A stretch of 64,000 bases of DNA, taken from a virus. The notes under the pieces are model-generated. The model was not told the DNA's origin. It saw only the letters and a list, made by a program, of their open reading frames with translations, and searched no databases. This document shows positions 1 to 64,000 of the stretch, piece after piece. A program made the translations under genes and the position numbers. Within the stretch, counting starts at the first letter, position 1. The number at the start of each line of letters is the position of its first letter. The stretch spans positions 1-64,000 of IMG/VR virus record IMGVR_UViG_3300021963_007890. One strand, given 5' to 3'.

Positions 1-779
1 GCGACGATGGTGGTGGGGGTGGCAGTGGGTTCCCTTGGTGGATTGTAGCTGTGGGCATTGTGAGTGTGGTCACTGGTGTATGCTTCACTGGGCCCACTCT
101 GGTGCGCATGGCTGATGGCTCTAGACGAGCCATAAGAGATATCAAAATAGGTGATAGGGTATGGAATCATGACATGACCCAGGTCAATACAGTCGTGTTC
201 ATAGAGCACAAGTTCAGACAGAATATGCCTATATTTTCTCCTACAGTTGACCACGCTCCCTTTGTCACAGATAATCATCCTCTCATTGAGCAGGGCAAAA
301 TCCTCAGCGCAGATCCAGACAGACATTGGATAAATTATCCTTGGCTGGGTAAAGCAGAACCGATTCTTAATCCTGTGGTATTTCATACACCAGGTGAAAC
401 TGTCTACAACCTATGGTTAGATGGCGATCATACCTATTGGGTCAACGATTGGGCCACGCACAGTATCATAGGCAGCGGTGATTTTCTAAGGATCTGTGTA
501 GAGCAGGGTCATATTACAGCAGCAGAGGCCATTGACATACTGGAAGGTCATACTTCAGGACATCGTGCTCTAATCATAGGTAGTTATTGGGTAAATCGAG
601 CCCTTGGCCGCCTGAATGTGTCTATGATCAACAAGTATGTCAGTAGAGAGTTGGCCAAGCCCAGAGGTCTGGCCAAATCCTGTCTACGATCAGTGATGAC
701 CCTAGTGGGTGTATTAGGCGGTGCCTACTATCATCTTAAATATCATGTCTTGGGTAAAAAATTAAGGATTAGTAGGTAA
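1..779 (+). CDS. Hint (hedgehog/intein-like) domain protein, 5' end outside window
   Basis: The frame is open to the left edge, so the GTG at 51 is probably not the true start. The residues encoded before it are Asp/Gly-rich and then hydrophobic (FPWWIVAVG), like a linker or membrane segment. The visible part is a Hint fold. A cysteine at nt 81-83 begins the block CFTGPTLVRMADGS followed by IKIGDRVW. A block-B-like VTDNHPLI (T-x-x-H) and a C-terminal VNDWATHS match the order of intein/hedgehog autoprocessing domains. In that family the Cys attacks the preceding peptide bond, so the upstream part could be released or linked to a nucleophile. About 95 residues with no recognised domain follow. 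It precedes a virion-type gene, so processing of a tail or surface protein is likely. The Hint call is confident; activity and partner are inferred. Confidence 0.75.
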   Translation, partial: DDGGGGGSGFPWWIVAVGIVSVVTGVCFTGPTLVRMADGSRRAIRDIKIGDRVWNHDMTQVNTVVFIEHKFRQNMPIFSPTVDHAPFVTDNHPLIEQGKILSADPDRHWINYPWLGKAEPILNPVVFHTPGETVYNLWLDGDHTYWVNDWATHSIIGSGDFLRICVEQGHITAAEAIDILEGHTSGHRALIIGSYWVNRALGRLNVSMINKYVSRELAKPRGLAKSCLRSVMTLVGVLGGAYYHLKYHVLGKKLRISR

Positions 780-786
780 GATAACC

Positions 787-2526
787 ATGGCCTTGTTAAC
801 GTTTAAGAGTACCAATAGCGAACATTATGTAGTTGGGTTAACCCTAGGCTTAGGCATAGGTTATAGAATCAGTGGTGGAGCAATTCTAGCACCTAGACCT
901 ACTGTTCAAACACTTACAACCCTCAACGGTGCTACCAGCACTTGGGTCAGTAGTGCCACCAATGTAATCATTAGTGATATTGTCTGTCCCAGTGTATTTG
1001 CCACTACACCCGAAGGCCAAGGCACAATTTATACCGTAACCATTAATAATATTGGCCTTGCGCCTCTAGTGGTAGAAACACCTATCTTCAGTAATTTGGT
1101 CACAGAGGCTAGACCGATATTTTCAGGAGGTCTCTATTCTAGCCCGCCTTGGACTATTCAACCTGGAGATAATGCCAAATTTGGCTTGAGTTATTATACG
1201 GCAGACACTGGTGTGTTCAATGAAGCCATTGTGTTTAGGACCAATGAGGCTGGTGTTTTCAAGCGTAAGGATCTTTTGGTTACCAGCAGCCAGTTATATC
1301 AGTTAACATTGACTCCTAACAATTCTAGTTTTTCCACCAGTTTGCCCAATGAGAATCGCTTGGTCCCTTATACGCTGTCGGCCAGTCTAAATGGAAATAT
1401 GTTAACTGACGTTGAGTTACAATATACGCCAACTCTGTCAGGAAATCCAGCCTGGACCATTGATTCTGTTCAAGGAAATATTGTGACTTTGAGATTTGAC
1501 AGTGCTCGGTTTAATAATGCCACAGGCACCTATGTCAGTACATTGACCATAAATGGTTATGGTGTTCAAATTCAAGCGACTTCAACAGCTAGTCACAGTG
1601 TTGACCTAGTACAGAATCGTTCTAGTTCTAGTTGGATCAGCACATTGACACAGCCCGATGCCATAATAGGAGCAAGAATAGACCTAGTAAATGGTCAGCG
1701 TACTTTGACATTGGGAGTTGGTAGTGGTGCTGATGGTTCTGATTCCTTGTCTCAGAATAACATTTACTTTAGAGCTGAGTATCTTAATCCAATCTATGGT
1801 CGTGGCAGGATACCATTTCCTTATTGGCAGACAGTATACCAGATGCCATTGACCTCAAGCACTAGTTATCTCAGTGGCAATTATAGGGTAAAGACACAGA
1901 GCGCCAGCACTAGAGATTATGATTGGTATTTTGGTCATTATAACAGTACAGGAAGTTTATTCCTAGTTGATGTTGATCCTTTTGGTAATACCAGTATAAG
2001 ACTCAATGATCTAAGAGAAACCACTCAGGGTCTAGATCCTGTGTTAGACGCCACACTAGATCGATTAACTAGAAGTTTCTATTATTATAGCTTACAGGAT
2101 CAGATCAATGGAGGACGGGTCACCCAGTTAGGCAATCGACTAGACAATAATGGTAATGTTTATGAAACTATAACGCCACCTCTGTCATTTGTTGAAACCA
2201 CAGCAGGAACTAAGGATGTAAAAATTAGATTTAGTTCGACTCACGCTCTTTATGTTGGACAGCCTATTGACATATATGATATAGTTAGAGGTTTCCTTCA
2301 ACCGTTACCTGCTTGGTTGGGGAATTATGTTGTCAAAAGTGTGGACAGTAGCACTCAAGTCAGTTATGAAAGTTCAACTGTGACCAATTGGGTATCCAGC
2401 GATATTGTCAGTGTCAGCACCACTACCTTAGTTGTTGTTCCTTCGGGAGAGTTTTGTCTTTTCTTTGCAGGATTCGATCAGACCAATAACACAGTAACCA
2501 GTTTGGTCGCTATTCCTCCTTTATAA
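787..2526 (+). CDS. virion/tail structural protein with Ig-like beta domains (579 aa)
   Basis: I do not recognise a specific orthologue. The protein is rich in Ser, Thr, Asn and Val with beta-strand periodicity, as in phage fibres or baseplate-associated proteins. Residues about 75-160 resemble the ASH/Hydin-like immunoglobulin fold seen in choice-of-anchor proteins, for example YTVTINNIGLAPLVV followed by a Pro-rich strand and WTIQPGDNAKFGLSY. The rest alternates predicted strands with short loops and has no catalytic motif. The N-terminus (MALLTFKSTNSEHYVVGLTLG) has a Gly-rich hydrophobic stretch but no clear signal peptide. It starts 7 bases after the Hint gene and is probably co-transcribed with it. 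Structural role inferred from composition and position. Confidence 0.6.
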   Translation: MALLTFKSTNSEHYVVGLTLGLGIGYRISGGAILAPRPTVQTLTTLNGATSTWVSSATNVIISDIVCPSVFATTPEGQGTIYTVTINNIGLAPLVVETPIFSNLVTEARPIFSGGLYSSPPWTIQPGDNAKFGLSYYTADTGVFNEAIVFRTNEAGVFKRKDLLVTSSQLYQLTLTPNNSSFSTSLPNENRLVPYTLSASLNGNMLTDVELQYTPTLSGNPAWTIDSVQGNIVTLRFDSARFNNATGTYVSTLTINGYGVQIQATSTASHSVDLVQNRSSSSWISTLTQPDAIIGARIDLVNGQRTLTLGVGSGADGSDSLSQNNIYFRAEYLNPIYGRGRIPFPYWQTVYQMPLTSSTSYLSGNYRVKTQSASTRDYDWYFGHYNSTGSLFLVDVDPFGNTSIRLNDLRETTQGLDPVLDATLDRLTRSFYYYSLQDQINGGRVTQLGNRLDNNGNVYETITPPLSFVETTAGTKDVKIRFSSTHALYVGQPIDIYDIVRGFLQPLPAWLGNYVVKSVDSSTQVSYESSTVTNWVSSDIVSVSTTTLVVVPSGEFCLFFAGFDQTNNTVTSLVAIPPL

Positions 2527-2556
2527 TATATAATTAGTAGATAACACCTTGACTAT

Positions 2557-4392
2557 ATGTTTATAGACCAGTTCCCACAACTCTCTTTTGAAGAATTTAG
2601 ATCAATAGAATACGATCCCGCAAGAGATTATGATATGGATCTCAGCCTCGCCTGTTCAAAATATAAAGTCTGCGTGGTAAAAAATTATGACCTAGAGAAG
2701 AGCAGTCAGTTAGCATTGATAAGAGATCTGCCCCATAATCCAGAAGGTAAGACAGTGATCTGGACCTATAGAGGCATTTGGTTGGCCAAGCTATTCCACA
2801 AAGGGTGGAATCCTAGGCAAGGCTATATTGAAATTGACATTCCTCGTCCTAGTTTAAGCTGGAGGAAAAATCCAGATATTGATTTCAGTATGGATTTTTT
2901 TGATAGCCCATTAGGTCAATATGAACCAGAGCCGTGGGATCATGATTATACCATGGTATGGTATATGGACCCTGTGTTTAACCCCACATCAGATAAAATA
3001 TGGGTTATGACATGTAGCGTCCTTGGCAAATCAGATAAGGGCATAAAGGATATGGGTTATCTGACTCCACAGATCACTTTAGAATTTAATCCAGAACTAC
3101 CTGATCTCAGTCTGGATACAGCTAGCTTGATGCCGGCCTATTGGGATTTAGAATATGAATGTGCCTGGTATTTAGATAAAGAACTAGCAAAAACTCAAGA
3201 TCCTATATGGGTGGCCAAGGTAACACCTGTTTATAGAAAAACTAAGGATTGGAAGTGGCTGGGATATATAACACCTGAGTTTGAAACAATTTTGAATCCT
3301 GATTTTGTTAATCTTAAATTTGATATAGATATCAATAATCTTTCATTAGATGACCTACACTATGAATGTGTCTATCTATTAGATAGATGTCATTTAGATG
3401 ACCTTGATCAAGATGATATTTGGGCTGTAAAGATTAAAGTAACTGATAATATTTTAGGTAGTAAAATTAAGGGATATATTAGCCCTAGAGTAGAATTTGA
3501 AAAAAATTCTAGTCTGATGCACGTGACAGATTTTAGTTTTCTAGATTCAGTTATTTTTAAGATAAATCAATTTAATAAAGTATTAGTTTGGTATTCTGAT
3601 CCTAAGACAACAGAGAATGAAAAAATATGGTTGGCCAAGGCTAGACTAAACAATAATATCAAGCGTGAGGTCACTGCGGCTCTTGTTCATTTAGAAATTG
3701 AAACAGTATTTGATGTATTCTTTATCAGTTATGGAGAACCAAATTCAGATGAAAATTGGCAGCGTGTTAAGGAAAAAGCCCCCAATGCTCAACGTATAAA
3801 AAATGTCAAAGGTATATATCAAGCTCACGCCAAGGCAGCAGCACAGGCTAAGACAAGTATGTTTTGGGTGGTTGATGGTGACAGCTATCTAACAGATGAT
3901 TTTGATTTTAATTTCTGTCCCGGTATATATGATAGAGATTGTACATTTATTTGGTCTAGTCGCAACCCAGTAAACGGATTAGTCTATGGACACAGTGGAG
4001 TAAAGTTGTTTCCAAAAAATATTTTTGAAAAGGAAATTGAGTTTTTAGATCTAAGCACTTCTATCAATTCAAAAATAAAAATTCGTAGTCAAATATCCAA
4101 CGAAAATAGATTTAATGTTGATGAATTTAATACTTGGAAAACCGCCTTTAGAGAAGTTATTAAGATACAACATAATATTCAACAAAAGTTAGATTTAAGC
4201 ACAAACAAGCTCAGACTTAATCATTGGCTCTTAAAAGGAGAAGATAAGATTTTTGGCTCTTACTCAATTAAAGGAGCCAAGAGTGCGCTAGAATTCTACA
4301 AGTCTCATCCCGATCAAATTAGAAAAATTAATGATTGGAAATTTCTACGAGAAAAATTCAAAGATGAAGATAAACAGGAAAAAGGTCAGTAA
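2557..4392 (+). CDS. tandem-repeat protein with C-terminal glycosyltransferase-like (GT-A) domain, 611 aa
   Basis: The first ~370 residues hold about five diverged copies of a module. Its signature is a hydrophobic pair plus aromatic/acidic turn and then IW(V/L)AK; examples are VWYMDPVFNPTSDKIWV, CAWYLDKELAKTQDPIWVAK and VLVWYSDPKTTENEKIWLAK. Residues ~386-480 form a nucleotide-sugar-transferase-like domain with FISYGEPNSDENWQ, a KGIYQAHAKAAAQAKT helix and a VVDGDSYL segment whose DGD resembles the metal-binding DxD of GT-A enzymes. The stop overlaps the next start (TAATG), so it heads the plus-strand radical-SAM operon. A role in glycan or surface modification is plausible but not shown; the repeats could be a scaffold or a substrate of the downstream enzymes. 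Confidence 0.55.
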   Translation: MFIDQFPQLSFEEFRSIEYDPARDYDMDLSLACSKYKVCVVKNYDLEKSSQLALIRDLPHNPEGKTVIWTYRGIWLAKLFHKGWNPRQGYIEIDIPRPSLSWRKNPDIDFSMDFFDSPLGQYEPEPWDHDYTMVWYMDPVFNPTSDKIWVMTCSVLGKSDKGIKDMGYLTPQITLEFNPELPDLSLDTASLMPAYWDLEYECAWYLDKELAKTQDPIWVAKVTPVYRKTKDWKWLGYITPEFETILNPDFVNLKFDIDINNLSLDDLHYECVYLLDRCHLDDLDQDDIWAVKIKVTDNILGSKIKGYISPRVEFEKNSSLMHVTDFSFLDSVIFKINQFNKVLVWYSDPKTTENEKIWLAKARLNNNIKREVTAALVHLEIETVFDVFFISYGEPNSDENWQRVKEKAPNAQRIKNVKGIYQAHAKAAAQAKTSMFWVVDGDSYLTDDFDFNFCPGIYDRDCTFIWSSRNPVNGLVYGHSGVKLFPKNIFEKEIEFLDLSTSINSKIKIRSQISNENRFNVDEFNTWKTAFREVIKIQHNIQQKLDLSTNKLRLNHWLLKGEDKIFGSYSIKGAKSALEFYKSHPDQIRKINDWKFLREKFKDEDKQEKGQ

Positions 4393-5345
4393 TGGAACAT
4401 TCTTATATTAAATTAGAACATAGTAAACCTGAACATTCAAATTGGTTTGTTGTCAATTGGTGTTTAGGTAATACCTGTAATTTCTCCTGTAATTATTGTC
4501 CAGAAAACCTACATGACGGCAGCGTAAAATGGCCAACAATTGAAACTATTAAAAGTTTTATCAGCAGGGTAGTTGATCAGGTATCCCCTAAAAAAGTTTA
4601 TTTTGAATTTACAGGTGGTGAAGTAACACTTTATAGAAACTTTGTACAAATTTGTCAACACGTAACCAGCCTAGGTGCTAAGGTAGGCCTCATTAGTAAT
4701 GGCAGTAGAACATTACGCTGGTGGGAAGAAAATAAGCAATACTTTGATCATGTATGTCTCAGTTTTCACCCAGAATTCTCAAAGATGGATCATTTTATTG
4801 ATGTGGTGAGGCTCTTAAACAATGACGTAAGAACACATGTTAATATAATGATGGATCCCAATCAATTTGACTATTGTTATTCAGTGGCTAACAAGGTAAA
4901 AGATCTAGGAAATATCAGCATGGCTCTTCAGCCTTTGATCCACGACTTTGGTGAAGTATTATTTGACTATAACGAATTTCAAAAAAAGATTTTTGAAAAA
5001 CAACATGATCTAATTTCCAAACATATAAAGTTTACTAGAACTTTTGAATATTATCGCGGTGCTATGAAAATGGTTTATTCGGATGGAAAAACCGAAGTCA
5101 GTAGTGCTCATAGATTTTTAAGTTTTAAGACCAACGATTGGAGCGGATGGAAGTGTTATGCCGGTGTTGAACAAATCATAATTGATATGAATGGGAACAT
5201 TTTCAGAGGTTGGTGTCTTGAAGGTGGTAAGATTGGCAATATTGATGATAAAAAATTGAAACTGGTAAAGAGTCCAATATTGTGTACTAAAAAAATGTGT
5301 CATTGTAATTTTGATATAATGAGCACTAAGGAATTAATCCAATGA
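4392..5345 (+). CDS. radical SAM protein with C-terminal SPASM-like domain (317 aa)
   Basis: The radical SAM CxxxCxxC motif is at C29-C33-C36 (GNTCNFSCNYCPEN), followed by the SAM-binding FTGGEVTLY and the SNGS strand. The C-terminal ~65 residues carry five cysteines (C255, C275, C298, C303, C305) around IDMNGNIFRGWC and CTKKMCHC, fitting a SPASM-type domain that binds an auxiliary [4Fe-4S] cluster. This is the conventional order, radical SAM then SPASM. Such enzymes usually modify peptides or proteins, or act as sulfatase-maturase-like dehydrogenases; the substrate here is unknown. It is coupled to the GT-like gene upstream (TAATG) and to the next enzyme (ATGA). Its SPASM cysteine spacing is nearly identical to that of the gene at 14677-15738, where the domain lies at the other end. 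Confidence 0.9.
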   Translation: MEHSYIKLEHSKPEHSNWFVVNWCLGNTCNFSCNYCPENLHDGSVKWPTIETIKSFISRVVDQVSPKKVYFEFTGGEVTLYRNFVQICQHVTSLGAKVGLISNGSRTLRWWEENKQYFDHVCLSFHPEFSKMDHFIDVVRLLNNDVRTHVNIMMDPNQFDYCYSVANKVKDLGNISMALQPLIHDFGEVLFDYNEFQKKIFEKQHDLISKHIKFTRTFEYYRGAMKMVYSDGKTEVSSAHRFLSFKTNDWSGWKCYAGVEQIIIDMNGNIFRGWCLEGGKIGNIDDKKLKLVKSPILCTKKMCHCNFDIMSTKELIQ

Positions 5346-6730
5346 CCGAAAAATTAAACGTACCAATTCAAACAAATGCTTTCGATACCATTTGTGATTT
5401 GAAGTGGAATTATCCTATTTTTAATTTAGACAGAGGTGAATTTCGAAGTTGTTGTAGAACCCCTAGTAGAAGAGTCAGTGATCAAGATTTAGACAACTTT
5501 GGAACTGATGCGTTTTTAAACTCACATCAAATGCTTCAAAGTAGATTAGATTTAATTAAAGGCGTTCGTAATATAGATTGTCAAAGTTGTTGGAATCTAG
5601 AAGACAAGGGTATGAAGAGTCCCAGACACAAACCTGAACAGTTTTGGCATCATCTACAAGCAAGGCGTCATATTTCTCAAGATCTTTCATATAGCGAAGA
5701 AAATTTAAGGATAGAATTAGACAAGATAAATTCTCTAGATCATCTTGCGCTTCAATCTAAACATCCTTATATGTTAGAAATTAGTTTAGGAAATACTTGT
5801 GATATGAAATGTATGTATTGTAGTCATCATTATTCAACACAATGGGCTACAGAGCGTATCAAATATAAAGAAATAACACAAGAGCAGTATGATAGGGAAT
5901 TTCCAAAAGCTCCGGAAAAGTTTAATGAAAAATTTTGGGAATGGTTTGACAGTGTTAAAATATATCTTAGAAGACTAGGTATCATAGGTGGAGAGCCTCT
6001 TATCATGCCCGAGTTTTATTCCTTTGCTGATCAATGTATCGAAAGAATGGACCAGATCAAACATCTTAGAAAAGATAAGATGAGCTTTTGGATAGTTACA
6101 AATATGAATACTCCTTCAAACTATTTAGAAAAGTTCTTTCAAAATCTCCCTAAGTTGACAGAAGTCTTTAATGTAGAAATACTTGTAAGTATGGAAAGTG
6201 TAGGACCTAGAGCTGAATATATTAGGAATGGTGTTAATTGGAAAAGATTTACTGATAATTTAGATAGACTATTGTCTAAATCAGATTTAAAATTTGATTT
6301 TGGTTTTATTTTAAGTATGAATGCCCTCAACATTGCCGGTATTTCAGAATTTATAAAATTTACAGAAGATCTTTACCTACGTTATAACAGACCAGTAGCA
6401 CTGAAACATAATATAATAAGTTTCCCTGATTGGCAGACTCCTTTTATTCTAACTTCAGATTTTGCCAAGTATATAGATGATTGTGTTGAATATATGAAAA
6501 CAAAAGTCGATGTAATGCCTTTAGTGAATGATTATTACGGTAGGTGGGATCAATATATAATATTTTTAGAAAATTTATCACAGAGTATTAAAGATAACGG
6601 CGCAGATAATACCTTAATGAGGAAAAAATTTGCAGAGTGGTTTGATACCTATGATCAAAGAAGAAAACTTAACCTGCTTGAAGTTTTTCCTGAATATAAG
6701 GATTTTTATAATTTCTGTAAAGATTTGTAA
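5342..6730 (+). CDS. twitch-domain radical SAM protein (462 aa)
   Basis: An N-terminal cysteine module (C37-C38, C80, C83; RSCCRT and DCQSCWNLED) looks like a twitch/half-SPASM domain preceding the catalytic barrel. The radical SAM motif is C153-C157-C160 (GNTCDMKCMYC), followed by GGEPLIMPEF for SAM binding. It resembles the 'twitch domain-containing radical SAM protein' group that occurs in clusters in marine phages; the reaction is unknown. The start overlaps the previous stop by four bases (ATGA) and the stop shares an A with the next start (TAATG), indicating translational coupling. The insert between twitch and barrel (~85-145) is longer than in its relatives downstream and is charged. 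Family assignment is confident; substrate unknown. Confidence 0.9.
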   Translation: MTEKLNVPIQTNAFDTICDLKWNYPIFNLDRGEFRSCCRTPSRRVSDQDLDNFGTDAFLNSHQMLQSRLDLIKGVRNIDCQSCWNLEDKGMKSPRHKPEQFWHHLQARRHISQDLSYSEENLRIELDKINSLDHLALQSKHPYMLEISLGNTCDMKCMYCSHHYSTQWATERIKYKEITQEQYDREFPKAPEKFNEKFWEWFDSVKIYLRRLGIIGGEPLIMPEFYSFADQCIERMDQIKHLRKDKMSFWIVTNMNTPSNYLEKFFQNLPKLTEVFNVEILVSMESVGPRAEYIRNGVNWKRFTDNLDRLLSKSDLKFDFGFILSMNALNIAGISEFIKFTEDLYLRYNRPVALKHNIISFPDWQTPFILTSDFAKYIDDCVEYMKTKVDVMPLVNDYYGRWDQYIIFLENLSQSIKDNGADNTLMRKKFAEWFDTYDQRRKLNLLEVFPEYKDFYNFCKDL

Positions 6731-8097
6731 TGGATAAACAAATTTTCATACCAATCCTTGAAATTGGCGATAAAATGCCTAGACTACGAAAAATTGCCGA
6801 AGCAATAGACAGAGAAAGCGAAATTGGTATTGCACCAATTGTTTATGGTTCAGGTGATTGGACAGAAGAACTAAGAGAGAAAGTTCCTGAAAATTTTTGT
6901 TTATATCCTTTTACACATTTTCAATTAGACCCTGATGGCCGAGCTCGTCCTTGCTGTAAATATAAAGTAGGCGACGATACTTGGCAAGCAGACGTTCCTA
7001 AATTACCCCAAGTCAACATTGGCCAATTATGGGAGCAAGAAGAATTTCAAAACCTTAGACGACAATTTTTAAATAATGAACGTCCATCGGGATGTAAAGC
7101 CTGTTGGGACGAAGAAGCAGCGGGTATTAGAAGTATGCGACTAGTAAGAGAGCGAGGAGGTAAAGAACATCCTTTTGCTACATTCTTCATCCACATTCCC
7201 AGACCTTATCCAAAAAGTCTTGATTTAAAACTAAGTAACCTGTGTAACTTAAAATGTAGGATTTGTACTCCTTTTCTTAGCACTCAATGGATCAATGAAA
7301 TAAAAGCATTGAATATTCACGATATGGGAACTGTTGAAAGTTTCTCCCGTAATTCAAGAGAAAAGTTTTTGGCAGATCCTCAAAACGAAATTATCTTGAC
7401 AAAATGGGCGAAAACAATTGAATATGTTGAGTTCTATGGCGGAGAACCATTGTTACAGCAGGAGCATGATAAGATAATTAATATCATTTACCAGCGTGGT
7501 ATTCCATCAAACACAGGACTTTATTATAATACCAATACAACTATCTGCAAAGAAGAATTATTTAAACTCTGGAAACCTTTCAGAGAAGTCTGTATAAACT
7601 TTAGTATAGATGATATTAAGGAGAGATTTGAATACCAACGAGCCAATGCCAATTGGGAACAGTCCTTGGCCAATATTCGTATGTACCAAGAACTATCTCG
7701 TAAGTATAGTGTAAACATGAAAATTCGATTGTATGTTACTGTAGGTATTCTGAATGTATGGTATATTAAAGAGTTTATTGAATATGTTGAACATCTAAAT
7801 ATTCCTGTTACATTTAATATGGTTCATTACCCACATCATTATTCGATTACAAATTTGCCAGAAGAGGTCAAGGACATTGTCAAAAAGAAACTTTTATCAA
7901 TTAATTTTAAAAATGTTTTAGATCCTCATTCTCCGACGGCAACTAATATAATTAATTTTATGTATGGAACAAAGACTGATTCTAATCAATTAAAAACATT
8001 CTTTTTAAAGACTAGAATTCATGATGAATACCGAAAAGAATCGTTTAATAATACTTTTCCAGAATTGTTTGGCATATTAAAGAAATATGAAACCTGA
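6730..8097 (+). CDS. twitch-domain radical SAM protein (455 aa)
   Basis: N-terminal twitch module: C57, C75-C76, C122, C125, with the motifs FQLDPDGRARPCCKY, NIGQLWEQEEFQNLR and GCKACWDEEAAG. The last two recur almost verbatim in the next gene. The radical SAM motif is C172-C176-C179 (SNLCNLKCRICTP) and the SAM-binding motif YGGEPLLQQ follows. Residues 1-50 are an extra N-terminal segment absent from the neighbour. The gene overlaps the next by 11 bases. The shared CKACWDEEAAG / CQCCWDEEAAG blocks show that this and the following gene are paralogues from tandem duplication. An auxiliary cluster in the twitch module is likely from family knowledge; the substrate cannot be read from the sequence. 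Confidence 0.9.
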   Translation: MDKQIFIPILEIGDKMPRLRKIAEAIDRESEIGIAPIVYGSGDWTEELREKVPENFCLYPFTHFQLDPDGRARPCCKYKVGDDTWQADVPKLPQVNIGQLWEQEEFQNLRRQFLNNERPSGCKACWDEEAAGIRSMRLVRERGGKEHPFATFFIHIPRPYPKSLDLKLSNLCNLKCRICTPFLSTQWINEIKALNIHDMGTVESFSRNSREKFLADPQNEIILTKWAKTIEYVEFYGGEPLLQQEHDKIINIIYQRGIPSNTGLYYNTNTTICKEELFKLWKPFREVCINFSIDDIKERFEYQRANANWEQSLANIRMYQELSRKYSVNMKIRLYVTVGILNVWYIKEFIEYVEHLNIPVTFNMVHYPHHYSITNLPEEVKDIVKKKLLSINFKNVLDPHSPTATNIINFMYGTKTDSNQLKTFFLKTRIHDEYRKESFNNTFPELFGILKKYET

Positions 8098-9259
8098 AAC
8101 ATTTTGTTCTCTACCATGGATTAACTTATCAACCGATGTTAATGGATCATTGCGCCCTTGTTGTAAATTTGCTCAACCAGATCCTCTGAATGAATATCAG
8201 TTGCCTAATATGAAAGAAGGCAGTTTAGATATCCTATGGAATGATATTAGGTTTCAAAATTTAAGGCAAGCATTCTTAGAAGGAAAGAAACCAAGAGAAT
8301 GTCAATGCTGTTGGGATGAAGAAGCAGCAGGGATTTCATCATTTAGAAAAGAATTTGCCAAGCATAGAAATATTAATCTTAACACAATAAAATTCACACC
8401 AATCGCCACTAATGGACCTATGGCAATGGATTTGAAACTCAATAATGTCTGTAATCTTAAGTGCAGAATTTGTGGCCCACAGGCAAGCTCTACCTTTTTA
8501 AAAGAATACCAAGAAATATTTAATATTAAAGTTGAAGATGGAGAATACTGGTTATCTAACAAGATATTAGGAACTGCCAATGAAGAAGTAATTAGAAAAT
8601 GGGCTAAAGATATTGTACATTTAGAAATCACTGGTGGAGAGCCTATGGCTAGTCCAGAAAATATAAAGGTATTACAATTACTCATAGAGGAAGATAGATC
8701 TCAATATATTACACTTTTATTGAATACCAACGGAACTTTATATAATAAAAAGTTTATTGATGTTATTTTAAAATTTAAACAGGTAATTTTCAATATATCA
8801 ATTGATGATATAGATAATAGACTCGAGTATGAGAGATATCCAACAGATTGGAATTTAATAGAATCTAATATTATAAAATTCTTAAAAGTAAGAGAATCTA
8901 ATAAAAATTTTGTAATATACCTTTGCCCTACTGTAAGTATGTTTAATGTTTATTATTTGCCTGAATATTTAAATTGGGCAAAAAGTAAAAAATTACCTTG
9001 GTATTTTAATATATTACATTATCCGCCTAACCATAGTATTAAAAATTTGCCCAATGAGATAAAAGACATTGTGGCAGAAAGATTAACAACATCTGAGTTT
9101 ACTTCAGTAAAAAACTTTTTATTATTACCTAGCGAAAGTGATATCTTCATTGAAGAGTTTATCAGATTAAATGAAGAAAGAGATGTAATCAGAAGACAGG
9201 ACTTTCATGAAACATTTGGTGAATGGGCAGCACTTCTAAATAGATATAGATCAAAATGA
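8087..9259 (+). CDS. twitch-domain radical SAM protein (390 aa)
   Basis: Close paralogue of the preceding gene. Twitch cysteines at C7, C25-C26 and C72/C74/C75 (VNGSLRPCCKF, CQCCWDEEAAG) precede the radical SAM motif C122-C126-C129 (NNVCNLKCRICGP) and the SAM-binding TGGEPMAS. The protein begins directly with the twitch domain and lacks the ~50-residue extension of its neighbour. The C-terminal third shares the pattern FNxxHYPxxHSIxNLPxEIKDIV with the preceding protein. The 11-base overlap with the upstream stop and the ATGA junction downstream show tight coupling. Shared motifs on both sides of the active site suggest related but distinct substrates. Confidence 0.9.
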   Translation: MKPETFCSLPWINLSTDVNGSLRPCCKFAQPDPLNEYQLPNMKEGSLDILWNDIRFQNLRQAFLEGKKPRECQCCWDEEAAGISSFRKEFAKHRNINLNTIKFTPIATNGPMAMDLKLNNVCNLKCRICGPQASSTFLKEYQEIFNIKVEDGEYWLSNKILGTANEEVIRKWAKDIVHLEITGGEPMASPENIKVLQLLIEEDRSQYITLLLNTNGTLYNKKFIDVILKFKQVIFNISIDDIDNRLEYERYPTDWNLIESNIIKFLKVRESNKNFVIYLCPTVSMFNVYYLPEYLNWAKSKKLPWYFNILHYPPNHSIKNLPNEIKDIVAERLTTSEFTSVKNFLLLPSESDIFIEEFIRLNEERDVIRRQDFHETFGEWAALLNRYRSK

Positions 9260-10398
9260 ATAAACTGACTAAACAGCAAATAGAAGAATATAATCTTAAA
9301 CGTACAGAATTTGATATGAATAGGACTATAGATAAGGTTAGTCCTTGTTTAGCTCCTTTTAATAATATGTATTTTACTACAGAAGGCAATGTGGCACCTT
9401 GCTGGTTATTAGTAGGACATGTAGATAAGTGGACTCCTACACGAAGTATTAAAGATATATGGTTTGGAGAGAAGTTTACTGAATATAGAAACAATCTAAA
9501 AGAAGGTATATTCGAAAGCAAGTGTAGAATCTGTAAACAGAAGATTGAAGCAGATACTTGGCCTTTGGCCTTGGCCTATGACGGTTTCAGTATTAAAAAT
9601 TATCCCACTTTATTAGAATTAGAACTGAGCAATCAATGTAACCTAGAATGTATAATGTGTGAAGGCAGATTAAGTTCTGGTATTAGAAAGAACAGAGACA
9701 AGCTACCAGCATTGCCACAGGTATATGATGCTGTATTTGTTGAACAATTAAAAGAATTTATTCCACATCTAGAAGAGTTGCGTTTCAATGGTGGAGAACC
9801 GTTCGCACAAAGGATTGTATATGATATTTGTATGTTAGTGGCTGAATTACATCCTACATTAAGAATTAACATTGCTACTAACGGAACAGTTTATAATAAA
9901 CAAGTTAAGAATATATTAGATAAATGTAATGTTCATTTGAATATCAGTATTGATAGTTTAGATAAAGATAACTATGAATCAATACGTATCAATGGCAACT
10001 TTGAAGATCTAATGAACAATTTTAAGTTATTCAATGCCTATTGTAAAGAAAATGACCGCGGATTAAGTGTAATGGTAAATCCTATGCGTAATAACTGGTG
10101 GGAAATGCCAGAGTTTGTTAAGTTTACGACAGATAATGAAGTACACCTTTGGTATAATACAATTCATCATCCTGAACATTTGGGTATATGGAACTTATCT
10201 AGTGGCGAACTTGATATTATATTACAGACATTAAGACCTAGGGTAGAGGAATTAACCCCACTTAATCATGATAATTATACAGCATTTGGTAATTGGCAGA
10301 AATTAGATCATTTTGTAAACAAACAGGTTGCCAACTGGCATAATAAACAATTACAGCGAAGCAATAAAATAATACCAATTTCTAAGATAGTGGATTAA
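9256..10398 (+). CDS. twitch-domain radical SAM protein (380 aa), last gene of the plus-strand operon
   Basis: The N-terminal twitch module has C31, C49, C90 and C93 (TEGNVAPCWLL, SKCRICKQK); here the usual CC pair is C-W, so one potential ligand is missing compared with its paralogues. The radical SAM motif is C128-C132-C135 (SNQCNLECIMC), followed by NGGEPFAQ. The C-terminal part retains the family IHHPEH motif, comparable to HYPHHYS in the neighbours. The start overlaps the previous gene (ATGA). The 3' end overlaps the convergent minus-strand radical SAM gene by 17 coding bases, with no terminator between them. Family is certain; reaction unknown. Confidence 0.88.
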   Translation: MNKLTKQQIEEYNLKRTEFDMNRTIDKVSPCLAPFNNMYFTTEGNVAPCWLLVGHVDKWTPTRSIKDIWFGEKFTEYRNNLKEGIFESKCRICKQKIEADTWPLALAYDGFSIKNYPTLLELELSNQCNLECIMCEGRLSSGIRKNRDKLPALPQVYDAVFVEQLKEFIPHLEELRFNGGEPFAQRIVYDICMLVAELHPTLRINIATNGTVYNKQVKNILDKCNVHLNISIDSLDKDNYESIRINGNFEDLMNNFKLFNAYCKENDRGLSVMVNPMRNNWWEMPEFVKFTTDNEVHLWYNTIHHPEHLGIWNLSSGELDIILQTLRPRVEELTPLNHDNYTAFGNWQKLDHFVNKQVANWHNKQLQRSNKIIPISKIVD

Positions 10399-12304
10399 TA
10401 GCAAAGACCTTTTTTGACTGTGTCTTTTTTGATTCTACCCAGACACCGTTAGATTCAAATACATATCTAAAGTTTTTTATACCATCTACTTTATTCCTAT
10501 AACGGTCAATGAAGTAATATGAATTTTTTACAGAATAATTACCGTTGTCGTCAATTTTGAACCAAATATCAGTTTGATATTCAAAGTTATTTGGATTTAA
10601 TAGTGCTGAAGAAAAGTCTCTACTATCTATTTCTTTATTGAATGGAATTTTTATTTCAAAAGAGCCCATTACTCGCCATAACATTCTTAAAAATCCAAAT
10701 ACTTCGTTCATTACTGAATCTGCAAAATCGCCCTGTCCTGAATTAATAATTGAGTAATCAAAATCTTCATACTCTACGTGTTCATTAGGTTCGTTATTAC
10801 AGATTAATGAATAATGCTCTTTTATATCTCCCTGTATTCTGTAGACATTTTCAAATGTTCCTCCTGTATCTTTACAAATCTGACACCATATGTACAAAAG
10901 TTTGACTCTTATAAATCTATGAAGTTGAGTATTTTTAAAATCTAATGTATACCAGTGATCTGCCCACGGTTTATCTCTATGATTTATATTAAATTTTTCA
11001 CGATCATCGTAAGCAGACCCATAATCGTCTCCAAGCCCTGCGCCTGGAGCTACAGCTACTATTCGTTTCTTATGGTTCCATAGCATATTAAGAGTGTGAT
11101 TATATGCTTCAATATCTTCTCCCGGCGCCCCTATAACCATACAGGCACTAACCAACATACCTACTTTGGCAGAATCAATAATATTTTGATTTATGTCTGC
11201 TACGGTATTCTTTTTATTAACTGCTTTTAATACTTTATCACTGCCACTTTCAAACCCATAATTAGCACCTTGTAACCCTGCGGCCTTCATCAATTTGTAG
11301 AATTCTAAATCCATACGGCCGTCTGCTCTCATATATCCCCACCAACCAATTTTTAAATCTCTTTTGATTAGTTCTTCACAAAAACGACGGAATTCTTTTA
11401 GATTACCATTCATCAGACTGTCAACAAATTGAACAAAAGTAACTCCATAATGATTGACCTGATATTCTAACTCATCTACTACTGTTGTGGCACCTCTATC
11501 CCTATACTTCCAATAATATACTTCAGTACAGTAAGTACATTTGGCAATACAGCCTCTACTAAGTTCGGAACAAATAGTATTCTTACCTATATACTTTGTT
11601 AGGTCAAAATCACTATAATCTGGATATGGAAGACTATCGATATCTATTCTAGTATCACTATAAAGGCTTCCAATTTTCTTTTCAGTTGGTTTTATTCCCT
11701 GTTCCCAATTATTTAAAAAATCTATTAGATTTTGTTCGCTCTCTCCTACAAAATAATAGTCTGATTGATTCGGCGGCAATAACCAATGACATTCAGGGCC
11801 TCCTAGGATAATAGTTATATCTGGCCTAATTTTTTTTATCTCACCAATCATCCATATGGTTGGCACTATATTATTCCGATAGCAGCTGAATCCAATAATG
11901 TCTGGCTCATCAGATAAGATTTGATTCATATATTTTATTAAGAATGGTTCGTGTGTTGGATGTATTTTTGTAAAATAATCTTTTTTATCCCACCACCAGA
12001 AGTTTGCTCCGTTCCAGGCATCTTCTAAATCACTGTTAGCTGCCCTTAGGTCATAATAGGCCTGAATATTGAAATCATAAACTTTAGTTGTATATCCAGC
12101 AGACCTCGTCAATGATGATAGCCTTGCTAAATTATATACAGGCATGAATACGGCCCAACTGGCTAAAAGACACAAAGTCAATTTAGTTTTTCTTGTGGCT
12201 TCAAAAACCATAACAGATTTTACCCCTGTTCTTAATTTTCGATCGCGTGTAGGATTAACTTTAGGAAATATTTTTTCTGCTAGGTAAGTATCTCTATCTG
12301 ACAT
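10382..12304 (-). CDS. B12-binding-domain-type radical SAM protein (640 aa)
   Basis: This member differs from the others. Residues ~40-200 form a Rossmann-like domain of the cobalamin-binding type (IIGFSCYRNN, ITIILGGPECHW, VGESEQNLIDFL). A canonical radical SAM barrel follows with C252-C256-C259 (SRGCIAKCTYC), a MRADGRMDLEF strand, GANYGFESGSDKVLKAVNK and a MVIGAPGED loop. This is the BchE/MiaB-like class that often methylates or rearranges unactivated carbons. The DxHxxG cobalamin-ligand motif is not visible, so B12 binding may be base-on or lost. The C-terminal ~200 residues are without a recognised domain. It is the last gene of the minus-strand operon and converges with the plus operon. 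Confidence 0.88.
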   Translation of the reverse strand: MSDRDTYLAEKIFPKVNPTRDRKLRTGVKSVMVFEATRKTKLTLCLLASWAVFMPVYNLARLSSLTRSAGYTTKVYDFNIQAYYDLRAANSDLEDAWNGANFWWWDKKDYFTKIHPTHEPFLIKYMNQILSDEPDIIGFSCYRNNIVPTIWMIGEIKKIRPDITIILGGPECHWLLPPNQSDYYFVGESEQNLIDFLNNWEQGIKPTEKKIGSLYSDTRIDIDSLPYPDYSDFDLTKYIGKNTICSELSRGCIAKCTYCTEVYYWKYRDRGATTVVDELEYQVNHYGVTFVQFVDSLMNGNLKEFRRFCEELIKRDLKIGWWGYMRADGRMDLEFYKLMKAAGLQGANYGFESGSDKVLKAVNKKNTVADINQNIIDSAKVGMLVSACMVIGAPGEDIEAYNHTLNMLWNHKKRIVAVAPGAGLGDDYGSAYDDREKFNINHRDKPWADHWYTLDFKNTQLHRFIRVKLLYIWCQICKDTGGTFENVYRIQGDIKEHYSLICNNEPNEHVEYEDFDYSIINSGQGDFADSVMNEVFGFLRMLWRVMGSFEIKIPFNKEIDSRDFSSALLNPNNFEYQTDIWFKIDDNGNYSVKNSYYFIDRYRNKVDGIKNFRYVFESNGVWVESKKTQSKKVFAINPLS

Positions 12305-12314
12305 AGTTTCTCTT

Positions 12315-13451
12315 TTATTTTAATATAGGCATAAAGATTTTAGGAAATTGAACAACTTCGGGCAATGACAAAATTTCCTTGGCCCTTTCATAGTACGGAT
12401 TGTCTGGAATCCATACAGCCATATCATCAAATTCTTTTTGAGATGCTACGCCCCATTTTAATATGTTTACAATCGAAATCTCTGGTAATTTATCCGGATA
12501 ATTATATGCTAGTTTTACCAATTCAGGAATTGATTCGAGGTTATCTCTCTGTAAAATTACATTCCAAGCCCAATTTTTTTCAGGGTCCTGCTTTATAGTA
12601 TTATGATATAGATAATCTAAATTTTTCCATAGCAAATCCCAGTCTCCTCCTCGCCGCACGATTTCATAACTTGATTTATTTCCTGCATCAACACTTATTC
12701 TAGTCCAGGATGCTCTATCAAACAATACCTTGTATTTGTTTTGAATTTTTTCCGTCATCATTGTACCGTTAGTACATAAACACAAACGAAAGTTTGGCCA
12801 TTTCTCGGGAGTTTTAAATACTTCTGCTGTGTCGAATAATTCTCTATAGACAGGACTAAAAAATATTTCTCCAGCACCATCGAATGTTATTGTGATATGT
12901 TGATCGTGTGGTTCGCTAAACACAGAATCAAAAACCTTTCTTAATATGGTGAGAGAACGATCGAAGTTATCTGGTGTTATGGACTTAACTGATCGGCAAC
13001 TAGGGCATACTAAATTACAAGAATAATCAATTGAAAACACCACGTTGCTAGGAAATTTACTATTCGGTGCTTTGAATGTATCTTTAGGAAGAAGTTTATG
13101 GCCCTCTCCTGCTAACATCATTGTACAAGTTTTTGAATTACAATATCTATATGATCCGTCTGTAATTGAATTCCGAACGGTTTGTGCTTTTATTCCGGTC
13201 CAAATAGAAGTTAGATCTTCTTCTAACAGATTACCTATACAAGCAGGGTTCCACGAGGTACAACATATATAAACATTTCCATTGGCATGAACATCTATGT
13301 CATAAAACGGCATTTGGCATATATTCTTATTCTTATCAAATTTACACGAATCAGTCTTATCTTCGTAGATCTCGTAATAAAGTTTTCCTAATATTGGATC
13401 ATCGATCACAGTTTTCGGATACGACACCCTGGTTTCTGTTATTATTGACAT
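12315..13451 (-). CDS. twitch-domain radical SAM protein (378 aa)
   Basis: Twitch module with C45, C63-C64, C71, C104 and C109 (VHANGNVYICCTSW, IGNLLEEDLTSIW, YCNSKTC), then radical SAM C145-C149-C152 (DYSCNLVCPSC). The normal GGEP SAM-binding motif is replaced by DGAGEIFFS, an unusual variant that may change SAM or substrate contacts. A CTNGTMM strand follows. The gene lies 2 bases downstream of its upstream neighbour's stop and 10 bases before the next gene, so it is in an operon. Its twitch domain is related to those on the plus strand, implying one expanded family split over two convergent operons. Confidence 0.88.
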   Translation of the reverse strand: MSIITETRVSYPKTVIDDPILGKLYYEIYEDKTDSCKFDKNKNICQMPFYDIDVHANGNVYICCTSWNPACIGNLLEEDLTSIWTGIKAQTVRNSITDGSYRYCNSKTCTMMLAGEGHKLLPKDTFKAPNSKFPSNVVFSIDYSCNLVCPSCRSVKSITPDNFDRSLTILRKVFDSVFSEPHDQHITITFDGAGEIFFSPVYRELFDTAEVFKTPEKWPNFRLCLCTNGTMMTEKIQNKYKVLFDRASWTRISVDAGNKSSYEIVRRGGDWDLLWKNLDYLYHNTIKQDPEKNWAWNVILQRDNLESIPELVKLAYNYPDKLPEISIVNILKWGVASQKEFDDMAVWIPDNPYYERAKEILSLPEVVQFPKIFMPILK

Positions 13452-13453
13452 AA

Positions 13454-14680
13454 TTATTTAAAGACTAATTCACTGGCCATTCTTGGAACTATATTTCTGA
13501 TATTATTTCCTCTCACCGTTTCCATCATTTCTGTATATTCTACCCAATTATTATGTATAGCATCTCCTGAATACTCCTGCTGCAAAGTATGTAACACACT
13601 TGAGAACTCATCTGCATAGGGTAATTGGTTATAGTAATTATACAATTCTTGACGAGTGTTATCCGATAGAGTTTGTAATCCTAGAAATCTTGGATACTGA
13701 ACACAGTTGGTAAATCCAAGATGCCTCTTAACTTTATTGTATTTCTTTGAAAGTTCAATCACCCATTGTCGCATTTCGAGTAAGTTAAAAATATTGTAAT
13801 TCATTACCGAACATTGAAGATCGATATTAATGTTAGGCAACTCATTTAATTTGGCAATAACAGGTTCTAAATCTTCAAATTTAGCATCTCCATATCTGAT
13901 GTAGTTAAATAGTTCTCCGATACCATCCATTGATAAATTAAATGTAACTGATTTACACTTTTTAAAGGCGTCAAGAATTTCTTGGTTGATAAATGTTCCA
14001 TTACTTGATAATACGATTCTAATATTTTGAAGGATATCTATTCCATCAAGATAATTTAAAATCGTTAGCGTTTCAGAATTAAGTAATGGCTCGCCGCCTT
14101 TGAGATTGATTGTTCTTAAATAGGTCAAGTTTAACTGTTTAAGATTTTCTAAAATTAGATCTGGATTAGGTAGATGCATTTCTAATGTTCGATATTTCGA
14201 ATTGTCATAAGGCCCTCTGCTTACAGGATCCATGAAAGACATCCTCTGTTGCTTATCTTTGTCGTAGGTTAAAAATACTTTTTTGGCTTTCTTATTATCT
14301 ATCACCCATCTGCTACTAAATCCTGCGCTACAATGAAGACAAGCTAAATTACAGATATTGCTACCGTTAAATTCTAAATAGGTTAATTTTTCTTCGTCCC
14401 AGCCTGTGACATCAAATGTCCCATCAGTGTATAACTTCCTAACGCTCCATCCTGTCTTAGCTTCTCTTTCTTTACAACTTAAACAGGGCTTGGGCCATTG
14501 GTGATTATACATTTGTTCTTTTAACTTTTTCCACTCTGAACTATTGATAATGTTAATTAGACTTTCGTTTTTTAGGTTTCCAATATATTTCCCTTCAAAA
14601 GTACAGCAAGGGCGCACTCCTTTATTAGTATCAACTAATGCTGAAGTTAATGGAGCAGTACATAACACTTTGGTTATCAT
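13454..14680 (-). CDS. twitch-domain radical SAM protein (408 aa)
   Basis: The twitch module starts at once (C7, C25-C26, C66, C69; KGVRPCCTFEG, IGNLKNESLINI, KPCLSCKEREAKTGW). The radical SAM motif is C110-C114-C117 (GSNICNLACLHC), then KGGEPLLNSE and SSNGTFI. The order, spacing and IGNL signature match the plus-strand twitch enzymes. The start overlaps the stop of the upstream permuted radical SAM gene (ATGA), so the two are translationally coupled. The substrate is unknown. Confidence 0.9.
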   Translation of the reverse strand: MITKVLCTAPLTSALVDTNKGVRPCCTFEGKYIGNLKNESLINIINSSEWKKLKEQMYNHQWPKPCLSCKEREAKTGWSVRKLYTDGTFDVTGWDEEKLTYLEFNGSNICNLACLHCSAGFSSRWVIDNKKAKKVFLTYDKDKQQRMSFMDPVSRGPYDNSKYRTLEMHLPNPDLILENLKQLNLTYLRTINLKGGEPLLNSETLTILNYLDGIDILQNIRIVLSSNGTFINQEILDAFKKCKSVTFNLSMDGIGELFNYIRYGDAKFEDLEPVIAKLNELPNINIDLQCSVMNYNIFNLLEMRQWVIELSKKYNKVKRHLGFTNCVQYPRFLGLQTLSDNTRQELYNYYNQLPYADEFSSVLHTLQQEYSGDAIHNNWVEYTEMMETVRGNNIRNIVPRMASELVFK

Positions 14681-15738
14681 TTTCTATCCCCGAAAAGTAT
14701 GTAATCTTCTTTGGTATAGCCATCCATAATTTCACTACCTGATCCTTGATGAGGAGCACTATTCTTATTATCTAAACCGCCTCTTATAGGAACTATGGCC
14801 CACGTACAATATTCAGTAAAAGCTGGTATATTCTTTAATTCTTCTTCGAGGCTTAGTGTTTCTTCACGATTATGTGGTGCCATCATAAACTTAACTTCTA
14901 GGTGGCCGATATTATGATTATCATTTAAAACTTTTTCTTCGGTAACAGCTCGTATGACCTCAACAAACTTTTGTCTATTATAAAATTCAAAATGAGCGCT
15001 AAGATTTAAATCTCCGTAGTGAATAATTTCTCTATAATAATCCGGTTTTCTGCTTCCATTGCTATGTAAGCTCACATGATGATTACAAGCATTAAGATAT
15101 CTTAGCCAATCTAAGAAATCTTTATTGGCAGTAGGTTCCCCACCGCTTATTATAAAATTGACTCTTTGGCCTTTTATAAATTTCTGTTCTATTAAATTAG
15201 TAGCTCTCATTAGGTCAGTTAAAGGCTTGTGCGGATCTGTATTATTATGTATCCATGGCCAACAATATGAACAATCATAATTACAACGACGTCCGATTTC
15301 CCAGTAAATTTGTTTTTGAGCACTAGCGTGAGTTCGCTCTATAGCAACAAATTCTACTAGATCATTATTCCTTAGATCCTTTTCTGTAGGTAAAGATTGA
15401 CCTTTTCTTAGCAAAGGTTTAAATTCAATCTTTTTTGTTTTAGGTATAAAAAGATCTGCTCCACAACTGCATACATTTCTAGTACAGTCAATCCAGTCAT
15501 CGGGAACTGTAAAATCTTCCCATACATTTCCTAACTTACCACCTACTCTACAGCTAGCAGTCCATACAATACCGTCCATGTCTATATATAGGCTGTCAAC
15601 TCCTGCTCCGCATTTCCAATCTTTAAGATAATTTAATTTGACACCGACTAATTCATCAGTGCTCCAATCACGCCACTCGCCCTTGCTTGAATAGGTTCTA
15701 ATTGGTTTACCGGGGGTGAAATCTAATTCCATTGACAT
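14677..15738 (-). CDS. radical SAM protein with N-terminal (permuted) SPASM domain, 353 aa
   Basis: First gene of the minus operon. Residues ~1-100 form a SPASM-like module with cysteines C43, C63, C85, C90, C92 (WKCGAGVDSLYIDMDG, CRVGGKLGNVW, CTRNVCSC). Spacing is 20-22-5-2, against 20-23-5-2 in the C-terminal SPASM of the gene at 4392. The radical SAM motif C152-C156-C159 (RRCNYDCSYCWPW) and SGGEPTANKD then follow. The C-terminal tail (YTKEDYILFGDRK) resembles the segment that precedes SPASM in the 4392 protein. The protein therefore reads as a circular permutation, or as a fusion of the back half of one copy to the front half of the next. Start ATG at 15738; a second in-frame ATG lies two codons in. 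Confidence 0.88.
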   Translation of the reverse strand: MSMELDFTPGKPIRTYSSKGEWRDWSTDELVGVKLNYLKDWKCGAGVDSLYIDMDGIVWTASCRVGGKLGNVWEDFTVPDDWIDCTRNVCSCGADLFIPKTKKIEFKPLLRKGQSLPTEKDLRNNDLVEFVAIERTHASAQKQIYWEIGRRCNYDCSYCWPWIHNNTDPHKPLTDLMRATNLIEQKFIKGQRVNFIISGGEPTANKDFLDWLRYLNACNHHVSLHSNGSRKPDYYREIIHYGDLNLSAHFEFYNRQKFVEVIRAVTEEKVLNDNHNIGHLEVKFMMAPHNREETLSLEEELKNIPAFTEYCTWAIVPIRGGLDNKNSAPHQGSGSEIMDGYTKEDYILFGDRK

Positions 15739-15773
15739 TATAGTTTTCCATACATTGAATTTAAATCGTGTAG

Positions 15774-15793
15774 TTGAGGAAATATTTCCTCAA
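15774..15793. promoter_or_regulatory. perfect 20-bp palindrome, candidate operator
   Basis: The half-site TTGAGGAAAT is followed at once by its exact reverse complement, with no spacer. It lies in the 144-bp divergent region between the minus-strand radical-SAM operon (start 15738) and the plus-strand methyltransferase (start 15883). It is 36 bases upstream of the radical-SAM start and not followed by a T-run, so a dimeric-regulator site is more likely than a terminator. The regulator is not identifiable here. Confidence 0.45.
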
Positions 15794-15849
15794 AGGTTAT
15801 TAAAATATTTAAACCATTCATAGAATCTTTATTGTAGTATATCTGGTCA

Positions 15850-15856
15850 ATAAATA
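15850..15856 (+). promoter_or_regulatory. late-promoter-like box (ATAAATA)
   Basis: ATAAATA 26 bases upstream of the methyltransferase ATG. It matches the T4-like late consensus TATAAATA at seven positions and lies 6 bases from an oppositely oriented box at 15863-15869. Confidence 0.4.
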
Positions 15857-15862
15857 TTGCTT

Positions 15863-15869
15863 TATTTAG
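15863..15869 (-). promoter_or_regulatory. late-promoter-like box (CTAAATA on minus strand)
   Basis: On the minus strand this reads CTAAATA, the variant seen upstream of several genes in this window. It could drive the four-gene minus-strand radical-SAM operon, giving a leader of about 120 bases that contains the palindrome. Confidence 0.4.
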
Positions 15870-15882
15870 CGACCTATAATTT

Positions 15883-16431
15883 ATGAAAATTGATATTCTT
15901 AAGGATGCTTTTAGTAGTGGACAGGTTTCTAGTAAAATCTGGCTCTGTGAAGAACTAGAGAGGACACGTTGGACCAGTAATGAAACAGCAATATATGGTG
16001 GTTGGTATGCGATAACAGCATTTTTACTATTGAGCAGAGGTAAGTTTAAAGTCGATCGAATACGCAGTTACGATATTGATCCTACTTGTGAAACTATGGC
16101 AGACTTAATAAATGAAAATTGGGTATGGCGTGATTGGCAATTTAAAGCCCTCACAGAAGATTGTAATCTAATAAAAACAAAAGCAGATTTGGTCATTAAC
16201 ACTAGTACAGAACATTTTGATTCCAAACAATGGTTTCATAATATTGCAGATGGAACTAGGGTAATACTACAGGGAAATAATATGAAACATAGTGATCACG
16301 TTGTTTTAGGTAAGAATCTACAACAATTTTTAAACCATTATCCTTTGTCTAAAATTAGATATAGTGGGCAGCTTGATTTTCAATATCCTTCCTGGTCATT
16401 CACTAGGTTTATGGTGGTTGGCATAAAATAA
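15883..16431 (+). CDS. class I SAM-dependent methyltransferase-like protein (182 aa)
   Basis: The fold signature of a class I methyltransferase is visible. A glycine-containing motif I region (IYGGWYAITAFLLL) is followed by an acidic strand end (RSYDIDPTCE, D64/D66), then an acidic motif and a KADLVINTSTEHF segment in the motif IV position. The length is short for the class but complete for the catalytic core; the target is unknown. It is divergent from the radical-SAM operon and shares its control region. It could act in the same pathway, since SAM is the common cofactor, but that is inference. Confidence 0.65.
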   Translation: MKIDILKDAFSSGQVSSKIWLCEELERTRWTSNETAIYGGWYAITAFLLLSRGKFKVDRIRSYDIDPTCETMADLINENWVWRDWQFKALTEDCNLIKTKADLVINTSTEHFDSKQWFHNIADGTRVILQGNNMKHSDHVVLGKNLQQFLNHYPLSKIRYSGQLDFQYPSWSFTRFMVVGIK

Positions 16432-16441
16432 TTCAAAAAAC

Positions 16442-16471
16442 TTGATTTTGCCCTAGTTTATTTGCTAATAT
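16442..16471 (+). promoter_or_regulatory. possible sigma-70-type promoter
   Basis: TTGATT at 16442-16447 and TAATAT at 16466-16471 with an 18-base spacer, ~50 bases upstream of the SleB-like hydrolase start. The match is moderate, and the sequence is AT-rich enough for chance. The gene has a strong Shine-Dalgarno (AAAGGAGG) at about 16508-16515. Confidence 0.3.
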
Positions 16472-16520
16472 AATCCTTTTGATATAAATTATCTTACCCT
16501 TAGAAAGAAAGGAGGTCAAT

Positions 16521-17093
16521 ATGACTGAAATTGCGATTGATAGGGAGGTTAAGAAATCTAGGTTGCCGATGATATTTGGTATATTTTTTTTAATGTTATT
16601 AGGCTGCTATTTCACTGCCAAAATGTTATTGTGGGCAGTTGATCATAGAATAGCCTCAGTACAAATAATTGAAAATACAGAAATAACCGCAGAGGTTAGA
16701 GAACGACAACTATCTTGCCTTGCTCGAAACATATATCACGAAGCAGGCAGCGAACCATTTGAAGGTAAAGTTGCTGTGGCTCAGGTCACAATTAATAGAG
16801 CCAACAGTGATGGAAAGTTTCCTGGAGATATCTGCAAAGTAGTATTTCAGAAAAACATTTTTTATGATAAGGTTCTGTGTCAATTCAGTTGGGTCTGCGA
16901 CAGGAACACTAATTTTAAACCTAAATTTCCATCTGTATACGATGAAAGTTATGAAGTTGCCAAAAAGGTGCTGCTAGAGGGTTTTAGATTACCCAGTCTC
17001 GTAGAGGCCCTTTATTTTCACGCCGATTATATTAATCCGGGGTGGAAGAGAGAACGGGTTGCCAAAATTGGTCGTCATATATTTTATAAGTAA
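16521..17093 (+). CDS. SleB-like (Hydrolase_2) cell-wall hydrolase with N-terminal membrane anchor, 190 aa
   Basis: Residues ~15-40 form a single transmembrane segment (LPMIFGIFFLMLLGCYF). The rest matches the SleB/CwlJ family of peptidoglycan hydrolases: CLARNIYHEAGSEPFEGK with the catalytic-type glutamate E74, then VAVAQVTINRANS, a CQFSWVCD motif and an ALYFHADYINPGW C-terminus. In this family the glutamate cleaves the glycan strand. The membrane anchor would place the domain in the periplasm, consistent with lysis or envelope remodelling. The start is supported by an excellent ribosome-binding site. Seven residues of basic/charged N-terminus precede the TM (signal-arrest type possible). 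Ten bases separate it from the next membrane gene. Confidence 0.85.
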   Translation: MTEIAIDREVKKSRLPMIFGIFFLMLLGCYFTAKMLLWAVDHRIASVQIIENTEITAEVRERQLSCLARNIYHEAGSEPFEGKVAVAQVTINRANSDGKFPGDICKVVFQKNIFYDKVLCQFSWVCDRNTNFKPKFPSVYDESYEVAKKVLLEGFRLPSLVEALYFHADYINPGWKRERVAKIGRHIFYK

Positions 17094-17102
17094 GGAACTA
17101 TT

Positions 17103-17435
17103 ATGAATCATGTTGAAAAAATTGCTGAATTTATTAGAAACATACCCTTATCAGTTTGGATATGGTTAAAAGAACATCTAGGACATATCAGCGCTCACAC
17201 CCTGGGTTGGTTGACCATTATACTGCTTCATCTTGCTAGTATTCCTACCTTGTTGGCAGTCTTGATGGCTCAGAACGATAAATTACCACCTGTTGACTTA
17301 ATGATCTTTGTATGGAGTGGATTAATTACACTGTTCTTTAAGAGTCTCATTGAACGAAACTTCTTATATATCGCCACCATCTGCTTGGGATTTTGTGCTC
17401 AAACTGTTATAATGAGTTTGATATTCTTCAAATAA
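17103..17435 (+). CDS. small integral membrane protein (110 aa)
   Basis: I do not recognise a named family. Three or so hydrophobic segments are visible at residues ~36-56 (TLGWLTIILLHLASIPTLL), ~65-84 (LMIFVWSGLITLFFKSL) and ~88-108 (FLYIATICLGFCAQTVIMSL). It follows the anchored cell-wall hydrolase after nine bases, and a late-type box for the next gene lies across its 3' end. The topology and position would fit an accessory lysis or holin-like function. No further evidence exists, so the role stays open. Confidence 0.6.
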   Translation: MNHVEKIAEFIRNIPLSVWIWLKEHLGHISAHTLGWLTIILLHLASIPTLLAVLMAQNDKLPPVDLMIFVWSGLITLFFKSLIERNFLYIATICLGFCAQTVIMSLIFFK

Positions 17436-17438
17436 ATA
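17432..17438 (+). promoter_or_regulatory. late-promoter-like box (ATAAATA) 5 bases from ATG
   Basis: AATAAATA ends 5 bases before the ATG at 17444, with no Shine-Dalgarno. If used as a T4-like late promoter, transcription would begin at or beside the start codon, giving a leaderless mRNA. It overlaps the stop region of the upstream membrane gene. Confidence 0.5.
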
Positions 17439-17443
17439 ATTTG

Positions 17444-17689
17444 ATGCGTATAGAAGAGTTATTAGAAAAAATAGCAGCACCTACAGCCAGCCAATGTTCC
17501 GTTGGCAAAAGCCGTCTCAGCAATGTTCGTTACAGTCAATGTGTCAGTAGGGGTTTATTGAAGCACGACAGTGATCATACTGCTGGTACAGGGACACAGG
17601 GTAAAAAGGGAAGTGGCGTAAGAGTTAAGGGCAAAAAAATGCGTAGTGAAATACATGGTGGTCCTGTAAAAGACTATGATGGAAAGTAA
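17444..17689 (+). CDS. small basic protein (81 aa), unknown function
   Basis: The start is taken at the ATG at 17444 rather than the upstream GTG at 17393. Starting further up would overlap the membrane gene by more than 40 bases, and the late-type box sits 5 bases before this ATG. The protein is basic and Gly/Ser/Lys-rich in its second half (GTQGKKGSGVRVKGKK), with a helical N-terminus (MRIEELLEKIAAP). The beginning resembles the short conserved N-termini of small T4-like proteins. Its 3' end overlaps the convergent minus-strand gene by 16 bases. No function assigned; it could be a nucleic-acid-binding or structural accessory protein. Confidence 0.55.
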   Translation: MRIEELLEKIAAPTASQCSVGKSRLSNVRYSQCVSRGLLKHDSDHTAGTGTQGKKGSGVRVKGKKMRSEIHGGPVKDYDGK

Positions 17690-18033
17690 CCGCTCCAACT
17701 ACTAGTTTTGTTAATTAGCATTTCAAGTATTTCCTCGTGTTCGAGATTACGAAATTCTTGGCACACATTATATATTTTATCTAGACTGCTGTCTTCAAAT
17801 TCTTCAAGACCTATAATTTCAACAATTTCTTGAAAACTAATCAGTTCTTCTCTCATACTGCTGACCCAAATACAACTTATTAAACAGCACATTAGAACTC
17901 GCTTGTTTTCAAAGACACCGTTGTTTTCACACCATTCAACTGTGCGTTTGAGATAGTAATCCATATCCTCAATTCTGCTTTCTACGCTATGTATAAAATC
18001 TTTGGTATCATTTCTGGTCCAAGGGCTATACAT
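17674..18033 (-). CDS. acidic helical protein (119 aa), last gene of the Fe-S operon
   Basis: The start is set at 18033 (MYSPWTRNDTKD) instead of 18087. It has a Shine-Dalgarno GGAGAAAG seven bases upstream and overlaps the IscA-type gene by only eight bases, against 62 for the longer form. The protein is acidic, rich in Leu/Ile/Glu and predicted all-helical, with four central cysteines (EWCENNGVF, LMCCLISCIW). I do not recognise it. Size and helical pairs are loosely compatible with a small transcription co-factor such as a gp33-type late coactivator, but no diagnostic motif is visible and I do not assign it. Co-translation with iscU/iscA-like genes makes an accessory Fe-S role equally possible. 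Confidence 0.5.
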   Translation of the reverse strand: MYSPWTRNDTKDFIHSVESRIEDMDYYLKRTVEWCENNGVFENKRVLMCCLISCIWVSSMREELISFQEIVEIIGLEEFEDSSLDKIYNVCQEFRNLEHEEILEMLINKTSSWSGYFPS

Positions 18034-18343
18034 TGAAGCTTTCTCCACAACCACAGCGGTTCTTTTCTTGGGGGTTAATAAATTCAAAACCTTCGTTTAA
18101 TCCCTTTTTTTGATAATCTATAATGAGTCCAGCAAGGTAAGGTTGGTGTTTGGGATCAATGAATATCATTACTCCATGACTTTGGTATAATGCTAATGTT
18201 TCATCTAGATTATCAATATATTCTAACACATAGGCAAGACCACTACAGCCTGTGGTCTTAACTCCGATTTTAATACCTAGCCCTTTTCCTCGTTTGGTAA
18301 GATAAGACTGTATCTTTTCAGCGGCTAATTCAGTTACTTCCAT
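18026..18343 (-). CDS. A-type iron-sulfur carrier (IscA/SufA-like), 105 aa
   Basis: The HesB/IscA fold is clear from the three conserved cysteines C33, C97 and C99 (GVKTTGCSGLAYVLEY and RCGCGESF), with FIDPKHQPYLAG in the usual central position. A-type carriers receive [2Fe-2S] or [4Fe-4S] clusters from IscU and pass them to target enzymes. The start overlaps the IscU-like gene stop by 14 bases, so translation is coupled and the order iscU-iscA mimics the bacterial isc operon. No cysteine desulfurase gene is in the window. A second carrier (ErpA-like) is at 19247. Assignment is confident; the specific partner is inferred. Confidence 0.9.
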   Translation of the reverse strand: MEVTELAAEKIQSYLTKRGKGLGIKIGVKTTGCSGLAYVLEYIDNLDETLALYQSHGVMIFIDPKHQPYLAGLIIDYQKKGLNEGFEFINPQEKNRCGCGESFNV

Positions 18344-18713
18344 GCTTGGTCTGATAGTCCTTTATTGCAGCCTTAATTGCATCTTCTGCTAGAATCGAAC
18401 AATGGATCTTGACTGGAGGTAAAGCAAGTTCTTCCGCAATGTGGGTATTTTTGATTTGTCCTGCTTGGTCAAGAGTTTTTCCTTTGACCCATTCTGTAAC
18501 CAATGAACTACTCGCAATAGCACTCCCGCAACCATAAGTCTTAAACTTAGCATCTGTGATAACTCCATCCTCTACTTTGATTTGCAATTTCATTACATCA
18601 CCACAGGCGGGTGCTCCCACCATACCTGTGCCTACGCCTTGATCTTTTTTATCAAAACTACCTACATTACGTGGGTTTTCGTAATGATCAATTACCTGTG
18701 CTGAATAACTCAT
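18330..18713 (-). CDS. iscU: IscU-like Fe-S cluster assembly scaffold (127 aa)
   Basis: All scaffold ligands are present: C37 in APACGD with D39, C62 in YGCGSAIASSS, and H104-C105 in IHCSILAEDAI. The chaperone-docking sequence LPPVK (98-102), the site in IscU bound by HscA, is also intact. The protein has typical IscU length and would accept sulfide and iron to build a cluster for onward transfer. It is in a minus-strand operon: His-rich exported protein, IscU, IscA-type carrier, 119-aa protein, with two-base spacing upstream and a 14-base overlap downstream. The intact residues argue for an active scaffold that borrows the host desulfurase and chaperone. Confidence 0.93.
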   Translation of the reverse strand: MSYSAQVIDHYENPRNVGSFDKKDQGVGTGMVGAPACGDVMKLQIKVEDGVITDAKFKTYGCGSAIASSSLVTEWVKGKTLDQAGQIKNTHIAEELALPPVKIHCSILAEDAIKAAIKDYQTKHGSN

Positions 18714-18715
18714 TA

Positions 18716-19030
18716 TTACCTCACTAAAACTTCTTGTTGAATGCCGTTTATGATCATAATTTGTCTAGTATAGACAACACCATCAATGACAATCTGATTT
18801 GAATGTAAAGGTTGTTGAATTATCACAGGTTGTTGAACTACAACAGGATCAGGACGAGTAGCAGCATAGACCACAGCACCGCCGATTAGAGCAGGTATTA
18901 CCCAATGATGAGCAGGGGGACTGTGCCAATGCCTATGACCATGTCCATAATGTCTATGACCATGATGATATGGATTAGCTATAGCAATACTACTGGTTGC
19001 TAGAGTTAAGGCTACAATTAAAGTTTTCAT
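18716..19030 (-). CDS. His-rich exported protein with signal peptide (104 aa)
   Basis: The start is placed at the ATG at 19030, where an AAGGAAAT ribosome-binding site lies upstream. An in-frame TTG at 19069 would add 13 residues. The protein opens with a cleavable-type signal peptide (MKTLIVALTLATSSIAIANP). It then has about eleven histidines within ~25 residues (HHGHRHYGHGHRHWH), a short hydrophobic stretch (WVIPALIGGAVVYAATRP) and a Gln/Pro/Val-rich region. The His cluster would suit metal binding in the periplasm or outer membrane. It sits directly upstream of iscU, suggesting a metal-related role, but no homologue is recognised. Confidence 0.65.
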   Translation of the reverse strand: MKTLIVALTLATSSIAIANPYHHGHRHYGHGHRHWHSPPAHHWVIPALIGGAVVYAATRPDPVVVQQPVIIQQPLHSNQIVIDGVVYTRQIMIINGIQQEVLVR

Positions 19031-19061
19031 TTGTATTTCCTTTTTTATATATAACGCCTTA

Positions 19062-19196
19062 CTAAACAACTGGTTTACTATCTTGACGATCTAACCAATC
19101 TTTAATTTTCTTTTTTAACACCTTAGCCCAAAATGGTTCCGGAATGTGCCATCCTATGAATGCTCCGATCAATATTCCTACGGCGATATCAAACAT
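19062..19196 (-). CDS. 44-aa membrane peptide, first gene of the Fe-S operon
   Basis: A short ORF with an excellent Shine-Dalgarno (GGAGG, five bases before the ATG at 19196). The N-terminus is a membrane helix (MFDIAVGILIGAFIGWHIP) and the C-terminus is a basic amphipathic tail (KVLKKKIKDWLDRQ). It ends about 30 bases before the His-rich gene's ATG. A late-type box on the minus strand at 19223-19230 would start its transcript. No homologue recognised; the strong translation signals and TM make it a probable real gene. Confidence 0.6.
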   Translation of the reverse strand: MFDIAVGILIGAFIGWHIPEPFWAKVLKKKIKDWLDRQDSKPVV

Positions 19197-19222
19197 CGCT
19201 GCCTCCGTTTGTCTATGTAAAG

Positions 19223-19230
19223 TATTTATA
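19223..19230 (-). promoter_or_regulatory. late-promoter-like box TATAAATA (minus strand)
   Basis: A perfect T4 late consensus on the minus strand, 26 bases upstream of the 44-aa peptide ATG, with a GGAGG ribosome-binding site in between. It is separated by three bases from an oppositely oriented perfect box at 19234-19241. Confidence 0.65.
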
Positions 19231-19233
19231 GGC

Positions 19234-19241
19234 TATAAATA
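19234..19241 (+). promoter_or_regulatory. late-promoter-like box TATAAATA (plus strand)
   Basis: A perfect T4 late consensus ending five bases before the ErpA-like ATG at 19247. No Shine-Dalgarno is visible, so the transcript may be leaderless. It forms a divergent pair with the box at 19223-19230. Confidence 0.65.
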
Positions 19242-19246
19242 ATTAT

Positions 19247-19570
19247 ATGATCAATATTACAGATTCAGCAAGAGTGAAAATCACCCAATTATTAGATGAA
19301 GAAGGCAATCCAAATCTTAAATTAAGAACCTTTGTTCAAGGCGGCGGTTGCTCTGGCTTTCAATATGGATTTACCTTTGATGAAGATCAAGCCGAAGATG
19401 ATTGGGCTTTTGATCTAGGCCCCTATAAGGTGCTGGTTGATTCAATGAGCATGACCTATTTAGAGAATGCTGAAATTGACTATAAAGATGATATTTCGGG
19501 CAGTCAGTTTACCATTAAGAATCCAAATGCTGAAACAACTTGTGGTTGCGGTAGTAGTTTTTCCGTTTAA
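19247..19570 (+). CDS. erpA: ErpA-like iron-sulfur cluster insertion protein (107 aa)
   Basis: The A-type carrier cysteines are C35 ([13 protein letters not shown]), C99 and C101 ([16 protein letters not shown]). The C-terminal [16 protein letters not shown] and the acidic [12 protein letters not shown] insertion are characteristic of ErpA rather than IscA. ErpA delivers [4Fe-4S] clusters to essential target enzymes. It is divergent from the IscU/IscA operon across a back-to-back pair of late-type boxes. It overlaps the DNA ligase start (TAATG) and is probably co-translated with it. Two phage A-type carriers beside nine radical-SAM genes is a strong contextual hint that they mature those enzymes. 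Confidence 0.88.
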
Positions 19571-20955
19571 TGCTTGACAAACTCAACAATCTCCTATATA
19601 ATACTGATATCATTAACAACTTGATATTGAATTATATGAAAGATCCTTGTGAAAGTGTAATTAGTGCTTTGGAAATTCATCCGAGTAGGTTAAACAAAGA
19701 AGCCATTTTAGAGCATCAAGCAGAACAAGATCATCAAGAACTATTTGCTGGTATCCGTTGGTGTCTCAGCCCTTATTCTACTTTTGGTGTTAAAAAAGTT
19801 CCTACACACAGCGGACCTGATGGACAGGGTCTTCCCTGGGAGGCCTTTGAAGAACTGCTTAACCTGCTTAGTTCACGCGAACTTACCGGTCACGATGCTC
19901 GTGATGCCATTGAGTTGGCTCTCAGTGCTAGTAAACAAAATCAATGGAACAACTGGTACCGTCGTATCCTTATCAAAGACCTACGTTGCGGTGTCAGTGA
20001 AAAGACTGTTAACAAGGTTCTCAAAGGTCGTTTTAACAATATCTTATCTGTGCCTGTATTTGAATGTATGCTGGCCCACGATGGTGCTAACCACGAAAAG
20101 AAGATTACGGGTAAGAAATTACTTGAACCAAAATTAGATGGCGTGCGTGTAATTACCATTGTAGATCCACCTAACCGAACCGTAACTCAATATAGCAGAA
20201 ATGGCAAAATTTTGGAAAACTTTAGTCATATCACTAACAGCATCTTGGCCAATATTGATCTCATCGAGCGACCTATGGTGCTTGATGGTGAAATAGTAAG
20301 TTCTAGTTTCCAAGCATTGATGAAACAGGTACATAGAAAAGACAATGTACAGGCAAATGATGCTAGACTAATGCTATTTGATATTTTACCATTGAGTGAG
20401 TTTAAGGCAGGCTCTAGCGTTTTAGGACAAAGACGCCGTAGTAATTTGCTTAGAACGATGAAAAAGATATTTGATAAGATTGGTAGCATTGACATTATTC
20501 CACAGGAAGAAATTGATTTAGATACCTACGTAGGTGAACTTCAATTTAAGGAATTCAACAAAAAAGCAATCGAACAGGGGTTCGAGGGCATTATGATCAA
20601 GGACCCGGATGCCAAATATGTATGTAAGAGATCAACTTCGTGGCTTAAACAAAAACCTTTCATCGAAGTTTCACTTCAAGTCGTTGAAGTTGAAGAGGGC
20701 ACGGGAAGGAACCTGGGCAAACTTGGTGCATTGGTCTTGGAAGGTGTGGATGATGACAAGGCAATCAGAGTCAACTGTGGTTCGGGTTTTAGTGACTCTG
20801 ACCGTGATACATTTTGGACAGGGCGTGATTCGCTACCTGGTCAAGTAGTAGAGGTTAGAGCAGATGCTATTACTCAAAATCAAGATGGTTCTTACTCGCT
20901 TAGGTTTCCACGGTTCCTACGGTTCCGCGGATTTACAGCAGGGGAAAAAATGTAA
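19570..20955 (+). CDS. ATP-dependent DNA ligase, T4 gp30-like (461 aa)
   Basis: The adenylation motif KLDG contains the AMP-accepting lysine K188 (LLEPKLDGVRV). Later nucleotidyltransferase motifs follow: VLDGEIV (motif III-like), LMLFDIL, EGIMIKDP (motif IV) and SWLKQKP (motif V). The N-terminal domain contains KDLRCGVSEKTVNKVL, as in T4-type ligases, and the C-terminal ~100 residues are an OB-like region. It seals nicks in phage DNA during replication, recombination and repair. Length is close to the family norm (T4 gp30 487 aa). The start overlaps the ErpA-like stop (TAATG). Confidence 0.93.
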   Translation: MLDKLNNLLYNTDIINNLILNYMKDPCESVISALEIHPSRLNKEAILEHQAEQDHQELFAGIRWCLSPYSTFGVKKVPTHSGPDGQGLPWEAFEELLNLLSSRELTGHDARDAIELALSASKQNQWNNWYRRILIKDLRCGVSEKTVNKVLKGRFNNILSVPVFECMLAHDGANHEKKITGKKLLEPKLDGVRVITIVDPPNRTVTQYSRNGKILENFSHITNSILANIDLIERPMVLDGEIVSSSFQALMKQVHRKDNVQANDARLMLFDILPLSEFKAGSSVLGQRRRSNLLRTMKKIFDKIGSIDIIPQEEIDLDTYVGELQFKEFNKKAIEQGFEGIMIKDPDAKYVCKRSTSWLKQKPFIEVSLQVVEVEEGTGRNLGKLGALVLEGVDDDKAIRVNCGSGFSDSDRDTFWTGRDSLPGQVVEVRADAITQNQDGSYSLRFPRFLRFRGFTAGEKM

Positions 20956-20956
20956 A

Positions 20957-21199
20957 TTGGACAAAGCAGCCTTAAAGAATATACTATATGGGAGCATAGC
21001 AGAACTGGCTAAGGATCGTAGGTTCTATAACTATAGCGAATTTGGTGAAAAATACTGCTATTTCACTGATGAAGGTAATCAAGCCGTTTTAGAAATTCTA
21101 CAGACCTGGACGGCTAAATTAATGGAAGAAGAAAAGAGATTATTAGATAAACGAGCTAAAGAACTTGTATTAAAAGGATTAAAAGGAGAAGAAACTTAA
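20957..21199 (+). CDS. small protein downstream of ligase (80 aa)
   Basis: The start is a TTG at 20957, two bases after the ligase stop. The longer frame starting at 20864 lies inside the ligase and encodes no sensible N-terminus. A GGGG tract about ten bases upstream could serve as a ribosome-binding site. The protein is helical and charged (ALKNILYGSIAELAKDRRFY, KLMEEEKRLLDKRAKEL), with a conserved-looking aromatic centre (GEKYCYFTDEGN). Nothing links it to a known family. The stop abuts the IF-1 GTG start with no gap. Confidence 0.55.
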   Translation: MDKAALKNILYGSIAELAKDRRFYNYSEFGEKYCYFTDEGNQAVLEILQTWTAKLMEEEKRLLDKRAKELVLKGLKGEET

Positions 21200-21418
21200 G
21201 TGCCAAAAGACGATGTAATCAGTATGGACGGACAGGTCCAGGAAGTATTGCCCAACGCAATGTTTAGGGTAAAATTAGAGCAAGGGCCAATCGTCCTTGG
21301 ACATATTAGCGGAAAGATGCGCCAAAACAAAATTCAAATATTAACAGGCGATAGAGTGAAGATAGAAATGAGTCCATACGATTTGACTCGTGGGCGTATA
21401 GTTTATAGAGACAAATAA
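21200..21418 (+). CDS. infA: translation initiation factor IF-1 homologue (72 aa)
   Basis: Starts with GTG directly after the previous stop. Full-length match to bacterial IF-1: [19 protein letters not shown], the OB-fold core [37 protein letters not shown] and a terminal VYRDK. IF-1 binds the ribosomal A site during initiation and modulates start-codon selection. All core blocks are intact, so function is likely. Phage-encoded IF-1 is uncommon. It could bias host ribosomes towards phage messages, perhaps helping the many non-Shine-Dalgarno starts in this genome (inference). A bidirectional terminator follows immediately. Confidence 0.93.
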
Positions 21419-21438
21419 AAGGGCCATATGGCCCTTTT
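21417..21438. terminator. bidirectional rho-independent terminator
   Basis: An AAAAGGGCC / GGCCCTTTT stem (9 bp) with loop ATAT flanked by A- and T-runs. It lies between the IF-1 gene (+) and the HNH gene (-), whose stop codon is within its right edge, and can serve both strands. Confidence 0.85.
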
Positions 21439-21946
21439 AACCTATGTAGTCCTTCCAACTGGGGTGTAGATAATCCCATTGCATTTTTCTACGCTTTTCC
21501 GCTAGTTCAAAATAACTGGGCTTGTAGGGTTTGATTTTAGGTTTGATTTTGTAATTATTGCCCTTTTTACTGTTACAGCCCATACAACTACAGCAGGTAT
21601 TTTCCCACTGTGTCTTACCACCGTGGCTTATGGGCAGGATATGATCTAGAGTGGCAGTTTTTTTGTTGACATCAACACCACAGTATTGGCAACGATAGTG
21701 ATCCCGTAAGAACACATTTTGCTTACTGTAACGAACACCGGTTTTTTTCTTTTGGTACTCCTTTAGGATCATAACCGCGGGAACCTGCGTAGACCAATTA
21801 GGACTACGAACAATCCAATGCTCATACCATTCTAACACGGTAGCCTTGTCAGAAACCATATATTTGATTGCTTCTTCCCAGCTGATAGTGCTTAGAGGAA
21901 CAAGACTTACAGGCGCAGCATCTGCGTTTAATATTAGGCAAGTCAT
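21437..21946 (-). CDS. HNH endonuclease (169 aa)
   Basis: HNH nuclease motif complete: C86-x2-C89 (CQYCGVD), D101-H102 (TLDHILPISHGGK), N116 (WENTCCSC) and C121-x2-C124-N125 (CMGCNSKKGN). The four cysteines form the structural zinc site. The ~70-residue N-terminus (ADAAPVSLVPLSTISWEEAI) is typical of phage and bacterial HNH proteins of this type. In phages such enzymes act in DNA packaging, homing or host-DNA degradation; which of these applies cannot be told. It is monocistronic, convergent with the infA operon, and begins six bases from a late-type box. Confidence 0.88.
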   Translation of the reverse strand: MTCLILNADAAPVSLVPLSTISWEEAIKYMVSDKATVLEWYEHWIVRSPNWSTQVPAVMILKEYQKKKTGVRYSKQNVFLRDHYRCQYCGVDVNKKTATLDHILPISHGGKTQWENTCCSCMGCNSKKGNNYKIKPKIKPYKPSYFELAEKRRKMQWDYLHPSWKDYIG

Positions 21947-21952
21947 AAAAAG

Positions 21953-21960
21953 TATTTATA
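21953..21960 (-). promoter_or_regulatory. late-promoter-like box TATAAATA for HNH gene
   Basis: A perfect TATAAATA on the minus strand, six bases upstream of the HNH ATG at 21946. There is no Shine-Dalgarno, so a leaderless start is likely. Confidence 0.6.
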
Positions 21961-22008
21961 TAGGGGTTTAACAAGTTAGAGTGTAACATCAATATAGTCA
22001 AAGAGCAA

Positions 22009-22015
22009 CTAAATA
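22009..22015 (+). promoter_or_regulatory. late-promoter-like box (CTAAATA)
   Basis: CTAAATA 28 bases upstream of the tail-fibre gene at 22044, on the strand opposite to the HNH box. Confidence 0.45.
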
Positions 22016-22043
22016 AGCAAACTACCCGAAATTTGGAACACAT

Positions 22044-24248
22044 ATGGCGATAACTTACATCAATACAGGTTCAGGTGCTAATGCAGGCGACGGAGACTCG
22101 ATTCGTGCTGCCTTTATTAAAGTCAACAATAATTTTAGTTATTTGTCTGCCTACCCTGTAACAAGTTCTACACAGTATTATCACGTTATTCCGGCATTAG
22201 ACAATACCTATAATCTGGGCAGCACTTTAAAATCCTGGTCTAATCTATATATAGATAACACCATAATATTGAACAGCAGCACATTGGCTGTAAACACAGT
22301 AGGAAACCTCATATTCAACAATGTTCCAATCAGTATAACCAGTGTGGGTGAAAACCCTCCTGCTGCTCCTAGTACTGGTACTACTTGGTACGATACTGTA
22401 TCCGGCGAATTGTTTATCTATTATGACGGAAGCTGGGTCGATACTAATCCAAGCGGAGGCATGGGTGGTGGTGGTTCAACAAACCTTACCAGCGTAAATT
22501 CTAATATCTATCCCAGGGTTAGTTCTATCTATAATATAGGCACCCCTACAGCGGTATGGAATAATCTTCATATCAATAGAGCTTTTTTTGGTACAAATAC
22601 CTTAACAGTTAATACTGCTAATATTTTAACATTTAATGGAACAGCAGTTCAAGGACAATCAGGACCAACAGGGCCAGTAGGACCGACAGGATTGGTAGGT
22701 GGCACTCGAATAGTTGTCACAGCTACAAATGACAACCTTAACTTTGTATTAGATGATGAAACCGATCCTACCATACAATTGATCAGAGGATTTACCTACT
22801 ACTTTGATGTGAATACTCCAGGTTATAATTTCTGGATTAAGACATCTCCTGTAACTGGTTTTGGATCAGGTTATCCCGGTGTTATCAACAATGGCACAAG
22901 TACAGGTATAGTTCAATTTACAGTACCAAGAAATGCCGCAGGTGTGATATATTACATTGATCAAAACTACGGGGCCATGGCGGGGACCTTCAATACTATA
23001 GATTATCAAGCACCTGGACCAACCGGAGCAGCTGGACCAACCGGACCTAGCGGCCCTGGAGCTAATCAGGCTTTGAACACTACAAGTTCAGTAAGGTTTA
23101 GGAATTTAACTGTAGATGGGACTGCTATTTTCAATAGCACAGTTACCTATGTGGCTAACCAAAATACAATATACACTGATTCAATGATAGAACTTCATAG
23201 TGCCCCTTCTGGAGATCAGCTATACAACGTTATTAATAATGGAGCATCTGAATGGTTACTTGATGGAGTAAGTAATCCTACTATTACGCTGGTAAGAAAT
23301 CGTACCTACAGGTTCGCTGTTGTAGCCATTAATCATCCTTTTTATATTAAAACAGCACCTGTGACCGGATTAGGAAATACCTATGATGAGGGGGTAACCA
23401 ATAATGGCACAGAGGCAGGTAACTTAGATTTTACAGTACCAAGTGACGCTCCTGCTACATTATATTATATCTGCGGCGTACATAGCTCTATGTTTGGTAT
23501 TATTAATGTAGTAGATGAAGGCGACCCTTCAGTACAATGGACCGTTAACGATGGCAATGATATAGGATTTAGGTTTCATTATTTTGATACACAAGATAGA
23601 AATGCCGGATTGCTGCTGTCAAATCAAGACAGAACCTTAGATTGGTATAGCAGCGGATTAAGCAATGTTTTTACCGCTACATTTACAGGAACCTTTGGTA
23701 AATTTAGAACAGGAAGTATTGAACTTAAGACAACTGCCAGTGTAATTACCTTTGCTGACGGTAGGACACAGAACGTGCCATTCCAGGGCACAGCCAGTTT
23801 TGCTACCAGTGCTACTTTTGCTTCTACCTCTACAACGGCCACAGACGCATTTAATGTTCTAGGTGGATCAATACAAGGATCTGTTGTAAATGGAACCACT
23901 AGCACGACACAGGTAGGTTATCTTGTTGTACCTCAAGTAAGTCTGTTTAATACGTCAACTTATACATTGTCTATAAACGACCAAGGCAAACATTTGTATA
24001 GCATAACAACTACCAGTCAGACAGTGACAATTCCTCCATATATATTTGCTCCATTTCCAACAGGCACAGCAGTTACAGTGGTTCTTAGAGGTATAGGAAC
24101 AGTGGCAATAAACACAGGGGTAGGGGTAACTTTAATTTTAGCTGGCACTGAAGAAGTTGGTAATAGAACTCTGTTAGCAAATGGTATGGCTACTCTATTA
24201 AAAGTAGAGCAAGATATTTGGTTTATCAATGGAACAGGACTTAACTAA
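22044..24248 (+). CDS. tail fibre/adhesin with two cupredoxin-like domains and short collagen linkers (734 aa)
   Basis: N-terminal part resembles marine T4-like tail fibres (YNLGSTLKSWSNLYIDNTI strands twice, then a TGTTWYDTVSGELFIYYDGS module). Collagen-like linkers ([25 protein letters not shown]) separate domains. Two homologous ~90-residue cupredoxin-like domains lie at ~228-322 and ~401-492, both with PVTGxG...NNGT...FTVP. Only the second keeps type-1 copper-like ligands: H431 (NHPFYIK) and C477-x2-H480-x2-M483 (CGVHSSM); the first lacks the Cys and His. The C-terminus is a beta-rich region with a TATFAST Ser/Thr tract. The stop overlaps the next start (TAATG). A receptor-binding or virion role is inferred. 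Confidence 0.7.
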   Translation: MAITYINTGSGANAGDGDSIRAAFIKVNNNFSYLSAYPVTSSTQYYHVIPALDNTYNLGSTLKSWSNLYIDNTIILNSSTLAVNTVGNLIFNNVPISITSVGENPPAAPSTGTTWYDTVSGELFIYYDGSWVDTNPSGGMGGGGSTNLTSVNSNIYPRVSSIYNIGTPTAVWNNLHINRAFFGTNTLTVNTANILTFNGTAVQGQSGPTGPVGPTGLVGGTRIVVTATNDNLNFVLDDETDPTIQLIRGFTYYFDVNTPGYNFWIKTSPVTGFGSGYPGVINNGTSTGIVQFTVPRNAAGVIYYIDQNYGAMAGTFNTIDYQAPGPTGAAGPTGPSGPGANQALNTTSSVRFRNLTVDGTAIFNSTVTYVANQNTIYTDSMIELHSAPSGDQLYNVINNGASEWLLDGVSNPTITLVRNRTYRFAVVAINHPFYIKTAPVTGLGNTYDEGVTNNGTEAGNLDFTVPSDAPATLYYICGVHSSMFGIINVVDEGDPSVQWTVNDGNDIGFRFHYFDTQDRNAGLLLSNQDRTLDWYSSGLSNVFTATFTGTFGKFRTGSIELKTTASVITFADGRTQNVPFQGTASFATSATFASTSTTATDAFNVLGGSIQGSVVNGTTSTTQVGYLVVPQVSLFNTSTYTLSINDQGKHLYSITTTSQTVTIPPYIFAPFPTGTAVTVVLRGIGTVAINTGVGVTLILAGTEEVGNRTLLANGMATLLKVEQDIWFINGTGLN

Positions 24249-25723
24249 TGACAGGGATTACTCAAATGGTTCTGACACAGTCAGAAACCATCGCAGGATA
24301 TAGAGGAAATCTGGCAAATAGCAATAGTTTAGTTTTTGGACAGAATGCTCCTGCTGCTTTGACAGCCACAGATGTAGCAACAATGTCATCTTTAAATCTA
24401 TCTGGTATCAATGCTATTAACACCAGTGCGTGGACTCTTCAATACTGGGTTAATCACAGCAATATTCAATTCAATGAAGGTATAGTCCATAACAATGGAC
24501 AAGCCATAGTAGGAAGCACAACAGTTATTGGCGGTCTAGCTATACTTCATGTAGAAAATGCTGTCTATGTCAATAACTATCTAATAACTAATGCTGAATG
24601 TATTTTACCTACTCAGGCTAGTGCTACACAGACTTGGCAAAGGGATGTGTGGTATAATGTAGTGGTGAGTAAAAATACAGCCGGACAGATAACATCTTGG
24701 ATAAATGGATATAGAACTGCTGCTGGCATAATAGAACCTGTACCAGGTAGCAATGTATCATACAACTTTCCTCCTATATTCATAGGTACCTGGAGAAATA
24801 CTTACGGAGTAGGAACAACAAACAACCTTATTGGAAAATTATATAATTTACAGTTAGTTGTTGGTAGAGCACTCTATGATTTTACTTCTACTCAAATAAC
24901 TGTAGCAGATAGATCTTATTCAGCATCTACTACAGGTACTTCAATGTTATTACTATCCAGAAGAGGACAGACCTTTATTGATTCAGCTGGTAACGCCACA
25001 TTATCACCTAGAGCAGGAACAGTAAATTTCAGTGCTTCTACGCCCTTTCACGATGAACCGCAAAAGTTTAGCATTAGGACTAGCTATAGTAGTCCCTTTC
25101 AAGACAGCAGAAGTGGTAGTTATTATTTCTTCGGTAGAAATTCTAGTTATGCTAGTTACATTATAGCAAATAATAAATTGTCTTTAGGTACAGGAGATTT
25201 TTGTATAGAATGGTTTGGTAATCTACAAAATATCGGTAGAACTCTAAGTACACCATGGTGGTTTGAAACCGGGGCAACGCCTATCATTGGGGTTAGGTTT
25301 GAAACAGCAGGATCTAATTCAGACGTGAAAGTTACTACTGCGGTAGGTACTTCTACATTGGCTACAATAGCTATCACCGGTTATGAAAAACAATGGACAC
25401 ACTGGGCCTTGGTTAGAATCAGTGGCTTACTTTATTTTTATAAGAATGGTGTTTTACAAAATGTAGGAGGTACAAGTTTTACAGATGATCTATCCAATAG
25501 TTCAGGTATATTTTATATAGGTAAAAAAGGATCAACAGCAGTTGACCAAGAAACATTTTATGGTTATATTACTAATTTAAGAATAGCAACTACCGGTACC
25601 TATACGGGAAACTTCACAACTCCTACCAACAGCCTATTACGACTACAGACTGCTAATTATTATAGTGGAACTAACACACAGGCGTTAGCTTCATATCAGG
25701 TACCACTTTTGATGGTGCCGTAA
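24248..25723 (+). CDS. tail-fibre-like protein with two LamG/concanavalin-type domains (491 aa)
   Basis: Two LamG-type jellyroll domains are recognisable. Domain 1 (~50-220) has WTLQYWVNHSNIQFNEGIV and RDVWYNVVVSKNTAGQITSWINGYR. Domain 2 (~285-470) has TGDFCIEWFGNLQ, WTHWALVRISGLLYFYKNG and GIFYIGKKGST...GYITNLRI. Such domains usually bind glycans or proteins on the host surface. The gene is translationally coupled to the cupredoxin-like fibre gene and probably encodes another part of the host-recognition apparatus. No catalytic motifs are seen. Confidence 0.75.
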   Translation: MTGITQMVLTQSETIAGYRGNLANSNSLVFGQNAPAALTATDVATMSSLNLSGINAINTSAWTLQYWVNHSNIQFNEGIVHNNGQAIVGSTTVIGGLAILHVENAVYVNNYLITNAECILPTQASATQTWQRDVWYNVVVSKNTAGQITSWINGYRTAAGIIEPVPGSNVSYNFPPIFIGTWRNTYGVGTTNNLIGKLYNLQLVVGRALYDFTSTQITVADRSYSASTTGTSMLLLSRRGQTFIDSAGNATLSPRAGTVNFSASTPFHDEPQKFSIRTSYSSPFQDSRSGSYYFFGRNSSYASYIIANNKLSLGTGDFCIEWFGNLQNIGRTLSTPWWFETGATPIIGVRFETAGSNSDVKVTTAVGTSTLATIAITGYEKQWTHWALVRISGLLYFYKNGVLQNVGGTSFTDDLSNSSGIFYIGKKGSTAVDQETFYGYITNLRIATTGTYTGNFTTPTNSLLRLQTANYYSGTNTQALASYQVPLLMVP

Positions 25724-25725
25724 CG

Positions 25726-25732
25726 GTAAATA
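25726..25732 (+). promoter_or_regulatory. late-promoter-like box (GTAAATA)
   Basis: GTAAATA within TAACGGTAAATA, 20 bases before the ATG at 25753. The same 12 bases recur before the gene at 26540. Confidence 0.45.
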
Positions 25733-25752
25733 TTAGAAATTAGGACACTAAA

Positions 25753-26451
25753 ATGGCATTAGACTTCCCCTCAAATCCAACTCCGGGTACTGTATATCAA
25801 GCACCTAATGATGTTCTTTATGTATTTGACGGAACAAAGTGGGTAGGCAGTGTTCAAGTTACTGAAATATCCTCAAATTTAATTCCAGCTGATGATTTAG
25901 CCTATGACCTAGGGGAAAATGTCTCAAGATGGCGAACTGTGTTCGCATCAACAATGACTCTATATGGCACACAGACCTCAACCTCAACCACCACAGGTGC
26001 TTTGGTTATTGCAGGAGGAGTAGGAGTAGGTGGTAGCTTATATGTAGGTGGGCCTGTTTACAGTCAAGGAATACGATTAACTGTTTTAGAAGAAACATTT
26101 GAAACAAAAAACACTGTCACAGGTGTCACCGTTCATGATTGTACAACAAATAGATTATTTTATCTAACCAATGTAAGTGGTAACTTTACCCCAAACCTAA
26201 CAAATTTAAATTTAGCCAGCGGAGAAGCAACTTCTATTTCTATTGTAGTCGTTCAAACATCTACAGCTAGATCAATAAGTGAAATTCAAATAGCAGGAAC
26301 TACCACAGGTGTAGTTCTATCGTGGCAAGGATCAATATCTGCACCTTCAGGTAATGCTTCAAGAACGGAAGTATTTACATTTAGAGTTCTTTGTACAGGT
26401 AGCAATGCCTATACAGTATTAGGAATGATGACCTCATTTGGAGGAGTGTAG
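25753..26451 (+). CDS. short tail-fibre protein (232 aa)
   Basis: N-terminus MALDFPSNPTPGTVYQAPN followed by VFDGTKWVG is a capping motif found on marine phage fibres. A DDLAYDLGENVSRWRTVF strand repeat and a GALVIAGGVGVGGSLYVGG segment follow; both are typical of trimeric beta-fibre shafts. The C-terminal half is a compact beta domain (TSISIVVVQTSTARSISEIQ). It has no enzymatic motif. The stop overlaps the start of a short ORF (TAGTG). Probably a virion fibre or fibre-tip component; no orthologue identified. Confidence 0.65.
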   Translation: MALDFPSNPTPGTVYQAPNDVLYVFDGTKWVGSVQVTEISSNLIPADDLAYDLGENVSRWRTVFASTMTLYGTQTSTSTTTGALVIAGGVGVGGSLYVGGPVYSQGIRLTVLEETFETKNTVTGVTVHDCTTNRLFYLTNVSGNFTPNLTNLNLASGEATSISIVVVQTSTARSISEIQIAGTTTGVVLSWQGSISAPSGNASRTEVFTFRVLCTGSNAYTVLGMMTSFGGV

Positions 26452-26558
26452 TGTTTGGAAATTTCAGCAAATCCTTCAGTTATGGTAAAAGAGGGCCCAC
26501 TAGTCCATATGGCATTGTTTTAACGGTAAATAGTAAATTATGCGAGCAACTGATATAA
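26451..26558 (+). CDS. possible 35-aa coupled peptide
   Basis: The fibre-gene stop TAG overlaps a GTG (TAGTG), giving an ORF with the sequence GNFSKSFSYGKRGPTSPYGI near its start, which looks non-random. It overlaps the next gene by 19 bases and contains that gene's late-type box. A similar TAGTG junction is used at 28949. Real gene possible but unproven. Confidence 0.3.
   Translation: MFGNFSKSFSYGKRGPTSPYGIVLTVNSKLCEQLI
26526..26532 (+). promoter_or_regulatory. late-promoter-like box (GTAAATA) 7 bases from ATG
   Basis: GTAAATA ends seven bases before the ATG at 26540, with no Shine-Dalgarno. Shares TAACGGTAAATA with the box at 25726-25732. Confidence 0.5.
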
Positions 26559-26839
26559 TTAGAGGTGTATTAGATCTTATTGATAAGATCGATTGCGGTA
26601 ATCAACCTACAGATTCCGATGCAATTGTTACAGGTGTTGACAATAATCGTTTTAAACAGATATTTGATTTACTCAGCCAAGAACACGAACAAATGTATAA
26701 CAATAGTCCTGCTGAACGTGTAGCTGGAATTGATTCTGTAACTGTAGATGCAGGCGGAGGCTGGAATGGTCCTAAAAATCCTGCTGATCACAGGGCTGAT
26801 AGTGTTAGCATGTATCCTAACTACCAAGCAAAGGAATAG
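26540..26839 (+). CDS. small conserved-type phage protein (99 aa)
   Basis: I do not recognise a function. The N-terminal half is helical (MRATDIIRGVLDLIDKIDC) and contains many acidic residues, followed by NRFKQIFDLLSQEHEQMYNN. The C-terminal tail is Gly/Asn/Pro-rich and probably unstructured. The MRA(T/S/R)-E/D start recurs in two other proteins here (29093, 53729). Late-type box seven bases upstream with no Shine-Dalgarno. It is followed by another small gene after two bases. Probably virion-associated from position. Confidence 0.6.
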   Translation: MRATDIIRGVLDLIDKIDCGNQPTDSDAIVTGVDNNRFKQIFDLLSQEHEQMYNNSPAERVAGIDSVTVDAGGGWNGPKNPADHRADSVSMYPNYQAKE

Positions 26840-26841
26840 CT

Positions 26842-27114
26842 ATGTCTGCGAATGGTATTTCTACTTTAACATATAAGGCTGATAGACAAACTACTAAATT
26901 AGCCAAGGCAAAAGCCAAACGTGAAGGCCGTACAGTGGCAGACGATGGTACAATAACAGGTGCTATAGATTCTACTAAACCTTATTATAGATCAAGAAAT
27001 ACACTTAACATAGGACAACTTCCTACAGTTTACACTGCTGGAGACAATGATACCAAAGATGTAACGAACAATCCAAATGTAGGTGGATTAGTTTATGGAA
27101 GGCCTTGGACCTAG
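26842..27114 (+). CDS. small basic phage protein (90 aa)
   Basis: Unrecognised. The N-terminus is basic and Lys/Ala-rich (KLAKAKAKREGRTVADDG). The remainder is Tyr/Asn/Gly-rich and looks disordered (PYYRSRNTLNIGQLP). It follows the previous gene with two bases between them. The next gene's ATG lies two bases after its TAG. Operonic with small virion-type proteins, so a structural or assembly role is possible. Confidence 0.55.
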   Translation: MSANGISTLTYKADRQTTKLAKAKAKREGRTVADDGTITGAIDSTKPYYRSRNTLNIGQLPTVYTAGDNDTKDVTNNPNVGGLVYGRPWT

Positions 27115-27116
27115 TA

Positions 27117-28475
27117 ATGCCTGTTGATAGGTATCTAAACACAGGGTCTAACTACGTTCATCCCAACGAAAGTAATCTCCTTAATATCCATAAGGCGATG
27201 GAGTATAATGCCGTTGGAGAACCTGTTCTTCGTGCCAATGTTAACTTAGTAGGGTCAGGTGAAGGATCAGGTGTTATTTCCAGCATAGACACTAAAGGTC
27301 GTCTCAAAGTTCAAACACAGGAAACAATATTTTTCAATACATTTCAATTTGGTAAAGAAACAGATGTTTGGGATGAATCAGCAGTTAATGGTGCTTCTGC
27401 TACATTTGATACCAGTGTAAGCCAGATTCGTATGGCCGTGACTAATCAGGTAGGATCTAAGGTAATACGTCAGACTCGTAATGTTCAACGCTATACACCA
27501 GGACGACAACAAACTATAGCATTTGCTGTTAGGCTACAAACTCCAGTAACTGGCATACGCCGTAGATTTGGAATGTTCGATGGCACTGACGGATTTTTCT
27601 TTGAAGACTGCGGAACTGTAGATGCTACCACAGGACTTCCACAATATGCCTGTGTGGTCATAAACAGTGACGGAGTCACTCCCACTGTGGAGCGTATATA
27701 TAGAGATCAATGGAACGGTGACAAATTAGATGGCACTGGACCTAGCGGTATTGTTGCTAATCCTACAGCGCAACAGTTGGTCATGATGGACTATGAATGG
27801 TATGGTGCAGGACATATAGTTTTTATGTTTGTGATTAACGGTTTGCCAAGGGTGATACATACTGTTCAAAACGGCAATAGGCTACAGGCTCCTTGGGCTA
27901 AAACACCTTTCTTACCTATTAGATTAGAAATAGAAAATCTTACAGGGGTAGCCGGAACTCACTACCTTTGGCAAGGTAGTAACAGTTTATTATCAGAGGG
28001 ATCTGTTCAAAAATTAGGTATCGCTGAAAGCATACTGACGCCTTTAGCGGGTATTAACATGCCTTTGTCCAACACCTTTTATCCTATAGTTAGCATTAGA
28101 TTAAAAAGCACGGCGCTGACAGGAATTATTCTACCTACTTTTTTCCAAGCAGGCACGGTGGATAACACAGATATCTATTATAAACTTGTTCGTAATGCCA
28201 CAGTAAATGGCACCTGGGTAGACCACCCTGACCCCAATTCTTTTTCGCAATATAACTATACCAGCACAGGCGCAATCACTGACGGCATTGATTTATCATC
28301 CGGTCTAATAACAGCAGGTGGCGGAGGAACTGGAATTAGGGTAGATGCAGACACGGTTTATCAAATAGGTAGAAGCAGTTTAGGAACTGTTAGCGACACT
28401 TTGACCTTGGCCATTGCTGCCAAGAACGCCAATAAAAATGCTGTTGCGTCAATGACTTGGATTGAACAGAGATAA
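27117..28475 (+). CDS. virion protein with domain shared with the 1046-aa protein (452 aa)
   Basis: The start is taken at the ATG at 27117, directly after the previous TAG; the upstream TTG (27105) lies inside the preceding gene. The central ~250 residues carry a beta domain with RRFGMFDGTDGFFFED, DKLDGTGPSG, a MMDYEWYGAGHI strand and a VIHTVQNGNRLQAPW region. The same order (RLGMFDSQNGFYFEYDG, DKMDGTGDSG, YIDYTWYGAGSIRW) is in the 1046-aa protein at 49785, so they are paralogues. No catalytic residues are apparent. The context of fibre genes suggests a virion structural or attachment component. Confidence 0.6.
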   Translation: MPVDRYLNTGSNYVHPNESNLLNIHKAMEYNAVGEPVLRANVNLVGSGEGSGVISSIDTKGRLKVQTQETIFFNTFQFGKETDVWDESAVNGASATFDTSVSQIRMAVTNQVGSKVIRQTRNVQRYTPGRQQTIAFAVRLQTPVTGIRRRFGMFDGTDGFFFEDCGTVDATTGLPQYACVVINSDGVTPTVERIYRDQWNGDKLDGTGPSGIVANPTAQQLVMMDYEWYGAGHIVFMFVINGLPRVIHTVQNGNRLQAPWAKTPFLPIRLEIENLTGVAGTHYLWQGSNSLLSEGSVQKLGIAESILTPLAGINMPLSNTFYPIVSIRLKSTALTGIILPTFFQAGTVDNTDIYYKLVRNATVNGTWVDHPDPNSFSQYNYTSTGAITDGIDLSSGLITAGGGGTGIRVDADTVYQIGRSSLGTVSDTLTLAIAAKNANKNAVASMTWIEQR

Positions 28476-28487
28476 AAAAGGAAACAT

Positions 28488-28949
28488 ATGAATAAAATTT
28501 TTGAAACTACGATAAAATTTACTTTGGTATTTGTTTTAGGTATTTCTTCTGGATTGGCCATAGCACAAAAAACACCTCAAGGTGTGACCTATGATGCTAA
28601 AATTGTTAGAGTAAATGATGGAGACACTGTGGTAATCGCAGCACCATTCTTGCCAGCACCGCTCAAACCAGAACTGGCAGTTAGAGTATTTGGTGTAGAC
28701 ACTCCTGAAAAAGGATTTAGAGCACAGTGTCCTCAAGAAGATCAGCGTGGACAGGCTGCTACAGCATTTACAAAGAAAGCAGTTGAATCCACGCAAAAGC
28801 ATCAGGTAGTGCTTTATGGATGGGACAAGTTTGGTGGTCGTGTCTTAGGTGATCTAATTCTTAACGGTGTAAGTCTAAGAGCAGAATTGATCAAGAATGG
28901 TTATGCCCGTGAATATTTCGGTGAAGCCAAGCAGAGTTGGTGTAACTAG
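28488..28949 (+). CDS. exported staphylococcal-nuclease-like (thermonuclease) protein (153 aa)
   Basis: A signal peptide (VFVLGISSGLAIAQ) precedes an SNase fold with the catalytic trio in register: R66, E74 (GVDTPEKG) and R118 (FGGRVLGDL). The calcium-type acidic residues D44/D46 (VNDGDTVV) and D71 are also present. SNases cleave DNA and RNA using calcium. Export would place it in the periplasm, possibly for nucleotide scavenging or degradation of incoming DNA (superinfection exclusion), which is inference. Two cysteines (C81, C152) could form a disulfide. The stop overlaps a small membrane ORF start (TAGTG). Confidence 0.85.
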   Translation: MNKIFETTIKFTLVFVLGISSGLAIAQKTPQGVTYDAKIVRVNDGDTVVIAAPFLPAPLKPELAVRVFGVDTPEKGFRAQCPQEDQRGQAATAFTKKAVESTQKHQVVLYGWDKFGGRVLGDLILNGVSLRAELIKNGYAREYFGEAKQSWCN

Positions 28950-29077
28950 TGCCTTGGTATATACATCTATATCATTTTATATGGTTAATAATTTGTCTTG
29001 CTTTGGGCCTATACATAAGTTATTGGATACCATTTCTGATTGTGGTAGCAATAGTGTTCTACGGAATGAAGTATTAA
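28949..29077 (+). CDS. 42-aa membrane protein coupled to the SNase gene
   Basis: A GTG start overlaps the SNase stop (TAGTG). The product is almost entirely hydrophobic with two membrane segments (HFIWLIICLALGLYISYW; PFLIVVAIVFYG). The last codons (MKY, stop) abut the late-type box of the next gene. Its coding density and translational coupling argue that it is real. Function unknown; it could be a small anti-superinfection or envelope factor. Confidence 0.55.
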   Translation: MPWYIHLYHFIWLIICLALGLYISYWIPFLIVVAIVFYGMKY

Positions 29078-29085
29078 TATAAATA
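29078..29085 (+). promoter_or_regulatory. late-promoter-like box TATAAATA 7 bases from ATG
   Basis: Perfect TATAAATA ending seven bases before the ATG at 29093; no Shine-Dalgarno. Confidence 0.6.
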
Positions 29086-29092
29086 CCTTATT

Positions 29093-29344
29093 ATGAGAGC
29101 AAGAGAATTTGTAATAAATGTTCCTATAACCATAAAAATTAATGGTGACGGAGATCCAGAATTAGATATGGGTCAAAACAAGGACAAGCCCGCAGATCCA
29201 ACACAATTAAAACAAGATCCTGTAATGGTTCCACCACTACAGCAGCAGATTGAACTACAAAAAGCCGAAGCAGGTAAATTAAGTCCTGTTATAGCAGATC
29301 TAACACAAGACGAAGTAGATCCAGAAACAAAACAACTGCCTTAA
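29093..29344 (+). CDS. small acidic phage protein (83 aa)
   Basis: Starts MRAREFVINVPITIKING, then a Gln/Asp/Pro-rich, probably disordered tail (MVPPLQQQIELQKAEAGKL). Unrecognised. It lies 22 bases upstream of the collagen-like fibre gene, with a leaderless-type start. A chaperone or attachment role for the fibre is conceivable from position but has no direct support. Confidence 0.55.
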   Translation: MRAREFVINVPITIKINGDGDPELDMGQNKDKPADPTQLKQDPVMVPPLQQQIELQKAEAGKLSPVIADLTQDEVDPETKQLP

Positions 29345-29366
29345 AGGGCCCTAAAGGACACGCCCT

Positions 29367-32300
29367 ATGCCTATACGTAAGATAGAATCAGGCAGGATAA
29401 TAACAGTACAATCAAGCCAATGGGTAGGCCCATACGGAACTATTTGGTATGACGAAACACTAGGCGATCTACGCATAGGTGACGATGTAACACCTGGTGG
29501 TAGGCTTATCAGTTTTGGAGGTGGTGGCGCCGCAACTGATCTTACAGCAGTTACCACAAATATATTACCAGCTAATACACTTACTGGTATATTAAACATA
29601 GGAAGTCCGACTAATCCGTGGAATACTCTTTATCTAAGCTCTAGCAGTTTTGTACTAGGTGGCAATACAGTAGCGGTAATTGGCGGAGGAATTTACGTTA
29701 ACGGGAGCCTTGTTACAGGCAGTGTAGGCCCCCAAGGACCTCAAGGCGTAGCAGGACCTACAGGACCATCTGGTCCAAGTGGCGCAGCTTCTACAATACC
29801 AGGCCCTAGAGGTCCGCAGGGGCCACAGGGCATCCAAGGACTACAAGGAGTACAAGGACCTACTGGTCCACAAGGAGATATAGGACCGCAAGGACCGCAA
29901 GGAGTTACGGGACCACAAGGACCTCAAGGAGTTACGGGACCACAAGGACCCCAAGGAGTACAAGGACCTACTGGTCCACAAGGAGATATAGGGCCGCAAG
30001 GACCGCAAGGCATAACAGGACCAATTGGAGTACAAGGACCACAAGGACCACAAGGAGTACAAGGACCACAGGGTATTACCGGACCAATTGGACCTCAAGG
30101 ACCCCAAGGACCACAGGGCGTTACTGGCCCGCAAGGACCACAGGGCGTTACTGGCCCGCAAGGACCACAAGGCGTAACCGGACCTCAGGGACCACAAGGC
30201 GTAACCGGACCTCAGGGACCTTCAGGACCACAGGGAGATACAGGACCACAAGGACCACAGGGTGTCATAGGTCCACAAGGACCGAGTGGTCCTAAAGGAA
30301 ATGATGGCTCTAGTGTAACTATTGTAGGAACTACTTCTACGCAAGGTGGGTTGCCATATCCGTACGGGGGGAACACTGGCGATGGTTATATCACATCGTC
30401 TGATGGACATTTATGGATATATGGATCGGGAACTTGGACTGATGTAGGGACTATTGTAGGTCCTGTCGGTGCCCAAGGACCCCAAGGAGTTCAAGGACCC
30501 CAAGGAGTTCAAGGGCCCCAAGGACCCCAAGGAGTTCAGGGACCACAAGGTGTACAAGGACCCCAGGGACCCCAAGGCGTACAAGGGCCCCAAGGACCAC
30601 AAGGACCTCAGGGCGTCACAGGGCCACAAGGACCTCAGGGCGTCACAGGGCCACAAGGACCTCAGGGAGTCCCTGGGCAAAGTTCTAGTATTTTCAATTA
30701 TAAGGCTAATACAAACGCAACTACCAATGATCCAGGTAGTGGATACATTTTATGGAATAATACTACTCAGCAATCTGCCAGTAGAATACATATTAATCAT
30801 ATTACTAACGATAATATCGATGTAGAATATCTTTTAGGATTTTTACAGCCTAATGATACGATCAGAGTACAAGATGACAATGTAAGTGAAAATTATCAAA
30901 ATTGGACGGTAACTGGTACTGTAACGATTAATACAGGCAGTTATATATCTATTCCTGTCAGTTTAACCACTAGTAGTTATTCTTTTTCAAATAATCAAAC
31001 ATTAGTCTTAATTGTAACTTATCCTGGTCCAATTGGACCTCAGGGACCACAAGGAGTAACTGGACCACAAGGACCCCAAGGCGTCACAGGACCGCAAGGA
31101 CCCCAAGGCGTCACAGGACCGCAAGGACCGCAGGGACCACAAGGAGTAACTGGACCCCAAGGACCCCAAGGAGTAACTGGACCCCAAGGACCCCAAGGAG
31201 TAACTGGACCACAAGGACCCCAAGGAGTAACTGGACCCCAAGGACCTAAAGGAGATACAGGACCCACAGGTCCATCTGGACAATTTGGTGGTGCTGCTTT
31301 TGATTATACTTTTGATTCAGGAACTTCAAATTCAGATCCAGGATCAGGACGCATACGATTTAATAATATTAATTTAGGTCTCGCTGACCATTTGTATATT
31401 GATGATGAGCAAGATGGTCCAATAGATATTCAAATATATCTTAGGTCAATTGACGATAGTACCAGTGCTATTAAAGGTCATTTTAAAGTAAGTTTAAAAT
31501 CTGATGCTAATAGTTTTGTCTACTATGCTATTAATTCTCTTGTAGAAAATACTGGATATTTTGATGTATCTTGTTCTTTCCTAAGTGGTAGTGTTCCAGA
31601 TTTTACCAATAATGATGATATAGTTATAACATTTGCTAGAACGGGTGACAAGGGTGATACTGGATCTATAGGACCCCAGGGACCCCAGGGACCCCAGGGA
31701 GTACAAGGACCACAAGGTGTTCAGGGACCTCAGGGACCGCAAGGTATAACTGGACCCCAAGGACCTCAGGGCGTACAAGGACCCCAAGGACCTCAGGGTG
31801 TTCAAGGACCGACTGGACCCCAAGGACCTCAGGGTGTTCAAGGAACCCAGGGGGTTCAAGGACCTCAGGGACCACAAGGTATAACTGGACCAATTGGTCC
31901 ACAAGGTCCCCAAGGCGTAACTGGACCACAGGGACCGCAAGGTGTACAAGGACCACAGGGCGTACAGGGACCTACTGGACCTGAAGGACCACAGGGTGTT
32001 ACTGGCCCACAGGGCGTTACTGGCCCGCAAGGACCGCAGGGCGTTACTGGCCCGCAAGGACCACAAGGAGTAACTGGCCCGCAAGGACCAGAAGGAGTTC
32101 AGGGACCGCAAGGCGTAACTGGACCACAAGGCCCACAAGGCGTAACTGGACCAGAAGGACCTACCGGACCACAAGGTATAAAAGGCGATACTGGTACATT
32201 AGAGGTAAGCCTAATTACCATAGGCAATACTATAACGAATACTGTAACAAATGTTACAGCACTAAGGTTTGATAGTGACAGTGGTTTTGACCTTATTAAT

Positions 32301-32906
32301 CTAGGTGGCGGTGCTGCTAAAGTACAACTAAATTCTACATTTAAGTATTGGAATGTTGATGGTAATCCAGGACTTACAGCAGAAGGATTAGATACTGTTA
32401 ATTTTATTGCCAGCACAGGCACTAGAATAATTGCTATAACTAGCGGAACTAATAAATCTATTACTTTTGCCGTCAAACCTGCAACTACATCTACCTTAGG
32501 AGGTATCAAGGTTGGATCTGGTTTAGCTATCACTACAGATGGTACCCTGAGTGCTACTGGCGGTGGTGGCGGTGGTGTAGCTTCAGGCGTTATAAGAACC
32601 TTTAATATTTTAGGAGAATTTTGGAGTCCAGTGGCGGGCACCGCTGCTTATTTTGTAACTAGCGAAACTACATTAAGAAGTGTAAATCTAACTAATGGCA
32701 CGGGCACAGTTGAACAAGATTTAATGGCAGGATTATATAGAAATGGTGCATTGATTGGTTTTTATATTCTACCAGCAGGCTACCAAAATTATTGGATAAA
32801 TACCCCATCAACTACACTTTATGTAAATGATAGACTGACTGTGAGTATGGTTGCTGGAAAAGGTAATAACTTTACAATGGCTCTATTAAACATAGAGAAA
32901 ATATAA
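29367..32906 (+). CDS. giant collagen-like tail fibre (1179 aa)
   Basis: Four blocks of Gly-X-Y triplets, mostly GPQGPQGV(T/Q)G, make up roughly half of the protein. The order is: N-terminal fibre cap with [19 protein letters not shown] and [16 protein letters not shown]; collagen block 1 (~120-312); a short [14 protein letters not shown] module; block 2 (~365-438); globular domain 1 (~440-550, [11 protein letters not shown]); block 3 (~552-638); globular domain 2 (~640-758, [11 protein letters not shown], homologous to domain 1); block 4 (~760-942); and a beta C-terminus ending in [13 protein letters not shown] and [11 protein letters not shown]. Collagen triplets form trimeric rods in phage fibres. 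The repeat DNA is GC-rich relative to its surroundings and prone to slippage. Virion attachment fibre, inferred with good confidence. Confidence 0.85.
29725..30305 (+). repeat. collagen-like Gly-X-Y repeat block 1
   Basis: About 190 codons of mainly GGA-CCA-CAA-GGA-CC(A/G) units, with embedded GDIGPQG and GVTGPQG variants. It encodes a triple-helical rod within the 29367 fibre. Confidence 0.85.
30460..30680 (+). repeat. collagen-like repeat block 2
   Basis: About 70 Gly-X-Y codons of the same family, between a short non-collagen module and globular domain 1. Confidence 0.85.
31025..31285 (+). repeat. collagen-like repeat block 3
   Basis: Short block of GVTGPQGPQ units between globular domains 1 and 2. 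Confidence 0.8.
31650..32195 (+). repeat. collagen-like repeat block 4
   Basis: Longer block with GPQGPQGV units and an irregular GTQGVQG interruption, leading to the C-terminal beta domain. Confidence 0.85.
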
Positions 32907-32913
32907 GAAAGTT

Positions 32914-32921
32914 TATAAATA
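32914..32921 (+). promoter_or_regulatory. late-promoter-like box TATAAATA
   Basis: Perfect consensus 47 bases upstream of the ATG at 32969. The leader carries an AGGAGA ribosome-binding site, so this gene is of the leadered class. Confidence 0.6.
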
Positions 32922-32968
32922 AGATGAATAAAATAGGTTTCCAGATCGGAAAATTAGGAGAAATTTAA

Positions 32969-35900
32969 ATGGCAACACTGAATGAACTTGGTAGAAATAG
33001 TGCTAGTATTACATATGGACCATTTACAACGGGACAAGACTACTGGCCTACATTAGCATTATTTGATCAATGGATTAAAAATGATGCGATGCAGGGTATT
33101 GTTACTGCCTCAAGTACAACAATTACAGGCGTAGGAACAATTTTCCTAACCCAACTAAGAGCCGGTGATGTAATTATGGTAGCAGGGCAGCTTAGAACTA
33201 TTGCTGCTGTTGCCTCTGATACATCTGCTACAGTTACAGCAGCATTTAATCCTGCGATTACAGTTGCAGCTACGATGTATCATATTAATAACACATTCGG
33301 TGGAAGTAATGGTGCTCTAGCAGGTACAGTGGCTATCAGTGTTAAGAACAGTACTAGCGGTGTTGTCAGTGTTACAGCAGGTTCAGCAACGGTTACGGGT
33401 GTAGGAACTTATTTCTTATCAGATTGTACTAATAGCGTAACTACAGCCGCAGTATCAGGAACAGTTGCAGTAGATACTAGTGGTAACGTCACTGGAACTG
33501 GAACTACCTTTGCTACAGGTGCTGATGGAGCAGCAAATAGATTACAACCAGGTGATAGTGTAATTATAGGTACATCATACCACGTAGTTGTTAGTGTAGC
33601 AAATGATACAACAGCAGTAGTTACTCCAGCACCGGCAGTTGCTATAGGTGCAGGAGCAAGTATAGCAAAAGCTCTCAATGGAGCATCTGGTAGACAAGTT
33701 ATCATTAATGGTAGAGTACGTAGTATTATTTCTATCACTAATAACAATCAACTGATATTAAATGCAGCACTAGACTTTACAGATAGTAATATTAAAATGA
33801 GAACCTTGCCTAGAGGCACAGTGAGCGTAGCAGCTGGGTCACAAGCAGTCACTGGTTCCGGCACAAACTTTAGCTGGGATTGTGTCTCCGGTGATCAAAT
33901 TTGGTTCGGCGATGAATTGAGAACTATGACATTTAGCTCAGGTGCTACTACATCAGCAACAATAACAGATTATACTGGATTCTCAGGAACTGCTATTAAC
34001 CAATTAAGACAGGCAGTGACAGGAATTCCTTTCTATCGTGACGATACATATTTTACCGGTTCGGGTTCTAATTATCTCAATGAACTACGTGTAAATGATG
34101 AATTAATGATTGACGGAACCAAAGTACAGGTTACAGCTATTATCAGTTCAACCAGTTTTAGAGTAGCTATGCCATTTACTCATACCTGTACAACTAGCAA
34201 TGTTTGGAAGTTGAAAAAATTACACGGCTATGTTATGGAAGGTACTAGGGAAGGTGCTGCGGCAGGTGGTAAATTAAGTATAGGTACAACTCTAGCAACA
34301 ACAGCTGGCTCAATTGCACTGGCAGGACAAACCACTATTGCTGTAGCCAGCACAGCCAGTATGACAGCTTTTGGTATAGTCAAGGTTGTAGGAGGAGGTG
34401 GCCCACCAGTAGCTCTAAACGGACAGGTTACTGCCTCTGGTAGTACTGTTAGCGGTGTTAATACATTGTTTACTACTCAGCTTCATATTGGTGCTGAAAT
34501 TGTAATTTCTGGACAATATGCTGTTGTCACAGCTATTACCAATGATGTTACACTTACAGTTGCCCAAACATTAACTGTAGGAGCACTTACACCCATTTAT
34601 AGACCACAACCTCTATATACTTACATTTTATCAATTGGAACTGGAGCTATTACAATAGGTACACCACTTAAAAATACTTTATATAGCACTGGTGTAGGAA
34701 CAGCAGCTCCTTTGATTTACACCCATGCTGCTAATACAGACTTTATTGAGTTTATATATAGTGCCCCTAATTATGCTGCTGATAATTTAACAGGTGGCGG
34801 TACAGCTACATTAAGTAATACCAGTTTAGATAGAAAATATTTTGGTATTAGATATTACCCACAACAACAAGGTGGTGGTTCGGGAACTGCTTTTGCAACA
34901 GCAGGTAGTGCTTATAATATAACAGTTTATGAACGTTGGGCAGCAGGTTATGCAAGTTCAAATGGGGTTGGTATTAACCAAGCAGATTTAAGTGGTGGTA
35001 CTCATGCATTGACTAACACAGCACCGAACTTTTACGGTCCAGATCTAACAAGTATGACACAGGTATCAGGTGGATTTTTATACTTGTTCGCTCATCCTCG
35101 CTATTTTGCCATTCAAGGTAAGACCTTTAGTAACGCACAACAGCGCTGGCTAGGCTGTATTGAATTTGAGCGTGCTCAACCAGAAGATACTGGAACTGGT
35201 CTTGGTTCAACAGCAGGTGTTACATTTAATGCTGGTGCTCCATTACAGTCCGCTGGTGGTACTGGTCAAAATATTCCTGCTCTTAATATTGCTCCATGGC
35301 CCTGTTTTGCCTATTTTAACGGTGAAAGATTCCCAATAGGTGGATCACAACAACCAACACTACCTGTGAGTCAGACACACGGTGTACACGGTATGTTATT
35401 TGCTGTACCTAGGGTTCGTTGCTCAACAGGTGATTTAACTGGACTAAATGCTCATATATATACCGCTTGTACCATTACTACGGGTGCATGGGGTCATATG
35501 ATCGAGTTTATAGGATCTGGTGCTTATCAGTCAGCAGGTACACCTGCACTAGGTGCTCTAGGTGCGCAGGCAGCAGGTGCTGTTCCTCAATTACACATGG
35601 GTCAGATTGTCCCTGTATATACAAACGTCTATAATAGTAAGAGATTTATGTTTAGTCCGGTAGTAGTATTAGGACCAAAATATGATCCAGATATCCGTGG
35701 TAGAATTTATGGTTTGAAGGTTATTCCAAGTGCTTTAGGTACATTAATGGATACTGTTAGCGTTACGATTGACAGCAACTTCTTCTATAATGCCGCAGGT
35801 ACGGCCACTGACCATTGGGTATTAACAGCATCAGTTAACACTGTTCAATTCTCACTGGCTGGAACTTCAGTATCGCAGCAATTTAGGTCATTAGAAGTTA

Positions 35901-35971
35901 ACACCACACCTGGTGCTAACCAAAATAATACTTCAGCTGCTAACAACTTTAGATTCGCTTTACCGGCCTAA
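32969..35971 (+). CDS. virion protein with ~6 beta-repeat modules (1000 aa)
   Basis: The N-terminal ~580 residues hold about six copies of a beta module with consensus G..TV.G.GT.F...L..GD.I...G....V..I..DT..TV. Examples are STTITGVGTIFLTQLRAGD, SQAVTGSGTNFSW and STVSGVNTLFTTQLHIG. The remainder is a beta-rich domain with FLYLFAHPRYFAIQGKTF, QRWLGCIEFERAQPEDTG and PCFAYFNGERFPIGG. One copy of the same repeat occurs in the 49785 protein. No catalytic motif is seen. It starts with a good ribosome-binding site and ends before a strong terminator. Probably a tail-associated adhesin or structural protein. Confidence 0.7.
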   Translation: MATLNELGRNSASITYGPFTTGQDYWPTLALFDQWIKNDAMQGIVTASSTTITGVGTIFLTQLRAGDVIMVAGQLRTIAAVASDTSATVTAAFNPAITVAATMYHINNTFGGSNGALAGTVAISVKNSTSGVVSVTAGSATVTGVGTYFLSDCTNSVTTAAVSGTVAVDTSGNVTGTGTTFATGADGAANRLQPGDSVIIGTSYHVVVSVANDTTAVVTPAPAVAIGAGASIAKALNGASGRQVIINGRVRSIISITNNNQLILNAALDFTDSNIKMRTLPRGTVSVAAGSQAVTGSGTNFSWDCVSGDQIWFGDELRTMTFSSGATTSATITDYTGFSGTAINQLRQAVTGIPFYRDDTYFTGSGSNYLNELRVNDELMIDGTKVQVTAIISSTSFRVAMPFTHTCTTSNVWKLKKLHGYVMEGTREGAAAGGKLSIGTTLATTAGSIALAGQTTIAVASTASMTAFGIVKVVGGGGPPVALNGQVTASGSTVSGVNTLFTTQLHIGAEIVISGQYAVVTAITNDVTLTVAQTLTVGALTPIYRPQPLYTYILSIGTGAITIGTPLKNTLYSTGVGTAAPLIYTHAANTDFIEFIYSAPNYAADNLTGGGTATLSNTSLDRKYFGIRYYPQQQGGGSGTAFATAGSAYNITVYERWAAGYASSNGVGINQADLSGGTHALTNTAPNFYGPDLTSMTQVSGGFLYLFAHPRYFAIQGKTFSNAQQRWLGCIEFERAQPEDTGTGLGSTAGVTFNAGAPLQSAGGTGQNIPALNIAPWPCFAYFNGERFPIGGSQQPTLPVSQTHGVHGMLFAVPRVRCSTGDLTGLNAHIYTACTITTGAWGHMIEFIGSGAYQSAGTPALGALGAQAAGAVPQLHMGQIVPVYTNVYNSKRFMFSPVVVLGPKYDPDIRGRIYGLKVIPSALGTLMDTVSVTIDSNFFYNAAGTATDHWVLTASVNTVQFSLAGTSVSQQFRSLEVNTTPGANQNNTSAANNFRFALPA

Positions 35972-35989
35972 AGTTTATAGACCTATTAA

Positions 35990-36020
35990 AAATACCCGTT
36001 CAAGTAACGGGTATTTTTTT
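35990..36020 (+). terminator. rho-independent terminator
   Basis: An AAATACCCGTT / AACGGGTATTT stem (11 bp) with loop CAAGT is followed by a T-run. It ends the 32969 transcript immediately before the next gene's late-type box. Confidence 0.9.
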
Positions 36021-36022
36021 GA

Positions 36023-36029
36023 CTAAATA
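36023..36029 (+). promoter_or_regulatory. late-promoter-like box (CTAAATA) 8 bases from ATG
   Basis: CTAAATA ends eight bases before the giant gene ATG at 36038, directly after the terminator T-run. No Shine-Dalgarno, so a near-leaderless start is likely. Confidence 0.6.
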
Positions 36030-36037
36030 TTGAAATT

Positions 36038-39000
36038 ATGCCTGCGACTGTATTCCCTGCTACTGGTTATTCTGTAAGAATAAGTGCTACTGATGATATA
36101 ACCAGTAACGCAGCGGCTTGGTATCTCAATGATTTAAATCAACTGACAACTACAGTCAACACTGCCACAAATAAAACTTTTTATTTTGAAAATGATGTTG
36201 CTACAATTGGCACATTTACTGAAGTTAGGATTTATACATCAAGTACTGTACAGGTCAATTACGATTTAACAACGTACAATATTATATCTAACGATGAAAG
36301 CACAAGTAATTTCATACCTTATTATACTAATGAGCTTAATTTACTTACTTCTATAAGAAATTCACCGCAGATTAGAACTTTTTTTATTAATAATTATAAT
36401 AACATAAATTTAGGTAATTTTGTAAGAGTTAGAATTACAGGCCCATTATATTCAGAAGAAATCGATGTAATAAGAAAAACTAATACCAGTTTTACCATAG
36501 CACTACCCTCTAATTGGCCAGCAAACAGTACAGGATTTACAGTTAGTTTAGGGAGATATGATTTTGTCCCTACCAACCCTTACAGTCAGGTTATATCTGT
36601 AACTAGTAGTACTAGTAGATCATTTAATTTAACAAAGCCTGTAGGTTTTCCAGAAGTTGGTGCTGCAATATATGCGATCATTCCTAGCGGAGCTTATTCT
36701 ATAAGTGATCCAGTTGGTGTTAATGCTAGACTAGATTCTGCATCTTTGAATAAAAATATAGGGAAAATAAATCAACCAGTCGGTATCAATCCTACTTTGT
36801 CGATATTTAAAGGTATAAAAGTAGAACTAAAAAATGATCAAACTAAAAACACTTTTGCATCAACAAAAGTGCCTTTGATTGTAAAAGATCCTACTATTAT
36901 TCCCAGCAGACAGATCACAGTTTCAACCTCAAGTATAATACAATATATAGATTATCCTATAAGAATAACAGGCAGTGACCTTGCTAGAAACTTTGATCTG
37001 TCATGGTACATAAAAGACGAAAATACATTATCTTTAATTTTATCAACATCAAATAGTGTTACCTATAGCTTTGTTAACCCAAATGACCCTTTTAGGTTAG
37101 GAACCTATACTAAGGCTAAATTAATTGGACAATCTTATGAAAAGGTAATAGATGTTGTAACAAATACTAATAATTCTATTACTGTTTTAAAGCTACCTGA
37201 ATTTCCTTTATTGAGTCAACTCAGTGTGTATCTAGGTAATCCAATTGTGGTTACAAATACAACTTTAACTGACTCAAATCAGGTTCCTGTAATTCGGCAA
37301 TTTAAGTCACCTGCGGTTGAATCAAAATCAAATTTACCTTCTGCTCTCATCAATAAATCTGGCATAAAAATTGCAGGTGAAAATACAAGATTTAGATCAG
37401 AACAGATTAGACAACAAAGTCTTCTTCGTGAACCCATTACTGTTCCCGCAAGAACTGTAACCTATACAAATTTTACCAATACTGTTTATTCTGATCTAAT
37501 AAGAGTAACTGGTCGTTCTGGTATAACCAGCAATGCTTCGACTTATTATGTTTTTGAATCTAATCAATTAATAGTAACAAGAACTACTAGCAATTTCGTC
37601 ACACTATTTTTTGTTAATCCCAATAACAACCAGTCAATTGGTCCTGTTTCAACCGTGAGATTGTTAGGCCCAAGATTTGAAGCAACGGTCAGTGTTCAAA
37701 GTTATACTAATGATAGCGTAACTATAGCAGACATTTTTAAATTTTATGATATACAAAGTCAAAATCCTTTTGGGGATTTGTTTATACGATTAGGCGTAAA
37801 TTTTGTAGACAGAACTGTCGGTTACACAAATACAAACCAAATAGGTCAGATAAATTTATTTAAAACTAATGCTATAACAGGCGTTTCTCACTCATTGAGT
37901 GTACCTAAACTTACATCAAGTATAGTTTTGCGTGATACTAGAATAAGATTTACTCATACTGATTTTAGAACAGTTTCTAAAGTAATAGGTGAATCAAGAA
38001 TATTTAGAATTGAGCAAACTCAAAAAACTCAAATACAAATCAAAGAGCCAATCGTTCTACCGTCGAGAACAATTACTTCATCAACCTTTACAACTACGAT
38101 ATTTTCTGATTTAATACGTATAACTGGAAATACAGGTATTAGTAATAATTTTAATAATTATTATATCTACGAAAATAACCAAATAACATTTACAAGATCG
38201 ACATCTAGTTCTGTAACATTATTTTTTAATAATAACAACCAAAACTTTGGTAATATATTAATTGCTAGATTAATCAGTCCTGCGTTTGATATTACAATAA
38301 ATGTTCAGTCATATACTAATAATAGTATCACAGTTGCTAACATATTTGGATTTGGTGATTCTCAGTCTCAAAATACAATTAACGATTTATATGTAAGATT
38401 AGGTATAAATTTCCTAGATAAAACATCAACACTTTCAGATGCAGGACGAGTGGCTCTGATAAATCCGTTAAAGATTCCCGTTGCTTTAAGCTCTAGAGTT
38501 GATCAGGTTGGAAAAACAAAATTAAAAGATAGTAATTTTTCTACAATAGAGATACCTAGAGTCAGTACATATAAAAATGTAACAAGTCTCAGAGATACTA
38601 TATCATATACTCCACAGCCTATAAGTATACCGGCATCAACGGCAACTATATATAGTCCATTAATAGATATTACTGGTAAAGTTGAATCAACTAGTTCTTT
38701 TATTTCATACTATATAAATGAAGAAAATAGTTTCAGGACTTTTACAACTACAACAAGTACAATAACTTTATTATATTCAGGTTTTAATGTATGGACACCC
38801 AATCCTACAGTAATAAAATTATTTGCTTATCAAACGATTGATAATATAGAAAGCCTACGTTACGAAACTACACTACCAATTTTGGCTATCACTAGTCAAA
38901 GCGTTACAATAAATTGGGTTAGAGACAATTACAAATTAAGGGCACAGTTAGGTCGTACAATAAGTTTTTCAAGCGGAACTTATGCCAACTATTATACAAG

Positions 39001-42000
39001 TGGATTGGCAGTGGCCAACATTACAACACCTAATTACAGAGCCACTAGTCAACAGGTTTTTTCTATAGGAACTTCAGGAAAGTTACAAACGCAGTCTCCT
39101 AAATTGTCAACTAGTATTACACCATTGGCAGTAAGCAGATTTAAACAAGAGATAGTTATAAAAGGTGAAGGGAGAACTTTTGCTCAACGTAGCACCATTG
39201 TTACAACATCGACTAATTTAATATTAGATCCGTTTCCAATATATATCTATGGAAATTCTCTAACTACAAGCACGGCTGTAAAATGGTATTATAATGAAGA
39301 AAATATTTTAGGAACATTTAATTCTACTTCAACATTAATTACCTTGTATTTTGGTGTGTTACCAATTTATCAACAATCCACTGCACCTTTTATAAAATTG
39401 TTTGCTCCTAATGGTGGATTTGAAAATATATACCCTGTAGTAACATCTACTATAGATAGTGTAACCATACAAAGTATAGGAATATTTCCTAGCATAAGCG
39501 GCATGTACTTTAATTGGGCAAGAACAAGACAGACAGAAACCTACAGATATAGTGATGTTGGACATACTCCGCAACTGAACTCTCAAACTTTTAGACAATT
39601 CCAAGATCCTAACACAAATAAAATATATTCAAGTTTTACCAGCACCGAACAAGGCTGGGTAGTATACGACAGACGTGTAACTGATATTGCCTATGTAGGT
39701 ACATCCACTGAGCTTATATTAAATGCTCCTATTATTATACCAGAACAAGGTACATTTGCCAAAATTCAGTATGTTAACAGTAATTACTATGAAAGTGTAG
39801 TTAATAGGCGGGCGATAAGATTTAATGGTTCAGATACATCAATACAATTTTCTGCTAGCACAGTAATAGGAATACCACAAACTACAAGAACTCCTATAAT
39901 GGCTGAGGCCTGGATAAACTTAGATGCAGCAGAAGGCTGTATTATAATGAGTGAGGAATATTCAGGAGGTGCTGATCCAATAAATCTTACACTGGCAGTA
40001 GGAGGTAGTGCCCCTACATCTCCAGGTACACAGGTTTGGTTTGGATTTTATGATGGTGTTAGTTGGACCTACGCTCTAACGAATAAATCATTGCTCGCAG
40101 GACAATGGTATCATGTTGCTGGACAATTTGATGGAACTCAAATAAAGATATACATTAATGGGTATCAAGATGGTACTGTAGTTACACCAGCAGGTGGTTG
40201 GCATCAGCCTGGGGCAATAACTAGTTTTTTCATTGGACGCAGATGGGACACATTTCCAGGAGATGGACAAAGACCTTTCTTTAAAGGATTGATATATCAA
40301 GCTAGAATAGTTATGGGACAACTTGTTTATACAAAGGATTTTGTTCCACCTTTGAATACTCGTGTTGGAGAAAACTCAGGAGGCACAAGATTTTTAGCCT
40401 GTTCTGTGCCTATAAGTCAACCTCAGTTATATGTTGAATTTCCTAGAACAGGAAACTATACAGTCAACGGCGCTATCCGTGCAGATGCGGCAACTATTCC
40501 TCCTCGTTATGTATATGATGCATACCCTGAGGAAATATATGAGATAAACAGCGCAACTTCTACAAGGATATACCTTAAAGGAAATATAGCATATAGACCT
40601 ATTGTTAACACAGAATATCTAAGAGATAATTTATTTGATAGACCAATTAATAGGTTTGATATATATTTTCTAGGAATAAGTAAAAATTATCCTGTAATAA
40701 AATCTAGTTCTACTAATGTAACCACATCTATTACTATAGGATCTTTGAGACAATCTATTCCAAAACTAGCTTATGGGATAGAAATACCGCAGGTCGGTAA
40801 GGCAGCAAGTATACCTAAATTACGTGAAACTCTAGGATTTTTTAGCAAATCAATTAGCAGTATCACGTCTTCAACTCAATTAGTTTTTAATCCTACACCA
40901 TTGCCAGTTTATGGAATTACAAGATCAACATCAACATTTGTTTCATATTACATCAATGAAACTAATACTATTCAGGTTTTACCGGTAGGATCAGCATTTA
41001 CAACTTTATACTTGGGCAACAATCCAGAATACTTTAGAGTGTTGGGAACTGTTATTAGAATTGTCAATCCTAACGTAGGTTATGATCGTCAATTCAACAT
41101 TGTAAGCTCTACATTAGAAACAGTTACAATAGCTTTTGCCAACGACCTTCCTAGTGTTAGCGGAATGTTACTGTATTACGGTAGTGTACAAACCAGTTAT
41201 CCTAGTGTAAATTACACAGACAGTAATATGGTTGGGAAGATTAGCAAAAATACTGTAGGTGCTTCCTTTATTGAAATTAGACCTGATCAAGCAGGAGCTG
41301 TTAAGCAAAGTATTTTGGTTAAATCAGATAATATTAGGTTTACTCAAAGTCAACTTGAAAAGAAATTTACGCAACTAAGGGGCGGTATTGAAGTTCCAAA
41401 AACCCAGAGATTATCTACAGTAACTAAAGTAGGTGATCCGGGTATATATCAAAATCCAACCTATACGGTTTCAACTAGTTCTGAGTTATTATTTTATAAC
41501 ACAGTTAATATAACAGGAAGACTAGCATCAACATCTAGTTTTATTACCTATTATACATATGAAAATAACACGATTAGAACATTCACTACTTCTAGTGTCC
41601 AAAAAGTTTTTTATTTAAGTGAATATGTAAGAACTGATTTAGGGTTAAGTCATATAAGATTACAAAATTATAGATTTGACAGCGGTGTAGATAATCTTAT
41701 ATTTGATAGAATTTTTCCAATAACATCTCTTTCTTCAAGCAGTGTAACCTTTAACTTTGTAGGAGATTTACCTGAAGGTAGTTATCGTGGATCTCTAGGT
41801 AGATATATCACTTCATACAACCAGATATTTTCAGGAACCAATAGTGTTTCATTACTAGGTATATATAGAACACCTGTTGTAGGATCTTATCAGACTCCTG
41901 GAATCAGTCAAATTGAAAAGAGGCTGATTGTGCTTAGAGATTTTGTGCCAAGTATTTCTACAGGGATGATGGGACAAAGCACTAAAATAAAGCTAGCAGG

Positions 42001-45000
42001 TGATAGATCTTATAGTAATCCAATTGTTATATCAACATCTAATAGCAGTTTACTTTTCTTAGATCCTGTTAACATATCTGGTAGATCAGGTACTACTAGT
42101 AATTTTGTCACAGTCTACATTAGAGAAGAAGAAATAGTTCGCACGTTTGCCAGCACCAGTGCAAATATTACCTTATATTTTGATAGGCCTATTCAGGTAA
42201 CCGGCGATTATACAGTTGCTAGGTTAACTAATTTTGTTGATTATAATTATACCGCCACCATTGTCAGTGTTACTAACCAAAGCGTTACTATTGTCAATCC
42301 TAATGCGCCTATTATTCCTAACAGCGGTATAACAGTATATCTTGGTAAAATATGGCCAGGAGAACAATTCCGTAGGATCACCTATGATAGTGCTCTACAA
42401 ATACCAGGCATTAATAGATTCAGAATGCCTAATACCTTGCCATCTGTTGGTATGAGCACTATAGAAATTCCATCAGGCATTGGCAAATTAACTACTGCTA
42501 CTCCTTTAAGATATATTTCTAACATTAATAGATTTACAATAAATCAAATTCGTGTTGTAACTAGCTTAAGATCTGAAAAAAATGCCGAACCACAAAGAAC
42601 TAGAACAGTAACAACAGCATCAAGCATATCATACGATCCTTATGCTTACAGAATTTATGGAACAAACCTTAGTACCAGCACAGCAGTTAAATGGTATTAC
42701 AATGAAGAAAATATTTTAACTACATTCTTTACCACATCAACTACATTAATTTTAAATTTAGGTATTTTGCCATTGAGCTTACAGGCGCAATCAAGAAATA
42801 CACACATAAAATTAACAAATGGTATAGGATATGATGAACAATTTACAATTACAAATTATACGGCAGAAACAGTGTCAATTAATATGCCTATTAATTTGCC
42901 AAGTATATCTTCTTTAACCTTATATTTCGGTTCATTAAGATCGTTTGAAACGGTGGTATGGTCTGATAATAGCCAAATAGCAAAGTTTAATTATAAATGG
43001 ACAAATTGGTTCTCACAAAACCAACAAGATAGAGGAGTCCTAAGTAGACAAGTTGTTTCTTTAAAATCGGTTATTGATCAAACCAAACTTAGTCTCATAC
43101 AAAAGCCTGTAAATTATTTAAAGAGCAGTATAGAAGTTCCTAATACAGCTAAAGTCACTGCTCCCATAATCATTAAGGAAGTAGGTAGGTATACCCCACG
43201 CACAATTAGCATAACAACTGCACAAAATATCTTGTATGTTGGACCCTTTGATGCTACGGGTAGAATAGGTAGTACTAGTAGTTTTGTAACAAACTATATA
43301 TTCGATACCGAATTATTAACAACTTCCATTTATACTGGATCTATTGTTACTCTGTTCTTCAGTAATTATTATGCTCAACCAAGTGAAGGTTTTAATACAG
43401 TTAGAGTACAAGGTATAAACGGTCTACAGGAAGCTGTTGATTTTGACTTGACATTGCCTATCACAACTTTAACTAATTATTCTGTAAGTTTTAATATAAA
43501 AGGTCTACCTTTCTCTAGCAGATATAAAATATTCCTTGGTAGGCCTATAGTAACAACTTCTGTATCAGTCAGCGACAGTAACCGAGTAGAATCAATTAAT
43601 AGAGTTAAAAATTATCAAGGATTTAGTGCGGTAGAAACACCAAGAATAAGTCAACTCAACAAGAGCTCAATAGTAGTTAAAGATTTTACTAATAATATAC
43701 GTTTAGGACAGGCTAAGTCCTTGACTAAAATAGCAGGTGATAGGTCTTATAGTGTATCTACATCAACTATTGTATTTTCGACACAGACTATATATCAAGA
43801 TCCGGTACCAATTACAGGAATTAATAGGTCACAGACTAACTTTGTCCAAACCTACATTAATGATCAAGATTTAGTTAATATCAGTTATAATACCAGTTCT
43901 ATTATTACACTATTCTTGGCACAAGGTATTCAATATACTGGTCAGGCAACAACAGTTAAGATAGTAAGGTATAGTTCCGGATCTTATGTAAACAATAGAT
44001 TTACAATAACCAATACTGAGTTCGAATCTGATTATCCTATTATTAGCTATTCTACAAACACAATAACCATTAATGCAGGTTTGAATAGCTTCATTGATTA
44101 TCTTAGACCTCTTGCAGCCTATGTAGGTCAACCCTTTACGACTTCCAGTGCTATAAGATATACTAACACTAGCACATTGGCTGTGGCAGTGGCTGGATAT
44201 AAGCCAACTATAGGAATCACCGGATTCGCTATAAGCACTATAACAGCAAAAGTATCTAGTGGTCTAGTTATTAAAGGATTGCCTAGCTCTCTTAAAGTTG
44301 AAAACTTTAAACCTAAATCTACTGCGGTTGTAAAGTCATTTGCTGATAATATTAAAACAGGGCGTGCTGTAACTATTCCTACAGTAAGAGATGGATATTA
44401 TCCTAATTTAACATCTAGAACAAGAACAGTAACTACGAACACAACCATAGTCTACGATGCTCAGATTTTTAGAATTTATGGTACCAATTTATCTACTAGC
44501 ACCTTTGTAAACAATTATATATTTGAAAATGATATCGTTACAACCTACACACAGAGTACATCTACTATTACATTATTTGTCGGTAGTCTTCCTATAATAG
44601 CACCGGCTCAAGGACTATATGTAAGAATAACAGATTTAGGCAGTTTCAATACTGTTACACAGGTATTAAGCAGAGGATCGGGGCATGTAGTAATCAATAC
44701 TCCAGACAATTTGCCTAGCATCAGTAATTTATATCTATACCTAGGCGCGATGACCAATGTAGAGACTATTGCCTATTCAGATACAAATTATACAGAATTA
44801 AATTTATTCAACGATATTACCGCAGGTATTGCCTATAGAAAAGATCAAATAACTTATCCTACATTTGTCCCTAGAGCCTATTCGTTTACAGGCACTACTA
44901 CAGCATTGACCCTGGGATTCAGTTATCTACAAGGGCAACAATCATTTACAACACCTGGTACTTATTATTGGACAGCACCTCCTGGTGTTACACAAGTCAG

Positions 45001-48000
45001 CGTAGTGGCTGTAGGTGCTGGTGGCCGAGGCGGATTTGGTGGTCAAGCTGGTACTTATAAAGCATCGGGAGGTGGAGGTGGCGGCTTAGGATGGAAGAAC
45101 AATATAACGGTAGTTCCTGGTCAGACCTATCTTGTAGTAGTAGGCGCAGGCGGAAGTATCAGCGCATTATCTGCTGCTGATACAACCAGTCTCGGAGCCA
45201 GTGGAGGTAATAGCTTCTTTATTAGTTCCAGTACTGTTGCTGGTCTCGGTGGTGTTGGAGGTGGATCACCTACTATTACACCTGTAGGTGGGGGTTTTAT
45301 AGGTGATGGTGGTGGAACTGGTGGAACTGGTGGTAGTGGTGGTCAAAATGCTGAAGCAGGTGGAGGTGGTGGTGCTGCCGGTTATACAGGCAACGGGGGA
45401 GATGCTGGAGGATTTGCCTATAGTTCTCCCGGTTCTACGACAGCCACAGCAGGAAGTGGTGGAGGTGGCGGCGGTGGCGATAAAGGAAGCGGTCGTGCTA
45501 ATGGTAGCCCAGGATACGCAGGTGGTGGTGTAGGATTGTTAGGCCTAGGTTCGAACGGCGCAGCAGGATCTAGCGGTGTTGGTGGAGGTGGTAGCGGCGG
45601 CGCTAACGGTGTCTTAGCAACTGATATCGGAGGTACTTATGGTGGGGGTGGCCCAGCAAACAACGGTGCAGGCGGCGGAGGAGCTGTAAGAATTATTTGG
45701 GGAACCAATAGAGGATTTCCATCAACAAGCACAGCCGATGTAAACGCTATAGAATTAGCAACTCCAAAGGCAGGAGATTATATAAAAGTTACCGATGCCG
45801 CAGGAGTTAGTGTTCTAAGTAGAATAAGTTCAGTGGGATTAACTGGTATTAATATCCCTACAGCAGATACAGCTAATTTATCTGGATTACCAACTACTTG
45901 GTCTATGGTATTATGGGATCCAAGTGTTATTCCTCAGTTGCAGGTAAGAACTACTACAGCACCTATAACACCTAGAGAAAGGTTATACTATTCTTTAATA
46001 AGTTCAGGCAAATATGGGAGAAGTTTATCTCTACGTCCTATAGATAGCGTGGTAAGTCCTATTAATCTTATTCCTGCTAAAACAAGAACTGTCACAACCA
46101 GTAGTGGATTAGTTTGGAAATACCAATCATTTAATATCTATGGCACTGATTTAATAAGACAAACAGATTTATCTTGGTATACCACTGAAGGCAATTTATA
46201 CAATTATCAATTTAATACAGGAAGTAATCTTGTTCTATACTTTGGTTCACTGCCTGCGCCTTATAGTGCTATATACTTGACAAATACACATATAAGATTG
46301 AATAACAATCAAGGATATGACCAGGTATTTCCTATATTAACTTCTACGATTGAAACCGTAACCATAAGCAATCCTATAACATTACCGTCAATCAGTTCTT
46401 TGAGAGCTTTCTTCGGTTCGACCGGTACTGTTGAAACATTAGTATGGAATGATCAAGGCATTGTACCAACATTTACTACAATACTGACTAGCTCAATTTA
46501 TCAATCTAAAATCATACTGGCAGAAGGTGGCATAATCAGTTTGCCATCGACATTTAAAACTTCACACAAAGTAATTGACAGTAGCATAATTGTTAATAGA
46601 ACTCAATCTCCTCTAGCTATATTCACTGATACAAGAGCTGGCATCAGCTACAACAGATATTCTGCGGGATATTATAGTGCTCCTGTTGCTCTAAGTTCGT
46701 CAACTTCAGTTACAGGAACTACAACAATATTAAACTTCTTAACGCAGGCTGTAGGGCAGCAAGTTTATACCACACCAGGAACTTATAGTTGGACTGCTCC
46801 TGCTAATGTGTTTTATGTTTCTGCGGTGGCAGTCGGTGCTGGTGGCGCAGGAGGTGTAGGTCGTGCATTTGGAGATAGACAAAGAGGTGGCGGTGGTGGC
46901 GGTGGATTAGGATGGAAGAATATGATTCCAGTTGTTCCTGGACAAAGTTATACCGTGCAGGTTGGTGCTGCTGGAACAGGAACAAGTTCAGCCACTGGAG
47001 CAGGTCCGTTTGGCAATGGAAATCCTGGAGAGGCAAGTTACTTTATAAGCTCTGCTACAGTTGCTGGCTTCGGGGGTACGGGGGCAACCAATGTTAATTT
47101 CGCAGGAGTAGCTGGTGTAGGGGGTGGTTATATAGGAGATGGTGGTGGATTCGGTGGTAACGGTGGAGTTGATGTCACAACTATTTCTGAAGGTAGAGGG
47201 GGTGGAGGTGGTGGTGCTGGAGGTTATGTAGGTAATGGTGGTAGAGGTGGAGATGGTACAAACAGTGCTACACCAGCCACTCAACCGACTAACGGATCAG
47301 GGGGCGGTGGAGCAGGTGGATCTTCTGTTTATGGAACCTTTAATGATAACGGTAACGCACAGGCATCATCAGGTGCAGGCGGCGGTGTGGGTTTACTGGG
47401 GTTAGGCGCAAACGGTATAGCGACACCAAACCAAATTTGGGTTGGAAATCCTGGTAGTTCAGTAGTATTAGGTGGAGGTGGTGGATCTGGAGGAGCACAA
47501 GGTGGTAGTGGACAGACAGCATTTGCCACAGGACTACCTATGCCGGGTGCCGTAGGAGGCGCATATGGTGCTGGAGGTGGTGGAACTGGTGCAGGTGGTA
47601 CACTTTCACCTATCTATACAGGTGGTACAGGTGGAGGTGGTGCTGTTCGATTAATTTGGGGAACTGGTAGAGGATTCCCAAGCTCATATACGGCAGATCA
47701 AACCAGTATAGATTTGACTACATCAATTCAAATCGGTGATTATATAAGAGTGTTAGACAGTGTAGGCAATAGTAGAGTTATAGAAATTAAGGCAATAAGC
47801 ACTACTACAATGAGCGTTGATACTGTAGGTTTAAATGGATTGGTAGGATTACCTGATTCTTGGACTGTTACACCGTGGGATCCAAGCGTTTATCCTCAAT
47901 CCAGTGTTATAATAACAACTAGACCTACCACTCCTAGAGAAAATCTAGCATTACCATTGTTAGCCCCTGGTTTACGATATAATAGAACAATTACCCAGGG

Positions 48001-49453
48001 AATTCAATTCTCTACATCACCGAATGATCCCCCAGTAGGACCTTTAAAATCTAGCATTATTCTAAAATCTCCTACCAACTTGGTAGCAAATACACTGACC
48101 AACTATGTTTTTAAGATTGACAGTGAAAATACAGCTTCAACTATAACCACAGGTTTAGATAATCCCAAAGCCATACTTTACTACACCAATATTGCACCTG
48201 GCATTAGGGGTGGAACCTATTACAACAGCTCTCAGCGAGAAATTTTTGTCACTAGAAGAGATGTAGGTGTTCCTCATTCTTTACCACTGACACCACCTCA
48301 AATCAACACTGATTTGAGAATGAAACTGGTAACTACTACGATTTCGCCTAGTGGCGCTGTTAATAAACAGGTCATCGGAATAAAGCATGTACCTACTCAG
48401 TTTGATAGAGTTGGTAATTTGAAAATGGTTCAGTCTATTAGTGGCGATACTCTACGTTCTACTATAAGTTTTGTCAATCGTCCTAAATTAGCGCCTACAG
48501 GATGGAACAATGTAGAAGTGGTAAGTCGAGGTGTGATTGATAGAAAGTTAACTGTATTAAAGAGCGGAGGAGCTGAAAACTTTGTTTCAGGTAATGTCAA
48601 AGCAGGCATAGAAGTTGTCCCAGATCCTAATAGATACTTTGGCAATCAAAGGATTAGAATAGTACAGTATCTAGCTACACCTTCAACTATAATCCGTCCT
48701 GACATAATTAACATTGCTAAGACTCCTGTTTCAAAGAGCCAGGTATTTGAAGCGCCAATAGCAGCGTCTTTATCTAGACAAATAAGTCAATTAAAAACCG
48801 TTGAGTCAAGCATAAGAATTGTTAGTGATTTAAATTTTGTATCAAAATATATAGCACCTAGTCATTATGCTCCTGTAACACCTATTAATCGAGCAAAACT
48901 ACTAGATCTTGTACAGGTTAGATTTAATGAACAGCGTGGAAAATTAGACGAAATTATAATTTTAAGAACTTTTGATTTAGGTACCCGTGTTGCTCAAATA
49001 CAAAAACCTGTTACCAAATTAATATTCGAGGACAATGATTATTTTAATACTACAGCTAGACTTGCTCCTATACAAAAAGATAAATTTAAATTATTTGATC
49101 TTGATAGAAATCAAGGTCTAATACAAAATCCAGCTGAGTTCATTGATTTAGAAACTATACAATTTGAATATAAAACAGGCAAGATTTTTCAACCGTTTTT
49201 ATCAATTAGAACACCTGTTGATTTAGACGATAAACCTTTTGGTTCGGTGAGTAGAATAGACAAACTAGCTTTACCGGTTAATAATTTTGCTGCAATCGCG
49301 CAGGTTAAGATTGGACAGGAGATAGGTGAAGCTAGTAATGTTAGATTATCAGTTGATGTAAGAGGGCTTATAACCAAGTTTATTGCTAGTAAATCAGGCA
49401 TTTTACATGATCCATCTACTCGCAGAGCACCACCTATTCAATTTTGGAATTGA
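36038..49453 (+). CDS. 4471-aa giant repeat adhesin/tail protein
   Basis: At ~13.4 kb this is about one fifth of the window. About 14 diverged copies of a ~200-residue module run from the N-terminus to ~3500. Their core reads (Y/F)xxxIxGxxxxTSxxVxxYYxxENxxxTFxxxTSxxTLFF, then an RL..F.....I...T..SVTI..........LYLG strand set and an (A/I)(E/S)IP....K...VxD segment. Examples are STSTAVKWYYNEENIL and TSSFITYYTYENNTIRTF. Inserted are a LamG domain (~1257-1437) and two large Gly-rich domains (~2960-3230 and ~3565-3880), each preceded by TTPGTY.WTAP and ending in GGGGAVR(I/L)IWGT. The C-terminus (~3900-4471) is a helix/strand region rich in RxxxIxxP. One uninterrupted frame over 13 kb argues for strong selection. 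Function: host attachment or a virion appendage, inferred. Confidence 0.8.
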   Translation: MPATVFPATGYSVRISATDDITSNAAAWYLNDLNQLTTTVNTATNKTFYFENDVATIGTFTEVRIYTSSTVQVNYDLTTYNIISNDESTSNFIPYYTNELNLLTSIRNSPQIRTFFINNYNNINLGNFVRVRITGPLYSEEIDVIRKTNTSFTIALPSNWPANSTGFTVSLGRYDFVPTNPYSQVISVTSSTSRSFNLTKPVGFPEVGAAIYAIIPSGAYSISDPVGVNARLDSASLNKNIGKINQPVGINPTLSIFKGIKVELKNDQTKNTFASTKVPLIVKDPTIIPSRQITVSTSSIIQYIDYPIRITGSDLARNFDLSWYIKDENTLSLILSTSNSVTYSFVNPNDPFRLGTYTKAKLIGQSYEKVIDVVTNTNNSITVLKLPEFPLLSQLSVYLGNPIVVTNTTLTDSNQVPVIRQFKSPAVESKSNLPSALINKSGIKIAGENTRFRSEQIRQQSLLREPITVPARTVTYTNFTNTVYSDLIRVTGRSGITSNASTYYVFESNQLIVTRTTSNFVTLFFVNPNNNQSIGPVSTVRLLGPRFEATVSVQSYTNDSVTIADIFKFYDIQSQNPFGDLFIRLGVNFVDRTVGYTNTNQIGQINLFKTNAITGVSHSLSVPKLTSSIVLRDTRIRFTHTDFRTVSKVIGESRIFRIEQTQKTQIQIKEPIVLPSRTITSSTFTTTIFSDLIRITGNTGISNNFNNYYIYENNQITFTRSTSSSVTLFFNNNNQNFGNILIARLISPAFDITINVQSYTNNSITVANIFGFGDSQSQNTINDLYVRLGINFLDKTSTLSDAGRVALINPLKIPVALSSRVDQVGKTKLKDSNFSTIEIPRVSTYKNVTSLRDTISYTPQPISIPASTATIYSPLIDITGKVESTSSFISYYINEENSFRTFTTTTSTITLLYSGFNVWTPNPTVIKLFAYQTIDNIESLRYETTLPILAITSQSVTINWVRDNYKLRAQLGRTISFSSGTYANYYTSGLAVANITTPNYRATSQQVFSIGTSGKLQTQSPKLSTSITPLAVSRFKQEIVIKGEGRTFAQRSTIVTTSTNLILDPFPIYIYGNSLTTSTAVKWYYNEENILGTFNSTSTLITLYFGVLPIYQQSTAPFIKLFAPNGGFENIYPVVTSTIDSVTIQSIGIFPSISGMYFNWARTRQTETYRYSDVGHTPQLNSQTFRQFQDPNTNKIYSSFTSTEQGWVVYDRRVTDIAYVGTSTELILNAPIIIPEQGTFAKIQYVNSNYYESVVNRRAIRFNGSDTSIQFSASTVIGIPQTTRTPIMAEAWINLDAAEGCIIMSEEYSGGADPINLTLAVGGSAPTSPGTQVWFGFYDGVSWTYALTNKSLLAGQWYHVAGQFDGTQIKIYINGYQDGTVVTPAGGWHQPGAITSFFIGRRWDTFPGDGQRPFFKGLIYQARIVMGQLVYTKDFVPPLNTRVGENSGGTRFLACSVPISQPQLYVEFPRTGNYTVNGAIRADAATIPPRYVYDAYPEEIYEINSATSTRIYLKGNIAYRPIVNTEYLRDNLFDRPINRFDIYFLGISKNYPVIKSSSTNVTTSITIGSLRQSIPKLAYGIEIPQVGKAASIPKLRETLGFFSKSISSITSSTQLVFNPTPLPVYGITRSTSTFVSYYINETNTIQVLPVGSAFTTLYLGNNPEYFRVLGTVIRIVNPNVGYDRQFNIVSSTLETVTIAFANDLPSVSGMLLYYGSVQTSYPSVNYTDSNMVGKISKNTVGASFIEIRPDQAGAVKQSILVKSDNIRFTQSQLEKKFTQLRGGIEVPKTQRLSTVTKVGDPGIYQNPTYTVSTSSELLFYNTVNITGRLASTSSFITYYTYENNTIRTFTTSSVQKVFYLSEYVRTDLGLSHIRLQNYRFDSGVDNLIFDRIFPITSLSSSSVTFNFVGDLPEGSYRGSLGRYITSYNQIFSGTNSVSLLGIYRTPVVGSYQTPGISQIEKRLIVLRDFVPSISTGMMGQSTKIKLAGDRSYSNPIVISTSNSSLLFLDPVNISGRSGTTSNFVTVYIREEEIVRTFASTSANITLYFDRPIQVTGDYTVARLTNFVDYNYTATIVSVTNQSVTIVNPNAPIIPNSGITVYLGKIWPGEQFRRITYDSALQIPGINRFRMPNTLPSVGMSTIEIPSGIGKLTTATPLRYISNINRFTINQIRVVTSLRSEKNAEPQRTRTVTTASSISYDPYAYRIYGTNLSTSTAVKWYYNEENILTTFFTTSTTLILNLGILPLSLQAQSRNTHIKLTNGIGYDEQFTITNYTAETVSINMPINLPSISSLTLYFGSLRSFETVVWSDNSQIAKFNYKWTNWFSQNQQDRGVLSRQVVSLKSVIDQTKLSLIQKPVNYLKSSIEVPNTAKVTAPIIIKEVGRYTPRTISITTAQNILYVGPFDATGRIGSTSSFVTNYIFDTELLTTSIYTGSIVTLFFSNYYAQPSEGFNTVRVQGINGLQEAVDFDLTLPITTLTNYSVSFNIKGLPFSSRYKIFLGRPIVTTSVSVSDSNRVESINRVKNYQGFSAVETPRISQLNKSSIVVKDFTNNIRLGQAKSLTKIAGDRSYSVSTSTIVFSTQTIYQDPVPITGINRSQTNFVQTYINDQDLVNISYNTSSIITLFLAQGIQYTGQATTVKIVRYSSGSYVNNRFTITNTEFESDYPIISYSTNTITINAGLNSFIDYLRPLAAYVGQPFTTSSAIRYTNTSTLAVAVAGYKPTIGITGFAISTITAKVSSGLVIKGLPSSLKVENFKPKSTAVVKSFADNIKTGRAVTIPTVRDGYYPNLTSRTRTVTTNTTIVYDAQIFRIYGTNLSTSTFVNNYIFENDIVTTYTQSTSTITLFVGSLPIIAPAQGLYVRITDLGSFNTVTQVLSRGSGHVVINTPDNLPSISNLYLYLGAMTNVETIAYSDTNYTELNLFNDITAGIAYRKDQITYPTFVPRAYSFTGTTTALTLGFSYLQGQQSFTTPGTYYWTAPPGVTQVSVVAVGAGGRGGFGGQAGTYKASGGGGGGLGWKNNITVVPGQTYLVVVGAGGSISALSAADTTSLGASGGNSFFISSSTVAGLGGVGGGSPTITPVGGGFIGDGGGTGGTGGSGGQNAEAGGGGGAAGYTGNGGDAGGFAYSSPGSTTATAGSGGGGGGGDKGSGRANGSPGYAGGGVGLLGLGSNGAAGSSGVGGGGSGGANGVLATDIGGTYGGGGPANNGAGGGGAVRIIWGTNRGFPSTSTADVNAIELATPKAGDYIKVTDAAGVSVLSRISSVGLTGINIPTADTANLSGLPTTWSMVLWDPSVIPQLQVRTTTAPITPRERLYYSLISSGKYGRSLSLRPIDSVVSPINLIPAKTRTVTTSSGLVWKYQSFNIYGTDLIRQTDLSWYTTEGNLYNYQFNTGSNLVLYFGSLPAPYSAIYLTNTHIRLNNNQGYDQVFPILTSTIETVTISNPITLPSISSLRAFFGSTGTVETLVWNDQGIVPTFTTILTSSIYQSKIILAEGGIISLPSTFKTSHKVIDSSIIVNRTQSPLAIFTDTRAGISYNRYSAGYYSAPVALSSSTSVTGTTTILNFLTQAVGQQVYTTPGTYSWTAPANVFYVSAVAVGAGGAGGVGRAFGDRQRGGGGGGGLGWKNMIPVVPGQSYTVQVGAAGTGTSSATGAGPFGNGNPGEASYFISSATVAGFGGTGATNVNFAGVAGVGGGYIGDGGGFGGNGGVDVTTISEGRGGGGGGAGGYVGNGGRGGDGTNSATPATQPTNGSGGGGAGGSSVYGTFNDNGNAQASSGAGGGVGLLGLGANGIATPNQIWVGNPGSSVVLGGGGGSGGAQGGSGQTAFATGLPMPGAVGGAYGAGGGGTGAGGTLSPIYTGGTGGGGAVRLIWGTGRGFPSSYTADQTSIDLTTSIQIGDYIRVLDSVGNSRVIEIKAISTTTMSVDTVGLNGLVGLPDSWTVTPWDPSVYPQSSVIITTRPTTPRENLALPLLAPGLRYNRTITQGIQFSTSPNDPPVGPLKSSIILKSPTNLVANTLTNYVFKIDSENTASTITTGLDNPKAILYYTNIAPGIRGGTYYNSSQREIFVTRRDVGVPHSLPLTPPQINTDLRMKLVTTTISPSGAVNKQVIGIKHVPTQFDRVGNLKMVQSISGDTLRSTISFVNRPKLAPTGWNNVEVVSRGVIDRKLTVLKSGGAENFVSGNVKAGIEVVPDPNRYFGNQRIRIVQYLATPSTIIRPDIINIAKTPVSKSQVFEAPIAASLSRQISQLKTVESSIRIVSDLNFVSKYIAPSHYAPVTPINRAKLLDLVQVRFNEQRGKLDEIIILRTFDLGTRVAQIQKPVTKLIFEDNDYFNTTARLAPIQKDKFKLFDLDRNQGLIQNPAEFIDLETIQFEYKTGKIFQPFLSIRTPVDLDDKPFGSVSRIDKLALPVNNFAAIAQVKIGQEIGEASNVRLSVDVRGLITKFIASKSGILHDPSTRRAPPIQFWN
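39810..40350 (+). other. LamG-type domain inside the giant gene
   Basis: Starts RAIRFNGSDTSIQF and continues AEAWINLDAAEGCIIMS, LAGQWYHVAGQFDGTQIKIYI and SFFIGRRWD. A concanavalin-like jellyroll, probably glycan-binding. Confidence 0.75.
44930..45715 (+). other. first glycine-rich domain of the giant gene
   Basis: Opens with FTTPGTYYWTAPPGV and contains long Gly runs (GGGGGG with S/A/N) and a GGGFIGDGG motif. Such glycine-rich segments form polyglycine helical bundles in some phage adhesins. Confidence 0.7.
46750..47670 (+). other. second glycine-rich domain of the giant gene
   Basis: Opens YTTPGTYSWTAPANV, followed by GGGGGGGLGWKN, GGGYIGDGGG and a final GGGGAVRLIWGTG. It is homologous to the first glycine-rich domain. 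Confidence 0.7.
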
Positions 49454-49474
49454 TTACTCTCTTTAGAATTTTTG

Positions 49475-49481
49475 CTAAATA
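49475..49481 (+). promoter_or_regulatory. late-promoter-like box (CTAAATA)
   Basis: 29 bases upstream of the ATG at 49511, with a GAGAGGAT ribosome-binding site between; leadered class. Confidence 0.5.
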
Positions 49482-49510
49482 AAAGCATCTATATTTGAGA
49501 GGATTACAAA

Positions 49511-49765
49511 ATGTTTGAAACTCTAAATGCTGCATTTCCTAATCATACACATTTTTATGTGGTAAACGGATTGAGCATGGCAGATGCATTGGATAGGTGC
49601 GCTAGAATGACAGGTGATGATGGTCAGGTTTTTAATTATCAAAATCAAATTATTTTTGCTGTAAAACACGCTTTAGATACTGCTTTGATCCCTTGGCTAG
49701 ATCCGGTTCAAGGTTCGCCCGTTGATGTAACACCCAATGATCCAGCTCAAGATCAACCAGAATAA
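49511..49765 (+). CDS. small protein between giant adhesin and 1046-aa protein (84 aa)
   Basis: Not recognised. The N-terminal ~50 residues (MFETLNAAFPNHTHFYVVN, then SMADALDRCARMTGDDGQVF) look like a small compact domain. The C-terminus is a Pro/Asp-rich tail (DVTPNDPAQDQPE). It has a clear ribosome-binding site and lies 19 bases before the 1046-aa gene, suggesting it is a chaperone or small subunit for one of its huge neighbours. That role is only positional inference. Confidence 0.55.
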   Translation: MFETLNAAFPNHTHFYVVNGLSMADALDRCARMTGDDGQVFNYQNQIIFAVKHALDTALIPWLDPVQGSPVDVTPNDPAQDQPE

Positions 49766-49784
49766 AGAATCTTAGGAGTCTCTA

Positions 49785-52700
49785 ATGGCTAAACGAATTA
49801 TTCAAGAAAATTATACCTTTACACCCGGTTCAAGAACCTTTGTCATAAGCAATAGGTTTTTGCGTAGGGAACAATTGTTATTAATTACCAATGTCACAAC
49901 TGGTGTTGTAATTTATAACTTTTCAGATACAGTTCTTACTCTGTCTAGTTTCAGTTCTACCGTTGTTAACAATGTAGAAACTACAACCATTCAGGTAACT
50001 GCACCTGCTGCTTCTTCAATGAACGCTAATGATAAGTTTGCGATCTTAATTGAAGAAACCAATGAAACTTTGCAGCCAGCAGAGGTTTATATTGACCCTG
50101 TCCAGAAAATGCGTGTATCTACACCACAGAGTTTGATTGATACAGACTTTGAATATGGAATTCAGCCAACAAAGTGGGAAACTCTAAATTTGATGAATAA
50201 TAGGCCTAGTGGGTTTTATGATCCAACAAGTCCGTTACCTTTAACTGCCATCGCAGGTGCAGGAACTAGGTTAGTCACTGTTACAATGACCAACACCAAT
50301 GGTGTGCTCACAGGGAACCCAATTTATATTCAGGATACCACTGATCCAGCTGCTAACGGTTATTTTATTATTAACAGCACTAGCACAACACAGTTTACCT
50401 ATTATGCAAGTAGTACAGTAACTAATGCTAGTATTTTCGATGCTACAAAAACCTATATATTCCATGCTATCCCTTATACTGGTGCAAGTATTGCTCTTGC
50501 GGTAGGCGCTAATAACGCTTTTGTTAGAACAGCGCTTAACGAAGTAACCTGTTTTACCAAAGATAATCATGGATTATCAGTCGGTGATGCTATCTTTGTT
50601 ACTGGAACAACAGCGGCAACTTCTAATCCACCAAATGGTTCTTGGTTTGTTCGTAGAACCCCTGATAGCAATCGTTTTGTATTTGATACTGTTTTAGATC
50701 CAAGTGGCGCCATATCAGCCCAGGGCGGAGGTACAGGTTTAACATTGAATACCACAGTTGATGCAGCAGGTAGAATTGTAGGCTTAGTAGTTAACGCGGC
50801 AGGTTCAAATTATGCTGTTGGTGACATCGTCAGTATCTCAGGCGGAGATGGTAATGGTAGAGCCAAGGTTACTGCTATTATTCCTGTAGATTCTACAACT
50901 AACGGTAGAAGTCTAATAGGTGCTGTAAATGGCATACAGGTAAACAGAGCAGGACTTACATATACATCTGCTTCAGGAGTTGCTACAACTATTCAATTCA
51001 GCGGTGGTAGCCTTTATGTTCGCCCATGGGGCAGTGCTATACATAGACCATTCGATGGTGGTGTTTACTTTACAGCTGGTGTACCTTATCATGGTAATCA
51101 ATTGATTAGACAGACTCGTAGATATTTCCGCTATCAATCTGGTAAGGGCATACAGTTTTCGACTGGTTCTAATATGTGCTCACCATTTATTGTTGACAGT
51201 TTAACAGCAGTTGGATCAACAATTACAGTGACTACAAAATTCCCTCATAATTTATTCACTGGCGCTAATATACGTGTAAGTAACGCAGACCAAAGCACCT
51301 ATAATGGTGTGTTTAATGTTACATCTGTTCCTAGTCCTCTAACATTTACCTATACAGCAAGTGGAACCCCTGCTGTGAGTCCTGCCACAGGTTTAGGTAT
51401 CACGGTTCAACCAAACACATGGTTTGGAGCAACAATACGCTTAGGTATGTTTGACAGTCAGAATGGTTTTTACTTTGAATATGATGGTCAGGGCTTATTT
51501 GCTTGCAGAAGATCAAGCACTAGTCAATTGGCTGGATATATCAGCTCTTTAGGAACAGGAGAACAGGCTGTAACTGGAATTAATACTAGATGGTCTACTC
51601 AATTAAGTCCTGGAGATTTTGTTGTAATTAGAGGGATGAGTTATACTGTGGTAAGTATAGAAAGTGATCTTGCTATGACTATCTATCCAGATTATCGTGG
51701 AACGGCCATTGTACCACCTACCCAGTTAATCATATCCAGAACTGATACACTACGTATTCCTCAGAGCTCTTGGAATATTGATAAGATGGATGGAACAGGC
51801 GATAGCGGGTTCACCCTTGATATCAATAAGATGCAGATGTGGTATATTGACTATACCTGGTATGGAGCTGGTTCGATTCGTTGGGGTTTTAGAACACAGC
51901 GTGGAACAGTAGTTTATGCTCATAGATTAGCTCACGGAAATGCTCAAACTGAAGCTTATATGCGTTCAGGTAATTTACCAGCTCGTTATGAAGTTAGTAC
52001 TATTGCTCCGTTTACAAAACTCACAGCTACTCTAACTAATCTAACTACAGCTTCAATGGATGTAGCCAGCACTGTTGGATTTCCTACTACAGGAACAGTG
52101 GTAATTTCAGCACCAGGAAATACTGGTGCTGTGATTGAATACATTAGTTATAGTGGTAAAACAGCAACGCAACTTCAAAACCTAGTAAGAGCTGTAACGA
52201 CCTTAACTGGACCTGCTGGATTAACGTTAGGTGGTGGAACAAGCACTACGGCTACATTTGTTGTAACTGCTACATCTTTCCCATCGGTGAGCTACTTTAG
52301 TCCACAATGTAGTAATACAATTAGCCATTGGGGATCATCTGTAATGATGGACGGTAGGTTTGATGATGATAAATCTCTTGTGTTTATTGCTGGAATGAGC
52401 ACAGCCTACTCAAATATTGGTAACGGTGTCACTGTACCTCTATTAAGTATTCGTGTATCGCCAAGTGTAGATAGTGGTTTAACAGGGGTCATTGGCGCCA
52501 GAGAACTTATCAATAGAATGCAATTAATTCTTCGTTCAACAGGAATTCAGACATCAGGAACAAACTTCTTTATCACAGGGCGCCTAAATGCTAGGGTGGC
52601 AGGCGGCACAGCAACTTTCTTCGGTGCTGCTGGTGGATCGAGCCTAGCTCAGGTAAATTATCACGCAAGTAATAATAGTATATTTGGTGGTGAAGTTTGT

Positions 52701-52925
52701 TTCGGAGCATTTACTACTCCTGGTGTTAACGTTCTTGATCTTTCAGTTGTACGTGATCTGGGAAATAGTATACTAGGTGGCGGTGCTACATTAGCTATGC
52801 CAGCTAGTGATAACAATAAATATCCAGATGGTCCTGATATTCTAACTTTGGCAGCTACTCAAACTGGTGGTGTTACAACTAATACTATTATTGCACGTAT
52901 TGGTTGGACAGAAGCACAGGCCTAA
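49785..52925 (+). CDS. tail/virion structural protein (1046 aa)
   Basis: The N-terminal ~130 residues resemble a virion attachment cap (YTFTPGSRTFVISNRFLRRE). Then come two strands with a CFTKDNHGLSVGD loop and a KVTAI...GRSLIGAVNG region. From ~430 it shares a domain with the 27117 protein (RLGMFDSQNGFYFEYDG, DKMDGTGDSG, WYGAGSIRW, MRSGNLPARYEV). Between these is one GEQAVTGINTRWSTQLSPGD module like those in the 32969 protein. The C-terminus has INRMQLILRSTGIQTSG and a NSIFGGEVCFGAF segment. A mosaic of shared virion modules; no enzymatic motif. A strong hairpin follows. Confidence 0.7.
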   Translation: MAKRIIQENYTFTPGSRTFVISNRFLRREQLLLITNVTTGVVIYNFSDTVLTLSSFSSTVVNNVETTTIQVTAPAASSMNANDKFAILIEETNETLQPAEVYIDPVQKMRVSTPQSLIDTDFEYGIQPTKWETLNLMNNRPSGFYDPTSPLPLTAIAGAGTRLVTVTMTNTNGVLTGNPIYIQDTTDPAANGYFIINSTSTTQFTYYASSTVTNASIFDATKTYIFHAIPYTGASIALAVGANNAFVRTALNEVTCFTKDNHGLSVGDAIFVTGTTAATSNPPNGSWFVRRTPDSNRFVFDTVLDPSGAISAQGGGTGLTLNTTVDAAGRIVGLVVNAAGSNYAVGDIVSISGGDGNGRAKVTAIIPVDSTTNGRSLIGAVNGIQVNRAGLTYTSASGVATTIQFSGGSLYVRPWGSAIHRPFDGGVYFTAGVPYHGNQLIRQTRRYFRYQSGKGIQFSTGSNMCSPFIVDSLTAVGSTITVTTKFPHNLFTGANIRVSNADQSTYNGVFNVTSVPSPLTFTYTASGTPAVSPATGLGITVQPNTWFGATIRLGMFDSQNGFYFEYDGQGLFACRRSSTSQLAGYISSLGTGEQAVTGINTRWSTQLSPGDFVVIRGMSYTVVSIESDLAMTIYPDYRGTAIVPPTQLIISRTDTLRIPQSSWNIDKMDGTGDSGFTLDINKMQMWYIDYTWYGAGSIRWGFRTQRGTVVYAHRLAHGNAQTEAYMRSGNLPARYEVSTIAPFTKLTATLTNLTTASMDVASTVGFPTTGTVVISAPGNTGAVIEYISYSGKTATQLQNLVRAVTTLTGPAGLTLGGGTSTTATFVVTATSFPSVSYFSPQCSNTISHWGSSVMMDGRFDDDKSLVFIAGMSTAYSNIGNGVTVPLLSIRVSPSVDSGLTGVIGARELINRMQLILRSTGIQTSGTNFFITGRLNARVAGGTATFFGAAGGSSLAQVNYHASNNSIFGGEVCFGAFTTPGVNVLDLSVVRDLGNSILGGGATLAMPASDNNKYPDGPDILTLAATQTGGVTTNTIIARIGWTEAQA

Positions 52926-52931
52926 AACAAA

Positions 52932-52952
52932 GTGGGGGATAAATTCCCCCAC
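52932..52952 (+). terminator. terminator-like hairpin
   Basis: GTGGGGGA / TCCCCCAC stem of 8 bp with loop TAAAT, directly after the 1046-aa gene stop. The T-run is weak. Confidence 0.6.
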
Positions 52953-53028
52953 TATCCTCAAAATATCATACACTTTACAACAAGTTCTTAAATACTTTAC
53001 TTCACGTAGGGTATAGTTTAATTTGGAC

Positions 53029-53718
53029 ATGATAGTTGAAAACTCAGTTTGGGATAGTCTAATAGATATTCAGCGTTACCTTGAAAATGCATTTTCAAGA
53101 TCTGGTCATGAAATAGAAGAGCCTGGAATGTCTCAGTTTAATCAGCCAGGATGGGTGAATAGAGTGTGGACAAGCGACATTTATCGAAGAGCTCATGTTG
53201 ATGTAGTTGATGCTAGACAGAAAAAAGGTCTATGGATGATGCATTGCTGTATATTTCCACATATTCACAATCCTGCTCCTATCTATGGGTTTGACGTTGT
53301 GGCAGGTAAAAATAAAATTACAGGCTGTTTCCATGACTTTTCATCGGCAGGAGATACCAATCATACTATGATAAAATGGTTTGCCGAACAGACAAAAGGA
53401 TTAGAGTGGAAAAAAGAAAGAGCATTACCTGAATGGGCACAAAATATTTTTAGCAATAATATGATAGCCGCAGGTAATGTACATAATGACATTGAACTTG
53501 AAACTATTGTTCAATTAACAAAAATTACACTAGATTATTATCTAAAACATGTAGGAAATAGTAATAATACACATGAAAATACTTCAAAATTTCAAAATTT
53601 TTACTGTTTTAATCAAAAGAGAAATCCACACACTTCTAAAGTAATGACCAGTCTAGGACTAGAGGAAGAGGACGTCCGTATTTTTATCCAAGATTGTTTG
53701 TTTCCTGAAATTCAATAA
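53029..53718 (+). CDS. pcyX: ferredoxin-dependent bilin reductase, PcyX/PcyA-like (229 aa)
   Basis: Start taken at ATG 53029; a TTG two codons earlier is possible. FDBR family features are clear. A strand HCCIFPHIHNPAPIYGFDV places a His and an Asp exactly 17 residues apart (H72 and D89 from this ATG), as for PcyA H88/D105. GKNKITGCFHDFS follows, as do LPEWAQNIFSNN and a C-terminal QKRNPHTSKVMTSLGLEEED. In cyanophage PebS the His is Asn, so this is nearer PcyA/PcyX than PebS. PcyX, known from marine viral metagenomes, reduces biliverdin by four electrons. Heme oxygenase and ferredoxin genes are not in the window. An auxiliary metabolic gene, monocistronic and preceded by a hairpin. Confidence 0.82.
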   Translation: MIVENSVWDSLIDIQRYLENAFSRSGHEIEEPGMSQFNQPGWVNRVWTSDIYRRAHVDVVDARQKKGLWMMHCCIFPHIHNPAPIYGFDVVAGKNKITGCFHDFSSAGDTNHTMIKWFAEQTKGLEWKKERALPEWAQNIFSNNMIAAGNVHNDIELETIVQLTKITLDYYLKHVGNSNNTHENTSKFQNFYCFNQKRNPHTSKVMTSLGLEEEDVRIFIQDCLFPEIQ

Positions 53719-53721
53719 ATA
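53715..53721 (+). promoter_or_regulatory. late-promoter-like box (ATAAATA) 7 bases from ATG
   Basis: Overlaps the FDBR stop and ends seven bases before the ATG at 53729. No Shine-Dalgarno, so probably leaderless. Confidence 0.55.
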
Positions 53722-53728
53722 TTTCATC

Positions 53729-56647
53729 ATGCGTGCCAGTGAATTAGATCCTAAACAACAAGAATTTCAAGAAATGTTCGGTAAATTTCTTGAGGTAGCT
53801 ATAGATGTTCTAAAACTAGATAGTCTTCCTGAATTTCACTTTGAAGCGTTCTTAGATCATCCCGAACAACCTACCTTTGGAATGTATGTCAATGGTGAAA
53901 ATAAATTGTATGTAGGTCTTAGTGGACGCCATCCTAATGATATCTTTAGAACCATAGCACATGAACTAACTCACTACAAGCAAGACACTGAACACATGCT
54001 AGATGCACACAGTGGAGAAACAGGTAGTCCTATTGAAAATCAAGCACACGCTATGGCAGGCATCATCATGCGTCATTTTAATAAACGATATCCTGACTAT
54101 CTTCGCAGTAAGCCTGTGATGGAAGATTTTGATCTAACTGATGAAAGTCTCAAAGGTTTAGCCGCAGCGGGTCTAATAGGTCTAGGCATGTTAGGTGGAC
54201 CCAAAGATGTGGCCAGTGGTAATCTACCGCAGGACCTACAAAAGGCACAACAGCAACATCGTGTTCAAATGGCTAAGAAACCATTAGTTAAAACACAGAC
54301 ATCAAAACCAGCAGCGGCCAAACCTTTGCCCGCCAAAGCAACACCTTTATTAAAGGTAGCCAAGGCCAATGGTATTAAAGGAATAGAACTGGCACAGTTT
54401 CTAGCACAAATGGAACATGAAAGTCTTGACTTTAAGAAGATGAAGGAGTTAGGTAAATCTACCTACTTCAACAAATATGACCCTAAGCATAACCCAAAGT
54501 TAGCAACTAAATTAGGAAACAAATATAAAGGAGACGGCGCACATTTTAGAGGTCGTGGCTTTATACAATTAACAGGTAGAGAAAACTACACACAAGCCAG
54601 TCGTGATATATTCGGTGACGATCGTCTAGTGAAGAAACCTGACCTAGCAGCACAGCCAGATATAGCCGCACGTATCGCGGTTTGGTATTGGACTGATCGT
54701 GTGAAACCTTTGGTCAAAGATTTTTCAGATACTACTCGTGTTACCAAGATTATCAACGGTGGACTAAACGGTCTTGAAGATAGAGAAAATAATTTTAGAG
54801 ACTACATGGCCAGTCTTGGTCTAATGGAAAAGTGGTCAATGAAATATAAAAAGAGCATCAACTGTGCTAATCCCAAAGGATTCAGTCAGCGTGCTCATTG
54901 TCAAGGTCGTAAGAAAACAGAAGATGTAGAACAAGATCCAGGAGATCCTATACCTTTTCCAGCAGGCACTACTTCAGTAGATGTTAGTGATCCCTATGAT
55001 TGGTATAAACTAGGCATGGTAATCAGTGATCTAGATGATGCTAATCCTCAAGCATTTGGACGAGGAGGTCCTAGCACTGTGATTGCCTTTGGCAGTGAAG
55101 ATGAAGAACATAGACTATTACCTCATCTTAAACGACTTGGACTTAAATTACAAGACATAGATAAACCCAGTGACACTAGAAAAATTGTGCCCGCGAAGGC
55201 TGTTTTAGATAAACTGGAAGAAGATTTTAGACTAGATATTATCAAAAATAATCTTCAAGAACTAGGAACTACACAATATAAAGTAACAGAACCTAGAGAT
55301 ATGGTAAATGTTGATTTTAGAACCAAGCAAATCACCTACAAAGTTTTCAAGTTCAAAGTAGATAAGCAGGTATTTCTAATTGTGCTCACTGTAAAAGATC
55401 AGGCAATGCCAGGCGCTAAGAAAAAGGTTCCAACACTAAATGTGGCTTTTGGTAGGCAAGATAAAAACGGGTGGGATGTTGACGATATTGACACTAACCT
55501 AACTGGTGACAATCAAAATCAATTTCAAATCTATTCTACTGTGATCAAGGCCATACAAAAGTTTATTACTCAACTGAACCCTAATGTAGCACAAATTATA
55601 ATAAAAGGAGACAATGAGAGACAACAGGTGATGTATGATAGATTTTTTAACTCACGCTATTTAGAGAAATTCTTTCCAGGTTGGCAATTAAACCCAACAA
55701 CTAAAACTCTAATAAAAAATCAAAGTCAGAATCTGAAAGAACTTTTGGACCCTAAACTAGCCGTAGATCTTGAATGGGCAGAGGGTAGTGACTATATTGC
55801 GGCTAGAGGTTATGTCACAGTGACAGATCAATATGGCAACAAAGAAGATGAAGAATTAGAAGTAGAATTCGGGGAATTTCCACACAGAAATCGCAAAGAA
55901 TACGAAGTTCAATTTAAAGTAGGCGATAGTTATGATATAACAGGTGGTGGCAACGCTAATGTGATTTTTGCCACGGTTAGACAGGCTTGTAAAGATTTCG
56001 TGGAAATGTATAACCCAGATCGATTATTCTTCACAGCAAAAGAGCAGTCCAGAGCAAGAATGTATGACACCATAACTAAACGTGTGGCCAAGGAAGTAGG
56101 CTGGCACGTTATACCATTTGATGAAATACAAAAGGATCCATTGTATAGGAATAGGAGTGATAACGGGTTTGTGTTTGTCATACAAAAAGGTCAAGCACCT
56201 GAAAAATGGTCCAGTAGTCAAAAGCCACAACACGGTAGTTTTATGCCTATCTGGTTTGTGTATAATGTAGATAAAGATACACCTACTGTGGCAGTTAAGG
56301 TTAGGGCTCCAAATAGAGAGACTGCTGTTCAGCACGCTATGAAAATAGAACCCAGTTTTAAAGATTTGGATTTGATGCAGATACATGCCTTGAACAGCCT
56401 ACCCAAGCGTGAAGTCACTGCGGTAAAGGATGGCGGCACAGCAGAAGATCCTAGTAAGGTAGGAGAAAACTTTGCTGATGGTCGTAACCCACAGGACAAA
56501 GGCGATAGTGGTAGACACGGCATTAAAAAAGGTATTACAATAGCACAACTAAAAAAGATTAGATCCAGTGACTCAGCCAGTCCGAGAAAGAAACAACTGG
56601 CGCATTGGCAGATCAATATGAGACAGGGGCGTAGTAAAAAAGGATAA
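53729..56647 (+). CDS. zincin metalloprotease-GH19 fusion protein (972 aa)
   Basis: Residues ~10-125 carry an HExxH zinc motif, H78-E79-L80-T81-H82 (IFRTIAHELTHYKQD), like small SprT-type or zincin domains. Residues ~205-370 match the GH19 chitinase/lysozyme fold: LAQFLAQMEHESLDF with candidate catalytic glutamates E229/E231, then KGDGAHFRGRGFIQLTGRENY and NGGLNGLEDRENNF. A KKSINCANPKGFSQRAHCQ linker follows, then an unknown C-terminus with two similar beta/alpha units (TLNVAFGRQDKNGW; VEFGEFPHRNRKEYE) and a basic tail. GH19 phage enzymes cleave peptidoglycan. Fusion to a protease suggests a virion-associated penetration enzyme or a self-processed precursor (inference). Leaderless-type start. 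Confidence 0.75.
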   Translation: MRASELDPKQQEFQEMFGKFLEVAIDVLKLDSLPEFHFEAFLDHPEQPTFGMYVNGENKLYVGLSGRHPNDIFRTIAHELTHYKQDTEHMLDAHSGETGSPIENQAHAMAGIIMRHFNKRYPDYLRSKPVMEDFDLTDESLKGLAAAGLIGLGMLGGPKDVASGNLPQDLQKAQQQHRVQMAKKPLVKTQTSKPAAAKPLPAKATPLLKVAKANGIKGIELAQFLAQMEHESLDFKKMKELGKSTYFNKYDPKHNPKLATKLGNKYKGDGAHFRGRGFIQLTGRENYTQASRDIFGDDRLVKKPDLAAQPDIAARIAVWYWTDRVKPLVKDFSDTTRVTKIINGGLNGLEDRENNFRDYMASLGLMEKWSMKYKKSINCANPKGFSQRAHCQGRKKTEDVEQDPGDPIPFPAGTTSVDVSDPYDWYKLGMVISDLDDANPQAFGRGGPSTVIAFGSEDEEHRLLPHLKRLGLKLQDIDKPSDTRKIVPAKAVLDKLEEDFRLDIIKNNLQELGTTQYKVTEPRDMVNVDFRTKQITYKVFKFKVDKQVFLIVLTVKDQAMPGAKKKVPTLNVAFGRQDKNGWDVDDIDTNLTGDNQNQFQIYSTVIKAIQKFITQLNPNVAQIIIKGDNERQQVMYDRFFNSRYLEKFFPGWQLNPTTKTLIKNQSQNLKELLDPKLAVDLEWAEGSDYIAARGYVTVTDQYGNKEDEELEVEFGEFPHRNRKEYEVQFKVGDSYDITGGGNANVIFATVRQACKDFVEMYNPDRLFFTAKEQSRARMYDTITKRVAKEVGWHVIPFDEIQKDPLYRNRSDNGFVFVIQKGQAPEKWSSSQKPQHGSFMPIWFVYNVDKDTPTVAVKVRAPNRETAVQHAMKIEPSFKDLDLMQIHALNSLPKREVTAVKDGGTAEDPSKVGENFADGRNPQDKGDSGRHGIKKGITIAQLKKIRSSDSASPRKKQLAHWQINMRQGRSKKG

Positions 56648-56649
56648 CG

Positions 56650-56862
56650 ATGTTTCTAAATACAATCGCAGCAATTTTTATTATATACGCAATTTTAATT
56701 TTATTTTCAACCAAAGACGGAATTAGCAAACAAGTAAGACAAGCCCTAGGCCCCGAAGATTTAGAAAGACTTCAAACTGAACTAGACTATCGTGAATATT
56801 GGGCGGTATTATTACTCTTATTCGGTTTATTAATATTATTACCTAAATTAATAATGTGGTAA
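56650..56862 (+). CDS. small two-TM membrane protein (70 aa)
   Basis: Two hydrophobic helices (TIAAIFIIYAILILF; WAVLLLLFGLLILLPKLI) flank a basic/acidic loop with KQVRQALGPEDLERL. It follows the zincin-GH19 gene by two bases and is ended by a terminator. Two TMs next to a muralytic enzyme would fit a holin or spanin-like role, but no family match is visible. Confidence 0.55.
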   Translation: MFLNTIAAIFIIYAILILFSTKDGISKQVRQALGPEDLERLQTELDYREYWAVLLLLFGLLILLPKLIMW

Positions 56863-56865
56863 AAA

Positions 56866-56885
56866 AAAGGACCCTAAGGTCCTTT
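56866..56885. terminator. bidirectional hairpin terminator
   Basis: AAAGGACC / GGTCCTTT stem with loop CTAA between the convergent membrane gene and the 94-aa minus-strand gene, with A-run upstream and T residues downstream. Confidence 0.8.
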
Positions 56886-56905
56886 AAATCTCTATGAGAT
56901 AGATT

Positions 56906-57190
56906 TTATTTCCTACCACCTGCTGCATTAACAAATTGATACATCTTTTCAGCAGTCTCTAGAACTTTATCAAGTCCTGGAAATTCAGGCATAGAAACTG
57001 TGCTGACAATTTGTCCAGTTTTTTCATCACGCTTGGCTGACAATTCCCAACCTTGGAATTTAGTATGAAATTCTGTTTGAACTAGGTCCTTGGCCATACC
57101 TAAGATTTCTGTGCGGATTTCATATCCGTTCTTATTAAATTTTACTTCAGGTAATTTTATTTCTGGTAAAATTGGTTGACTGTTTGACAT
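56906..57190 (-). CDS. small protein (94 aa), last gene of minus-strand micro-operon
   Basis: ATG at 57190 with a good ribosome-binding site (AAAGGAG, seven bases upstream). Helical, amphipathic: IRTEILGMAKDLVQTEFHTK, then GWELSAKRDEKTGQIV and DKVLETAEKMYQFVN. Unrecognised. Together with the 96-aa neighbour it resembles small helical granule- or membrane-associated proteins, but that is only a composition impression. Ends before a bidirectional hairpin. Confidence 0.55.
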   Translation of the reverse strand: MSNSQPILPEIKLPEVKFNKNGYEIRTEILGMAKDLVQTEFHTKFQGWELSAKRDEKTGQIVSTVSMPEFPGLDKVLETAEKMYQFVNAAGGRK

Positions 57191-57223
57191 ATTTTTCTCC
57201 TTTGTGTATGTGTATGTCTTATA

Positions 57224-57514
57224 TTAGGATTTTTGTGCTGCACGACTCTGCGAAGACCAGGCATCCCAACCTGCCTTGAACCAGTCAATACTAAAAGGAT
57301 TGACTAATTTTTCTACTTTGGTATGTAATATTTCTCTGCCACATGTTGAAATAATATTGCTTGTGGCTTCTACGGCACTGTGCAAAAATTTAGTTTGAGC
57401 ATCAATATAGATAATCATATCTGCTTTGATATCTTGATGACGTACATATTTTTCTACAAATTGCCTCTTAGCATTTTGCACGCTGTCGATGAACAGTAAA
57501 GGTTGATTAAACAT
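57224..57514 (-). CDS. small helical protein (96 aa), phasin-like pattern
   Basis: N-terminus MFNQPLLFIDSVQNAKRQF, then helices with DAQTKFLHSAVEATSNI and a NPFSIDWFKAGWDAWSS C-terminus. The pattern of long amphipathic helices with a W/F-rich end is loosely like phasin-type proteins; no diagnostic motif. A ribosome-binding site (GGGAGAC) and a minus-strand late-type box at 57545-57551 precede it. Confidence 0.5.
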   Translation of the reverse strand: MFNQPLLFIDSVQNAKRQFVEKYVRHQDIKADMIIYIDAQTKFLHSAVEATSNIISTCGREILHTKVEKLVNPFSIDWFKAGWDAWSSQSRAAQKS

Positions 57515-57543
57515 AATTGTCTCCCTGTCTGTATTATAAAACG

Positions 57544-57699
57544 TTATTTATTAATGTCAATAGGTCTGGGAATAAAATTTATTCTTGTAAAATCCCATTC
57601 CTCACCAAGTACAGTCTTTCTTTCTAACATTTCATCAATTGCTACAATGCCTAATAAAAACACTAGAAATCCTAGTGCTGCGATTAATTCGAATTCCAT
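57544..57699 (-). CDS. small TM protein (51 aa)
   Basis: Start ATG at 57699 (the longer frame to 57786 covers the neighbouring gene and has no translation signal). An AGGAGA ribosome-binding site lies just upstream, overlapping the preceding gene's stop. One membrane helix (FELIAALGFLVFLLGIVAI) then a charged tail (MLERKTVLGEEWDFTRIN). Unrecognised; part of a micro-operon of tiny proteins. Confidence 0.6.
   Translation of the reverse strand: MEFELIAALGFLVFLLGIVAIDEMLERKTVLGEEWDFTRINFIPRPIDINK
57545..57551 (-). promoter_or_regulatory. late-promoter-like box (ATAAATA, minus strand)
   Basis: 30 bases upstream of the ATG at 57514 and overlapping the preceding gene's stop. The leader contains a ribosome-binding site. 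Confidence 0.45.
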
Positions 57700-57707
57700 A
57701 AATTCTC

Positions 57708-57839
57708 CTAAGTATTTACTAACCAGTTTATAACATTTAGAAAACAGAATAATGGGCCTAACATTAGAAATATAATGATAGCCCACATCTTCTTATCGAA
57801 GTTTTTATAGTCCTTTTCACCTTCCATCCATTCTGTCAT
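57708..57839 (-). CDS. small TM protein (43 aa)
   Basis: ATG at 57839, two bases after the stop of the preceding gene, so translational coupling is likely. Acidic/basic N-terminus (MTEWMEGEKDYKNFDKK) and one membrane helix (MWAIIIFLMLGPLFCFLNVI). Too short for routine ORF calls but with good coding features; function unknown. Confidence 0.55.
   Translation of the reverse strand: MTEWMEGEKDYKNFDKKMWAIIIFLMLGPLFCFLNVINWLVNT
57713..57719 (-). promoter_or_regulatory. late-promoter-like box (GTAAATA, minus strand)
   Basis: 13 bases upstream of the 57699 ATG, with the AGGAGA site between; within the 3' end of the preceding gene. Confidence 0.4.
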
Positions 57840-57840
57840 A

Positions 57841-57954
57841 TCAGCGGCCCATTAATTTTACCGCACTTTGCCATTTACCTCTACGTGTCAAATGGCTAGC
57901 TACTAGACCTGTACACCAAACTTCATATAATATTTTTATTAAATTCATTGCCAT
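57841..57954 (-). CDS. 37-aa basic peptide
   Basis: ATG at 57954 with an AGGAG ribosome-binding site upstream; overlaps the preceding gene by ten bases. Sequence is part hydrophobic (LIKILYEVWCTGLVASHL), part basic (TRRGKWQSAVKLMGR). Related in style to the next peptide. Unrecognised. Confidence 0.5.
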   Translation of the reverse strand: MAMNLIKILYEVWCTGLVASHLTRRGKWQSAVKLMGR

Positions 57955-58058
57955 GCTCCTGGGTTGCGAGTGCTTAGGTATCTACGGGCACGAGCCTGGC
58001 CGCTGCGCTCTAGGGCGAGAAAAATTTTATGAAATACAGCTAAGATATAACTTATCAT
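57945..58058 (-). CDS. 37-aa peptide with GC-rich 3' half
   Basis: ATG at 58058 overlapping the end of the preceding gene region. The N-terminus is hydrophobic (MISYILAVFHKIFLALE), then an Arg/Ala-rich helix (RSGQARARRYLS). The second half is markedly GC-rich (CTGGCCGCTGCGC stretch), unlike its AT-rich surroundings, which suggests separate origin or conserved coding constraint. Function unknown. Confidence 0.45.
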   Translation of the reverse strand: MISYILAVFHKIFLALERSGQARARRYLSTRNPGAWQ

Positions 58059-58059
58059 A

Positions 58060-58232
58060 TTAAAAGTCCTTATGGGATTTGTATTCAAACTCTTTGATAT
58101 GATTATCAAGAGTCGCAGCATCGGTAATGCTTTTTGTGCTTAGGTATGTTTCTAAACGGCTTTGGTATCCATCTTTTGGAAACATCTCTGCCAGTCGCTC
58201 AAGGTATTGAGCATAATAGTTGATATAGACAT
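58060..58232 (-). pseudogene. small gene with apparent one-base frameshift near its start (57 aa if repaired)
   Basis: A minus-strand late-type box (CTAAATA, 58272-58278), a TCTCCT-complement Shine-Dalgarno (58243-58248) and an ATG at 58232 point to a start here. But the ATG frame ends after 26 codons (MSISTIMLNTLSDW). In the -1 frame a typical protein follows (YAQYLERLAEMFPKDGYQS, then SITDAATLDNHIKEFEY). Adding one base just after the ATG would join them as MSYINYYAQYLERL. So a natural frameshift, a recoding event or a sequence error is likely; the alternative ATG at 58344 gives an implausible low-complexity N-terminus. Confidence 0.5.
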
Positions 58233-58271
58233 TGCTTATATTTCTCCTATATGTATATGTGTATATGATTA

Positions 58272-58278
58272 TATTTAG
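58272..58278 (-). promoter_or_regulatory. late-promoter-like box (CTAAATA, minus strand)
   Basis: 39 bases upstream of the 58232 ATG with a Shine-Dalgarno between; likely starts the minus-strand micro-operon. Confidence 0.5.
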
Positions 58279-58331
58279 TATTATATTGTGCGACGCCGCA
58301 ATAACAAATGATTTTGAAAAGTTTTTTTCAA

Positions 58332-58338
58332 ATAAATA
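58332..58338 (+). promoter_or_regulatory. late-promoter-like box (ATAAATA)
   Basis: 17 bases before the ATG at 58356, with AGGAAA between. Confidence 0.45.
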
Positions 58339-58355
58339 GTTCATAGGAAACTTAG

Positions 58356-58604
58356 ATGAAAAAGACCACGAAAAGTTTAATGGAAGAGCTCAACAGCATT
58401 GCTGCCAAAAAAGACAATAATGCTGTGATAGAATCTAGAGCTACTCATGTTATTAACAGTGCTATAAACTTACTTTCTTCACTGAAAGAAAACTTTCCAA
58501 TTGAACAAGCGCAAGAGCTTGAAAGACGTTTTTTGAATAGTATAAAATCTTCTGATCCGGCTAAATTTACAAGAGGTATAAGAAAATACAGAGATAGTAA
58601 ATGA
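58356..58604 (+). CDS. small helical phage protein (82 aa)
   Basis: Basic-acidic helices (KKTTKSLMEELNSIAAKKDN; HVINSAINLLSSLKENF; EQAQELERRFLNSIKS) ending in a basic RGIRKYRDSK tail. Not recognised by name, but this architecture recurs in T4-like marine phages. A ribosome-binding site (AGGAAA) and late-type box precede it. Possibly assembly-related; no direct evidence. Confidence 0.55.
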   Translation: MKKTTKSLMEELNSIAAKKDNNAVIESRATHVINSAINLLSSLKENFPIEQAQELERRFLNSIKSSDPAKFTRGIRKYRDSK

Positions 58605-58634
58605 TCCTGTAAACCATAAATTTATTTTTTTATA

Positions 58635-58641
58635 ATAAATA
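58635..58641 (+). promoter_or_regulatory. late-promoter-like box (ATAAATA)
   Basis: 48 bases upstream of the 58690 ATG; the leader carries AGGAGAA. Confidence 0.45.
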
Positions 58642-58689
58642 AAAACATATTAGTGTGCATTTACACTTATAGATTTAGGAGAAATTAAA

Positions 58690-59100
58690 ATGCCAAGTAT
58701 TGTTAAAAAGAATGAAGCTGTAGTTTTACCTGCATTTAAGAATGGTGTCAGTCTACAGTTTTTTAAAGTTACATTCCCAAGTGACGTTAGTGCTAAACTA
58801 ACAGCCGTTTCAACATCTGGTGTAAGAAGCCCTGTAGCACAAGCTATTGAGGCTATCCAGGCTCGTGTTAGTGTTGAAGTAATGGCTCCGTTACAGACAG
58901 GCGGTACTGTTCTTCCAATCGCTGTAGCAGCCATCGGTGGTGATTATCCTACAGATAATTATGATGGTACAGCAGGAACAGAATCAATGGCTGCTTATCT
59001 ACAGAGCGTTGTTCAGGCAGCAGGTACAGTAACTGGTGCATTACAGGGTGTAGCGAACACAGCTACAACTGTTACAGGTGGTTGGCCCACAATTGCCTAA
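58690..59100 (+). CDS. hypothetical phage protein (136 aa), possibly virion-associated
   Basis: Begins MPSIVKKNEAVVLPAFKNG, then beta strands (VSLQFFKVTFPSDVSAKL), a short helical region with SPVAQAIEAIQARVSVEV, and an Ala/Thr/Gly-rich C-terminus (VVQAAGTVTGALQGVANTA). The strong Shine-Dalgarno AGGAGAA, leader and own terminator suggest high expression, as for a structural protein. Unrecognised. Confidence 0.6.
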   Translation: MPSIVKKNEAVVLPAFKNGVSLQFFKVTFPSDVSAKLTAVSTSGVRSPVAQAIEAIQARVSVEVMAPLQTGGTVLPIAVAAIGGDYPTDNYDGTAGTESMAAYLQSVVQAAGTVTGALQGVANTATTVTGGWPTIA

Positions 59101-59117
59101 TTAGTTATTAGGAAATC

Positions 59118-59143
59118 AAAAGCGGCTTCGGCCGCTTTTTTTT
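59118..59143 (+). terminator. strong rho-independent terminator
   Basis: AAAAGCGGC / GCCGCTTTT stem (9 bp) with a stable TTCG tetraloop and a downstream T-run; ends the 58690 transcript. Confidence 0.95.
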
Positions 59144-59145
59144 GC

Positions 59146-59163
59146 TATAAATATCTTTAAATA
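59146..59163 (+). promoter_or_regulatory. two tandem late-promoter-like boxes
   Basis: TATAAATA at 59146-59153 and TTAAATA at 59157-59163, ten bases from the ATG at 59174. No clear Shine-Dalgarno. Confidence 0.5.
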
Positions 59164-59173
59164 GGTAGTTAAT

Positions 59174-59599
59174 ATGAAGATAATTGAAATCCAAACTCTA
59201 ATTGACATCACAAATACTAAAGTTAATAGACCAAGAAAAGATTTTTTAAAGGAATATGATCAATTTAAAAATTTTGTCACTTTGAAACAATGTTTAGAAC
59301 TTCGTTCAATTATAAATTATCAAACTGATCCAGTAGTAGAAACTAAAGATGTTAAAAATTTAGATTTTGGTTCTAAATTTAAAGGAAAACATAATGTATG
59401 GACATTTAGATTTAGTCCTGATAGATCGGGTGTATACTCCGATGGTATTTCCGAAATTGGATTATTAGTGGAAGATATTCATGAAGTACCATTCATTCAA
59501 AATCTTACAGAAACGATAAATATTGCTAGGCCGGTCTTTGATTTAAAAGATACCGAGTCTAAAAATACAATCATCAAGGCATACGAAGGCTCAATTTAG
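59174..59599 (+). CDS. hypothetical protein (141 aa)
   Basis: An N-terminal basic segment (TKVNRPRKDFLKEYDQFKNF) is followed by a KQCLELRSIINYQ helix and a beta core (FKGKHNVWTFRFSPDRSGV). VEDIHEVPFIQNLTETI follows near the end. The protein is lysine-rich and compact. I do not recognise it. It begins after tandem late-type boxes and heads a plus-strand row of small genes. Function unknown. Confidence 0.5.
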   Translation: MKIIEIQTLIDITNTKVNRPRKDFLKEYDQFKNFVTLKQCLELRSIINYQTDPVVETKDVKNLDFGSKFKGKHNVWTFRFSPDRSGVYSDGISEIGLLVEDIHEVPFIQNLTETINIARPVFDLKDTESKNTIIKAYEGSI

Positions 59600-59611
59600 G
59601 CACATAAATTC

Positions 59612-59872
59612 TTGTTTGACAATTTATTAGGAGATCTTCGGAGTATGGCCAGCGATATAGAAAAAGCCAATCTAGAGGCACATGTTGAATTATGTGCAGA
59701 AAGATATAAATCATTAGAATCTAGATTAGATGCTATAGAATTAAAGGTAGGCGACCTATCAAAAACTATAAAAGATAGTCATCTCAGTACCATTAAGGTT
59801 TTAATTGGCACGGCAGGAACAGTTGTAGCTAGTGTGTTAGGTTTAGTTGTAGTGATGATTCAAAAATTATGA
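59612..59872 (+). CDS. coiled-coil plus C-terminal TM protein, XhlA/holin-like pattern (86 aa)
   Basis: TTG start at 59612; a later ATG at 59645 would remove the first 11 residues, but AGGAGA lies well upstream of it. Amphipathic helices (VELCAERYKSLESRLDAIEL, VGDLSKTIKDSHLS) precede one C-terminal TM (VLIGTAGTVVASVLGLVVV). The pattern, coiled-coil followed by a single TM at the end, is like XhlA-type phage holins or accessory membrane proteins. The homology is pattern-based; function is tentative. Its stop overlaps the next ATG. Confidence 0.5.
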   Translation: MFDNLLGDLRSMASDIEKANLEAHVELCAERYKSLESRLDAIELKVGDLSKTIKDSHLSTIKVLIGTAGTVVASVLGLVVVMIQKL

Positions 59873-60267
59873 GAATTTTTGAACTTTTGGAACAAACCAT
59901 AGGAACAACTGGATCATCTACAGGCCAGATGAGCACTGTTCAACCTGTTAGTAATAAACCAAGTGATCAGCCAGCCACTGCTACAAGTCCAAAAGACAAA
60001 TCTCCAACAATAGATCCTAAACAACAGCAGCAACTTGATAATTTATTAAAACAAAATCAAATTAATGTTAAAAGCTCAGATGATTTTCTTAGAGCGTTTG
60101 ATGCCATCCAACAAAAAACAGATATCAATAAGCTGCCTCCAGAACAACAAAAGGCTATAAGTGATTATACAAAAGCAACTATTACTAAGCCAGGATTACC
60201 TACTCAGATGAACATGTTGATGAAATCAGCTATTACTTCTAAACCCGCAGTAAATCCTAAAGTATAA
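59869..60267 (+). CDS. Gln/Pro-rich low-complexity phage protein (132 aa)
   Basis: Starts MRIFELLEQTIGTTGSSTG, with an extended Ser/Thr/Pro/Gln-rich low-complexity segment (QPATATSPKDKSPTIDP; KQQQQLDNLLKQ). A helical domain follows (SSDDFLRAFDAIQQK). It overlaps the previous gene by four bases (ATGA) and is followed by the next gene after one base. A FELLEQ-type start recurs in small T4-like proteins. Possibly a small structural or scaffold protein. Confidence 0.45.
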   Translation: MRIFELLEQTIGTTGSSTGQMSTVQPVSNKPSDQPATATSPKDKSPTIDPKQQQQLDNLLKQNQINVKSSDDFLRAFDAIQQKTDINKLPPEQQKAISDYTKATITKPGLPTQMNMLMKSAITSKPAVNPKV

Positions 60268-60268
60268 T

Positions 60269-60730
60269 ATGGTTATATCTGATTCGCTGTTACAAAAATT
60301 ATTTTTGCTGAATAATGAGGTACAGAAATCCTTAAAAAAGAAAGGATTTAATTCGGCAAAAAAGTTAGAAGATGGCTCTATACAGGTAGGGAAATTTACT
60401 ATTAAGAAATGTAATAATGGGTTTTTTTCTGTGCTAGATCAAAATCATTATATAATACTTGATAAGATTAATTTACCTCATACAGCAGCAATTCTTGCGA
60501 ATAAACTAGCATGTGGAAAATGGACTGATAGAGAAATTTTAGATCTAGATAGAAAATATGGACACTATAGTTTTGTAGAAGAACTTTACACAGAACAAAT
60601 GAAAAAATCTAAAAAAGACTATGACAAACTGGACATCCTTAGTGAAAAACAAAAAATAGCTAGAATTAAAAAAGCCATGTATAAAAAACAGATCCAAATT
60701 GGATTTGATAAACTTTTAAAAATAGCATAA
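60269..60730 (+). CDS. basic hypothetical protein (153 aa)
   Basis: Highly Lys/Ile-rich. Beta elements (GSIQVGKFTIKKCNNGFFSV) then a long helical region (CGKWTDREILDLDRKYGHY; FVEELYTEQMKKSKKDYDKL) ending in KKQIQIGFDKLLKI. The KLACGKWTDREILDLDRKYGH segment looks conserved-domain-like. Unrecognised; a T4-like conserved hypothetical is plausible. A late-type box for the next gene overlaps its stop. Confidence 0.5.
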   Translation: MVISDSLLQKLFLLNNEVQKSLKKKGFNSAKKLEDGSIQVGKFTIKKCNNGFFSVLDQNHYIILDKINLPHTAAILANKLACGKWTDREILDLDRKYGHYSFVEELYTEQMKKSKKDYDKLDILSEKQKIARIKKAMYKKQIQIGFDKLLKIA

Positions 60731-60733
60731 ATA
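60727..60733 (+). promoter_or_regulatory. late-promoter-like box (ATAAATA)
   Basis: Overlaps the stop of the 60269 gene and lies 24 bases before the likely ATG at 60758. Confidence 0.4.
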
Positions 60734-60757
60734 AAACTATAAAATTTGGATGTTTCT

Positions 60758-62323
60758 ATGAAAACAAGTGATTTTAAAAAAAAATTAACCAGTAAGGCTC
60801 TTTTAGAAAACATCTCTCGCCAATTTAATATCAAGTTAAATCTTGATGGTTATAACAGAGAGCAATTAGAAGATTATAGAAATAAGTTGAGAACTAGAGT
60901 ATTTCAACAAGAAAACAATTCAGCTATAAATTCATTACTTACAGATGAAACATACCAGAAAGATAAAGCAATGCTGGAATTGCTAAACACAAGGATTAAA
61001 GAAATGCTAGGCGAAGATCTTAAAAAACTTAGAGATAAAATTGATGCTTTGGAAGAAGCGAAAAAAGGTGTTAGAGCACCAAAATATACCAAGAAAGCAA
61101 AAGGTGCTGATGATGGTAACCTAGCCAATAACTATCCTCCGTTTGATAAAGTTACCAGAGGCGATGTAATTGCCGGTGCTACTGGTAAAGATCAAAAAGG
61201 TGGAAAGAAGAAAGATGTAAAAGCAGACGAAGGTCGTCGCATTGCAGGCAAAGGTTACGATAATCCTGAACACGATAGTAAACCGCCAGAGGGTAAAGTT
61301 CCCTTTACCAGTTTTCATCAAGGCAAGCAAGGTGATCAGGCCGCAAGACTACATGCTACACAGGTTAAAGGTAAGTTGGTCAAGGGCAAGGCACAGAGCG
61401 CAAAACAAGATGAGCCAGGTGTAAAAGAAGAAAAGTTCGATCCGTTAAAGCATGTTAAAAATCCTACACCAGGTGAAAAGAAGGCTGCTAAGGATGTTAA
61501 GCGTAGTAGCTATGCTGATCGTGCCGCAATGTTAAGATCAGCCGAAAAAGATGGACGCTTAAAAGAAGCAGATGACAAGTGTAATCATACACCAAAAGGT
61601 AAGAAATGTCCAGTACATGGTCTAAAAGAGTGTGGCACAATGGAAGGCAAGGACGAAGGTAAGCCAGGTAAGAACTTTGCTAAGATTGCTAAGAAAGCAG
61701 GCGAAAAGTATGGCAGCAAGGCAGCAGGTGAGCGTGTAGCAGGTGCTGTTCGTCAAAAATTAAAGAAGGCTGGTAAATTAGAAGAAGCTAATCTAGTCTT
61801 CAAACGTAATGTTCGTACAGTAAATGAAAGTCTTGCTTATCTATTAAGCGAGGATGAGGAAGGTAAGGCCAAAGCTATCACAGCCGCAGGTGATATGGTA
61901 AATGATTATACAAGCTGGATGCAGCGTGTTGGCCAATACCAAACTAAGAGTATGATTGAACTTGCTGATGCTATCCGTGCTGACTTTGGACCTGCCGAAG
62001 CAGAGGCATTTAAGCAGGCTGTAGGCCCAGCGTTAAGTGCTACATTAGAAGTTCTTACTCAACAACGTGAAGCAATTTCAAATGCTGTAGCAGCACTGGC
62101 AGGAGAACAAATGCCTACAGAGCCGATGGGCATGGACACAGGTATGGAACCAGATATGGATGCTGCGGCTCCAGATATGATGAATGAACCTGCTGCCGAT
62201 GAGTTTGGTGCTGCTGATGCTGCTGCGGGTGGTCCTGAGGCTGCTGGTCGTGAAATGCGTGAAAGTAAGTTTGCTCGCAAAATAGCAGAATCTCATAGCA
62301 TAATTACCAAACTAGCAAAATGA
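60758..62323 (+). CDS. Lys/Ala/Gly-rich phage protein, probable capsid-assembly or virion component (521 aa)
   Basis: Start taken at ATG 60758; a TTG at 60746 adds four residues. Residues ~1-110 are helical and charged. The middle (~115-330) is a Lys/Gly/Pro-rich, probably disordered region with GNLANNYPPFDKVTRGD and a Cys/His knuckle-like CNHTPKGKKCPVHG. A repeat KIAKKAGEKYGSKAAGERVA follows. Residues ~345-440 form a compact helical segment (KAKAITAAGDMVNDYTSWM, TKSMIELADAIRADFGPAEA). The C-terminus is Met/Asp/Ala-rich, then RKIAESHSI. Composition resembles T4-like marine scaffold or internal head proteins, but no motif proves it. Overlaps the next gene by four bases. Confidence 0.5.
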   Translation: MKTSDFKKKLTSKALLENISRQFNIKLNLDGYNREQLEDYRNKLRTRVFQQENNSAINSLLTDETYQKDKAMLELLNTRIKEMLGEDLKKLRDKIDALEEAKKGVRAPKYTKKAKGADDGNLANNYPPFDKVTRGDVIAGATGKDQKGGKKKDVKADEGRRIAGKGYDNPEHDSKPPEGKVPFTSFHQGKQGDQAARLHATQVKGKLVKGKAQSAKQDEPGVKEEKFDPLKHVKNPTPGEKKAAKDVKRSSYADRAAMLRSAEKDGRLKEADDKCNHTPKGKKCPVHGLKECGTMEGKDEGKPGKNFAKIAKKAGEKYGSKAAGERVAGAVRQKLKKAGKLEEANLVFKRNVRTVNESLAYLLSEDEEGKAKAITAAGDMVNDYTSWMQRVGQYQTKSMIELADAIRADFGPAEAEAFKQAVGPALSATLEVLTQQREAISNAVAALAGEQMPTEPMGMDTGMEPDMDAAAPDMMNEPAADEFGAADAAAGGPEAAGREMRESKFARKIAESHSIITKLAK

Positions 62324-62667
62324 AAATAAAGGAACTTTTTGAAGACCCGAGTTATGATATCGGGTCTCTTAGAAGTGCCTTGGCTGTCAGGCAGGGACAG
62401 GTTAAAAAAAGTGGTGCCTCTAAAGAACTTCCCCTTGCTGTGATAAAAGATATAGCAAGAGATCTTGGATTTTCTATCACAGATCTTGATACATTAAAAG
62501 CATTCAAAGATAAAATTGATCCCACAGGTGATGTTTTTGATATCACGGACAAAGGCACAATTATTCTAAATAAACCAGAATCAGCTATGATGCCTGGTAA
62601 AGGTGCAGGCCCTAGTGTAGATGCAATGGCCGCAAGCAACAGCAAAACACTATCTCCAAAAATTTGA
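62320..62667 (+). CDS. small hypothetical protein (115 aa)
   Basis: Begins MKIKELFEDPSYDIGS and continues with LRSALAVRQGQVKKSG and a helical LAVIKDIARDLGFSITDLD region. A flexible Gly/Ala/Ser tail ends it (GPSVDAMAASNSKTLSP). The KIKELFEDP start recurs in T4-like small proteins. ATGA overlap with the upstream gene. Unrecognised. Confidence 0.45.
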   Translation: MKIKELFEDPSYDIGSLRSALAVRQGQVKKSGASKELPLAVIKDIARDLGFSITDLDTLKAFKDKIDPTGDVFDITDKGTIILNKPESAMMPGKGAGPSVDAMAASNSKTLSPKI

Positions 62668-62692
62668 CTTAGGTAATTAGGACTAGTATAAT
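62664..62692 (+). promoter_or_regulatory. sigma-70-type promoter of the exonuclease gene
   Basis: TTGACT (62664-62669), a 17-base spacer and TATAAT (62687-62692). The predicted transcription start falls at the ATG (62700), so the transcript may be leaderless. It overlaps the end of the preceding gene. Early-gene control by host polymerase is likely. Confidence 0.75.
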
Positions 62693-62699
62693 TAGCAGT

Positions 62700-63389
62700 A
62701 TGAATTATACTCCACCTCCTTTTGTTGATAAATTTCAATATAAAAATTGTAAGCAGATTAACGATCCAATTACTCGTAAGCGTGTATATCTTACACCTGA
62801 CGGCGAACGCTTACCCAGTGTTACTACCATCCTCAGTGCTACCAAAGATATGACAGCATTAAATGAATGGCGTGATAGAATTGGGCACGAAAAGGCTCAA
62901 CAGATTACTACAGAAGCGGCAGGCATAGGAACAGCCATGCACGGTAACCTAGAACGTTTTATCGCAGGTCTACAAAGACAACCGGGTAATAATCCTGTTC
63001 ATGTACAAGCTAATAAAATGGCAGATATTATAATTGAAAACGGACTAAAAGATGTGGATGAAGTTTGGGCTATGGAACAAAGTCTTTATTATCCTGGCTT
63101 ATATTCAGGGACCACCGACCTTGTTGGTGTTTATAAAGGTAATCCTAGTGTAATGGACTATAAACAGACTAATAAGCCCAAAAAAGAAGCCTGGATAGAT
63201 GATTATAAAATTCAGCTAGTTGCCTATATTATGGCACATAACCAAGTCTACGGTACTGATATAAAAGAAGGTCATGTCTTCATGTGCTCTAGAGATCTTC
63301 AATATCAACAGTTTGACCTAAGGCCTGACGAATTTGAACATTGGCAAAATCAATGGTTAGATAAAGTAGAAGAATACTATACCAAGTGA
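62700..63389 (+). CDS. PD-(D/E)XK exonuclease (RecB/Cas4-like), 229 aa
   Basis: A RecB-type nuclease core is evident: GIGTAMHGNLE with H81, a W-x-M-E pattern (VWAMEQSLYYPG, E126), D140 in SGTTDLVGVYKGN, D153-x-K155 (VMDYKQTNK) and Q172-x3-Y176 (QLVAY). In the family these coordinate metal ions to cleave DNA ends. The N-terminus (FVDKFQYKNCKQIN) is a short cap. In marine T4-like phages comparable proteins are annotated as exonucleases and may help digest host DNA or process recombination ends. It has its own sigma-70-type promoter and a possible leaderless start, consistent with early expression. Confidence 0.85.
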   Translation: MNYTPPPFVDKFQYKNCKQINDPITRKRVYLTPDGERLPSVTTILSATKDMTALNEWRDRIGHEKAQQITTEAAGIGTAMHGNLERFIAGLQRQPGNNPVHVQANKMADIIIENGLKDVDEVWAMEQSLYYPGLYSGTTDLVGVYKGNPSVMDYKQTNKPKKEAWIDDYKIQLVAYIMAHNQVYGTDIKEGHVFMCSRDLQYQQFDLRPDEFEHWQNQWLDKVEEYYTK

Positions 63390-63418
63390 ATGCAAGGACT
63401 TAAACAACTTCTAACCTG

Positions 63419-63425
63419 ATAAATA
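63419..63425 (+). promoter_or_regulatory. late-promoter-like box (ATAAATA)
   Basis: 21 bases upstream of the 63447 ATG, with AAGGGG between; leadered class. Confidence 0.5.
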
Positions 63426-63446
63426 TCCTATAAGGGGATATTATCT

Positions 63447-64000
63447 ATGCCAGTTGTTGAAATAGCGAAAATTCAGGTTCGCAGAGGACAAGAAAACCAA
63501 TCTGGGACTCCTGTTTTGGATAGTGGGGAATTTGGATGGGCTTCAGATACTGAAAAACTTTATATCGGGCTCCGTAGGGTAGATGGTGGATCGAGAGACG
63601 CCAATGTAAGAATTCTGACAGAAAATGATCTAAGAAACTTTTTTCAATCATCAGTAATCGCTAATCTTAATACAACTACTTTATATACATTTAAAGTTGG
63701 CACTTTTATTGCAACCAGTAATACTACACATATTCCTCCCACTGGCCCACAGGTTGTTAGAAGTATTCAAGGTAAATTAGATGATATTGTTAGTATCAAA
63801 GATTTTGGGGCTATCGGTGATGGTATAAATGATGACCATATGGCTTTTCAAACTGCCATAGATAATCTCTACCTTTATGATAGATGGAAAAACACTTTAA
63901 GCCTTGCTACAGGCACAGAGAAAACACTATTTTTACCAAAAGGTTCTTATTTAATCAGTCAAACTTTGTATATACCTTCTAAAGTTAGAATTCAAGGTGA
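63447..64000 (+). CDS. beta-helix tail spike/fibre, 3' end outside window
   Basis: Begins MPVVEIAKIQVRRGQEN, then a GWASDTEKLYIGLR fibre-cap motif seen in marine phage fibres. After ~110 residues comes the pectate-lyase-like opening VSIKDFGAIGDGINDDHMAF, followed by AIDNLYLYDRW and LFLPKGSYLISQTLYIPSK. That is the standard start of a parallel beta-helix spike, an enzyme family that often digests capsule or LPS. The frame stays open to the right edge, so size and catalytic residues cannot be judged. Confidence 0.8.
   Translation, partial: MPVVEIAKIQVRRGQENQSGTPVLDSGEFGWASDTEKLYIGLRRVDGGSRDANVRILTENDLRNFFQSSVIANLNTTTLYTFKVGTFIATSNTTHIPPTGPQVVRSIQGKLDDIVSIKDFGAIGDGINDDHMAFQTAIDNLYLYDRWKNTLSLATGTEKTLFLPKGSYLISQTLYIPSKVRIQG

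Follow-up and report, generated by a model that had tools for sequence, protein, structure and literature searches.

A cluster of nine radical-SAM genes in an environmental phage genome and its possible part in glycan tailoring

Phages rich in radical-SAM genes and the layout of the cluster

Phages with many radical-SAM (rSAM) genes have been on record since 2010 without a function. Campylobacter phages CP220 and CPt10 carry 11–12 rSAM genes with a five-rSAM exchangeable module (Timms 2010, PMC2853527). The T4-like marine EVG TARA_ERS488813_N000010 combines an A-type Fe-S carrier with 12 rSAM genes, for which no mechanism was given, and IscU has been described in related EVGs (Nishimura 2017, PMC5332604). 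In the host recognition cluster of pelagimyophages, tail fibres are followed by glycosyltransferases, with rSAM cassettes (Zaragoza-Solas 2020, PMC7029224). Multi-rSAM phages and phage Fe-S assembly genes are already described and are thus not unprecedented. In the light of these three reports, the claim of the original prediction that such a concentration is not explained by ordinary phage biology is unsupported.

The window analyzed in this study is a stretch of 64,000 nucleotides from the virus record IMGVR_UViG_3300021963_007890 (positions 1–64,000), and the capsid and baseplate PHROGs found within it support its phage nature. Its rSAM cluster spans positions 4392–15738. The genes of the cluster and its surroundings are as follows.

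gt, 2557..4392, + strand: 611 aa; beta-repeat N-terminal half and GT-A-like C-terminal domain
A, 4392..5345, + strand: rSAM with N-terminal core; PF04055 41.2 bits
B, 5342..6730, + strand: N-terminal-twitch rSAM; NF033640 255.9 bits
C, 6730..8097, + strand: N-terminal-twitch rSAM; NF033640 326.7 bits; SPASM PF13186
D, 8087..9259, + strand: N-terminal-twitch rSAM; NF033640 304.6 bits; SPASM PF13186
E, 9256..10398, + strand: N-terminal-twitch rSAM, twitch related to that of BtrN; PF04055 49.8 bits
F, 10382..12304, - strand: predicted B12-binding rSAM, 640 aa; PF04055 47.3 bits, PF02310
G, 12315..13451, - strand: SPASM-type rSAM, optional member; SPASM 39.3 bits, rSAM 26.5 bits
H, 13454..14680, - strand: N-terminal-twitch rSAM, optional member; NF033640 229 bits
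I, 14677..15738, - strand: rSAM with N-terminal 5-Cys module; PF04055 58.4 bits
m, 15883..16431, + strand: 182 aa; resembles a methyltransferase by eye only; points away from the minus operon
A-type Fe-S carrier (IscA-like), 18026..18343, - strand: PF01521 56.4 bits
IscU Fe-S scaffold, 18330..18713, - strand: PF01592 177.7 bits
A-type Fe-S carrier (ErpA-like), 19247..19570, + strand: PF01521 66.6 bits

All nine rSAM open reading frames lay side by side, the five on the plus strand (4392–10398) with their 3' ends toward the four on the minus strand (10382–15738), and neighboring genes were separated by -17 to +10 bases. Fe-S assembly genes were found 2–4 kb downstream. Scans for promoters and terminators gave no usable excess over shuffles (promoters, 85 versus 70.4 with an sd of 7.8; terminators, 3 versus 6.4). 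An assembly or binning artefact was ruled out by the identical gene order in many independent contigs.

Similar to the islands of CP220 and CPt10, the cluster packs many rSAM genes together, but the module of those phages has a glycine amidinotransferase, unlike the cluster of the window. When A, C, E, and F were used as tblastn queries at E≤1e-5, no Campylobacter phage was among the matched organisms. Compared by description, TARA_ERS488813_N000010 also resembles the phage of the window in combining many rSAMs with an Fe-S assembly gene in an environmental phage. The pelagimyophages share a region of tail-fibre, glycosyltransferase and rSAM genes and have curli-type genes elsewhere in the genome. 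Their rSAM cassettes, however, occur as an extra element in a single genome pair, and neither the conserved A–I order nor the gene fusions found here are described in PMC7029224.

Domain architecture of the encoded proteins

The rSAM assignment of all nine proteins was backed by Pfam and NCBIfam. Radical_SAM PF04055 matched every one of them (E from 8.5e-6 to 1.3e-15), with only G (26.5 bits) below the 29.5-bit cut-off. Each contained a single CxxxCxxC motif. As the probability of this motif in residue-shuffled versions was 0.002–0.023 per protein, nine in a row are not due to chance. Eight also possessed an auxiliary Cys module, which was N-terminal in B, C, D, E, G, H, and I and C-terminal in A. 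Thus, only A followed the canonical SPASM/twitch order, in which the module is C-terminal to the rSAM core, and the order was reversed in the other seven. The same N-terminal twitch is shared by NF033640 (N_Twi_rSAM), an NCBIfam subfamily of twitch domain-containing radical SAM proteins for which, to our knowledge, no role has been described. B, C, D, and H exceeded its membership cut-off of 170 bits (229–327 bits), E (148 bits), G (47 bits), and I (25 bits) fell below it, and A and F did not match the profile; A, F, and I were thus outside the family.

The auxiliary module of A comprises C255, C275, C298, C303, and C305, and that of I comprises C43, C63, C85, C90, and C92. BLAST aligned the two proteins in two segments (3e-13 and 1e-11), identifying I as the domain-swapped twin of A. 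A was rejected as a viperin, as its match to the prokaryotic viperin model of NCBIfam reached 61 bits versus a cut-off of 180. F, the one protein lacking an auxiliary module, is assigned by its sequence to the B12-binding rSAM type; its PF02310 match (30.3 bits) was slightly below the cut-off of 32.1, and a relative in L081 scored 42.3 bits. A C-terminal extension of ~220 aa found in relatives of F (~860 aa) was missing from the window protein (640 aa).

In a profile comparison, residues 28–95 of E matched the twitch of BtrN, a 2-deoxy-scyllo-inosamine dehydrogenase (4m7t, E=1.2e-7). The best Foldseek match of the AF2 model of E was BlsE, a cytosylglucuronate decarboxylase, and DesII, AbmM, and AprD4 were also among the matches. 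Compared with BtrN and BlsE, however, the module order of E is reversed. The fold neighbors of E further included the peptide maturases SkfB and SuiB as well as viperin, so the fold of E does not decide the type of its substrate.

The gt protein did not match any sequence profile. Its C-terminal domain (residues ~384–609) was modeled by AF2 with a pLDDT of mostly 70–95; outside residues 384–609 the model was poor (pLDDT mostly below 50). The best Foldseek matches were the glycosyltransferases SunS (E 8e-5), WrtF, and RmlT (range 8e-5 to 6e-4), and the DGD at 440–442 was invariant. From this model, the domain is confidently predicted to have a GT-A glycosyltransferase fold with a DxD motif. In three distinct phages (L061, L075, and L050), gt and A were fused as a single ORF. 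The original prediction of nine adjacent rSAM genes in two facing operons, eight with an auxiliary module and one of the B12 type, headed by a GT-like protein, was therefore borne out. It had also described the minus operon as diverging from a methyltransferase gene: the divergent gene m is present, and it occurs in 12 contigs, but its identity is another matter. Although m resembles a Rossmann methyltransferase by eye, no methyltransferase profile matched it, and Pfam returned only a weak MMACHC match.

Distribution and selection among relatives

Parts of the set were identified in 49 viral contigs, with A and I together in 28, C-D-E-F in 27 and all nine genes in five. {C,D,E,F} and {A,I} were separately co-inherited modules. 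Among isolated phages, tblastn with C and E matched mainly Vibrio KVP40-like phages (21–25% identity), and searches with A and with gt, in both its window and L089 forms, found no match.

The [4Fe-4S] motif, scored in full-length relatives, and the core auxiliary Cys residues were invariant, and the Cys residues of A were so in 26 relatives. Median dN/dS was 0.04–0.12 in eight of the nine families (A–F, H, and I); the value for G (0.34) came from three pairs with high dS and was left out of use. Invariant Cys residues and low dN/dS rule out decayed genes. The rSAM set is real and under selection, and the inactivating substitutions in relatives that the original prediction had named as evidence against an active pathway were looked for and not found.

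Proposed glycan tailoring and competing explanations

We consider the cluster to be the radical-chemistry part of a phage-encoded pathway for building and tailoring a glycan, with a probability of about 0.58. This reading is based on the GT-A fold of gt, the gt::A fusions, the BtrN-like twitch of E, the accessory enzymes of relatives and the loci of cellular homologues. Between or beside the rSAM genes of relatives were genes for a carbamoyltransferase (10 contigs) and a sulfotransferase-like protein (17 contigs), as well as for methyltransferases, mannose-6-P isomerase, a sugar nucleotidyltransferase and a heptose kinase/adenylyltransferase. Several accessory genes had no Pfam match, and the labels "SGNH" and "2OG" were given by eye. 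Neither a carbamoyltransferase nor a sulfotransferase was found in the window cluster.

The nearest cellular relatives, an E homologue (45%) and a D homologue (38%), were in a locus of an Oligoflexia member (L099) that also contains an ABC-2 exporter, two group-1 glycosyltransferases, a sulfotransferase-like gene and CysC, CysD-like, and CysN-like genes (PAPS synthesis); it is a locus for polysaccharide export and sulfation. In a member of the Bacteriovoracaceae (L140), a SPASM-rSAM is fused to a carbamoyltransferase and adjoins DegT and an ABC exporter. A profile scan of genome contigs with the C/D alignment found 78 loci, ten of which were taken to be on phage contigs binned into MAGs and did not enter the bacterial counts; with the E alignment, no relative was found. 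Bacterial genes adjoining these rSAMs (n=104) included GT2 (4), GT1 (3), and GDSL (4), none of which was among the top 25 families listed for 104 distant control genes of the same loci, in what is a small comparison.

As for the sugar substrate, the reactions and the order of the steps, we infer that GT-A glycosyltransferases, including gt, would assemble or attach sugars and that the A/I twins, the C-D-E-F block, B, G, and H may oxidize, epimerize, deoxygenate or C-methylate sugar units. Relatives might then go on to carbamoylate, sulfate or methylate these units with their accessory enzymes. The phage IscU and A-type carriers could contribute to loading the enzymes with their many [4Fe-4S] clusters. 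The end glycan would probably be on phage tail/virion proteins or on the surface polysaccharide of the infected host. As no polysaccharide polymerase, flippase or exporter was seen in the phage cluster, a product destined for the host surface would depend on export by the host. Tentatively, seven to nine dedicated radical enzymes could rework C-H bonds of one glycan into a hypermodified sugar coat that makes the virion or infected cell unrecognizable to hosts or rival phages, by an uncharacterized twitch-first architecture and a new sugar chemistry that predatory bacteria (Bdellovibrionota) also have. With its defined set of genes, its separable modules, its Rosetta-stone fusions and its bacterial homologues from polysaccharide loci, the cassette makes glycan modification a testable hypothesis, and uncharacterized twitch-first enzymes are now on offer for assays of new sugar chemistry.

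Modification of a peptide or protein, which the original prediction had put forward, is unlikely. Such a pathway would yield a RiPP-like product or cross-link, epimerize or C-methylate a tail-fibre or host protein, and SPASM/twitch enzymes, best known as peptide maturases, would suit it, as would SkfB and SuiB among the fold neighbors of E and the match of F to the RiPP C-methyltransferase model TIGR03975 (102 bits, below the 282 cut-off). However, Pfam detected no RRE/PqqD domain in any of the nine proteins, and the overlapping genes leave no precursor ORF in the cluster. A conserved micro-ORF of 32–37 aa (...RKRDPFIYK) is in or beside the island of ~10 relatives, mostly before the carbamoyltransferase, but was not found in the window or the fetched rest of its contig. 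In many phages the cluster is immediately downstream of putative tail/virion genes, with partial PHROG support. These neighbors differ, however, being of one set (tail403/316) in 12 contigs and of an unrelated T type in six, so that one fixed structural protein is unlikely to be the substrate. Finally, the polysaccharide loci of the cellular homologues and the gene fusions point to glycans. A surface polymer, one of three targets originally suggested, is thus among the best supported, and the earlier interpretation as a whole is partly supported.

Phage glycosyltransferases and rSAM enzymes take part in DNA hypermodification, and their joint presence here would also fit a nucleic-acid substrate, either hypermodified DNA or nucleotides altered in the manner of viperin; the below-cut-off viperin match is the best NCBIfam match of A, and viperins neighbor the fold of E. 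This we regard as improbable. Tet/JBP had no match in ten carrier records, in a search without positive control, a thymidylate-synthase family gene was absent from G000 and present as single copies in five of the ten records searched, and glycans agree better with the carbamoyl- and sulfotransferases, the sugar-nucleotide enzymes and the loci of the cellular homologues. Least probable of all are auxiliary metabolic genes for host cofactor/Fe-S metabolism without a single dedicated product, which the downstream Fe-S assembly genes and the non-essential metabolic benefit proposed for Campylobacter phages (a temporary fitness gain of infected cells; Timms 2010, PMC2853527) would favor, but none of the nine proteins scored high enough for any equivalog model of a cofactor pathway, IscU or A-type carriers were present in only ~10 of 29 carrier records, many of them fragmentary, and a gene set that is ordered, fused in places and inherited in modules speaks for a dedicated pathway.

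Composition and conservation of the radical-SAM cluster

Phage islands of multiple radical-SAM (rSAM) genes are already known. Campylobacter phages carry 11–12 such genes (Timms 2010; PMC2853527), a TARA phage carries 12 (Nishimura 2017; PMC5332604), and rSAM cassettes were found inside a host-recognition cluster (Zaragoza-Solas 2020; PMC7029224); function was established in none of the three. No description of the cassette studied here was found in searches of open-access literature. The cluster is real and conserved. The window covers the initial 64 kb of a viral contig of 118,417 bases. This contig contains capsid, baseplate, endolysin and DNA-ligase genes and, at the far end, five tRNA genes. 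The features considered were:

2557-4392, plus strand: gt, first gene of the plus-strand operon, encoding a 611-aa protein
4392-15738: nine consecutive rSAM genes, A to E (plus strand) convergent with F to I (minus strand)
18026-19570: IscU and two A-type carriers

Across the entire contig, rSAM matches numbered nine, every one of them inside the cluster. Pfam and NCBIfam agreed on the rSAM superfamily for 9 of 9 proteins, as did PHROGs for most. B, C, D and H were members of the NCBIfam subfamily N_Twi_rSAM, to which E and G were related with scores below the cut-off. F was a B12-binding rSAM protein, and A and I belonged to no named rSAM subfamily. The twitch/SPASM Fe-S auxiliary module of B, C, D, E, G and H was N-terminal to the rSAM core, which reverses the usual order. 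Moreover, A and I were homologous in both parts (two BLAST segments, 3e-13 and 1e-11), their common five-cysteine module lying at the C-terminus of A but at the N-terminus of I. Each twitch-type family formed its own clade (supports 0.89–0.999; the D clade also took in some distant copies from phages), which argues for an old set of paralogues and against recent duplication as their source.

Relatives were gathered by scanning viral sequences with C itself and with alignments of the A, D and F families, and their recurrent gene order was A-B-C-D-E facing F-(G-H)-I. Among 49 contigs, some of them near-duplicates (distinct sequences were 27 for A and 28 for E), A was found in 34, E in 36, A and I together in 28, C-D-E in 30, C-D-E-F in 27 and A-B-C-D-E-F-I in 18. 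The complete set of nine was found in only five, the window included. The window lacked a gene of ~280 aa found between E and F in most relatives, and its F lacked the ~220-aa C-terminal extension seen in F of relatives. The core cysteines and core auxiliary cysteines were invariant among relatives, and median pairwise dN/dS was 0.04–0.12 for A to F, H and I (a single pair for H). Thus, the inactivating substitutions that would speak against the active modification pathway of the original prediction were not found. By sequence criteria, the nine enzymes are predicted to be active.

Between-contig distances were strongly correlated among C, D, E and F (Spearman 0.48–0.82) and likewise between A and I (0.50), but only slightly across the two groups; these values are descriptive because contig pairs are not independent. 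In a 345-kb contig, A and I were the only two rSAM matches. We read the cluster as two functional units with B, G and H as further parts.

Glycans and peptides as candidate substrates

The cassette is most likely a glycan-tailoring pathway (probability roughly 0.6) with a putative substrate and target; a tail-fibre glycan and a host surface glycan are both possible targets. The C-terminal domain of the gt protein was modelled confidently, its best structural matches were GT-A glycosyltransferases, and its DGD motif was invariant. In loci L061, L050 and L075, a single continuous protein comprises both gt and A. Inserted in or beside the cassette of relatives were carbamoyltransferases, sulfotransferases and methyltransferases as well as a mannose-6-phosphate isomerase domain, a sugar nucleotidyltransferase and a heptose kinase/adenylyltransferase. 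When E was modelled with AlphaFold (mean pLDDT 70, pTM 0.73), the best PDB match was BlsE, a nucleoside-sugar enzyme, followed by SkfB, SuiB and viperin. A match at 1.2e-7 linked the auxiliary module of E to the twitch of BtrN, a dehydrogenase of a sugar-related compound (an aminocyclitol). The fold matches of the E model are consistent with sugars and do not decide the substrate.

The nearest cellular relatives were above all from Bdellovibrionota, and also from Bacteroidota and others; one bacterial sequence was sister to phage E. An Oligoflexia locus (L099) contains an E homologue (45%), another gene resembling E, and a homologue of D, neighbored by an ABC-2 exporter, glycosyltransferases, CysC and CysD-like, CysN-like and sulfotransferase-like genes. 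In locus L140, a SPASM-rSAM protein is fused to a carbamoyltransferase, and DegT and an ABC exporter adjoin. Glycosyltransferases and GDSL enzymes were commoner beside bacterial homologues than among distant genes of the same loci, in small samples and in a comparison resting on the top 25 families.

Peptide modification, also put forward in the original prediction, fared poorly. Pfam revealed no RRE domain in the nine proteins, and no precursor gene fits inside the cluster because its genes overlap. A conserved micro-ORF of relatives (32–37 aa, amphipathic, basic, ending RKRDPFIY(K)), mostly upstream of the carbamoyltransferase, was found in L077, L082, L085, L086, L089, L090, L096, L046, L061 and L102 and was absent from the window. 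The cassette adjoins at least two unrelated sets of neighbor genes, probably structural, and this speaks against any single protein as its fixed substrate. Peptides are probably not the substrate.

Fe-S supply and other observations

IscU was found in 7 and A-type carriers in 8 of 29 carrier records, many of which are fragments. Phage IscU and A-type carriers alongside many rSAM genes were described in 2017 (PMC5332604).

A 66-kb viral contig (L078, record G025, IMGVR_UViG_3300042402_000989) had 18 rSAM matches, near which were genes resembling glycosyltransferases, plus one resembling gt and one resembling a sugar nucleotidyltransferase. The contig under study contains a second sugar region at 108.6-117.0 kb (L011:4634-13020) with dTDP-4-dehydrorhamnose epimerase-like and sugar aminotransferase genes and, by eye, SDR epimerase-like, TPP-enzyme-like and glycosyltransferase-like ORFs. 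One 4471-aa ORF (window 36038-49453) is probably structural. In further stretches of the contig, the following were recognized by eye: CsgF/CsgG-like and curlin-repeat-like ORFs (L009:17884-19270 and L010:1314-3161), curli genes having been reported in pelagimyophages (PMC7029224); a row of DnaK-like, small-heat-shock-like and ClpS-like ORFs (L009:12369-15113); ORFs for a PhoX-like phosphatase and a PstS-like phosphate-binding protein (L010:9529-12800); and adenylate-cyclase-like ORFs (L010:16763-18817 and L011:1-918, the second cut at the stretch boundary).
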